Shown in pieces: positions 1-40,047 of a DNA stretch of 40,047 nt (positions within the stretch are counted from its first letter, which is position 1; the number at the start of each line of letters is the position of its first letter). The stretch spans positions 1 to 40,047 of the forward strand of contig CAIUQE010000007.1 in NCBI GenBank assembly GCA_903901225.1, written 5' to 3'. The translations under genes were made by a program, and so were the position numbers. The notes beneath the pieces were generated by a model that searched no databases, had not been told where the DNA came from, and saw nothing but the letters and a program-made list of their open reading frames with translations. The stretch is from Candidatus Omnitrophota bacterium (GTDB lineage: Bacteria; Omnitrophota; Gorgyraeia; Zapsychrales; Fredricksoniimonadaceae).

Positions 1-3000
1 CAGACATTGTCGCTGACAGGCGTGAACTGGCAGGACGTTGATGTTCTGTCGAAGGCGGGAATGAATTGGTCGGACCTGCAGGTGATGACGGCGGCGGGCG
101 TTAACTGGTCGGATATGGGTGTTATGTCGGGGATTGGCGTTAACTGGTCGGATCTGCAGGTGATGACGGACGCGGGGGTCAACTGGACGGATATTGAAAC
201 ATTGTCGAATGCGGGCGTTAATTGGTCTGATATTGATGCGCTGGCAAAGACGGGGATCAACTGGTCGGATGTGGGCGTGTTGACGAATACAGGGGTCAAT
301 TGGACGGATATTGAAACACTGTCGAATGCGGGTGTTAACTGGTCTGACATTGACGTGTTGGCAAAGACGGGGATCAATTGGTCGGATGTTGGCGTGTTGT
401 CGAATACGGGGATCAATTGGTCGGATGTTGGCGTGATGGCAGGTATCGGTGTTAATTGGGCTGACATCGATTCAATGGCGAAGACGGGGATCAACTGGTC
501 GGATGTTGGCGTGTTGTCCAGTACGGGTATCAATTGGTTAGACATAGAAAATGTTTCCAAGACCGGGATAAACTGGTCAGATCTCGATGTTCTGTCTAAA
601 ACAGGTGTGAATTGGAATGACCTTCAAACCATGACAATGACCGGGATCAACTGGTCGGATTTTGATGTTCTCACGAAAACTGGTGTTAATTGGTCGGATG
701 TGGGCGTGTTGTCGAATACGGGGATCAATTGGTCTGATATTGATGCGTTATCAAAGACAGGCATGAACTGGGCAGACATTGATGATATGGCCAAGACCGG
801 GATAAACTGGTCGGATGTGGGCGTATTGTCGAATACGGGGATCAATTGGTTTGATATTGATGTATTGGCGAAAACAGGGGTCAACTGGGCAGATATAGAT
901 GACCTTTCCAAGACAGGGATTAATTGGTCTGATCTGGGTGTCATGACGGGTGTTGGTGTGAACTGGGTTGATCTTCAGATGATGAGCGCGGCTGGTGTGA
1001 ACTGGTCGGATATGGGCGTGTTGTCAACCACAGGCGTCAACTGGTCGGATATGGACGTATTGGCGAAGACGGGGATCAATTGGTCGGATGTGGGCGTGTT
1101 ATCCAATACGGGGATCAACTGGTTGGATATCGACGCCCTTTCCAAGACAGGAGTTAATTGGGTTGACCTGCAGGTGATGACAGATGCCGGAGTTAACTGG
1201 ATAGATATTGACTTGATGACGAAGACTGGTATCAACTGGTCAGATGTGGGCGTGTTGTCGAATACCGCTATCAACTGGTCCGATGTTGACGCATTGTCGA
1301 AGACGGGTGTGAATTGGTCTGATATTGATGTCCTGGCGAAAACCGGCATTAACTGGTCCGATGTGGGTGTGTTGTCGAACACGGGTGTTAATTGGTCAGA
1401 CATTGATGTGCTGTCCAAGACGGGGATCAACTGGTTGGATATTAACGTTTTGTCGACGACGGGAATCAACTGGTCGGATGTGGGCGTGCTGTCAGAGACC
1501 GGAGTGAACTGGGCTGATATTGACACGCTGGCGAAAACGGGGATCAACTGGTCCGATATTAACGTTTTGTCGACGACGGGAATCAACTGGTCGGATGTGG
1601 GCGTGCTGTCAGAGACCGGAGTGAACTGGGCTGATATTGACACGCTGGCGAAAACGGGCGTCAATTGGTCTGATATCAACGTCATGTCGACGGCAGGTGT
1701 TAACTGGTCCGATATCGACGTATTGACGAAAGCGGGTGTTAACTGGTCGGATATCGATGTTTTGGCGAAGACGGGGATCAATTGGAGCGATATTCAGACA
1801 ATGAGCGCGGCCGGGGTTAACTGGTTTGATCTTGATGTGATGGCGAAAACCGGGGTGAATTGGTCGGATTTGCAGGTCTTGACGAATGCGGCTGTGAACT
1901 GGGATGACTTGAACCATATGACCGCGGCGGGTGTTAATTGGGAAGATCTTTATCAGATGAGCAGTCTCGGGGTGAACTGGAGCGATCTGCAGGTGATGAC
2001 GAGTGTGGGAGTGAACTGGTCAGATATGCAGGCGATGACAAATTCCGGCGTGAACTGGCAGAATATTGAAGTGATGTCTGATGCGGGCGTGAATTGGATG
2101 GATATTGAGACGATGTCTTTGGCCGGGGTCAACTGGTCAGACTGGCAGGTCCTGACCGATACCGGTGTGAACTGGTCGGATATGGGCGTGTTGTCAACCA
2201 CCGGCGTCAACTGGTCTGATATGGACGTATTGGCGAAGACGGGGATCAATTGGTCTGATGTGGGCGAACTGTCCAATATAGGGATCAACTGGCAGGATAT
2301 TGATGTCCTGGCGAAAACCGGCGTCAACTGGTCTGATCTTGCGGTGATGACGGATGCGGGTGTCAACTGGTCCGATATAGACGTATTGGCGAAGACGGGG
2401 ATCAACTGGTCGGATATGGGTGTGTTGTCCAATACAGGGATCAACTGGTCGGATGTGGGAGTGTTGTCCGACACGGGGATCAACTGGTCGGATGTGGAGG
2501 CACTGGCGAAAACGGGGATCAATTGGTCGGATGTGGGCGTGTTGTCCAACACGGGGATCAACTGGCTGGATATTGATGTCCTGGCGAAGACCGGTGTTAA
2601 CTGGTTGGACATGGATGTTCTAGCGAAGACGGGGATCAACTGGTCGGATTTGGGCGTCTTGTCCAATACGGGGATCAATTGGTTGGATATTGATGTTCTG
2701 GCGAAGACAGGGATCAACTGGTCTGATGTGGGCGTGTTATCCAACACGGGGATCAATTGGTCAGATATCGATGTTCTTTCCAAGACGGGCCTGAATTGGT
2801 CGGATCTGCAAGTGATGGCGGATGCGGGAGTGAACTGGTCAGATATCGATTCATTGTCGAAGACGGGGATCAACTGGTCGGATATCAACGTCTTATCGAA
2901 TACGGGCATCAATTGGTCGGATGTCGGAGTGATGGCCGGTACAGGCGTGAACTGGGCTGACATCGACTCAATGGCAAAGACGGGGATCAACTGGAGTGAT

Positions 3001-6000
3001 ATTCAGACCTTAAGTGCCGCCGGGATCAACTGGGCAGATGTGGATGTGCTGGCGAAAGCGGGTGTGAACTGGTCTGACTGGCAGGTGATGACAGAAGCCG
3101 GTGTGAATTGGTCTGACTGGCAGGTGTTGACGCAAACAGGCATAAACTGGTCCGACATCGGTCTTCTTTCCAATACGGGTATTAATTGGTCGGACATAGA
3201 TGTTCTCGCGAAGACGGGGATCAACTGGTCGGATATCGATGTCCTGGCGAAGACGGGGATCAACTGGTCGGATATTGATGTTCTGGCGAAGACAGGGATC
3301 AACTGGTCTGATGTGGGCGTGCTGTCCAATACGGGGATCAATTGGTCTGATATCGATGTTCTTTCCAAGACGGGCCTGAATTGGTCGGACCTGCAAGTGA
3401 TGGCAGATGCGGGAGTGAACTGGTCGGATATCGATTCATTGTCGAAGACGGGGATCAACTGGTCGGATATCAACGTCTTATCGAATACGGGCATCAATTG
3501 GTCGGATGTGGGCGTGATGGCAGATGCGGGAGTGAACTGGTCAGATATCGATTCATTGTCGAAGACGGGGATCAACTGGTCAGATATCAACGTCTTATCG
3601 AATACGGGCATTAATTGGTCGGATGTGGGCGTGCTTTCGACGACCGGCGTGAACTGGGATGATATCGACACGTTGGCGAAGACGGGCATCAACTGGTCTG
3701 ATATCAACGTCCTGTCGATGGCGGGTGTTAACTGGTCCGATATTGATGTGCTGGCGAAAGCTGGTGTTAACTGGTCGGATCTTCAGGTGATGGCAGGTAC
3801 GGGCCTTAACTGGTCGGATCTTCAGGTGATGGCAGGTACGGGCCTTAACTGGTCTGATCTTGATGTTCTGGCGAAGACCGGGATCAACTGGTCGGATGTG
3901 GGTATCCTGTCGAATACAGGGATCAACTGGATCGATATTGATTCGCTGACGAAGACAGGTATTAATTGGTCGGATGTGGGTGTCTTGTCAAATACAGGGA
4001 TCAACTGGTTGGACATTGATACATTGTCGAAGGCAGGCGTTAACTGGTCTGATTGGCAGGTGATGACCGAGGCGGGTGTGAATTGGGATGACCTGAACCA
4101 CATGAGCACGGTGGGGGTCAACTGGGAAGATCTTAACCTGATGAACAGCCTTGGGGTTAACTGGAATGATCTGCAGGTGATGACGAACGCCGGTGTGAAC
4201 TGGTCGGATATGCTGGCGATGACGAATGCGGGTGTGAATTGGCAGAATATTGAAGTTATGTCGGACGCGGGCGTGAACTGGTCGGACATTGAGATCATGT
4301 CACGGACAGGCGTCAATTGGTCTGACTGGCAGGCGATGACAGATGCGGGCGTGAACTGGTCGGATGTGGGCGTGTTGTCGGCAACAGGTGTAAATTGGGT
4401 GGACTTTAGCGTGTTGTCTGGTACAGGGATCAACTGGTCGGATGTGGGTGTCCTGTCGAACACAGGGATCAATTGGCTGGATATTGATGTCCTGGCGAAA
4501 TCCGGGATCAACTGGGCGGATGTGGGCGTGATTTCGGCGACCGGCGTGAACTGGGATGATATCGACACGTTGTCGAAAACGGGTATCAACTGGTCGGATG
4601 TGGGCGCGCTGTCCAACACGGGGATCAATTGGTCGGATATGGATGTTCTGGCAAAGACAGGTATTAACTGGTCAGACCTGCAGGTCATGAGCGACGCGGG
4701 CGTCAATTGGGCCGATATTGATGTCTTGTCGAAGTCCGGTGTCAATTGGATGGATATTGAATCACTCTCAAAGACGGGCCTTAACTGGTCGGATCTTCAG
4801 GTCATGGCCAGTGCTGGGGTGAATTGGACCGATATCGGGGTCTTGTCCGGGACAGGTATTAACTGGCAGGATATTGATGCGCTTTCAAAGACCGGCTTGA
4901 ATTGGGCTGATTTGAGCCGCATGACCGAGGCGGGCGTGAATTGGAACGACTTGCAGCAGATGTCGTCGGCAAATGTCAATTGGAGCGATTTCAGCGTCAT
5001 GACCAATGATGCGGTGAATTGGGATGATTTTGTGACATTGACCAGGCTTGCGATCAATTGGGACAACATTGATGTCATGTCCAATACTGCCGTAAACTGG
5101 GCTGACCTCAATCAAATGACAACGCGCGGGATCAATTGGGATGACCTGACGCAAATGTCGCAGTCCTCTGTTAACTGGAATGACCTTGCCCTCCTGACAG
5201 AGGCTGGCGTTAACTGGAATGACCTGACGGTGATGGGCCGCTCTGGCGTTAATTGGACGGATGTTCAGGTCATGACGGATGCAGGGGTCAACTGGTATGA
5301 CTTAGGTTCCATGTCGAATGCCGGCATTAATTGGCTTGATATTGAAACCTTTACTACAACCGGCGTCAATTGGTCGGACATCCAAACACTGAGCAGCACC
5401 GGGATCAATTGGAATGATATTTCGACATTGTCCAGCACAGGCATCAATTGGTTTGATCTGGGTGTGCTTTCTGACGCGGCGATCAATTGGACGGATTTGA
5501 ATGTTCTGTCGACATCAGGGGTAAATTGGGATGATTGGCAGTATCTTACCGGCGCAGGCATTAATTGGAGCGATCTGGGCGTTATGGCAGCGAGCGCGGT
5601 CAACTGGTCCGGGTTGCAGGTGCTTAGTCAGACTGCCGTGAACTGGGTTGATCTGCAGGGTATGACCGATGCCGCCATCAATTGGGCGGATCTGAGTGTG
5701 ATGACCACGAATGGCGTTAATTGGGATGAATTGAATGTTCTGTCAAAGTCACAGATTAATTGGGACGATTTTAGCACCATGACAATGGCTGGGGCTAATT
5801 GGGATTCTTTGCAGATGATGACAATGGCCGGGATAAATTGGAACGATTTTTCGTCGATGACCACGGATGGCCTTAATTGGGAAGATATGCAGGTGATGAC
5901 AGATGCGGGTATCAATTGGGGTAATTTGGAGGGATTGACCGGTGCGAATGTCAATTGGGCTGGTTTGGAGGGCATCACCAGTTCGGATATTAATTGGACG

Positions 6001-8067
6001 GACCTGCAGGTGATGACGGATGCGGGTGTTAACTGGTATGACCTTGAGACGATGACACAGGGCGGGATGAACTGGGATGACCTGCAAACCATGACACAGA
6101 CCGGGATCAATTGGTCTGACATGCAATCTATGACCAATATGAACATGAACTGGGAGAATTTTGCGGAAATGACCACTGTGGGGGTCAATTGGTCCAGCCT
6201 TGGCGTGATGGCCAGTTCAGGTGTGAACTGGGATGACATCGCTTCACTGACTGCAGTGGGTATCAATTGGAATGACATGGGGTTCATGACCAATGCGGGG
6301 ATCAACTGGGATGATCTTCAGGCTATCACACAAACGCAAATGAATTGGAACGACCTTCAGGTCATGACAGAAGCGGGTGTTAACTGGATGGATATTGGGC
6401 AGATGACCAGCACGGGCATTAACTGGTATGACTTTTCCACGTTGACCGGGACGGGTGTTAACTGGGATGATCTCTTAACGATGACAACAACGGGCGTTAA
6501 CTGGGAAAGTCTCAGTACCATAACTAATTCAGATGTCAATTGGGGAGATCTTGCCGTGATGGTGGGCACGGGTATCAATTGGGATGATCTTGTCACGATG
6601 TCGGACGCGGGTGTTAACTGGGCTGATATGCAGTCAATGGCGAGTTTGGGTGTGAACTGGGACAATCTTGAAATGATGACGAATGCGGGTGTTAATTGGG
6701 ATGCGTTGAATCCGTCGGGTGTTAATTGGACAAGCGTGGCCGACTTGTCGGATAATGGCATAAATTGGGGCGGTTTGGCAGACATGGTTGGTTCAGGCGT
6801 AAATTGGGGTGAAGTGGCCACGCTTACCGATGCCCAGATCAACTGGAGCGATATTCAGAACATCACAGACGCGGGGGTTAACTGGTACGATATCAGCGAC
6901 ATGAGCAATATTGGTATCAACTGGGCTGATATCCAGGCCTTCAGTACAACTGCTGTGAACTGGGAGAACATTCAGGATATCAGCACGACAGGTATCAATT
7001 GGGGAAATATTGGGGATCTTTCCACGGCCGGGATCAACTGGTTCGAGATCGATAACTTCTCTAAACAGGGATTGAACTGGGAAGATATTGGCGTCATGAC
7101 AGGTAGCGGGATCAACTGGTATAACATGGGTGATATGACATCAATGGGCATTAACTGGGCAGATATTGATACATTGACAAAATCCGCGATCAATTGGGAT
7201 GATATTGTCAAGATGTCAACGGCGACCGTTTGCTGGGATGATATTTCCAATATGACCCATGCCAATGTTAACTGGCAAAATCTTGGGGATGTCGCGAGTT
7301 CAGGTGTTAACTGGTCGGATCTGCAGGTGATGACCCAGTCCGCGATCAATTGGGGTGAGATGGATTATTTCTCTCGTAACGCGCGTTCTCTCATCAGCAA
7401 TATGCAGGCCATTTACGACAGGCTGGGAGATCCCGCTTCAACCGATACGAACACCTTGTTCGGGAAGATCAACGGTGTCATGGCCAATCTGAATAATGGG
7501 CAGATACAGCAAATACTGAATGCGTTGGGAACGACCACGGATACGGCTTCGAGCAAAACCATATTCGGCGACATCAACGGGATCATTGGTTCCGTGGGTA
7601 CCAGCACGACGGGACTTTCCGTTTTCGCTCAAATGACGGCGATACAGACATATGCCCAGAAGGGCAAGAGCAGCGCGGACGCGGCTTATACCACGGCAAA
7701 GAACATCCTGCAGGACCTTGGTGTTAATGGCGAGATACCCACGGCCTATGACAAGATCAAGGAGTTGGAAGCGTATCTCAAAGATCTGCAGCTGGCGACT
7801 TTGGCCATGGGTAATAAACAGGATGCTTCGAGCGACCTTTCCCAGCAGATCGTTGGGATGATGCAGGATATGATCAACCAGCAGATGTCGAAGTCGGGCC
7901 TGGATAAGTCCGGCCTCAAGGTTCAGGATCTTACGAAGTCACAGGCTGGAGATATGGAAAAGGTTAACGAGAAACTTGAAGAGATCGATGCCAAGATGCG
8001 CGCCATCCAGGAAGCGTTGAAGATCGACGATGTGGTCGTGAAAACCTGGTTTGAAAGCGAGGAATGA
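1..8067 (+). CDS. Giant 13-residue NW-repeat protein (5'-partial)
   Basis: The frame is open from base 1, so the true start lies upstream; the TTG at 7 is an internal Leu codon. At least 2,688 residues are visible. From base 19 to about 7,380 the protein is an unbroken series of about 189 units of 13 residues, consensus GVNWSDxxVLSxx, in which Asn-Trp is nearly invariant. The unit looks like a short helix: Asn could be the N-cap and Asp three residues later a capping-box partner, with Gly ending the helix and the following Val/Ile packing back. That structure is inferred. The last ~230 residues are not repetitive; they hold two related TxFGxING segments (near 7,455 and 7,560) and a C-terminal coiled coil. 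No known family is recognised. The stop is four bases before the next ATG, so the two genes are probably co-transcribed. Function is unknown; position suggests a link to the rotary ATPase downstream. Confidence 0.9.
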   Translation, partial: QTLSLTGVNWQDVDVLSKAGMNWSDLQVMTAAGVNWSDMGVMSGIGVNWSDLQVMTDAGVNWTDIETLSNAGVNWSDIDALAKTGINWSDVGVLTNTGVNWTDIETLSNAGVNWSDIDVLAKTGINWSDVGVLSNTGINWSDVGVMAGIGVNWADIDSMAKTGINWSDVGVLSSTGINWLDIENVSKTGINWSDLDVLSKTGVNWNDLQTMTMTGINWSDFDVLTKTGVNWSDVGVLSNTGINWSDIDALSKTGMNWADIDDMAKTGINWSDVGVLSNTGINWFDIDVLAKTGVNWADIDDLSKTGINWSDLGVMTGVGVNWVDLQMMSAAGVNWSDMGVLSTTGVNWSDMDVLAKTGINWSDVGVLSNTGINWLDIDALSKTGVNWVDLQVMTDAGVNWIDIDLMTKTGINWSDVGVLSNTAINWSDVDALSKTGVNWSDIDVLAKTGINWSDVGVLSNTGVNWSDIDVLSKTGINWLDINVLSTTGINWSDVGVLSETGVNWADIDTLAKTGINWSDINVLSTTGINWSDVGVLSETGVNWADIDTLAKTGVNWSDINVMSTAGVNWSDIDVLTKAGVNWSDIDVLAKTGINWSDIQTMSAAGVNWFDLDVMAKTGVNWSDLQVLTNAAVNWDDLNHMTAAGVNWEDLYQMSSLGVNWSDLQVMTSVGVNWSDMQAMTNSGVNWQNIEVMSDAGVNWMDIETMSLAGVNWSDWQVLTDTGVNWSDMGVLSTTGVNWSDMDVLAKTGINWSDVGELSNIGINWQDIDVLAKTGVNWSDLAVMTDAGVNWSDIDVLAKTGINWSDMGVLSNTGINWSDVGVLSDTGINWSDVEALAKTGINWSDVGVLSNTGINWLDIDVLAKTGVNWLDMDVLAKTGINWSDLGVLSNTGINWLDIDVLAKTGINWSDVGVLSNTGINWSDIDVLSKTGLNWSDLQVMADAGVNWSDIDSLSKTGINWSDINVLSNTGINWSDVGVMAGTGVNWADIDSMAKTGINWSDIQTLSAAGINWADVDVLAKAGVNWSDWQVMTEAGVNWSDWQVLTQTGINWSDIGLLSNTGINWSDIDVLAKTGINWSDIDVLAKTGINWSDIDVLAKTGINWSDVGVLSNTGINWSDIDVLSKTGLNWSDLQVMADAGVNWSDIDSLSKTGINWSDINVLSNTGINWSDVGVMADAGVNWSDIDSLSKTGINWSDINVLSNTGINWSDVGVLSTTGVNWDDIDTLAKTGINWSDINVLSMAGVNWSDIDVLAKAGVNWSDLQVMAGTGLNWSDLQVMAGTGLNWSDLDVLAKTGINWSDVGILSNTGINWIDIDSLTKTGINWSDVGVLSNTGINWLDIDTLSKAGVNWSDWQVMTEAGVNWDDLNHMSTVGVNWEDLNLMNSLGVNWNDLQVMTNAGVNWSDMLAMTNAGVNWQNIEVMSDAGVNWSDIEIMSRTGVNWSDWQAMTDAGVNWSDVGVLSATGVNWVDFSVLSGTGINWSDVGVLSNTGINWLDIDVLAKSGINWADVGVISATGVNWDDIDTLSKTGINWSDVGALSNTGINWSDMDVLAKTGINWSDLQVMSDAGVNWADIDVLSKSGVNWMDIESLSKTGLNWSDLQVMASAGVNWTDIGVLSGTGINWQDIDALSKTGLNWADLSRMTEAGVNWNDLQQMSSANVNWSDFSVMTNDAVNWDDFVTLTRLAINWDNIDVMSNTAVNWADLNQMTTRGINWDDLTQMSQSSVNWNDLALLTEAGVNWNDLTVMGRSGVNWTDVQVMTDAGVNWYDLGSMSNAGINWLDIETFTTTGVNWSDIQTLSSTGINWNDISTLSSTGINWFDLGVLSDAAINWTDLNVLSTSGVNWDDWQYLTGAGINWSDLGVMAASAVNWSGLQVLSQTAVNWVDLQGMTDAAINWADLSVMTTNGVNWDELNVLSKSQINWDDFSTMTMAGANWDSLQMMTMAGINWNDFSSMTTDGLNWEDMQVMTDAGINWGNLEGLTGANVNWAGLEGITSSDINWTDLQVMTDAGVNWYDLETMTQGGMNWDDLQTMTQTGINWSDMQSMTNMNMNWENFAEMTTVGVNWSSLGVMASSGVNWDDIASLTAVGINWNDMGFMTNAGINWDDLQAITQTQMNWNDLQVMTEAGVNWMDIGQMTSTGINWYDFSTLTGTGVNWDDLLTMTTTGVNWESLSTITNSDVNWGDLAVMVGTGINWDDLVTMSDAGVNWADMQSMASLGVNWDNLEMMTNAGVNWDALNPSGVNWTSVADLSDNGINWGGLADMVGSGVNWGEVATLTDAQINWSDIQNITDAGVNWYDISDMSNIGINWADIQAFSTTAVNWENIQDISTTGINWGNIGDLSTAGINWFEIDNFSKQGLNWEDIGVMTGSGINWYNMGDMTSMGINWADIDTLTKSAINWDDIVKMSTATVCWDDISNMTHANVNWQNLGDVASSGVNWSDLQVMTQSAINWGEMDYFSRNARSLISNMQAIYDRLGDPASTDTNTLFGKINGVMANLNNGQIQQILNALGTTTDTASSKTIFGDINGIIGSVGTSTTGLSVFAQMTAIQTYAQKGKSSADAAYTTAKNILQDLGVNGEIPTAYDKIKELEAYLKDLQLATLAMGNKQDASSDLSQQIVGMMQDMINQQMSKSGLDKSGLKVQDLTKSQAGDMEKVNEKLEEIDAKMRAIQEALKIDDVVVKTWFESEE
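1438..1658 (+). repeat. Recent 117-bp tandem duplication inside the array
   Basis: Bases 1438-1541 and 1555-1658 are identical over 104 bp at an offset of 117 bp, which is three 39-bp units. The exactness, including synonymous positions, points to a recent duplication by slippage or unequal recombination. Confidence 0.9.
2731..3636 (+). repeat. Higher-order duplication: 585-bp and 117-bp offsets
   Basis: Bases about 2731-2936 recur with only a few differences at about 3316-3521, an offset of 585 bp (15 units). The block starting at 3403 then recurs again at 3520, an offset of 117 bp (3 units). Offsets are whole multiples of 39, so the reading frame is kept. Confidence 0.85.
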
Positions 8068-8070
8068 TCG

Positions 8071-9402
8071 ATGGGGTCAGGCTGCCAATGGCGATGCGCC
8101 AGACTTTGCGCCACAGTGGTGTCTTTTGTCCTTTTTAGCTTCGCCGCTTCCATGTCCGGGGCTGATGTTATTATCAATGTTCTCGTGGTGAATCCGAAGG
8201 AACAGGTCCTGAACAAGAACGTTGAATTCAGTCTTCCCGGCGAGATAAAGCCTGAGGATGTTGTTGATCCGGCGGGGTTGAAGGTTGATTATAACGTAAA
8301 GGATGCCGGTTATTTTCTACATGGCAGCGTGACATTGCAGCCGAAAGAATCGAGAACACTAAAGGTAAAAGTTAAGGATGTCTGGCGTATTTCGGACGAG
8401 GCGATCGCGGAATTAAGGGGAGATATTGAGCGTGGTTACAAGGAGATGGGGTCGGAACGTGACGCCGCTAACGCGGCAAAACTCCAGCAGAGGCTCCTTG
8501 ACAAACTTGATTATATCGCGGCGGAGGAGCAGCAGGTCCAGGGAAGCATTGACGCGCGCATTGATACGTATCGCAATCATCAGCAGACCTTGCTGGGGCT
8601 TAAAACCAAAGCGCATCTCATTGATTATTGGAGGACAGACGCGAGTTCTCCCGAACCCGACAAAACTATCAATTATGTCGTTGAGGTCACAAATCCGAGT
8701 GACAAAACCAGGAAGATTAAGCAGGAACATTATATTCCCAAGGAAGTCCGGCCAGAGTATGTGGTTGATCGCAAGGGGTTCGAGGTCCGTTTTGACGAGA
8801 AAAAAGGCCAGCCGTTGCTGTTCAAGGAGGATGATTTCGCGCCGCATGAAAAGAGGAGTGTTTCTATCGGGATCCAGGATGTCTGGTTCATTCCCGACAA
8901 TGAATTGAAATATACCCGTTCGCATGTCAAATACATCATGAATTTTTTGCAGAAGTCCCAGTTTTTGCAGACGGCAAAAGACTTGTATAATGATGTGATC
9001 AATAATCTCGATCTTATAGAGTCCATGCAGGCGATCCACCAACCGGATATCCAGCAGCATATCGGCAGTTACAGGATCAATATCGTCAGGTTCGAGCAGG
9101 CCAAGAAAGACCTTGATGCCATGGAAAAGCTCCTGGCCAGGTTCCGTTCCGATCTTGAGAAGAGCAAGGTCAAGAATGTCATGCAGAAGATCCAGCAGCT
9201 CAAGTCGCTTTCGAAGGTTTCGGAGGCGATCTTTGACAAGAAGCCGACGGTGAATGCCGCATGGAAGATCATCGGCAGCGTCATGATCTTCCTGGGGATA
9301 TTCACGATCATCCATTTCGTCACATGGTTCCTGCGTTCGGCCAAAGAAAAGAAGCAGGAAGTGGTCAAGTACGCGCAGAAAACGGATGAGCCCAAGGGTT
9401 AA
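8071..9402 (+). CDS. Exported two-domain protein with C-terminal membrane anchor
   Basis: 443 residues. Residues ~1-30 look like a signal peptide (Cys/Arg start, then a hydrophobic core ending SMSGA). Two related beta-rich domains follow, ~30-110 and ~193-285; each has a PExVVDxxGxxV segment and ends in a DVWxIxDxE motif, so they arose by duplication. Each is followed by charged, probably coiled-coil helices. A transmembrane segment lies at ~399-420 and a short Lys-rich tail follows. The expected topology is a periplasmic or external body anchored in the inner membrane with a cytoplasmic tail. No named family is recognised. It lies between the giant repeat gene and the ATPase alpha gene, three bases after the former's stop, so a role as an adaptor or stator linking these is a reasonable guess only. 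Confidence 0.85.
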   Translation: MGSGCQWRCARLCATVVSFVLFSFAASMSGADVIINVLVVNPKEQVLNKNVEFSLPGEIKPEDVVDPAGLKVDYNVKDAGYFLHGSVTLQPKESRTLKVKVKDVWRISDEAIAELRGDIERGYKEMGSERDAANAAKLQQRLLDKLDYIAAEEQQVQGSIDARIDTYRNHQQTLLGLKTKAHLIDYWRTDASSPEPDKTINYVVEVTNPSDKTRKIKQEHYIPKEVRPEYVVDRKGFEVRFDEKKGQPLLFKEDDFAPHEKRSVSIGIQDVWFIPDNELKYTRSHVKYIMNFLQKSQFLQTAKDLYNDVINNLDLIESMQAIHQPDIQQHIGSYRINIVRFEQAKKDLDAMEKLLARFRSDLEKSKVKNVMQKIQQLKSLSKVSEAIFDKKPTVNAAWKIIGSVMIFLGIFTIIHFVTWFLRSAKEKKQEVVKYAQKTDEPKG

Positions 9403-9419
9403 CGGCGGGTAATAAAGTC

Positions 9420-10904
9420 ATGAGCATCAAACTGCAATATACAGAAGTCGGCATTGTCAAGGCGATCAGAGGTTGTATCGTGATCGTGACAGGGTTCAGC
9501 AATTGCATCAATGGCCAGCTGATCCATTTTGGTTACGGAACGGTCGGCATGGTTGTCGGCTTTACGGAAGAGGAAGCCCAGGTCTTAATCCTGAAAGAGG
9601 CGGACAAGATCCGCACGGGGATGGAGGCTGTGGCCTCGATCGAACCTTTGGTCACGCCCGTCGGAAAGAATTTCATTGGCCGGATCGTTAACCCTCTGGG
9701 CGATCCTCTGGATGGCCTTGGCACCATCGTGCCGGATGCCATGTTCCCGATATTCCCTGAATCACCCCCCATCCTTGACCGTCAACCCCTGAGCAAAACC
9801 CTGGAAACAGGCATCAAGGTCCTGGATGCCATGATCCCCATTGGCCGGGGCCAGCGCGAGCTTATTCTCGGCGATAAAATGACGGGCAAGACAACTTTTG
9901 TCACGGATACGATCATCAATCAAAAAGGGGCGGATGTCGTCTGTATTTATTGTTCAATAGGTAAAGCCAGGGCCTCCATGGCGAAGGTCGTGCAGCTCTT
10001 TAAAGATCATGGGTGTTTTGAATACAGCATGATCGTTTCCGCCGCGGCGTCATCGACCCCGGGCCAGCAGTATCTTTCTCCTTACGTGGCTTGCTCCCTG
10101 GGTGAGTATTTCATGAAGCAGGGGAAGGACGTATTCATCGGCTTTGACGATTTTACCAAGCATGCCTGGTGTTACCGCGAAATATCTCTCCTTTTAGGGC
10201 GTCCACCGGGACGTGATTCTTATCCGGGAGATATTTTTTATCTTCATTCAAAAATGATCGAGCGCGCGTGTTACCTGAGCAAGGATAAGGGAGCTGGATC
10301 CATGACTTTCTTTCCTATCGTCGAGATCCTGGAAGGGGACCTTACCGCGTTCGTGCCTTCCAACCTTGTTTCCATGACCGACGGGCAAATATATTTGAGT
10401 TCCCAGCTTTTCGGCGAAGGGCAGAAACCGTCGCTTGATCTCGGTCTATCGGTCTCGCGCGTCGGATCCAAGGTCCAGTGGCATGCCATCAAATCACTGT
10501 CCGGCCCGTTGCGCCTGGAGTATCTCCAGTTCAGGGAGCTCCTGCGGCTTTCAAAGCTCAAGACATCGGGACAGTCGGAGGAAATGAAACAAAAACTTAA
10601 ACGCGGGGCCGTGCTCACGGCCATCCTGCGCCAGGACAAGGATACACCGGTGTGCCAGGAAATGCAGGTTCTTATCTTTTACGCGTTCCACAAGAAGCAC
10701 ATGAATGATTATTCAACAGAACAGGTCAACCTGTTCCAGGAATCTTGTTTAGAATATACGAAGAAGAACAAGCCGGAATTGATGGCGCTCCTGCGCGAAC
10801 GTCGGAAACTTGATCCGGAGATCGAAAAGATGCTTGAAGAGGTGATCAAGGGCCTGTCGGCTGAAGTGCTGACGCGGACGAAGGTCAAGGCTGACCTGGA
10901 GTAG
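9420..10904 (+). CDS. atpA: F1-type ATPase alpha subunit, divergent
   Basis: 494 residues. The non-catalytic nucleotide-binding subunit of an F1 ring. Visible are the P-loop GDKMTGKT (K157), the YDDLSKHA-like segment FDDFTKHA, the PPGRDSYPGD stretch and the arginine-finger motif SVSRVGS. Compared with E. coli alpha, where the P-loop lysine is residue 175, this protein is about 18 residues shorter at its start: it opens almost directly on the beta-barrel (TEVGIVKAIRG). The missing piece is the N-terminal helix that normally binds subunit delta. This matches the reduced delta encoded at 11697. Distance from standard sequences suggests a specialised rotary ATPase rather than the housekeeping enzyme. 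The gene lies 17 bases after the anchored protein. Confidence 0.95.
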   Translation: MSIKLQYTEVGIVKAIRGCIVIVTGFSNCINGQLIHFGYGTVGMVVGFTEEEAQVLILKEADKIRTGMEAVASIEPLVTPVGKNFIGRIVNPLGDPLDGLGTIVPDAMFPIFPESPPILDRQPLSKTLETGIKVLDAMIPIGRGQRELILGDKMTGKTTFVTDTIINQKGADVVCIYCSIGKARASMAKVVQLFKDHGCFEYSMIVSAAASSTPGQQYLSPYVACSLGEYFMKQGKDVFIGFDDFTKHAWCYREISLLLGRPPGRDSYPGDIFYLHSKMIERACYLSKDKGAGSMTFFPIVEILEGDLTAFVPSNLVSMTDGQIYLSSQLFGEGQKPSLDLGLSVSRVGSKVQWHAIKSLSGPLRLEYLQFRELLRLSKLKTSGQSEEMKQKLKRGAVLTAILRQDKDTPVCQEMQVLIFYAFHKKHMNDYSTEQVNLFQESCLEYTKKNKPELMALLRERRKLDPEIEKMLEEVIKGLSAEVLTRTKVKADLE

Positions 10905-10919
10905 CGCTGAGGATACCTT

Positions 10920-11195
10920 ATGGCAACGGCTTATACGGGTCATTTCCGCTGCGTCATATTGAGTGCCAGGCAATTGATCTTTGAGGGTGAGGTTAACAGT
11001 GTTTTCGTGAGCGGCGACGCCGGAGAATACGAACTGCTGGCTTACCATTATCCGCTGATAGGGATCGTCGCGGGGGACCTTATCATCAACTGGGATAAGC
11101 GCGTGCCGGTCAAGGGCGGGGTCGTCAAATTCTTCGCGAATGAATGCAATATCATGATCGAGGAGAAAGAGTCAACGGCTCCGGCGCAGGGGTAA
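10920..11195 (+). CDS. atpC: F1-type ATPase epsilon subunit, beta-sandwich only
   Basis: 91 residues against about 130-140 for typical bacterial epsilon. The sequence matches the N-terminal beta-sandwich: the SARQLIFEGEV segment corresponds to the usual SAEQxxFSGxV, followed by GDAGEYELLAYHYPLIG and VKGGVVKF. The C-terminal two-helix domain, which in many bacteria inhibits ATP hydrolysis, is absent. Hydrolysis would therefore not be locked by that mechanism, which fits an ATP-driven motor but does not prove one. A GAGGA ribosome-binding site precedes the ATG. The gene sits between alpha and the c genes, an unusual place for epsilon, which normally follows beta. Confidence 0.9.
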   Translation: MATAYTGHFRCVILSARQLIFEGEVNSVFVSGDAGEYELLAYHYPLIGIVAGDLIINWDKRVPVKGGVVKFFANECNIMIEEKESTAPAQG

Positions 11196-11210
11196 TCTGG
11201 AAGGGCGGGT

Positions 11211-11432
11211 ATGTTAGCTGAAACATTCATTATTTTAATGGTCATGTTCATCGCGGTCATGGGGCCGTCGGTCGTAATTGCCGTGCTGGGTTATGCCGTG
11301 ATCAAGGCGCTGAGCCGGAACCCGTCGGCAGCGTCAAAGATATTCATGGGCATGGCGATCATGCTGGTGTTCGTTGAGGCGATATCGATCATTTCGATCC
11401 TTATTATTTTCCAGCTTTTTTCAACAAAGTGA
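11211..11432 (+). CDS. atpE: FO-type c subunit, copy 1
   Basis: 73 residues forming a two-helix hairpin. The polar loop reads SRNPSA, equivalent to the usual ARQPE. The ion-binding carboxylate is Glu56 in helix 2 (VFVEAIS). The Gln of helix 1 and the Ser after Glu that mark sodium-binding c subunits are replaced by Ile and Ala, so proton binding is more likely. The Gly-rich packing motif of helix 1 is largely replaced by Val, Ile and Ala, so ring packing may differ from standard rings. It is followed twelve bases later by a second c-like gene. Confidence 0.9.
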   Translation: MLAETFIILMVMFIAVMGPSVVIAVLGYAVIKALSRNPSAASKIFMGMAIMLVFVEAISIISILIIFQLFSTK

Positions 11433-11444
11433 AGCGGTCCGGAC

Positions 11445-11681
11445 ATGGCGGAACATTTTCAGTACTGGAGAGAAGGATGGGCGTTCATTGCCACGATGCT
11501 TTTTATCGTCGGATCGCCTTGCGTCGCGGTCGCGGTGCTGGGGACAAAGCTGATCGATCATATCGGCCGTTTTCCCACGAAAAGCGCGCAGTTGCAGATG
11601 GGCGTTTGCATCCAGTTGCTTGTGGTCGAAATTATTTCGTTCTTGATGCTGGCGTTGTTTTTCCATGTCTTTTCTGATTAA
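11445..11681 (+). CDS. FO-type c subunit, divergent copy 2
   Basis: 78 residues with the same hairpin plan as the preceding gene: a GSPCVAVAVLG helix 1 parallel to GPSVVIAVLG of copy 1, a polar GRFPTKSAQ loop and Glu62 in helix 2 (LLVVEIIS). It also carries an N-terminal stretch rich in Trp and charged residues (residues 1-12). Both paralogs keep the carboxylate, so both could take part in ion transfer. Similarity is limited to the core, so the duplication is old. A mixed ring, as in eukaryotic V-ATPases, is possible. The start at 11445 is preferred over an overlapping ATG at 11429 in another frame because only this frame gives the c-type hairpin. Confidence 0.85.
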   Translation: MAEHFQYWREGWAFIATMLFIVGSPCVAVAVLGTKLIDHIGRFPTKSAQLQMGVCIQLLVVEIISFLMLALFFHVFSD

Positions 11682-11696
11682 TAAAGGAGCCGATAT

Positions 11697-12452
11697 ATGA
11701 CTTTCGCACTGATCATACAATTCTTGTTGCTGACCGCGATCATCTCGGGGGCGCTTATTTTCGCGTTGCACCGCGTGTTCCTTTCGAGTGTCGAAGGGGC
11801 AAAGCAGCGCCTGGAACGTGATGCTGAAGCGGCCAGGGCGCGTGAGGTGGAACTTAACAGCAAGATCAAACAGGCCAGTGAAGAACTCGCCGCGCGCAAG
11901 AAGGAGCTTGATCAGCTTGAACAGAAGATGAAGGTCGATCTTGAAGCTTCGGCGGAGAAACACCGGGAAGAGTTGGTCACCAAGGCGCGCGCTGACGCGG
12001 AAGAGATCATCACGAAAGCGCAGAACGCGGCAGATAGTATCCGGCTTGATATTGAAAAACAGATGGAGATCAGGATCATTGATCATGCCGTCAGCATCAT
12101 AGGGAGTGTCTTGACCAAACGCGCCAAGGTCGCTCTCGAGAAGGACCTTTTTGAGGAGTTTCTTGAGCAGCTCAGGAATGTGGATATGTCCAAGATCAGC
12201 CAGGATATCAAAAAGGCCGATGTGGTTACGTCCCTTGGCCTGAGTGACGCGGACCTGAAACGGGTTTCGGATGAGATTTGTGCCCGTAGCGGCAGGACTA
12301 TTGAACTGCATTCCAAAGTTGACGGGGCTCATATCGCGGGTGTTGTGATCCATTTCGGCAGTCTGCAGCTTGACGGCAGCTTGCGCACGGCGGTCAAGGA
12401 GGCGGCCACCGCGCTCAAGGCTGAAGCGGAAAAGTCGCGTCAGAAGAAGTAA
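11697..12452 (+). CDS. atpF: ATPase b-delta fusion lacking the delta N-terminal domain
   Basis: 251 residues. Residues 1-25 form the membrane anchor. A long charged coiled coil (~30-130) follows, as in subunit b of the peripheral stalk. The C-terminal part contains VDGAHIAGVVIHFGS and LDGSLR, the signature of the C-terminal domain of delta/OSCP. The six-helix N-terminal domain of delta, which grips alpha, is not present. b-delta fusions are known, for example in mycobacteria, but those keep the delta N-terminal domain. Loss here goes together with loss of the alpha N-terminal helix. A strong AAAGGAG ribosome-binding site stands ahead of the ATG. Confidence 0.88.
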   Translation: MTFALIIQFLLLTAIISGALIFALHRVFLSSVEGAKQRLERDAEAARAREVELNSKIKQASEELAARKKELDQLEQKMKVDLEASAEKHREELVTKARADAEEIITKAQNAADSIRLDIEKQMEIRIIDHAVSIIGSVLTKRAKVALEKDLFEEFLEQLRNVDMSKISQDIKKADVVTSLGLSDADLKRVSDEICARSGRTIELHSKVDGAHIAGVVIHFGSLQLDGSLRTAVKEAATALKAEAEKSRQKK

Positions 12453-12475
12453 GCCAATCGGGCCTAGGGGCAGTC

Positions 12476-13330
12476 ATGGGTAAGGCAAACAAGGTCAAGC
12501 GTGATTTTCTGGATGTGAGGGACCTGGTCGAACTGGTGCAGGTCCTTAAGGATATCGCGGACATGAAGTTCCATGATCTCTTTGCCAAAAGAGGGGGCTT
12601 CCAGCGTTTCGGGGAATCGTTCGCTGAATTTTTTCGTCTTCTGGAAACCGTGAATGTGCAGCATCCTTTGGTTTCCAACAGCAATGCCAATGTCTGCATT
12701 GTTGTCGTTACGACGGAAGAGGGTTTTATCGGCGACCTTAACAACAAGGTCGTGACACGCGCGCTTGAACTTCGCAATGAATATCCCAACGCGAAGTTTG
12801 TCACTCTCGGGCGCAAGGGAGTGATGAAGCTTGAAATGCTGGGGGTTAAGAGCGCAAAGACGTATGAAGACCTTGGCGACAGGAAGTTATATGACCTTGC
12901 GGTGGACCTTAAGGATTATCTGGTCAAGCAGGTCATGGATGATGTTTTCGGAAAAGTGCTGGTGGTATATCCGTGGCCCAAAGACCTTCAGACGGTCCGC
13001 GCGCGGGTCGTTAAATTGTTGCCGGCTGATTTCATTTTCCAGAGCCAGCCGCAGACCATTGAGCAGTTCACGAAGGTGATCGAGGAGTCCGATCCGCTGG
13101 ATGTTATCGGGTATCTGGCGCAATTATGGACATCGTCAAAGATTTACGAAGTCATGCTCGATACGAGTATCGCGGCTGTGGCGGCGCAGTCCCAGCAGCT
13201 GGATACAAGTTTGCTGAACGTGAAGAAAGAGGCCGGCAACGTCAGGCTTAAATGGCGCAAGGCGCGCAAAGGCGATATTGACAAAAGCCTCCGTGAAACT
13301 TTTTCGTCGAGATTGATGACCAAGCGTTGA
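12476..13330 (+). CDS. atpG: F1-type ATPase gamma subunit
   Basis: 284 residues, a normal length. The rotor shaft is recognisable from its long N- and C-terminal helices and from the central segment TTEEGFIGDLNNKV, which corresponds to the usual TSDKGLCGGLN. The C-terminal helix keeps the expected pattern of Ala, Asn and Leu followed by RKARKGDIDKSLRE, matching the YNRARQAxITxEL region. It would couple the F1 head to the c ring. It follows the b-delta gene and precedes beta, as in standard operons. An AGGGG ribosome-binding site precedes the ATG. Confidence 0.92.
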   Translation: MGKANKVKRDFLDVRDLVELVQVLKDIADMKFHDLFAKRGGFQRFGESFAEFFRLLETVNVQHPLVSNSNANVCIVVVTTEEGFIGDLNNKVVTRALELRNEYPNAKFVTLGRKGVMKLEMLGVKSAKTYEDLGDRKLYDLAVDLKDYLVKQVMDDVFGKVLVVYPWPKDLQTVRARVVKLLPADFIFQSQPQTIEQFTKVIEESDPLDVIGYLAQLWTSSKIYEVMLDTSIAAVAAQSQQLDTSLLNVKKEAGNVRLKWRKARKGDIDKSLRETFSSRLMTKR

Positions 13331-14782
<1,452 letters not shown>

Positions 14783-14784
14783 CG

Positions 14785-16509
14785 ATGTTAAAGAACATTG
14801 TCAATAAGGCCGTCGGGGATGCCCTGGTTCAGGGAGGCCTTCTTGATGAAGGAAACCTGCAGCGCTATTCCCAGGAAGCGGCCAATGCCGGTGTCAAGCT
14901 TACGGTCCATCTCGTCCGTGCCGGCGTGCTTCAGGCGCATGATGTCTTGAAAGTCCTTTCCGCCCGTTTCCACTGTGAAGTCCTGGACCTTAAAGCCGTT
15001 AACGTTGAAAAGAGCGTTATTGAGCGGGTCCCCGTAAAATTCGCCACATACTATCAGTTCCTGCCCCTGGCGATCGACCGCCAGAAAATGACCATTGCCA
15101 TCGCTGAACCGCTGGATATTTACACGCAGGATGAGATACGCGCGCTGCTCGGCCTGGAGCCGAAATTCGTTCTGGCCAGCGCGTGGGATATCGAGGAGGC
15201 CCTGAAGAAATATTACGGCCTGGCCTCGGACACGATTGACAGGATCATCACCCGGGACCCGAAGCGCTTCCGCAAAGAACGGGCCTCGGATGAGACGGGT
15301 ATTGAGGATATCGAACGCCAGAGTGAAGACCCGACGGTCACCAAACTGGTCAACCAGATCATTTTAGAGGCGTATCAGAAGCGCGCGACCGATATCCATA
15401 TTGAGCCTTATCGCAGCAGCGTGAGATTCCGCTATCGCATTGACGGCGTCCTGATCGACGCGAACCTGCCGCAGGATGCCCGGCATTTCCTGCCGGCCAT
15501 CCTTTCCAGGATCAAGATCATGGCGGAATTGAGCATCACCGAGAAGCGCAAGCCTCTCGATGGGAGCGCGGTGGTGCGGGTGGGGGAGAAAGAGCTCGAC
15601 CTGCGCGTGTCGACCATCCCGGCGCTTCATGGCGAGAGCATGGTCATCCGCCTCCTGCCGACCACGTCGGAATTGCTTAATCTCGAGAAGCTCGGGTTTA
15701 ACGCGGATAACGCGGCTAAATTCCGCGAACTTGTGCGGCGGCCCCACGGGGTTATTTTTGTTACCGGCCCGACGGGAAGTGGCAAGACGACAACGCTTTA
15801 CGCGTGCCTGAACGAGATCAACCTTCCCGGCCGCAAGATCATCACCATCGAGGATCCCGTGGAATACGAGATGGACGGGATAACCCAGATCCAGATCAAC
15901 GCGGATGTGCATTTTTCATTTGCCGACGGGTTGCGCAGCGTCCTGCGCCATGACCCCGATATCCTTATGGTGGGCGAGGTCCGAGATACGGAGACCGCCA
16001 ACATCGCCATCCGCACCGCTCTTACCGGGCATCTTGTTTTTTCATCGCTGCACACCAATGATGCCGCGAGCGCGGTCACGCGCCTGGTGGATATGGGGGT
16101 TGAGCCCTATCTGGTCGCGTCGAGCGTCCAGGCGTTTGTGGCCCAGCGCCTTGTCCGAGTGATCTGCCCCAAGTGCAAGGAAGAGGACCTGCAGCCGTTG
16201 CATGATATCCGTCAGGAGATCGCAGAGAGCGTCAAGCCGGCGGTGTCCGACAAGGTCTTGATCTTCAGGGGGCGTGGTTGCGACCATTGCAATGGTACGG
16301 GTTATTACGGCAGGACGGCTATTTATGAGATCCTTGAGCTTGACGAGCAGGTCCGTGCCGTTATCCTTGAGAAACCGAGGGCGGAAGAGATAAGAAGGAT
16401 CGCTATCGCCCGGGGCATGAAAACCTTGCGCCAGGATGGCTGGAAGAACGTGGCAAAGGGGGTCACAACTCCCGCTGAGGTCATGAATGTCACGATGAAA
16501 GAGGTTTGA
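14785..16509 (+). CDS. gspE: Type II secretion / pilus assembly ATPase GspE
   Basis: 574 residues. A hexameric cytoplasmic ATPase that powers pseudopilus assembly. The N-terminal ~150 residues form the T2SSE-N domain, followed by the ATPase core. Visible are the Walker A box GPTGSGKTTT (from residue 328), the Walker B segment ILMVGEVRD, the His-box LHTNDAASA and a zinc-binding pair CPKC (461, 464) and CDHC (499, 502). Length and all motifs match intact GspE/PilB proteins. The start follows the beta-subunit stop by three bases with no clear ribosome-binding site, so translation is probably coupled to the ATPase operon. Confidence 0.95.
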   Translation: MLKNIVNKAVGDALVQGGLLDEGNLQRYSQEAANAGVKLTVHLVRAGVLQAHDVLKVLSARFHCEVLDLKAVNVEKSVIERVPVKFATYYQFLPLAIDRQKMTIAIAEPLDIYTQDEIRALLGLEPKFVLASAWDIEEALKKYYGLASDTIDRIITRDPKRFRKERASDETGIEDIERQSEDPTVTKLVNQIILEAYQKRATDIHIEPYRSSVRFRYRIDGVLIDANLPQDARHFLPAILSRIKIMAELSITEKRKPLDGSAVVRVGEKELDLRVSTIPALHGESMVIRLLPTTSELLNLEKLGFNADNAAKFRELVRRPHGVIFVTGPTGSGKTTTLYACLNEINLPGRKIITIEDPVEYEMDGITQIQINADVHFSFADGLRSVLRHDPDILMVGEVRDTETANIAIRTALTGHLVFSSLHTNDAASAVTRLVDMGVEPYLVASSVQAFVAQRLVRVICPKCKEEDLQPLHDIRQEIAESVKPAVSDKVLIFRGRGCDHCNGTGYYGRTAIYEILELDEQVRAVILEKPRAEEIRRIAIARGMKTLRQDGWKNVAKGVTTPAEVMNVTMKEV

Positions 16510-16514
16510 AGGCC

Positions 16515-17717
16515 ATGCCGGTTTTTGTTTACAGGGCCAAGCAGGACAATGCGCAGACGGTTACGGGCGAGGTGACGGCATCGGATGTTAACGAGGCCAT
16601 TGAGCTTGTTAGCCGCCAGGGGCTTTTGCCGGTGTCTGTTGATGAAAAGACGGATCTGCCTGTTGGCCAGGCGCGCGGTGGTGCCGTGGATCCCCGCGTG
16701 GTCTTTTCTTTCACGCGCCAGCTGGTCAGCCTTTTGAATTCCGGGGTCCCTTTGCTGCAGGCCCTTGAAGTCCTTGCCCGTCAGACGCGCCAGCTATCTT
16801 TCACGATCGTTGTCAGGGATGTGATCGCCAATTTGCGTAACGGCAGGGCGTTCTCGGCGTGTATCAGGGAACATCCTGCGGCCTTCTCGGATATTTACGT
16901 GGCGCTTGTTAGGGCGGGCGAGGAGAGCGGGCGCCTGAAGGAACTCCTGGCTGGATTGGTCGTGTATCATCGCAAGCAGGAGGAAATTACATCCAGGGTC
17001 CGGGGCGCGCTTGTTTATCCGTGTTTTATGCTCGCGGTAGGCCTTGCGACGGTTGTGTTCATCCTGAGTTTTGTGATGCCGAAGATCGCTGTCCTGTTCG
17101 ACGGGATGCGCACGACATTGCCCTGGCCCACGCAGGTGGTCATGGCGTTGAGCCGGATCCTGCGCAACGCGTGGCCCATTGTTTTTGTGTTGATATTCCT
17201 GGGTGTTCTGGCGTCCCGTTTTCTGGCCCAGGCTCCGTTGATCCGCCGCCGCATCAAAGTCCTTTTTACGGGCCTTCCCCTGGTCAGGGATTTTGCGATC
17301 AAGACTGACCTGGAACGGTTTTCCCGCACGCTAGGACTTTTGCTGGAGAGCGGACTGCCCATCCTATCCGCCCTTGAAGCAACGATCCAGGTCCTCGATC
17401 ATGAGCCGTTGCGCCAGGAACTTCTATTGGCTCAGGAGAGGGTGACCGGTGGCGCTTCTTTCGGCGAGTGCCTGCGGGAGTCAGCGAATATCCCGGACAT
17501 TGTCGCCCAGCTGATCATTGTCGGCGAGGAATCGGGGAACCTTCCCGGGGCTTTGCGCGATATTGCCGACACCTATGAACAGGAGGTCGCCGAGACGACT
17601 AAGGCCGTGACCACGCTGCTTGAGCCATTGCTTATCCTTTTCGTCGGCCTTGTGGTAGGGTTTATTGTTTTTGCCATGCTCTTGCCTATTTTTCAGATGG
17701 ACATGTTCGCCCGGTGA
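16515..17717 (+). CDS. gspF: Type II secretion inner-membrane protein GspF
   Basis: 400 residues. The polytopic inner-membrane platform that works with GspE. It opens with PVFVYRAKQDNAQTVTGEV, the usual GspF/PilC start, followed by two T2SSF helical domains (~70-190 and ~270-395) and transmembrane segments near 165-190, 215-235 and 375-400. I chose ATG 16515 over TTG 16506 because the longer form overlaps the gspE stop and adds only three residues; GAAGG before the ATG can serve as a ribosome-binding site. Confidence 0.93.
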   Translation: MPVFVYRAKQDNAQTVTGEVTASDVNEAIELVSRQGLLPVSVDEKTDLPVGQARGGAVDPRVVFSFTRQLVSLLNSGVPLLQALEVLARQTRQLSFTIVVRDVIANLRNGRAFSACIREHPAAFSDIYVALVRAGEESGRLKELLAGLVVYHRKQEEITSRVRGALVYPCFMLAVGLATVVFILSFVMPKIAVLFDGMRTTLPWPTQVVMALSRILRNAWPIVFVLIFLGVLASRFLAQAPLIRRRIKVLFTGLPLVRDFAIKTDLERFSRTLGLLLESGLPILSALEATIQVLDHEPLRQELLLAQERVTGGASFGECLRESANIPDIVAQLIIVGEESGNLPGALRDIADTYEQEVAETTKAVTTLLEPLLILFVGLVVGFIVFAMLLPIFQMDMFAR

Positions 17718-17723
17718 TCCCTT

Positions 17724-18554
17724 ATGAGATTTAAATTCGCGGTGATCTTTGCCAGCGCCTGTTCCTTGATTATTTATTTCGCCCCTTTGGCCTTTGCCGC
17801 TGAGCCTGGAAGTCCGTTCCTCGAGTCCAGCAGCGATCATTTCCGGGTGCGCTTCTCAATGGAGGCTGAGCGCGACACGGCCCAGTCGGTTTTGCGTCAG
17901 GCCGAGGCGTATTACATCAAGATCGCGGAAGACATCGGTTACAGCCGTTACGAGGATTTCTGGACGTGGGATCGTCGCGTCGTCATCATGTTGTACCCGG
18001 ACCAGTACGCTTATGCCAGGTTTACGGGGAGCCCTTCGTGGTCAAAAGGATTCGCGAGCCGGGATACGCGGGTTTTCAAAGAACACGCCATTGTTTCTTA
18101 TGACGGGCAGCAGAATTTTCTTGATGAAGTTTTGCCGCACGAGATCGCCCACCTGATGTTATGGGATTATATCGGTGCCGGCTCAACGTCGAGAATGCCG
18201 GTCTGGTTCGAGGAGGGCGTGGCCCAGCTTGAGGAGAAGGAAAAGTCGGAGAAAGTTTTTGAGGCGATGCGACCCCTTGTTCTGCGCCGCGGGCATATCC
18301 CTTTCTCATCTTTCGGCGGCATGACGGTCACCGGGGAGGGCGATCCTCAAAAAGTTTCTCTTTTTTACGCTCAAAGCCTCTCAATTGTGCTATTTTTAAT
18401 ACAAAAGTACGGCAAAGATTCATTTTACCGCCTTTGCGCGGAATTGCGCAGTGGCAGTTCTTTTGAAGTTGCCCTGGATCGCGCGTATCCTTCGGTCTTC
18501 GGGTCTTTCGACACGGTAGAGAGCCGGTGGGTGCGTTATTTCGATGAACAGTAA
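17724..18554 (+). CDS. Secreted gluzincin-like (MA clan) peptidase
   Basis: 276 residues. Residues 1-25 are a signal peptide ending LAFAA. A zinc-site motif HEIAH occupies residues 139-143, and WFEEG with Glu163/164 lies about 20 residues later, matching the HExxH...E arrangement of the peptidase MA-like group. The zinc ligands and the catalytic Glu are all present, so activity is plausible; substrate is unknown. It sits between gspF and gspG, where type II secretion operons do not normally carry a peptidase. It could process pseudopilins, an exported substrate or the cell wall. It begins seven bases after gspF. Confidence 0.8.
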   Translation: MRFKFAVIFASACSLIIYFAPLAFAAEPGSPFLESSSDHFRVRFSMEAERDTAQSVLRQAEAYYIKIAEDIGYSRYEDFWTWDRRVVIMLYPDQYAYARFTGSPSWSKGFASRDTRVFKEHAIVSYDGQQNFLDEVLPHEIAHLMLWDYIGAGSTSRMPVWFEEGVAQLEEKEKSEKVFEAMRPLVLRRGHIPFSSFGGMTVTGEGDPQKVSLFYAQSLSIVLFLIQKYGKDSFYRLCAELRSGSSFEVALDRAYPSVFGSFDTVESRWVRYFDEQ

Positions 18555-18574
18555 CTTATTCCAGGAGGTTTGAT

Positions 18575-18988
18575 ATGTTGTTTGAAAAAACCAGGGGTTT
18601 TACCCTTATCGAGATCATGCTCGTTGTCATCATCATCGGGGCTTTGGCGGCGATCATTGTCCCGAATTTTGGCGGACGCTCCGAACAGGCAAAGATCGCG
18701 GTGGCCAAAGCGGATATTAGCAATATCGCGACGGCCCTGAAGCTTTACGAACTGGACAACGGCGTTCTCCCGTCGACGGCCCAGGGGCTTTTGGCCCTCA
18801 GGGAAAGGGCGGCGTCAAGTCCGGCCCCGAAGAACTGGAATGGCCCTTATCTTGAAAAGGATACGATCGACCCCTGGGGCGATCCGTATGTGTACGCCTC
18901 TCCCGGGACCCACCGTTCGGATTACGATCTTTCCTCCAAAGGAAAGGACGTCAGTTCTGCCGACGATGATATTGTCAACTGGCAGTGA
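18575..18988 (+). CDS. gspG: Major pseudopilin GspG
   Basis: 137 residues. A short basic leader ends at Gly9, then FTLIEIMLVV with Glu at mature position 5, the type IV prepilin cleavage and methylation signature. The C-terminal part has the GspG pattern: GLLALRE, then GPYLEKDTIDPWGDPYVY and DLSSKGKD, the latter in the region that binds calcium in known GspG proteins. It is the expected main pseudopilus subunit. A strong ribosome-binding site (CAGGAGG) precedes the ATG. Confidence 0.95.
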   Translation: MLFEKTRGFTLIEIMLVVIIIGALAAIIVPNFGGRSEQAKIAVAKADISNIATALKLYELDNGVLPSTAQGLLALRERAASSPAPKNWNGPYLEKDTIDPWGDPYVYASPGTHRSDYDLSSKGKDVSSADDDIVNWQ

Positions 18989-19415
18989 CCGCGCGCGGCG
19001 CCGCCTGACGCGGGGGATCACTTTCATTGAGGTGATGCTCACCGTTGTTGTCCTTTCGGCAGGGCTTGTCGCCATATACCGTTCGTTTTTCTCCGCCATC
19101 AATTACCTCGACCATCTTTCCACCCGCCTTTACGCGCACAACCTGATGGAGAACCGTATTGCCACTATTGAGAGGGATTTTCGTTCACTCAAGGATTTTG
19201 ACATCGGGGTATTTTCCGAAGATGCTCTCATCAATAACAGGACGGTCACATTCCACTATGCCGTGAATTTGAAGCCCGTCGGGACTTTGCTTTCCGTCTT
19301 TGAGCTTGAGATCGTTCTTTCCTGGCAGGAACATGGCCGTCCGGCCAGCCTCTCACGGACGGCCTATTTTTCCGGGATCACCGCCTTGACGGCTCCGCCG
19401 GGAAAGGGGGCCTGA
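18966..19415 (+). CDS. gspI: Minor pseudopilin, GspI-like
   Basis: 149 residues. A 17-residue basic leader (five Arg) precedes the cleavage site RG/ITFIEVMLTVVV, with Glu at mature position 5. The frame is open from 18840, but the region upstream of 18966 is only gspG read in another frame; ATG 18966, or TTG 18972, gives a normal leader. It overlaps the end of gspG by 23 bases. Position after gspG and before a GspJ-like gene supports GspI; a GspH identity is less likely. No separate gspH is seen. Confidence 0.8.
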   Translation: MILSTGSDRARRRLTRGITFIEVMLTVVVLSAGLVAIYRSFFSAINYLDHLSTRLYAHNLMENRIATIERDFRSLKDFDIGVFSEDALINNRTVTFHYAVNLKPVGTLLSVFELEIVLSWQEHGRPASLSRTAYFSGITALTAPPGKGA

Positions 19416-20011
19416 TGCGGCGCAAAGCGTTCACCCTTATCGAGATCTTGCTGGTGTGCTCCATATTCGCGACACTGTCGATCGCCATTTTCACGTGCCT
19501 CTCGAACGGGATCACGCTGTGGCACAGGGCCAATCAGCTTGTGACGGAGGAGGATGTGGGGCTCTTTTTTGACCGTTTTTCTTCGGACCTGCGCAATACC
19601 TTCAATTATTCAAAATTTGTTTTTACAGGGGATGAATTCAAGACAGATTTTCCGACGGTCGTATGGACCTCCGCCGATCATGTCAGCGTGCGCGCGGGGG
19701 AGGGCGTTGTCGACCAGCTCGGCAGGGTCCAGTATGTTTATGATACCGGGAGGGGTGTTGTTTTACGCCGGCAGGCCAATTATTCCCAGGCTTTGCAGGA
19801 TGCGTGGGGGGGCGAGGAGATCGTTCTGCCCATGGTCAAAGGAGTGAGCTTCCACTATTTTTACAGCTCTTCCCGCGATCCGCGGATGGTTGTTGAGCCG
19901 GGAGACGGCATTCCGGCGGGCGTGGAGATCGACATTGTCCTTCCGGGGGCCGCGCCGGGATCTGAGGACAAAGTGTTCCGGCGGTATATGCCGGTGCCGG
20001 TGGGGGTTTAG
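19415..20011 (+). CDS. gspJ: Minor pseudopilin, GspJ-like
   Basis: 198 residues. Starts MRRKAFTLIEILLVCSIFA, a short prepilin leader with cleavage after Ala or close to it; the usual Gly at the cleavage position is Ala here, which prepilin peptidases tolerate in some cases. The C-terminal domain contains DRFSSDLRN and a GVxFHYF segment typical of GspJ. It overlaps the preceding stop by one base (TGATG). Confidence 0.85.
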   Translation: MRRKAFTLIEILLVCSIFATLSIAIFTCLSNGITLWHRANQLVTEEDVGLFFDRFSSDLRNTFNYSKFVFTGDEFKTDFPTVVWTSADHVSVRAGEGVVDQLGRVQYVYDTGRGVVLRRQANYSQALQDAWGGEEIVLPMVKGVSFHYFYSSSRDPRMVVEPGDGIPAGVEIDIVLPGAAPGSEDKVFRRYMPVPVGV

Positions 20012-20012
20012 C

Positions 20013-21032
20013 ATGGCTTCTCGTTCCCGCGGGTTCATCTTGATGTCGGCGTTGTGGACGCTCACGTTCCTTACCATCCTTGTATTGACTCTTTTCAGCA
20101 CGATCCGCCAGAGGATCATCCTTTTTCAGCGTCTGGAAACCCGCGCGCGTGTCCAGCTTGCGGCCGAGGCCGGGGCCAAGAAGGCCATTGCCGTCCTTCT
20201 GGATGACCTTGAAAATAATCAGTTCATGCTGACACCCCAGGCGAAAGTTCGCCGGATGAACAATCCCGGTGAGTTCGCCGCGATCCCCGTTGGGGACCTT
20301 CGCGTCGAGGTCGTCCATGAGATGCCGGATGACAGGTCGGGCGTCGTCGTTGAACGCTGGGGCATGGCCGACGAGCAATCGAAGATCAACCTGAACACGG
20401 CTTCCGCGGAAACGATCAGGGTCCTGATCATGGAGGTCCTGGGCTGGGGCGGCGTTGAGGCCAAAGGCCTTGCGGACGCGATCACCGACTGGCGCGATGC
20501 CGGGCGTCATGAGGCGGGGGGTTTTTTCAGTGATGATTATTACAAGAGCCTGGAATTTCCCTATGCCATGAAGGATCAGCCTTTTGAGCGCCCAGATGAG
20601 CTTTTGCTGGTCAAGGGGGTTGACCGCAAGGTCTTTAATGCGCTTCTGCCTTTCGTTACGGTTTATGGTGACGGGCGTGTGAATATCAATACCGCGTCCA
20701 GGAAAATCCTTCTGGCGCTGGGCCTTGAGGCGAATGTCGCGGACAAGGTCCTTAAAGCCCGTCGAGGAGAGGATGACCTCGAGGGAACGGCGGATGATCA
20801 TGTTTTTGCGCGGACCTTTGATGTCGCGGCCGAGACCGCCAAGGTTGTGGCCCTTGAGGCGCGTGAAGCCCGGCAGATCGATGCGTTGAACGGCCAGGGG
20901 ATCCTTACGACGGGGTCAGGGATCTATTTTTTTACGGCCAGGGTCCTGGCGGCGGAGGGAGGATATCAAAAGACAGTGGCCTGTGTTTTTGACGCTCTCA
21001 GCAGTCGCACGGTTTACTGGTATGAAAAATAA
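20013..21032 (+). CDS. gspK: Minor pseudopilin GspK
   Basis: 339 residues, the usual large size for GspK. Leader MASRSRG is followed by FILMSALWTL, which lacks Glu at mature position 5, as is normal for GspK, the pseudopilus tip subunit. Two helix-hairpin-like segments, KINLNTASAETIR and VNINTASRKIL, are the GspK signature. ATG 20013 is chosen rather than upstream in-frame codons at 19890, which lie inside gspJ. It starts two bases after the gspJ stop. The gene ends before a short AT-rich gap that carries a promoter for the next unit. Confidence 0.92.
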   Translation: MASRSRGFILMSALWTLTFLTILVLTLFSTIRQRIILFQRLETRARVQLAAEAGAKKAIAVLLDDLENNQFMLTPQAKVRRMNNPGEFAAIPVGDLRVEVVHEMPDDRSGVVVERWGMADEQSKINLNTASAETIRVLIMEVLGWGGVEAKGLADAITDWRDAGRHEAGGFFSDDYYKSLEFPYAMKDQPFERPDELLLVKGVDRKVFNALLPFVTVYGDGRVNINTASRKILLALGLEANVADKVLKARRGEDDLEGTADDHVFARTFDVAAETAKVVALEAREARQIDALNGQGILTTGSGIYFFTARVLAAEGGYQKTVACVFDALSSRTVYWYEK

Positions 21033-21043
21033 TTTTTTTTATA

Positions 21044-21073
21044 TTGAAGCCTTTCAAATTCATAGTTTATAAT
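21044..21073 (+). promoter_or_regulatory. Sigma70-type promoter for the GspL-like operon
   Basis: TTGAAG at 21044-21049 and TATAAT at 21068-21073 are separated by 18 bp in an AT-rich gap after gspK. The likely transcript start is about 15 bases before the ATG at 21097. This gives the genes from 21097 on their own transcription. Confidence 0.65.
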
Positions 21074-21096
21074 GCAACTATCAAAGGTTGGAGACA

Positions 21097-22572
21097 ATGC
21101 CCTTAAATCAAGCAAAATTGATCACTATTTCCCTGACACCCTCTCTTGTCAAGATCGCCCAGTTGACGCGTGCGGGCGTTGTCGAGAAGCTTGTCCAGAA
21201 ACCGGTTCCTGAAGGGGCTGTTGAAGCGGCACTGCGCGAGGCCCTCACAGGGTTCCAGGTCAAGAACGCGGGCATAGTCTGTGTCCTTTCGGGCGACGTC
21301 GCGACAACGAAATATCTGGAGGTCCCATCTTCCAGTAAGGAAGAGATAGAGTCCATTCTGGCGCTCCAGGCGTCCCGGCACACGCCTTTCAGTAAAGATG
21401 AGATACTGACCAGTTATATCAAAATCGGGTCTCCACGGCCGAATTTCTCGAGTGTCCTTCTTATTGTTGTGAAGAGGGACGTGGTCAAGGAAAAACTGGC
21501 GGCCCTGCGCGGCGCGGGGCTCAGCATGGAAGCGGTCCTTTTCGCGCCTGAAGGTATCGCGCGTTTTTATTCCAGGGAAGTCAATCCCAAGAAAGGTGAG
21601 AAGTTCGCTCTTGTGGATGTCGGATCGCGGCACACGACTTTTATCGTTGTCGGTGAAGGCGTCCCCATCATGTCCCGCAATATACCCGTCGGGGTAGAGC
21701 ATGTTGCTGCTGACCCCGCGGCACTAGCGCAGATCGTTACGGAAACGAAAGCCTCGATCGATGCGTTCCAGCAGGAAACATCGTCGCGGCCGCGCAGCGT
21801 CATCCTTACGAGCGCCCATACGGCCATCGCGGGCCTGGAGGTCTCTCTTGCCGAGGCACTGGCGTGCAAGGCCGAGGTCATTCCTTATGCCCGCATTGTC
21901 AAGGGGGTCAAGGGGTTGAAGGAGCAGTTGGCGAGGGATTTTGTTGACGAGTCCGCCCTTGACGTGATCGCCACCGGGGTCATGGCGGGCAAGTGCGCCG
22001 CAGACCTTGTTCCCCAGGAGATCAAGGACCAGCGTTCGATCGTGGAGAAGGGGCGAGAGACGATGCAGGCGGGGGTATTCGTCCTGCTTATACTGGCATT
22101 TGTCGGCGCAGGTTTGCTTAGCCGCCTTTATTTTAAGGATCTTTTTCTGAAACAGAATCTCATCGGGAAATATTCCGATCAGAAGAAGGAAGTCGGTCTT
22201 CTGGAGAACATGATCAACAAGACGCGTTCTTTGCGTGACTATTTGCAGGCGCGGCAGCTGCCGTTGGAGGCGATCCGTGAACTTTACAGGATCGTTCCGG
22301 ATGAGATATACCTTTCCAGCATCACCATGGATGATACCGGCAGTATTTCCCTCGCGGGTATTTCCGATTCCATGTCCAAGGTTTTTGCCTTTGTGACGGC
22401 ACTGGAAGAATCCCCTTTGTTCGAGAACGTCAAGACCAAGTCGACAACAGCCAAGAAAGAACGCAGCAAGGATGTGGCGGCTTTTGAGATCGTGTTGAAA
22501 CTTTCACCGGCCGCTGACAGCCTCGCGGAAAAGTCGCAAGCTGATGCGGGCCTGCCCAAGCAGGGAAAATAA
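21097..22572 (+). CDS. PilM-PilN / GspL-like fusion assembly protein
   Basis: 491 residues. Residues 1-~300 resemble the actin-like PilM/GspL cytoplasmic domain, with FALVDVGSRHTTFIVV as the phosphate-binding segment and the ASRHTPFSKDEI region typical of PilM. A transmembrane helix at ~330-350 is followed by a periplasmic PilN-like part with a coiled coil and an LSSITMDDTGSISLAGIS ferredoxin-like strand pattern. In type IV pili PilM and PilN are usually separate; in type II secretion GspL joins both parts, so this is functionally GspL. ATG 21097 is used; AAAGG lies nine bases upstream. Confidence 0.85.
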   Translation: MPLNQAKLITISLTPSLVKIAQLTRAGVVEKLVQKPVPEGAVEAALREALTGFQVKNAGIVCVLSGDVATTKYLEVPSSSKEEIESILALQASRHTPFSKDEILTSYIKIGSPRPNFSSVLLIVVKRDVVKEKLAALRGAGLSMEAVLFAPEGIARFYSREVNPKKGEKFALVDVGSRHTTFIVVGEGVPIMSRNIPVGVEHVAADPAALAQIVTETKASIDAFQQETSSRPRSVILTSAHTAIAGLEVSLAEALACKAEVIPYARIVKGVKGLKEQLARDFVDESALDVIATGVMAGKCAADLVPQEIKDQRSIVEKGRETMQAGVFVLLILAFVGAGLLSRLYFKDLFLKQNLIGKYSDQKKEVGLLENMINKTRSLRDYLQARQLPLEAIRELYRIVPDEIYLSSITMDDTGSISLAGISDSMSKVFAFVTALEESPLFENVKTKSTTAKKERSKDVAAFEIVLKLSPAADSLAEKSQADAGLPKQGK

Positions 22573-22581
22573 GGAGATACC

Positions 22582-23223
22582 TTGTTCAGTAAATTCATCT
22601 CAGGACTTTCGCCGAACGAAAAAAAGATGCTTGGCATTGCCTCCTTGTTCGTTCTGCTGGCGCTTTTTTGCCGTTTATTGCTTGGTCCTTCCCTGAGCCG
22701 TATGAAAGAACTCGATGACAATATCGCGAAGGAAGAAGACGTTATCCGGCAGAACCTGCGGTTCCTTGGTTACCGTGAACGCATTGTCAAGGAAGCTTCG
22801 GCGTTCAATGAATATTATACCAAGGATGTGCGCACGGAGGATGAGGTCATCGCTGATTTCTTGAAAAAGCTCGAGTTGATGGGCACAAAGTCAAAGGTCG
22901 AACTTTCGAAAATATCTCCCGCTGCCCAGGAATACCAGAAACATTATGTCAAGTATATGGTCACGATGGAGTGCTCCGGCAAACTCGAGGACGTGACCGG
23001 TTTTCTCTATACGATCAACAATTCCAAGGAATTGATCCGGGTCGAGAAAATGACATTGGCTGGTAATACCCGCGCGGCGGGGACCGTCCAGGCCAGCTTG
23101 ACGGTATCCAAGATGATCGTCGGTGCCGATCCTTCCGCCGACCCCAAAAGCCTTGTCCGTGTCAGGGAAGAGGTCAAGCCTGAAACGCCCAAGGCTGAGG
23201 CTCCGGCGGACGCCAAAAAATGA
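22582..23223 (+). CDS. PilO / GspM-like assembly protein
   Basis: 213 residues. One transmembrane helix near residues 13-35, then a coiled coil (~40-75) and a ferredoxin-like periplasmic domain (~85-185), the PilO/GspM plan. The tail is rich in Pro, Ala, Lys and Glu. It would pair with the GspL-like protein to tie the platform to the periplasm. The start is TTG at 22582 with a perfect AAGGAG eight bases upstream; no better ATG is near. Confidence 0.8.
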   Translation: MFSKFISGLSPNEKKMLGIASLFVLLALFCRLLLGPSLSRMKELDDNIAKEEDVIRQNLRFLGYRERIVKEASAFNEYYTKDVRTEDEVIADFLKKLELMGTKSKVELSKISPAAQEYQKHYVKYMVTMECSGKLEDVTGFLYTINNSKELIRVEKMTLAGNTRAAGTVQASLTVSKMIVGADPSADPKSLVRVREEVKPETPKAEAPADAKK

Positions 23224-24014
23224 CCCACGGCTGGCGCTGGTCCATCGCGCTGACACCCCCCTTTATTTTTATTGCCACGACAATCCTCTTTGCGGCTCCC
23301 ATGAGCAAAGAGCAGCTCTTTCAGCTGGCCACGGCCGCGGCGGCGGATCATCAATTTGACCAGTCGGTCGCTCTTTTCGAGAAAGTCATCGAGCTCGATC
23401 CGAAATTCGCTCCGGCGTATAACGCGTTGGGCCTTGTGAACCAGAGTTTTGAACAGGGAGATCCAGACAAGGCGGAGCATTATTTTGAAATGGCTGTCGC
23501 GATCGCGCCTGATTTCTTTGAAAGCTGGAACAATCTTGGAAAGTTTTATTATACGAAAGGCCGTTTTGTCGACGCCGAACAGGCGTTTCAAAGGACGCTC
23601 AAGATCAAGCCGGACCAGCCGGAAATACAGCGGATGCTGGCCTGGGATTATCTGTTGGGTCAGTCCCGCCCGGCAGATGCACTGGCATTTTTTAGAAAAG
23701 CGGTGCAGGTGCTGGATGAGCCATCGCTTTATTACGGGATGGGCCTTGCCTATATCCTGCAAGGCGACCGTTTTCGCATCTTTGATGCCGTGACCGAGTT
23801 GCGCCGGCACAATAGGGAAGAAGAGGCCGCTAAACTTGAAAAGATGGTCCGTGATAATATCCGTTTGTCATCCAAACCCGGCACACCTCTTGTGGTGGGT
23901 GATCCCGGGCAGGCATCTTTGTTCGATCAGCAGGTGAAAGAGTTGAGGGAAAACGGGTTCGGTGTCAATGACAAGGGGGCGATCAAAGTGCGTTTGAAAG
24001 GGCCATTGCTATGA
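23220..24014 (+). CDS. TPR protein with signal sequence
   Basis: 264 residues. A hydrophobic N-terminal segment (residues 8-25) suggests export or anchoring. At least three tetratricopeptide repeats follow (~30-165), with AYNALGLVNQSFEQGD, AVAIAPDFFESWNNLGKFYY and a GRFVDAEQAFQRTLKIKPDQP unit. Such proteins often act as assembly factors (PilF-type) or scaffolds. The ATG overlaps the stop of the PilO-like gene by four bases, tying it to the secretion operon. The last ~70 residues are charged and not TPR-like. Confidence 0.8.
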   Translation: MTHGWRWSIALTPPFIFIATTILFAAPMSKEQLFQLATAAAADHQFDQSVALFEKVIELDPKFAPAYNALGLVNQSFEQGDPDKAEHYFEMAVAIAPDFFESWNNLGKFYYTKGRFVDAEQAFQRTLKIKPDQPEIQRMLAWDYLLGQSRPADALAFFRKAVQVLDEPSLYYGMGLAYILQGDRFRIFDAVTELRRHNREEEAAKLEKMVRDNIRLSSKPGTPLVVGDPGQASLFDQQVKELRENGFGVNDKGAIKVRLKGPLL

Positions 24015-25147
24015 AGACCCGGCAGTCTTTTTGTGTCGTTGTGGCCATGGGCACGCGACCCGAGGTGATCAAGCTGGCGCCCGTGGTCATGGCCTTGCGG
24101 AAACTTTCCGGGGTCCGTGTCCGTGTGCTCGTGACCGGGCAGCACCGGACCATGATGGATGAGGCGCTTGACGTGTTCGGTATCAAGCCTGACCATGACC
24201 TTGATATCATGCGCCCGGGCCAATCACTTTTCGACGTGACATCGCGTATCCTCCAGGGACTGCCCGGTATCCTGGCGCGCGAGAAGATCGACCTCATGAT
24301 CGTGCAGGGTGATACGGCGACGACATTCGCCTGCGCCTTGGCCGCCTATTATAACCGTATTCCCGTGGCCCATGTGGAAGCCGGGTTGCGCACGATGGAC
24401 AAGTACCGGCCGTTCCCTGAAGAGATGAATCGCCGCCTGACCGGGGTCCTGGCCGACCTGCATTTTGCGCCGACGCCGCAGGCCAGGAAAGACCTCCTGC
24501 GCGAGAATGTCCCTCCCGCGCGCGTGCTGATGACGGGGAATACTGTCGTCGACGCCTTGCAAATGGTCCGTTCCCGCAAGAATGATTTCAAGAACCCCAT
24601 ATTACGCCGCCTTGCCGGCTCTACCACGAAGATCGTGCTGGTGACATTGCATCGCCGGGAAAGTTTTGGCGATGGGTTGCGCCAGGTCCTTCTGGCCCTG
24701 CGCGACATAAGCCTTCTTCCGGGGGTGGCTGTTGTTTATCCGGTGCACTTGAATCCGCAGGTCCGTTCCCAGGTGGCCGAGACACTGGCCGGCGGCAAGG
24801 TCCATCTCCTGGAACCCTTGCGTTATGATGAATTTGTCCCTTTGATGAAACAGGCTCACCTGATCGTTACGGACTCAGGGGGGATCCAGGAAGAGGCCTG
24901 CGCTTTGAAAAAACCCGTGATCATCACGCGGGAAAGGACTGAGCGCCCCGAGGCGGTAAAGGCGGGCTTTGCCGAGCTATTGGGTTTTGACCGTGGCCGC
25001 ATTGTGGCTTCGGCCCGGCGTTTGGTGGAAGATAAAGGTTACTATCGTCGCAGGTGCGGGCACAGGAATCCTTTTGGTGACGGCAAGGCGGCGGCGCGTA
25101 TCGCGAAGGCCTGCCTGCGTTATTTACAACAGATAAGTCGAGGTTAA
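24011..25147 (+). CDS. wecB: UDP-N-acetylglucosamine 2-epimerase (non-hydrolysing)
   Basis: 378 residues, normal family length. The enzyme interconverts UDP-GlcNAc and UDP-ManNAc in the cytoplasm. Motifs are GTRPEVIKLAPV, TGQHRTMMD, VQGDTATTFA, HVEAGLRT, FPEEMNRR, TLHRRES, and DSGGIQEEA followed by RERTERPEA. It starts inside the last codons of the TPR gene (ATGA overlap). With the two glycosyltransferases that follow, it likely feeds an envelope glycan or lipid-linked sugar. Confidence 0.95.
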   Translation: MKTRQSFCVVVAMGTRPEVIKLAPVVMALRKLSGVRVRVLVTGQHRTMMDEALDVFGIKPDHDLDIMRPGQSLFDVTSRILQGLPGILAREKIDLMIVQGDTATTFACALAAYYNRIPVAHVEAGLRTMDKYRPFPEEMNRRLTGVLADLHFAPTPQARKDLLRENVPPARVLMTGNTVVDALQMVRSRKNDFKNPILRRLAGSTTKIVLVTLHRRESFGDGLRQVLLALRDISLLPGVAVVYPVHLNPQVRSQVAETLAGGKVHLLEPLRYDEFVPLMKQAHLIVTDSGGIQEEACALKKPVIITRERTERPEAVKAGFAELLGFDRGRIVASARRLVEDKGYYRRRCGHRNPFGDGKAAARIAKACLRYLQQISRG

Positions 25148-25148
25148 A

Positions 25149-25844
25149 ATGATATCGATCGTCGTCCCCGCGTATAACGAAGAAGAGGTTATCCAGCGTT
25201 TTTTGGACGCGTGTGTCCGGGATATCAGGCTAGATGAGCCTTTTGAGATCGTTGTGGTCAATGACGGCAGTGCCGATGCCACGGCGTCGATCGTGCGTAA
25301 ATTCCAGGAAAGCGACCCGCGTGTCCGCCTGGTGAATCATGAGGTCAACCGGGGGCTTGGCAAGGCCCTGGAAACGGGCTTCCGGGAGGCGAAGGGTTCT
25401 GTTGTCGTGACCATGGACTCCGACCTGACGCATCCACCGGCGATGATCAAAGATCTTGTGGCGGGAATGAAGGATGCGGATATCTGTATAGCTTCAAGGT
25501 ACGTCAAAGGCGGCGGGATGGAGGATGTCCCGGCATGGCGGGTTTTTGTCAGCCGGGCGGCGAACCTTGTTTTTGACCTGATATTCTGGACGGGCATTCA
25601 GGACCTCTCATCGGGATTTAAAGCTTACAAGGCGGAACACATCAAAAAGACGCCCATACACGCGAGTGGCTTTGAATGCCAGATGGAGATCATGCTGTAT
25701 TTTATCAAGAACCATTTACGCCATCGCGAGATCCCGTTGATGCTTAAGAATCGCCAGTTCGGTTCATCCAAATTCCGTTTTGTGTCCATGGGGCTGAAGT
25801 ATGTGCGCAGCCTCGGGCGTTTCCTGGCGTACCGCTGGTTGTGA
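25149..25844 (+). CDS. GT2 glycosyltransferase, polyprenyl-phosphate mannosyltransferase-like
   Basis: 231 residues. A GT-A fold enzyme: VVPAYNEEEVI at the start, VVNDGSADAT, the metal-binding DSD in TMDSDLTHPP, and SSGFKAYK. It resembles the dolichol-phosphate mannose synthase group and has no clear C-terminal membrane segments. It probably charges a polyprenyl phosphate with a sugar that the next gene's membrane enzyme could use. One base separates it from the epimerase stop. Confidence 0.9.
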   Translation: MISIVVPAYNEEEVIQRFLDACVRDIRLDEPFEIVVVNDGSADATASIVRKFQESDPRVRLVNHEVNRGLGKALETGFREAKGSVVVTMDSDLTHPPAMIKDLVAGMKDADICIASRYVKGGGMEDVPAWRVFVSRAANLVFDLIFWTGIQDLSSGFKAYKAEHIKKTPIHASGFECQMEIMLYFIKNHLRHREIPLMLKNRQFGSSKFRFVSMGLKYVRSLGRFLAYRWL

Positions 25845-25845
25845 T

Positions 25846-27486
25846 ATGAACGTATGGCGTGCAGGGTTTTGGACAGGGTCCGTCGGCCAATCCGTCCTGA
25901 TCGTCATCGGGATACTGTTGCGGTTGCGTCATTATTTCGAGAACCGCTCTTTCTGGCAGGACGAGATATGCCTGGCGCTGAGCATCACCAACCGTTCTTT
26001 TCAGGAGATATGGCAGCACGTTCTGTTGTTTCCTGATTTCGCGCAAGCCCCTCTTTTTTTCCAGATCGTTGAGAAATCCTTTGTTTCTGTTTTGGGGAAT
26101 TCCGAGATGTCCCTGCGGCTTTTCCCATTACTCGCGAGCATCGCTTCTGTTTTCCTGGCCCGCCGTTTCTTTCAGCGTTTCCTTGACCCTGTTGCCTCGA
26201 CGGTCGCCTTGGCGGCTTTCATCCTGGTCGAACCTCTGGTCTATTTCGCCGCGGAACTGAAACCTTACGGCGTGGATGTCCTGGCCGCGTTCCTGGTTTA
26301 TGAATTATTTATCTATCTGGGACGGACGTGGTCCTTGCGGGCAATTTTTTTCTTTGCAGCCGGGGGAGCGCTGGTGATCTGGGCGTCGAACGCCATGCTT
26401 TTTATCATGGCCGGCTGCGGGGCTGTTATTTTTTTGGAGAAACTCCGGGAACGTGAATGGCCGCGCGTCGCGATCCTGGCGGGTTGTTATCTCGCCTGGG
26501 CACTCAGCCTGGCCTTGCTGTATCATCTGTCGCTGGGACGGATGCTCAATCCTGATCTTTTAAAGAACTGGCGATTGACCGGAGGGTTCGCGCCGGCACC
26601 GCTCTGGACGCTGGATGGGCTTGCCTGGCTGGCGCGTGTTGTGCCCGACATGTTCCGTTCCCCGTTGGGGATGGGGTGGCCTTATGTGATGGTTGTTTTT
26701 TTTGGTGTGGGCTGTTACAGTTTCTGGCGCAAAGACAGAGGGCTTGCGATCTTTCTGGCGGCGCCCATGGTTTTGACGTTGTTGGCGGCGTCTTTTGAGA
26801 AATATCCATTTTATGAACGCATGATCCTGTTTTTGGTCCCGGCATTGCTGGCCATATGGGCTGCCGGTGTAAGAGATATGGCGGCAAAAGCTTCCCGTTA
26901 TGGTGCGTGGCTCACCGGTGCTGTCATCATGGTAGTGTTGGCCTTTCCCGTCACCCTGGCCTTTGAGAACGCAATCCATCCCCGTGAAAAAGAAGAGAAT
27001 CGCCAGGCCATGGATTTTCTGGCCGGACAGTACCGGCCCGGCGATCTTATCGCGATCAGCCCCCAGGCCCAGTATCCTTTCTGGTATTACGGACAGCGGA
27101 CGGGGTTGAACCAAAAGATCGCGGCCCATGCCATGCCGGATGAAGGTTTGTTCGCGGCGTCCGTTATCCAGCTTTTTCCCAATGTGGTCACGGAAAAAGG
27201 GATCAACATGCTGGCGTTGCGCAATGTGGTGAATGTCTACGACGGCGAGGGATATTACCGGAAATTCCTCCTGATGGGCCGCAAGAGCGATGTGGTGCGT
27301 GTCCCTGAAATATCGCCGGATGCGCTCAAAGGCATGGGGCGGGTATGGATCTTTTTGTCGCATCATAATGACCCGCAATATCCATCTTTTGTTGAACGGG
27401 TTTTTTCAAGGGCTGGTGTGAAGCTCGCGGGATTCGAAGGGGCCGGGGTGGCGGTATTCCTTTATAATATCCCGGGCGGGAAGTGA
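25846..27486 (+). CDS. GT39/ArnT-like membrane glycosyltransferase
   Basis: 546 residues with about ten to twelve hydrophobic segments. The first periplasmic loop carries FWQDEICLAL, the Asp-Glu site of GT-C enzymes, and later LVYFAAELKPYGVD, typical of the PMT/RgtA-like group. Such enzymes use polyprenyl-phosphate sugars on the periplasmic side. A periplasmic C-terminal domain of ~150 residues follows. The frame is open from 25801, but ATG 25846 follows the previous stop by one base and gives a natural membrane start. Confidence 0.85.
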   Translation: MNVWRAGFWTGSVGQSVLIVIGILLRLRHYFENRSFWQDEICLALSITNRSFQEIWQHVLLFPDFAQAPLFFQIVEKSFVSVLGNSEMSLRLFPLLASIASVFLARRFFQRFLDPVASTVALAAFILVEPLVYFAAELKPYGVDVLAAFLVYELFIYLGRTWSLRAIFFFAAGGALVIWASNAMLFIMAGCGAVIFLEKLREREWPRVAILAGCYLAWALSLALLYHLSLGRMLNPDLLKNWRLTGGFAPAPLWTLDGLAWLARVVPDMFRSPLGMGWPYVMVVFFGVGCYSFWRKDRGLAIFLAAPMVLTLLAASFEKYPFYERMILFLVPALLAIWAAGVRDMAAKASRYGAWLTGAVIMVVLAFPVTLAFENAIHPREKEENRQAMDFLAGQYRPGDLIAISPQAQYPFWYYGQRTGLNQKIAAHAMPDEGLFAASVIQLFPNVVTEKGINMLALRNVVNVYDGEGYYRKFLLMGRKSDVVRVPEISPDALKGMGRVWIFLSHHNDPQYPSFVERVFSRAGVKLAGFEGAGVAVFLYNIPGGK

Positions 27487-27487
27487 G

Positions 27488-27829
27488 ATGAAGCGTTCAG
27501 ACCGCGTGGCGGTGATCGTGTTGCCCCGGGAGCCTCTTCTGGATTGGGTCAACAGTGTGACACCTGATGACCCGGCCTGGATGGATGAACTTCTGGGGCG
27601 GGCGAACGTGTATTTTATCCCGTCGTACGAAGCGATGGACGAAGCGGAAGAATACATGCGGACCCATTTTGACGAGATCTTTTGCAATGAGCTTGCGGAG
27701 TGGTTCGAGGATGAAGCGGTCTGGCCCCAGGCGCGGACTTACGCGATGTTCGAGGAATGGTTCGACGTGATGTATGACGTGGCGGTGTTTGACCCCCAGG
27801 CCCGTCCGGCGGCGGGGCATCAGAATTGA
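27488..27829 (+). CDS. Small acidic conserved-type protein
   Basis: 113 residues, strongly acidic with many Trp, Asp and Glu (ELAEWFEDEAVWP, FEEWFDVMYDVAV). No signal peptide, no membrane segment and no named motif are seen. It follows the glycosyltransferase by one base and ends just before a bidirectional terminator, so it is the last gene of the unit. Function unknown. Confidence 0.7.
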   Translation: MKRSDRVAVIVLPREPLLDWVNSVTPDDPAWMDELLGRANVYFIPSYEAMDEAEEYMRTHFDEIFCNELAEWFEDEAVWPQARTYAMFEEWFDVMYDVAVFDPQARPAAGHQN

Positions 27830-27851
27830 GCGGTGTTTCTTTTCCAGAAAA

Positions 27852-27890
27852 GCAAAAAACCATCCCCAATTCTGGTAGATGGTTTTTTGC
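27852..27890. terminator. Bidirectional intrinsic terminator
   Basis: A perfect 13-bp inverted repeat, GCAAAAAACCATC at 27852-27864 and its complement at 27878-27890, with a 13-base loop. The arms end in runs of A or T, so it can stop transcription from both directions: the + strand unit and the - strand tRNA. Confidence 0.85.
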
Positions 27891-27905
27891 GTTAAGGAAA
27901 GAAAC

Positions 27906-27981
27906 TGGTGGACCGGATGAGAGTTGAACTCACGACCTCCTCATTGCGAACGAGGCGCTCTCCCAACTGAGCTACCGGCCC
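27906..27981 (-). tRNA. tRNA-Ala(CGC)
   Basis: A 76-nt cloverleaf on the - strand: 7-bp acceptor stem with the G3-U70 pair that marks alanine tRNAs, D arm GCTC/GAGC, anticodon stem CCTCG/TGAGG around loop TTCGCAA (anticodon CGC), 5-base variable loop, T arm with TTCAACT loop, discriminator A and an encoded CCA. All stems pair, allowing G-U. Confidence 0.95.
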
Positions 27982-28014
27982 ATCGATGATCTTTGATCCG
28001 AAATAATGAGTCAG

Positions 28015-28043
28015 AGAATATCATAACAATCTGACATTTTCAA
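28015..28043 (-). promoter_or_regulatory. Promoter of tRNA-Ala
   Basis: On the - strand TTGAAA (28043-28038) and TATTCT (28020-28015) are separated by 17 bp. Start of transcription would fall near 28008, leaving a leader of about 27 bases before the mature tRNA 5' end at 27981. Confidence 0.65.
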
Positions 28044-28080
28044 CTTATAAAATCGTTTGGAACGTTTTAAAACGACTTTG
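28044..28080 (-). terminator. Possible weak terminator after the STT3-like gene
   Basis: On the - strand AAAGTCGTTT and AAACGATTTT can pair at 9 of 10 positions, overlap the stop codon and end in an AT-rich stretch. The stem is AT-rich and the U-run is short, so termination may be partial. Confidence 0.3.
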
Positions 28081-30565
28081 GCCATTTGACCTCGTAGATA
28101 AAGACCTTGGTGCGGCCGCTCAGGTCTTCTTCCTTCGAAAAGAGTTTGAAGTTCTCCAGCCCTTTCCCGTCAAAATAATACATCTTGATGACGAGTGAAT
28201 TCGCGAGCCCCCGGTCCATCAAAGCGCAATGCGGGAGATTATTATTGTCTTTATAGAATACCGCTGAATAGCCGAGGCTTGCGCCGGGAAGGGCGCGTTC
28301 GACGACCTGCCCTTTGTCCTCGTCAAGATAGATCACGCTCTGCGGGATGCCACGGCCGAATTTGGGCGAGTTGACCGTGACGGACATGCCATCGGTGTTG
28401 ACGACGATCCCTTCTTCGAAGATATGCGTTGGACCATTTTTCCCTACCAGGGAGAACGGCGCGCTTTGACGCAGCGGCCCGTTCACCAGGCTCCAGAGAA
28501 AATCCACATAGGCCGGGGAGTTCTTGGGCGGGACTTGTTTAAGCGCGGCGGGATCTTTGTTGATGCGTTCGATCTTCGCGAAATCCCATTTGCCGACATA
28601 ACCCAGAAGGACATTGCCATCCACATTCTCATTGTAGATGAGGACGTAGGATGGCGGGGGTGCGCCGTGGGTGAGCTTGAGCAGTTCCTGGGCATCGGAC
28701 GGTCCAAGGAGCCCATCCAAACGTCGAGAGGCTTCAGGCCGTGATAACGCGCAGATATCCGTCAAGAGCTGGACGGCGCGGGAAAGGGGCCAGCCGCGCG
28801 CCTCGAGGAATTCGGCCGCTTTGTTGGAACTGGTATTGAGCATGCGCAGGATGCCCAGGGCTTCCCGTTCGGTCTGGCTCAAATGGACTTTGGTCAGCCA
28901 GTAGGCTTGTTCGCCTTTGATGGAGGCGCCGTCAAAGGTGACACGACGGTCGGCGATGGCTTTGACGAAATGCCCCGGTGACCACCAGGTGTTGATAACG
29001 CTCTCAGGCGGAGATTTTTCGCGCAGGCGGGTGAGGGCCCGGTCCCAGGCGGAATTGAAGATAGGATGCAGGTATGACGCGATATCTTTGCGCGCGATGG
29101 CCAGGGGGATCAGCGTCATCATGATGAACGCGGCGGCGAATAATTTCCTTAGAAGACGCGGGGGGATCGTAATTTTTATAGAATCTTGTGAGCGCCAGAG
29201 CATGTCCAGGCCCAGGGCGAAGGTCAGGCAGATCGGGGTGGTCAGGAGGATGGTGAAGCGTTCCGCCCGCAGTGCAAGGATGAATGTTACGGCGGTGAAG
29301 GCAGTAAGCAGGATGACAGTATCCGCGGCGTGCTTGCGTTCGACCATGGCTTTCCAAAGGGAGGCCGCCAATGCCGCCATACCACCCCAAAAAACGATCG
29401 GGCCGCCGGTGAGGGCTATGGCCTGGCCGGGTTTGGTGGGGTGCAGTTCACCGACGATAATAAAAAGATCGGGCCAGCCGTTCATCTGGGGCAAAATAAA
29501 TTTTTTCAGTTCGCCCAGGGCAAAAGGAAAGAGTTCAAAGAATTGCCCGACGCCGATCATGACCATGAGCAAAAGCAGTGTTGTTCCCAGCGTGAGGCCC
29601 ATCAGGATGCCCGTATTACGCCGGTTGGGTTCCTTGAAAATGAAAGCGCGGGCCGTGATGAGGGAGAGTGACCCGACAGCCAGCGCCCAGGAGAAGGCCC
29701 AGCCTGTCCAGAAACGCGCGTACAAGGTGAAGGACAGTCCTGCCAGAACGCCCCAGATCAGCATTTTTTTCAGGTTATCCGTCGCGCGCAGGGCCAGAAA
29801 AAGCAGCCCCAGGTTGAGGACGGGAAAGAGCACACTATAGGTGTCATTGTCGTACCAGGCAAAGGTGCTGCGTTGCAGATAAATGGGAGAGAGGATAAAA
29901 AAGACCGATGCCGTGAATGCTGCCGGCCATTCACAGCCCAGTCCGAAGCAGGCCAGGAGAAAGGCCGCGAGCACAACAGGAAAAAGGAAGAGCGGGGTGA
30001 ATCCCAGCCCGGTCATAAGGTCGATGCCGGGATTGAAGAATTGGGTGATCCGGTAAACCCACGCGCCGATGTAGGGATGCCACGTTTGCGGTTCCCAGTA
30101 GCCGATGGGCGCGAGCATCTTGGCGTTGAAATATCGGCTTCCGTCGACGCGGGAGCTGACGTCGCCTTTGTTCAGGATGTTCTGTGTCAGGTCAAGGAAA
30201 TAATAGGAATCGGATTCCTGCAGGTAATGCTTTTTTTCCTTGTTGTGTTGTAACAGCTGAAGGCCGACCTGGTCAAAGGCGTCGCGGAACTTCTGGCTGT
30301 TGGCGTGCATGACCTCATTGAGGCCAGCCTGGATGAGGCGGGCTTTTTCCGCGGGCGGCAAGGACGGGAACTGCGCATTGATCCGGGCCGTGATCGCGGC
30401 GCGGACTTTGCCGATGACCATCATGGTCGCCTGTTCGTATTCATCCGAAGCCGTGTTGTGGGTCAGAGGGTACAGGCGAAAATACAAGCCGATCGCCAGG
30501 GCCGCGAGGCCGCAAATGATCCAGGGTAACAGATGAAAAGACCGCTGTGGGGAGGTGTCAGACAT
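28067..30565 (-). CDS. STT3/PglB/AglB-like oligosaccharyltransferase
   Basis: 832 residues. Predicted to transfer a lipid-linked oligosaccharide to Asn residues of exported proteins. The N-terminal half is polytopic. Metal-site motifs are an ESDSYYFLD segment near residue 120 and WYDNDTYSVLFP with D239 and D241, matching the second DxD of STT3. The sequon-binding motif normally WWDYG reads WWSPG (527-531), followed by ADRRVTFDGASI, the usual ANRxxxxDNxT position. The C-terminal ~200 residues form a soluble domain. ATG 30565 is chosen: the longer TTG start at 30601 lies inside the upstream protease gene. Substitution of the WWD aspartate is notable, since it contacts the +2 Ser/Thr of the sequon in known enzymes. 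Confidence 0.88.
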   Translation of the reverse strand: MSDTSPQRSFHLLPWIICGLAALAIGLYFRLYPLTHNTASDEYEQATMMVIGKVRAAITARINAQFPSLPPAEKARLIQAGLNEVMHANSQKFRDAFDQVGLQLLQHNKEKKHYLQESDSYYFLDLTQNILNKGDVSSRVDGSRYFNAKMLAPIGYWEPQTWHPYIGAWVYRITQFFNPGIDLMTGLGFTPLFLFPVVLAAFLLACFGLGCEWPAAFTASVFFILSPIYLQRSTFAWYDNDTYSVLFPVLNLGLLFLALRATDNLKKMLIWGVLAGLSFTLYARFWTGWAFSWALAVGSLSLITARAFIFKEPNRRNTGILMGLTLGTTLLLLMVMIGVGQFFELFPFALGELKKFILPQMNGWPDLFIIVGELHPTKPGQAIALTGGPIVFWGGMAALAASLWKAMVERKHAADTVILLTAFTAVTFILALRAERFTILLTTPICLTFALGLDMLWRSQDSIKITIPPRLLRKLFAAAFIMMTLIPLAIARKDIASYLHPIFNSAWDRALTRLREKSPPESVINTWWSPGHFVKAIADRRVTFDGASIKGEQAYWLTKVHLSQTEREALGILRMLNTSSNKAAEFLEARGWPLSRAVQLLTDICALSRPEASRRLDGLLGPSDAQELLKLTHGAPPPSYVLIYNENVDGNVLLGYVGKWDFAKIERINKDPAALKQVPPKNSPAYVDFLWSLVNGPLRQSAPFSLVGKNGPTHIFEEGIVVNTDGMSVTVNSPKFGRGIPQSVIYLDEDKGQVVERALPGASLGYSAVFYKDNNNLPHCALMDRGLANSLVIKMYYFDGKGLENFKLFSKEEDLSGRTKVFIYEVKWPKSF

Positions 30566-30575
30566 AGCGTTCACT

Positions 30576-31256
30576 TTATCGGGTTTGGGATTTGTTCGCA
30601 AGAGTTAAGTAAGCAAAATGGATCTTGTTGGCCGGGATGACCAGGCAGGCCCGGTTTTGACCGGTTATTTTCGCGTTCATCATGCCCAGAAAACGTCCTT
30701 GCTTGTCAAAGACAGGATTCCCGCTGTCGCCTTCATAGTGGTTGATATCAAGTTCAAAGAATTCCGGGGTTTGAGCCGGGTCGCTGTGGTGCACGCCGAT
30801 GGCCTTGATGTGCCCGCCGGAAATAACGGGGCCGATCATGTCGGAGTGGCCGATCGTGACGACATCCTCGCCGAGCGAGGCCAGGTTGGAATCGGCCCAG
30901 GTAATGGGGGTCATGGCGCGCGGTGGTGTCACCTGGAGCAGGGCAAGGTCATCGTCGGGCGAAATAAAAAGGACGCGGGCGTTGAGCGTTTCGCCGGTCT
31001 TCAGCGTCACGCGGATATATTCTGACCCGAAAACAACATGGGTGTTCGTGGCAACGGTGCCGTTCGCGTCCAGGATCACCCCGGCCCCTGTGCTTTGTAG
31101 TGTCCCTGTCTTTCCATCCGTTGGGGGCAGGGGCGTCAGGGCCTGGACGGTAACGATCGAGGCGCGCAGCTGCTCGTACAACGGGATACCTTCCGCCGCG
31201 TGCAGCGGGAGGGCTGGGAAGATCAGAAGGGACAAGAAGATCAATAATGTGCGCAT
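30576..31256 (-). CDS. Secreted trypsin-like serine protease (S1C-like)
   Basis: 226 residues. A signal peptide (1-20, ending LPLHA) is followed by a compact chymotrypsin fold. The catalytic triad is complete: H73 in TNTHVV, D103 in DDDLALL, S178 in EGDSGNPVF. There is no PDZ domain, unlike DegP/HtrA. It ends ten bases before the STT3-like gene on the same strand, so the two are likely co-transcribed and both act in the periplasm. A role in processing or quality control of exported glycoproteins is possible but unproven. Confidence 0.9.
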   Translation of the reverse strand: MRTLLIFLSLLIFPALPLHAAEGIPLYEQLRASIVTVQALTPLPPTDGKTGTLQSTGAGVILDANGTVATNTHVVFGSEYIRVTLKTGETLNARVLFISPDDDLALLQVTPPRAMTPITWADSNLASLGEDVVTIGHSDMIGPVISGGHIKAIGVHHSDPAQTPEFFELDINHYEGDSGNPVFDKQGRFLGMMNAKITGQNRACLVIPANKIHFAYLTLANKSQTR

Positions 31257-31314
31257 TCGATAGAGTACTCTGATGGCGGCGTAGTGTGCAAGATTTTTCT
31301 TTAAGTCGAAATTT

Positions 31315-31342
31315 TTGACAAACTAGTTTGGTATTATAAAAT
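31315..31342 (+). promoter_or_regulatory. Possible upstream promoter
   Basis: TTGACA at 31315-31320 with TAAAAT at 31337-31342, spacer 16 bp, in the gap between the divergent protease and the + strand secreted-protein gene. It would give a 5' leader of about 145 bases. Confidence 0.45.
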
Positions 31343-31391
31343 TGTGAACGTTTATGCCGAATGTTCGTTTCTTGCCTTTTTATTGCATCCC

Positions 31392-31421
31392 TTGACTTTT
31401 CGGACATGTATCGTGTATATT
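31392..31421 (+). promoter_or_regulatory. Promoter of the first modular secreted protein
   Basis: TTGACT at 31392-31397 and TATATT at 31416-31421, spacer 18 bp, about 70 bases before the ATG at 31495. It lies in an AT-rich divergent region and is closer to the gene than the candidate at 31315. Confidence 0.55.
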
Positions 31422-31494
31422 TCTTTTTACAGGTATGTGTGCCTGTTTTCCAAAAGAAAATTTTCATTATTTTCCGGCCCCAGGGAGACTTGAC

Positions 31495-33843
31495 ATGAGG
31501 AAGATCACTTCTTTTTTTGTTTTGGTGGCGTTTGTTCTTACCTGTATCATGCCGCCGCAAGGTTTTGCGCAAACCATTTCGGCTATAGGCCTTATGCCTT
31601 CGCCCGGGACGCAGGCGGGTTTGAGCCCCGTGTTCACGCCGGCGCATCTCAAGGGTATGGTCATTAACCCCAACGATCCTTTCAAGTTTGATTTTCTTAT
31701 TTATCGCGGCGATGCGCCTTTGACGCAGGATCAGAAGAAGGACGAATATGCCCGGCTCATCAAGTATTTTCTCGCGTCCCTGGCGGTTCCCGACACGGAC
31801 CAGTGGGTGAACCTTTCGCCCTATGAGAAAGACCGCATTATCCCTGATAATTTCGGATTGACCGCTATCGGGCGCGACCTTCTGGCGCAGGATTATCTGT
31901 TGAAGCAGATCTCGGCCTCGCTGACCAATCCCGATACGGATCTGGGCAAGAAATTCTGGGATGGGGTCTACGCGCAGGCGTACCAGAAATTTGGCACGAC
32001 AGCTATTCCCACCGACACGTTTAATAAGGTATGGATCACCCCGGACAAGGCTGTGGTGTACGAGAAAGGCAATTCGGTCGTGGTGCTGGAGCATCATCTG
32101 AAGGTCATGCTGGAAAAGGATTACCTGGCGACCCGTGAGAGCAAGGAAGGGGCCGTGACCGGCGAGGACAATGAAACGGCGGCCATTTCCCACAAGGTCA
32201 TGCGTGCGGTCATTATCCCGGCGATCGAGAAAGAGGTCAACGAAGGCAAGAACTTCGCGCCCTTGCGTCAGGTTTACAGCGGGATGCTGCTGGCGAGCTG
32301 GTACAAGCTGGCGCTCAAGGAGTCTATTCTCGGAAAACTTTACGCGGACAAGAGTAAGGTCAAAGGGATCGACCAGGACCCGAAGAACAACCAGGAGATC
32401 TACAGCCAGTATGTTCAGGCGTTCCGCAAGGGTGTTTTTAATATGATCAAGGAGGATGCGGATCATTACACGCAAGAGGTTATCCCGAGGAAGTATTTTT
32501 CGGGTGGAGCGGTTAATAATGAGAAGGATGTTCTGCAGCGCCTGAAGGGGGCATCTGGCCGTGCCGATGATGCGCAGGGTGCGTTAGAGAAGGTCGACCT
32601 TGCGGAGGCCACGCTGGCAGATGCGTCGCAAATGGCATTTGGGAACGAGAAAAATATAGTTCAGTATGATGGTGTTCATATTGGAACTCCTGCGATGCTT
32701 AGTGTTTCTCGCTATTATTTATTGTTGAAAAATATGCCGGCGAAAGGTATTTGGGAAGATCGGAATGATGGATCGATTCAAATTGAAGAGATATATTCAA
32801 ACAAAATCCTGCATGATGCCAAGCGTCTTGGGTTGTCCGTTAAAGCTGGCTATCTCAAATTCGAACATGTCGTTCAGGTATATGCCGAGGAGCGTGCGCT
32901 GGTCATTAAAGTGAAGGATTCTTTGAGTCCAACCGGTAGCCTTAAATATACGTTAAATAATGCCGGGATCACGAAGGAAGTTGATAATTCAGAGCTGACG
33001 GTTGCGGATGCAAAAAGCTTTATAGAAACAACAAACTCAATTTGGGTGATCAAGCCTCAAGAAGTAAAAGATGTCAATCCCAGGGTGAGTCAAACCATAA
33101 CGAAATTGTTAAAGAGGCACTTTCCCCTGGAAACACAGGGAGTAGAGAGCCGATTCTCTGGCATCAGATATGAGGATACTATCAGGCGGATCATGAATCG
33201 CATTTCCTGGAAAATTAAGGGAACACCAAAAGATAGCAAGATTCTTGTCGAGCTCGCTGTGGAGGAGGGCGACTATCCTTTGGGGAGCGATTTTGCGCAG
33301 GGAATGAAGAGTGCAGACAATTCGCAAACTAGGTCATTGGCAGATGATTTGAAGGCGGGATGGAAAAAGGATCATCCTCAGGGTCCTGATAGAACTAATT
33401 TGTATGATCTGTGGAGGGGCAGGCAAGTTGAGAAAAGTATTGTGCCTGAAAATTATAAAAGAGATTCTTTGTTGAGTGGAGATGTTAAAAAAACTAATAA
33501 TGCGGATGAAAGAAGGCCTGGCCATGAATTTGTTTATGCGCCAGAAAATGAGGACTCTGATACTTTGAATTTAGGCTTGGTAGTTGTTGCAGCAGTTTGG
33601 TTGACAGGCGGGGAAAGCGATCAAGATAATGCCGAAAATATTAAAGGTGGTATCGATTTCGCGCGATCCAATCTCAGCCTGCAGATCAAACGCGATGGCG
33701 CCGGGGTGCCTTTGCCGGTGGGCCAGCAGGATCTGGACAGCATCCATATCAACGGCCTGGTGCCGGTCATCCTGAACATCCGCCCGGCCGCGGGCGTGCC
33801 TTTGTTCAGCGAGGCGGGAACGGCGCATCTTCAAGCCGCCTAG
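31495..33843 (+). CDS. Modular secreted protein, paralog 1
   Basis: 782 residues. Signal peptide 1-25 (core SFFVLVAFVLTCIM, end GFAQ). Residues ~25-338 form a module shared with the protein at 34798: NLSPYEKDRIIP, GRDLLAQDYLLKQ, DTFNKVWI and IPRKYFSGG are nearly identical in both. Residues ~345-710 are unrelated to the paralog and are encoded by clearly AT-richer DNA (about 32,630-33,640). The last ~65 residues (GGIDFARSNLSLQ ... INGLVPVILNIRP) match the tail of the second paralog, so the middle looks like an exchangeable insert between conserved export and tail modules. I associate the N-terminal module with large Omnitrophota proteins; function is unknown. ATG 31495 is preferred to TTG 31435 because of the AGGGAG ribosome-binding site and signal peptide. 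Confidence 0.85.
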   Translation: MRKITSFFVLVAFVLTCIMPPQGFAQTISAIGLMPSPGTQAGLSPVFTPAHLKGMVINPNDPFKFDFLIYRGDAPLTQDQKKDEYARLIKYFLASLAVPDTDQWVNLSPYEKDRIIPDNFGLTAIGRDLLAQDYLLKQISASLTNPDTDLGKKFWDGVYAQAYQKFGTTAIPTDTFNKVWITPDKAVVYEKGNSVVVLEHHLKVMLEKDYLATRESKEGAVTGEDNETAAISHKVMRAVIIPAIEKEVNEGKNFAPLRQVYSGMLLASWYKLALKESILGKLYADKSKVKGIDQDPKNNQEIYSQYVQAFRKGVFNMIKEDADHYTQEVIPRKYFSGGAVNNEKDVLQRLKGASGRADDAQGALEKVDLAEATLADASQMAFGNEKNIVQYDGVHIGTPAMLSVSRYYLLLKNMPAKGIWEDRNDGSIQIEEIYSNKILHDAKRLGLSVKAGYLKFEHVVQVYAEERALVIKVKDSLSPTGSLKYTLNNAGITKEVDNSELTVADAKSFIETTNSIWVIKPQEVKDVNPRVSQTITKLLKRHFPLETQGVESRFSGIRYEDTIRRIMNRISWKIKGTPKDSKILVELAVEEGDYPLGSDFAQGMKSADNSQTRSLADDLKAGWKKDHPQGPDRTNLYDLWRGRQVEKSIVPENYKRDSLLSGDVKKTNNADERRPGHEFVYAPENEDSDTLNLGLVVVAAVWLTGGESDQDNAENIKGGIDFARSNLSLQIKRDGAGVPLPVGQQDLDSIHINGLVPVILNIRPAAGVPLFSEAGTAHLQAA

Positions 33844-33865
33844 CGTTCACGATCTTGAAAAGATC

Positions 33866-33903
33866 AAAAAGCCCGCGCGGGACACCTTGCGCGGGTTTTT
33901 TTT
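33866..33903 (+). terminator. Intrinsic terminator
   Basis: Stem CCCGCGC (33872-33878) pairs with GCGCGGG (33889-33895), followed by eight T and preceded by five A. It lies about 25 bases after the stop of the first modular protein. Confidence 0.9.
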
Positions 33904-33916
33904 CAATAATTAATGT

Positions 33917-33962
33917 TTGGCGTTGAAGATAAGACGTGTTATATTTAGCTAGATTAGCTAGA
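33917..33962 (+). promoter_or_regulatory. Promoter and operator of the toxin-antitoxin pair
   Basis: TTGGCG at 33917-33922 and TATATT at 33940-33945, spacer 17 bp. Starting at the end of the -10 box are two adjacent copies of TTAGCTAGA (33945-33953 and 33954-33962), each containing the palindrome TAGCTA. Placement over the start of transcription fits autorepression by the antitoxin, as is usual for Phd/YefM systems. Confidence 0.6.
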
Positions 33963-33979
33963 TAGAAAGGAGTGTTCGC

Positions 33980-34258
33980 ATGAAAATGATTGAAAAGACT
34001 GGAGCCGCATCACTCAGGGCGGTCTGGAAGCTGGCGGATGCCAAGAACAAGTTCAGTGAGGTCGTTGACCGCGCCCTTCATAATGTCCCGCAGACTGTTT
34101 CCCGTCGGGGGGAGAAGGTCGTTGTGATCTCCGAGAAGGCGTATCAGAAACTTTGCGGTGTCGAAGATTCGTTCCTGGATTTCCTCTTCAAGGGGCCGGG
34201 ACTGGAGGGCGTGGACCTTGACCGGAACAAGGCTCCCATGAGAAAGGTTGACTTATGA
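33980..34258 (+). CDS. Phd/YefM-type antitoxin
   Basis: 92 residues. The N-terminal ~65 residues match the Phd/YefM DNA-binding fold: LADAKNKFSEVVDRALHN, then QTVSRRGEKVVVISEKAYQKL. The C-terminal ~25 residues (FKGPGLEGVDLDRNKAPMRKVDL) form the toxin-binding tail. It overlaps the toxin ATG by four bases. AAAGGAG precedes the start at a good distance. Confidence 0.92.
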   Translation: MKMIEKTGAASLRAVWKLADAKNKFSEVVDRALHNVPQTVSRRGEKVVVISEKAYQKLCGVEDSFLDFLFKGPGLEGVDLDRNKAPMRKVDL

Positions 34259-34671
34259 AGGTGCTCCTGGACACATGCATTATCTCTGATATTTACCGGG
34301 CGCACCAAACGGAGCGCCTGCGTGCTGCGTTGGAGGCGATCGGCGAGGAGAATTGTTATATCAGTGTCGTGACCCTGGGGGAGCTTGCCAATGGCACTCA
34401 CCAGTTGCCGGAAGGGAAGAAGAAAAGAGACCTCCTGCACTGGGTTGAGCAGTTCGAGATAAAATACAATGACAGGCTTTTTCCGATCGATGCTGAAGTG
34501 GCCAGGCTCTGGGGTGAGTTGACCGCCAAAGCCAGGAATACGGGGAAGAATATCCCAGTGGCGGATGGATTGATCGCGGCGACGGCGTTGTGCCACGGCC
34601 TGTTTGTCATGACTGAAAATGTTAAAGATTTTGAGGCGACCGGGGTCCCGTTGATCAATCCGTACGCCTAA
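34255..34671 (+). CDS. PIN-domain toxin, VapC/FitB-like
   Basis: 138 residues. A PIN-fold ribonuclease with the acidic metal-binding residues D6 (LLDTCI), E43 (TLGELANG) and D104 (VADGLIAA) in place, plus the TENVKDF end motif. Length is typical. The partner is a Phd-type antitoxin, a common pairing for FitB-like PIN toxins. The pair lies between two paralogous secreted proteins. The active site looks intact, so the toxin is probably functional. Confidence 0.93.
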   Translation: MKVLLDTCIISDIYRAHQTERLRAALEAIGEENCYISVVTLGELANGTHQLPEGKKKRDLLHWVEQFEIKYNDRLFPIDAEVARLWGELTAKARNTGKNIPVADGLIAATALCHGLFVMTENVKDFEATGVPLINPYA

Positions 34672-34725
34672 GCACTTTACTCCGCATCTTATCCCATCTG
34701 GTTTAGCCTATTTCGCCCCAGTCCC

Positions 34726-34753
34726 TTGTTATTACCTCTAGAACTAGTATATA
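34726..34753 (+). promoter_or_regulatory. Possible promoter of the second modular protein
   Basis: TTGTTA at 34726-34731 and TATATA at 34748-34753, spacer 16 bp, followed by a short leader that holds GTATATA (34747-34753) and its complement TATATAC (34782-34788), which could form a small hairpin or be an operator. AAGGA sits four bases before the ATG at 34798. Confidence 0.4.
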
Positions 34754-34797
34754 GTTACAAGTGGTGGTGGTAATTTGTACTTATATACAAGGACGTT

Positions 34798-37692
34798 ATG
34801 AAAAGAATAATATCCGTCATTGTCCTTTTTAGCTTCATGCTGAGCTGCGTTATGCCCGTTCAGGGTTACGCGCAGGCTTTGTCGGCGGTGGCTTTCATTC
34901 CCGAACCGGGAGTCATGGTCCAGCCCAGTGCGGCGTTTGCGCCGGCCATTCTCAAGGGCATGAAGGTTTATCCTAAAGATCCGTTGAGGTTTGATTTCCT
35001 GATTGACACGGGCAACAGCGCGCTGGTCAGCGATGGCCTTGAGAAAGAATCTTCCAAGCTTGTCCGTTATTTCCTCGCCGCGCTCACGGTCCCGGAAAAA
35101 GAACTGTGGGTCAACCTTTCTCCATACGAGGGCGACAGGATCATCCCTGAGCGTTTCGGCATGACCGAGATGGGGCGCGACCTGCTGGCCGAGGACTATA
35201 TCCTTAAACAGCTGACCTCGTCCTTGATGTATCCGGAAAAGGCGCTGGGCGCCGAGGTCTGGAAAAGGATCTATGCGCTGGCCGCGGCAAAATACGGTAC
35301 CACGGATATCCCGCTGGACACCTTCAACAAGGTCTGGATCGTCCCTGACGAGGCGGTGGTTTACGTTAACGGTAACACGGCGTTCATCGCCAAAAGCCAC
35401 CTGAAGGTCATGCTGGATGCCGATTATCTGGCCGCGCGGAAGAACACGCCGGAGACGGTTGGCCAGGATGAAAAGGATGCAACCAGGAGCCTTGCCCGGA
35501 GTGTCATACGCGAGATCGTCCTGCCCGAGCTTGAGAAAGAGGTCAATGGCGGGGCGAATTTCAGCGCCCTGCGGCAGATCTACCACGCGATGATCCTTTC
35601 GACGTGGTTCAAACGTAACCTGAAAAAGAGCCTGGTAGGGGAGGTTTACGCGGAGAAAAACAAGGTGGCGGGTATTGACATGGACGATCAGGGCGCGAAG
35701 GAGAAGATATGGAGCCAGTATGTCGAGGCTTTCAAAAAGGGTGTGTTCAATTATATCAAGGAAGAGAAGGATGAAACAACGCAGGAACTGATCCCGAGGA
35801 AGTATTTCTCGGGCGGGTTTGGGTATGCTTCGACGAATGTGCGAGAGGAGCCTGTTTCCGGGAAAATGATGGAGGATGCGGCACAATCATTGGTTGGGGT
35901 GATGAATATTGTGGCTGTTATTTTACGGGCGAAAGCAACGATAGGTAATTTTATGGGCCGCACCACAGGTTTTGCATTTATGGCAGGACTCACATTATTG
36001 ACACCGCAAGGCGATCTCCTCGGCCAGAGCGCTGATACGACAAACGCAGGCGCGTTGTCACAACGACGCCATGAGATTGAAACTTTTTCCGGCGTTACAT
36101 TTGTGGCCCGGAATGCGGTCGAGCTTGATGACAAGATGCAGTTCTGGGACAGGGCCGGGATATACAACCTATTGCTTCATGCGGATGTTAAAATGAAGCT
36201 GAAGCTCGATGTCGACGGGAAGAAAGTCAATGTCTATATTGTTAAGAAAAAATCCACCGTTTCAGACCCGAACAGTGTTCCCGGGGGGGTCATGTTCGGC
36301 GATAGTGTTTTTATTGAAGTGCAGGTGTTGGCCGACTATATTCTTCACGAAGCGCGTTCAAAGGTTATGTATAAAGATAACCCGGCGCGTAACGTGGTCA
36401 ATGAATTCATAACGAACAGATATCGCGGTAGATCTGATCTTGATATTGTCACCAATTTATTAATTGAAGTGATCAACCATGAAATTTTTCATGAAACGAC
36501 GAACGGGAATATTTTTAGAAGAAAAGTGGCGCTGCAATTCAGGCGGTATTACACGGAAAAGCGTTTTTCAATGGAAATGGAGAATGGTATTGCCGCGGAA
36601 ACTTCCGGGATGTTGGGGCAGATCATACAAAACGATGACTCCGTGCTTTCGTTGGTACAGATTAGCCTGTATGGCTGGGGATTTTACAGTAATATTCCGC
36701 CGCCCCGACATATTGAGGCGGGAACTCTTGTTTCAAGAATAATGTTAACGGAATTGGGTTATGAGAAATATTGTTATGATCGGCAGTTTCGGGAGTCGGG
36801 AACGTGGACAAAAAGGGATCAAAGCCTTTTCAAGCAGACATATTTGAAAGGACATTTCTTCCTTCCAGGATATGCTCCCTGGGTCATTGATTTCCTGGGT
36901 ACGGTTAATTCCAGCGATACCAAGGCTGCTGCCCGTAAGGTGTATCAAAAATTATATCTCCATGTCCCTGATGTAAAGATCGTTCTTCCAGCGGAGTTCT
37001 ATGATTACGTGGAAAATGTGGTCAAAGAGGCGCAGTTCCACTTTTCAGAACCAGTAGATAAGGCGGAGAGTGTGAACAGAGATACCTTTAAGGCAGACTT
37101 GCTTTCCTTTGATCCGGTGGATTTCTCTATGGGCGTTCGTCTGCAGAATATTTTAGAAAAAATTCTTCCCAAAGGTATGAGGAATTCGTCTAAGTGGGGT
37201 AATGATTTTTTCGATAGAATTTTGCGTGAAGACGGCACATTACATAATGTGCAAACGGAAAAGAGTGGGAATGTTTTATTGCGGGATTTGTTTGAGGAAT
37301 ATGTTAGGAATAGGCACAAAGAAATTGTTAAAGGAGTTTTTGGCGATGGAAAGGCGCTTTCCGACTTGTGGCCTTTGATCGAGGCGGCACAGCCAGCTGA
37401 TGCGTTCACGGTGATTTCTAATTGGATGATTGCCAGGTCAAGGCTACTCGCCAGCGGTGGTGTTGCTGCTGAAAAAGAGCTGGAGGCTTTCACCATTGAT
37501 GCTACGCATTTTGTTCAGCTTGTGTTGGCTGGTGAGATGAAGGGCACAAAGCATGTCAATTACGCTAAGGATCATCGAGCCATGCTCCTTCTGTTGTATT
37601 CGGGGAAATGGAATTGCCAGGCGATTGCGAATATGACAGTGGTTTTGATGGGGCTATGGGGGGGTGAGGGGTGTGTCAGTTGTAGAGGTTGA
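34798..37692 (+). CDS. Modular secreted protein, paralog 2 (N-terminal part, frame broken)
   Basis: 964 residues in this frame. Signal peptide 1-26 (core IISVIVLFSFMLSC). Residues ~26-340 repeat the module of the protein at 31495, ending again at IPRKYFSGG (from residue 332). The middle part differs and is AT-richer from about 36,200 on. It contains HEIFHE at residues 561-566, a possible zinc-metallopeptidase motif, with ENGIAAET about 30 residues later offering a third ligand. The frame ends at 37692 just after a run of seven G (37658-37664). Removing one G joins it to the next frame and yields one 1,230-residue protein ending in the family tail. The break could be a sequencing error, a true mutation or phase variation. 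Confidence 0.85.
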   Translation: MKRIISVIVLFSFMLSCVMPVQGYAQALSAVAFIPEPGVMVQPSAAFAPAILKGMKVYPKDPLRFDFLIDTGNSALVSDGLEKESSKLVRYFLAALTVPEKELWVNLSPYEGDRIIPERFGMTEMGRDLLAEDYILKQLTSSLMYPEKALGAEVWKRIYALAAAKYGTTDIPLDTFNKVWIVPDEAVVYVNGNTAFIAKSHLKVMLDADYLAARKNTPETVGQDEKDATRSLARSVIREIVLPELEKEVNGGANFSALRQIYHAMILSTWFKRNLKKSLVGEVYAEKNKVAGIDMDDQGAKEKIWSQYVEAFKKGVFNYIKEEKDETTQELIPRKYFSGGFGYASTNVREEPVSGKMMEDAAQSLVGVMNIVAVILRAKATIGNFMGRTTGFAFMAGLTLLTPQGDLLGQSADTTNAGALSQRRHEIETFSGVTFVARNAVELDDKMQFWDRAGIYNLLLHADVKMKLKLDVDGKKVNVYIVKKKSTVSDPNSVPGGVMFGDSVFIEVQVLADYILHEARSKVMYKDNPARNVVNEFITNRYRGRSDLDIVTNLLIEVINHEIFHETTNGNIFRRKVALQFRRYYTEKRFSMEMENGIAAETSGMLGQIIQNDDSVLSLVQISLYGWGFYSNIPPPRHIEAGTLVSRIMLTELGYEKYCYDRQFRESGTWTKRDQSLFKQTYLKGHFFLPGYAPWVIDFLGTVNSSDTKAAARKVYQKLYLHVPDVKIVLPAEFYDYVENVVKEAQFHFSEPVDKAESVNRDTFKADLLSFDPVDFSMGVRLQNILEKILPKGMRNSSKWGNDFFDRILREDGTLHNVQTEKSGNVLLRDLFEEYVRNRHKEIVKGVFGDGKALSDLWPLIEAAQPADAFTVISNWMIARSRLLASGGVAAEKELEAFTIDATHFVQLVLAGEMKGTKHVNYAKDHRAMLLLLYSGKWNCQAIANMTVVLMGLWGGEGCVSCRG

Positions 37693-38491
37693 TGAGGCTG
37701 ATGGAATAAAATTTCCGTTGTCTGATGGGACGAGGCATGTGGCCAATCTTGTTAGGGTCGGGAACGTGGCGGTTATTTTAGATGGAGGTAATCGTCCGAC
37801 GAATAATTATCGCGTTAAAGTGATCTATAACGGGAATCTTACATCGGTGGATGTTGTCAGGATATCTTCTATGCATGGCGCTGATGGCCTTGGGATTGAT
37901 CGTATCTATTCATTGTTAAGAGTCAGGAATGAGCTTGATGTTATACAAGCCAGATTGGCTGCTGTTCCGGGAATCAGATTTAGTAAATTTCAACATAGTT
38001 TATCAATTAGTCAAACACATGAGAATTCCGCAGGTATGATAAAACCGTTAGAAATTGCGTTGAATGCAACGCGCAAATTGTTATCCCGGAAAGAAAGTGC
38101 TCATTCGCCTGTCCTTGTTGCCAGTTTTGAGCGGGGCTTATTTGGTAGTCTTCAGGCTGTGAAGAATATTTGTGAAGAGTCTTTACAAAATATTCGCGAC
38201 TATGACAAAAAAATAAGTGAGCGGCCAGCAGAGAAGCAGATGTTTAATACGGCCGCGGGTGATGACTCACTGGATAAGGGACAAAGCGCCGGCGATCCGG
38301 AAAAAGATCTTGGCGGTATCGACCTTGACCCGGCCAAACTTCGTTTGCAGGAAACCGGCGGGAAGATCGATCTTGATGGCACGTTCGACGCGGCGGCACT
38401 GGACCGGCAGATCGACGGTTTCAGCCCGGTGTTATTGAGCGTGACGCCGCTGAAGGACTCGCAGGCTTTCTTTGGGGCTACCAGTCAGTAG
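37664..38491 (+). CDS. C-terminal part of modular secreted protein, paralog 2
   Basis: 275 residues if read from GTG 37664, but no ribosome-binding site or signal peptide is present, and I read it as the continuation of the gene at 34798. The first ~60 residues are beta-rich, then comes a helical stretch. The final ~60 residues, GGIDLDPAKLRLQ ... IDGFSPVLLSVTP, match the tail of the paralog ending at 33843, which shows this frame carries the true C-terminus. DNA returns to higher GC at about 38,250, where the conserved tail begins. Confidence 0.8.
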   Translation: MRGVSVVEVDEADGIKFPLSDGTRHVANLVRVGNVAVILDGGNRPTNNYRVKVIYNGNLTSVDVVRISSMHGADGLGIDRIYSLLRVRNELDVIQARLAAVPGIRFSKFQHSLSISQTHENSAGMIKPLEIALNATRKLLSRKESAHSPVLVASFERGLFGSLQAVKNICEESLQNIRDYDKKISERPAEKQMFNTAAGDDSLDKGQSAGDPEKDLGGIDLDPAKLRLQETGGKIDLDGTFDAAALDRQIDGFSPVLLSVTPLKDSQAFFGATSQ

Positions 38492-38558
38492 GACCGGGTG
38501 ACGCGGTGATTATGGGAATACCTCTGGTGAACTTCAAGGGGATATGTAGAATGGACGC

Positions 38559-39884
38559 ATGGAAAAAATAGAAAAGACACCGGAATTCCTGCGCGCGTAC
38601 GACATGTTCGAGCATTCCACGCGCCATATCTTCCTCACCGGGCGCGCCGGCACGGGGAAATCCACCCTCCTGCAGTTCTTCCGTTCCAGCACCCGCAAGA
38701 ACGTCGCGGTTGTCGCGCCGACAGGAGTCGCGGCCGTCAACATCAAGGGGCAGACGATCCATTCATTTTTCAATTTCAGGCCCGATGTCACGCCCGAGAC
38801 GGCGGGGGAGATCCGCCTGCGCCGGGACAAACGCCTGCTTTACAAGAACCTTGATGCCGTTATCATCGACGAAGTGTCCATGGTGCGCGCGGACCTTCTG
38901 GATTGCATCGATGTTTTTCTGCGCCATTTCGGGCCTGACCGCAAGAAGCCTTTCGGGGGTGTGCAGATGATCCTGATCGGCGACCTTTACCAGCTGCCGC
39001 CCGTGGTGACCTCGGCGGAGCGTGAGATATTCGCGGGCCATTACCCCAGCCCTTTTTTCTTTGACGCGAAAGTTTTCGGCGCGTGCGATTTCGACCTCGT
39101 CGAACTGGAGAAGATATACCGCCAGACCCAGGACCGTTTCATCAGGCTGTTGAATGCCGTGCGCGACAACGCGCTGACGGCTGATGACCTTGCTGTCCTG
39201 AATTCCCGCTGTTTGCCGGATTTTGTGCCTTCACCGGAGGATTTTTATATCCATTTGACGACCACTAATGACCTCGCGGATACCATCAATCAGGGACGCC
39301 TGGCGGCCACCAAAGGGAAAGCTTACGCGTATGAGGGCGAGTCCGACGGCGTTTTTGACAGGAAGAATTTTCCCGCGCATCCTCAGCTAGCGCTCAAGCT
39401 CAAGGCGCAGGTCATGCTCCTTAATAATGATCCCATGGGGCGCTGGGTGAACGGCTCTATCGGTCACGTGACCGATATCATACACGGCCCCCAGGACGCG
39501 GTGCGCGTGCGTCTGGCCGATGGCACTGAGGTCGATGTGGTGCCGTTCACGTGGGAAATGTACCGGTTCGTGTACGACAAGGACGCTGGGAGGATAGATT
39601 CCGAGGTCGTGGGCGCTTTTCGCCAGTATCCTTTGCGCCTGGCCTGGGCGGTCACCATCCACAAGTCTCAGGGCAAGACATTTCCCAAGGTCGTGATCGA
39701 CGTCGGCAGGGGGACTTTCTCGCACGGGCAGATCTATGTGGCGCTGTCTCGCTGCACGACGCTGGAGGGGATCGTCCTGAAACGGCCGTTCCTGCGCCAG
39801 CATGTCCTGCTTGATACGAGGATCAGGGACTTTCTTGAAAATTTTAAAAAAAAGATGACCCGGCAGCATCTTGTTCTAGAATAA
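38559..39884 (+). CDS. Pif1/RecD-like SF1 helicase
   Basis: 441 residues. A superfamily 1B-type 5'-3' DNA helicase core: Walker A GRAGTGKST, motif Ia APTGVAAVNI, QTIHSFF, Walker B VIIDEVSM, motif III GDLYQLPPV, then the C-terminal TIHKSQGKTF and YVALSRCTTLEG motifs. No extra domain is seen, so this is a minimal form. Genes of this kind are widespread in bacteria; involvement in repair or G-quadruplex unwinding is known for the Pif1 family, not shown here. The gene stands alone, 67 bases after the split modular gene. Confidence 0.92.
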   Translation: MEKIEKTPEFLRAYDMFEHSTRHIFLTGRAGTGKSTLLQFFRSSTRKNVAVVAPTGVAAVNIKGQTIHSFFNFRPDVTPETAGEIRLRRDKRLLYKNLDAVIIDEVSMVRADLLDCIDVFLRHFGPDRKKPFGGVQMILIGDLYQLPPVVTSAEREIFAGHYPSPFFFDAKVFGACDFDLVELEKIYRQTQDRFIRLLNAVRDNALTADDLAVLNSRCLPDFVPSPEDFYIHLTTTNDLADTINQGRLAATKGKAYAYEGESDGVFDRKNFPAHPQLALKLKAQVMLLNNDPMGRWVNGSIGHVTDIIHGPQDAVRVRLADGTEVDVVPFTWEMYRFVYDKDAGRIDSEVVGAFRQYPLRLAWAVTIHKSQGKTFPKVVIDVGRGTFSHGQIYVALSRCTTLEGIVLKRPFLRQHVLLDTRIRDFLENFKKKMTRQHLVLE

Positions 39885-39885
39885 G

Positions 39886-39968
39886 AAAGATGGTTCATAG
39901 GGTGGGTAAGATAGTGTCAAAAGTTCTATGAAGAATGAGCGTGAATAAAGATGGTTCGTATGAAGAAT
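39886..39968 (+). repeat. Short direct repeats in the final intergenic region
   Basis: AAAGATGGTTC occurs at 39886-39896 and 39947-39957, and TATGAAGAAT at 39927-39936 and 39959-39968. No gene is seen in this stretch. Meaning unknown. Confidence 0.5.
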
Positions 39969-40010
39969 CTGGATGTGTTGGGCTTTTAAGATTGGGTTAG
40001 TTTAGGAGCG

Positions 40011-40047
40011 TAGGGGCCGACCTTGTGTCGGCCCGAATGAGGCAAAA
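40011..40047. repeat. REP-like intergenic hairpin
   Basis: GGGCCGAC (40014-40021) and GTCGGCCC (40027-40034) form a perfect 8-bp stem with a CTTGT loop, flanked by GTAG on the left and GAATGAGGCAAAA on the right. The form resembles short palindromic repeats dispersed between genes in many environmental genomes. It has no T-run, so it is not an ordinary terminator. The window ends here. Confidence 0.5.

Follow-up and report, generated by a model that had tools for sequence, protein, structure and literature searches.

The window, that is, the whole stretch of 40,047 nucleotides analyzed here (contig C7 of a Candidatus Omnitrophota genome), opens inside a repeat gene, which the contig edge at base 1 cuts within its array. 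Frame 1 is open from that base to a stop at 8067 (2,688 amino acids), and positions 19-7380 hold 189 units of 13 residues, 188 built around Asn-Trp and one around Cys-Trp. Spacing between successive Asn-Trp pairs is exactly 13 in 185 of 187 cases; the two odd spacings are one of 10 and one of 26, the latter caused by the Cys-Trp unit. An earlier note on this DNA had placed about 189 units at these coordinates, and both the frame and our unit count agree with it. The array is followed by a C-terminal domain that lacks a transmembrane helix and recurs in most loci whose 3' end can be seen, and then by the genes listed in Table 1.

Table 1. Features of the repeat, ATPase, and secretion genes in the window (positions in nucleotides).
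Feature	Position	Strand	Remarks
3' part of the Asn-Trp array, 189 units	1..7380	+	first whole unit at 19; open at contig edge
C-terminal domain of the giant protein, about 228 aa, coiled-coil-like	7381..8067	+	ends KTWFESEE
p8071, putative membrane anchor, 443 aa	8071..9402	+	signal peptide; C-terminal transmembrane helix ~400-418; short basic tail
F1 alpha	9420..10904	+	TIGR00962 521 bits, cut-off 484; model match from position 21
epsilon, beta-sandwich domain only	10920..11195	+	PF02823
c subunit c1 with ion-binding Glu	11211..11432	+	PF00137
second c-like subunit c2 with Glu	11445..11681	+	no family match; compared with c-like hairpins of relatives
b/delta fusion: one N-terminal transmembrane helix, OSCP domain	11697..12452	+	
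gamma	12476..13330	+	
F1 beta, P-loop GGAGCGKT and catalytic Glu GERIREGN intact	13340..14782	+	TIGR01039 525 bits, cut-off 463
gspE-type assembly ATPase	14785..16509	+	
gspF	16506..17717	+	
peptidase-MA-like protein, conserved at this position	17724..18554	+	
gspG major pseudopilin	18575..18988	+	TIGR01710 above cut-off
two further prepilin-like minor pseudopilins	18840..20011	+	
gspK-like minor pseudopilin	19890..21032	+	
gspL/PilM-N-like and gspM/PilO-like platform proteins	21088..23223	+	

Among the 188 Asn-Trp units of the window, 159 are distinct as protein and 184 as DNA, which points to an old, diverged array and not to an assembly artefact. The invariant Asn is written as AAC in 107 units and as AAT in 78; since both codons are used and the units have diverged in DNA, the constraint acts on the protein. 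Trp makes up 7.3% of the residues in the frame. The array is the 3' part of a larger, motor-linked gene, beyond what the reader behind the earlier note could see. Only one other contig of this genome, C33, bears the repeat. It too breaks off inside an array and carries the 5' part of the gene as a frame of 3,056 amino acids, which starts with a signal peptide, continues with about 300 residues that have no Pfam match, and then runs through 208 units until the contig stops. The end of C33 (GVNWTDV) and the start of the window (QTLSLTG) together form one regular unit, in register, and in the relative G114 (JADFZK010000004.1) the whole repeat gene lies on a single contig, encoding 10,972 amino acids with 757 Asn-Trp pairs. 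Given this junction and the unbroken locus of G114, C33 and C7 are most likely one locus, broken by assembly within the repeat. The number of units differs widely between genomes.

The order of genes at the locus is gspC-gspD-TPR-SUMF1-SUMF1-giant-membrane anchor-F-type ATPase without a-gspE-F-G. Upstream of the repeat gene, C33 carries gspC, the gspD secretin, a TPR protein, and two SUMF1/FGE-like proteins (this tandem pair lies at 11055-14300 of C33, locus L024). In G114, one contig holds gspC, gspD, TPR, SUMF1, SUMF1, the repeat gene, p8071, alpha, epsilon, c1, c2, b/delta, gamma, beta, gspE, gspF, the peptidase-MA protein, gspG, gspL, and gspM. At 29 loci, the 3' end of the repeat gene can be seen together with 1.5 kb or more of what follows, and 27 of these have p8071 and the ATPase downstream; the exceptions, L048 and L061, have unrelated neighbors and no ATPase beside the repeat gene. 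These two are diverged arrays in which many units read Asn-Phe instead of Asn-Trp. The giant is immediately preceded by SUMF1-like genes in 20 of the 22 loci that show its 5' end, and gspD is present wherever the flank suffices, except in L080. Further along the window, two large secreted-looking proteins without a Pfam match (31435-33843 and 34798-37692, + strand) have in common an N-terminal region of 340 residues with 53% identity, and a PhdYefM/PIN toxin-antitoxin pair (33980-34671) lies between them.

The secretion genes are of type II: GspC, GspD, GspE, GspF, GspG, and GspK are all present, the first two on C33. GspG scores over its NCBIfam cut-off, and GspD, GspE, and GspK score below theirs yet are matched as such. 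We considered a type-4a pilus and rejected it, since GspC, GspG, and GspK argue for a type II system instead. Omnitrophota giants near type II secretion genes are reportedly described in a preprint on giant genes.

A scan of 84,980 species genomes for the repeat found 66 loci, almost all of them in genomes named Omnitrophota. The other names are "bacterium 8_bin.41", taken as G195, which belongs to the order of the window's genome, and two contigs under 5 kb; L050 and L084, in such short contigs of other-named MAGs, look like binning errors. Within the phylum, 55 of 384 genomes have the repeat, and we consider the family essentially confined to Omnitrophota. A viral origin was rejected because viral contigs contained no relative of the repeat. 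The window's genome falls in the same genus as G116 (L028), and by ATPase alpha the nearest named locus is that of Ki2-D4_bin-0675 (97% identity).

The 66 arrays yielded 8,549 in-register units, 7,025 of them distinct, and 98% of their Asn-Trp spacings are a multiple of 13, figures by which a chance origin of the regularity can be excluded. The window consensus is G(88%)-V/I(93%)-N-W-S(48%)-D(88%)-I/L/V-x-V-L/M-S/T-x-T/A, and that across all arrays is G[IV]NWxDIxVLSxA, with Trp at 100%, Asn at 99%, Gly at 83%, and Asp at 80%. The Asn and Trp figures were taken over the 7,025 distinct units, in line with the strong selection on the unit that the earlier note had proposed. Slightly more than half of the window units (52%) read N-W-S/T, a possible N-glycosylation sequon, and the window also encodes an STT3/PglB-like oligosaccharyltransferase (28067-30601, - strand; PF02516, E 1.7e-15). 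N-glycosylation as the reason for the Asn was rejected, because the N-W-S/T share ranges from 10% to 89% among arrays with the Asn constant.

We found nothing convincing for the unit in Pfam, NCBIfam, PHROGs, or PDB sequences, which bears out the earlier proposal that it lies outside known repeat families. The units have no Pfam or NCBIfam profile match to TPR, Sel1, LRR, ankyrin, pentapeptide, or HEAT repeats, and the PDB sequence search returned no relative, its sole match being an epitope-tag 13-mer artefact. The closest candidate was PF25533 (Lysostaphin_N), likewise made of 13-residue repeats. Against this model, the whole protein scores 250 bits summed over nine stretches, the best single stretch reaching 31.5 (cut-off, 60 bits). 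The score of a 312-residue piece went from 65.2 to 60.3 bits after Asn-Trp had been replaced by Ser-Ala, and the match vanished once the unit positions were permuted. We therefore rejected a Lysostaphin_N identity: the match is independent of Asn-Trp and reflects the period and the hydrophobic pattern. Judged by sequence comparison, the Asn-Trp repeat is a family undescribed in the libraries searched.

Covariation within the unit is strongest at positions 8-12, 6-9, 9-12, and 5-9, i.e., at i,i+3/i+4. At positions 8-12, opposite charges are enriched (Arg-Glu 4.1-fold, Lys-Glu 3.8-fold, and Glu-Lys 2.6-fold) and two positive charges are depleted (0.30). The i,i+3/i+4 covariation and this charge pairing support a helix over residues 5-13, with the Asn as N-cap and the Asp as capping box, and they fit the N-x-x-D capping box and the single helix per unit suggested in the earlier note. 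Between units, i and i+2 are alike at positions 6, 8, 9, and 12 (period 2, Z 12-19), with no period-2 peak in the synonymous third bases of Asn3, Asp6, and Gly1; the i/i+2 coupling lies on the diagonal and the i/i+1 coupling off it. This suggests that the structure repeats every 26 residues, over two 13-mers instead of one, and fits helix hairpins of that length stacked along an axis. A mere history of duplication as the source of the even-lag similarity is opposed by the flat synonymous sites, and old even-numbered duplications may remain. A global model with two unit types (A/B) was also rejected, since neighboring blocks share the phase in only 263 of 423 cases and the alternation is thus local. 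Periods near 3 or 6 units are weak except at position 13 (Z about 5).

Of the stacked solenoid envisaged in the earlier note, covariation supports the helices and the i/i+2 similarity, but structure prediction does not show the stack. That note had named prediction of the fold as a check and predicted disorder as a result against it. We ran AlphaFold2 twice, on 18 units with 65 rows and on 12 units with 98 rows (even/odd phased), and obtained no confident fold (pLDDT, 43.9 and 44.5; pTM, 0.21-0.31), a low confidence that agrees partly with disorder.

Directly downstream of the giant, p8071 contains a pair of homologous modules, at residues ~33-186 and ~200-353, and hhalign matches its two halves with a probability of 99.9 (E 1.2e-33). 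Where Omnitrophota lack Asn-Trp repeats, another giant ORF ends in the second of these modules, followed by the transmembrane helix and the tail. In each of the nine loci we examined, such a fused giant, whose whole frame spans 2,353 to 11,907 amino acids where measured, is the gene just before the same kind of a-less ATPase and gspE. The fusion of the anchor to the C terminus of other giants is gene-fusion evidence that giant and anchor are probably a physical pair, with the C terminus of the giant placed in the inner membrane beside the motor. A p8071 match lies within about 6 kb of all 24 non-canonical gamma genes in 20 genomes, a figure due partly to selection, since these genomes were picked among p8071-positive ones and only the extra copies are independent. 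Two or three non-canonical gamma genes, each near its own p8071-type anchor, occur in G144 (C1, C9, and C10), G116 (C14 and C61), and G087 (C1 and C9). In G355 (~90% complete), repeats are present and p8071 is absent among the matches listed.

In a maximum-likelihood tree of ATPase alpha, the repeat-linked rows form one clade (32 rows, 98/94; one of them, L109, counted as repeat-linked by its C-terminal domain only) and the fused-giant rows another (9 rows, 97/93). Because the tree splits by giant type though family f4 holds both kinds, the phylogeny indicates that each type of giant is inherited together with its type of motor. The order of the ATPase genes is alpha-epsilon-c-c-b/delta-gamma-beta with Asn-Trp giants and epsilon-c-b/delta-alpha-gamma-beta with fused giants (L096-L105). 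Of the two c subunits, c1 is of the ordinary type and c2 is diverged. The c2 subunit was seen in many repeat-linked loci and in none of the fused-giant loci, and a mixed c ring of c1 and c2 is possible.

Compared with canonical F1Fo, this ATPase has homologues of alpha, beta, gamma, epsilon, c, b, and delta and keeps the catalytic motifs, as read from the sequence (the P-loops, GERIREGN in beta, and VSRVGS in alpha), but it has no a subunit, its epsilon lacks the C-terminal helices, and its gene order differs. Alpha also starts about 20 residues late, without the N-terminal stretch that normally binds delta. The a subunit forms the ion channel of ATP synthase. None is encoded in the ATPase cluster of the window, and the single a gene of this genome (PF00119) lies in the canonical operon on C2. 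Among the 20 genomes, a genes occur only beside canonical gamma genes, and most of these genomes also have a canonical operon with a. Six genomes (G187, G158, G135, G176, G118, and G231; 91-98% complete) encode this kind of ATPase and no a subunit anywhere; for this reason, an ion-driven synthase role seems hardly possible in these six species. The c subunits retain the ion-binding Glu, a residue one would not expect to be conserved in the absence of an ion flow.

Rotary ATPases outside respiration have been described before. Omnitrophota were reported to carry a non-respiratory, "symbiotic" F-type ATPase beside type-4a pilus genes and, treated apart from these loci, common giant ORFs whose function was unclear (Seymour et al. 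2023, PMC10066038). The available portions of that paper contain no repeat motif and no statement of giant and ATPase as one operon or with a common anchor. As far as those portions go, the loci are alike in phylum, in the non-respiratory F-type ATPase, and in the pilus/secretion-type neighbors, whereas here the giant lies inside the ATPase operon, giant and ATPase have an anchor in common, and the machinery is of type II (GspC, GspG, and GspK). Agreement with the "symbiotic" clade, as it appears there, is one of phylum, co-location, and non-canonical branch.

Mycoplasmas have Type 2 (gliding, G1-ATPase) and Type 3 (F1-like X0, MIB-MIP) ATPases (PMC3369863, PMC11864180, PMC12994834), which drive gliding or are required by the MIB-MIP antibody-cleavage system (PMC12994834, PMC11864180). 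Like these, the Omnitrophota system is an extra F1-type motor without an a subunit and with a tie to large surface proteins; unlike them, it keeps c1, c2, and b/delta and is accompanied by type II secretion genes. The mycoplasma clusters include a protein with a signal peptide, two globular domains, and C-terminal transmembrane helices (PMC12994834), and p8071, with its signal peptide, two domains, and C-terminal transmembrane helix, resembles it in a comparison of architecture only. The ATPase cluster of the window has no long multi-transmembrane ORF and hence no 12-transmembrane X0 protein, and the alpha and beta subunits missed the mycoplasma NCBIfam cut-offs (MMOB1660, 390.7 of 600; MMOB1670, 399.2 of 850; MSC_0619, 284 of 520; MSC_0618, 369.8 of 570).

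We regard place as the most informative property of the array: the giant is tied genetically, and probably physically, to an a-less motor and to type II secretion. We lean toward reading the locus as an inner-membrane-tethered giant surface fiber coupled to an F1-type motor, which would move or tension it. The array would be the shaft of a giant envelope protein exported by Sec, as the signal peptide on the C33 part suggests, and tethered to the inner membrane by p8071. Each unit would probably be a short Asn-capped α-helix, with pairs of units as the structural repeat, and about 400 to 800 units could then make a very long rod or spring. The F1-type ATPase, with its c ring and b/delta stalk and no a, would sit at the anchor. 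By analogy with the mycoplasma F1-like ATPases, its ATP hydrolysis would most likely move or tension the giant in adhesion, gliding, or prey capture, and passage of the giant or its partners across the outer membrane would most likely fall to the type II secretion genes.

The fiber might instead be inert: the array would then be a flexible or partly disordered stretch that passively spaces an N-terminal adhesin, its exact unit being of little importance except for solubility and length. The very low confidence of both AlphaFold2 runs and the wide variation of unit number between genomes would suit such a spacer. We nonetheless hold it to be quite improbable, given the near invariance of Asn and Trp over the distinct units, the helix-type covariation with salt bridges, and a 26-residue period that is absent from the synonymous sites of invariant residues. 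The motor, for its part, might power the export or assembly of the giant and do nothing mechanical afterwards. Type II secretion genes stand on both sides of the ATPase, exporting a chain that can reach 11,000 residues is a demanding task, and F1-type ATPases are kin of the FliI/SctN export ATPases. Yet GspE is already there as a secretion ATPase, the c subunits and b/delta stalk that are kept would be needless for a soluble export ATPase, and the giants would be anchored beside the motor after export; we think this account unlikely.

An ordinary ion pump or ATP synthase that borrows the canonical a subunit, with the giant next to it through operon hitch-hiking, would explain why alpha and beta pass the curated ATP synthase cut-offs and why the c subunits keep their Glu, and a canonical operon from which a could come is present in most of the 20 genomes. 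It is hard to reconcile with the six nearly complete genomes that have this ATPase and no a anywhere, or with an anchor that is fused to giants and co-inherited with the ATPase, and we consider it very improbable. We infer that movement of the giant by the motor is the best-supported mechanism. A wider reading, which we put forward tentatively and would not call probable, is that the a-less rotary ATPase works across the phylum as a mechanical motor, driven by ATP, for giant surface fibers that can be exchanged for one another, of which Asn-Trp arrays (up to about 760 units) would be one type and anchor-fused giants another.

Omnitrophota encode some of the largest proteins known. Linking one such giant to an a-less F-type ATPase via a common anchor makes a testable machine of a previously unexplained ORF, and about 8,500 units of an undescribed Asn-Trp repeat family are now in hand. 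If the proposed coupling is true, Omnitrophota, like mycoplasmas, would have turned rotary ATPases into motors that work mechanically on surface proteins, and the intermediate parts, the c ring and b/delta, would still be present in the Omnitrophota system.
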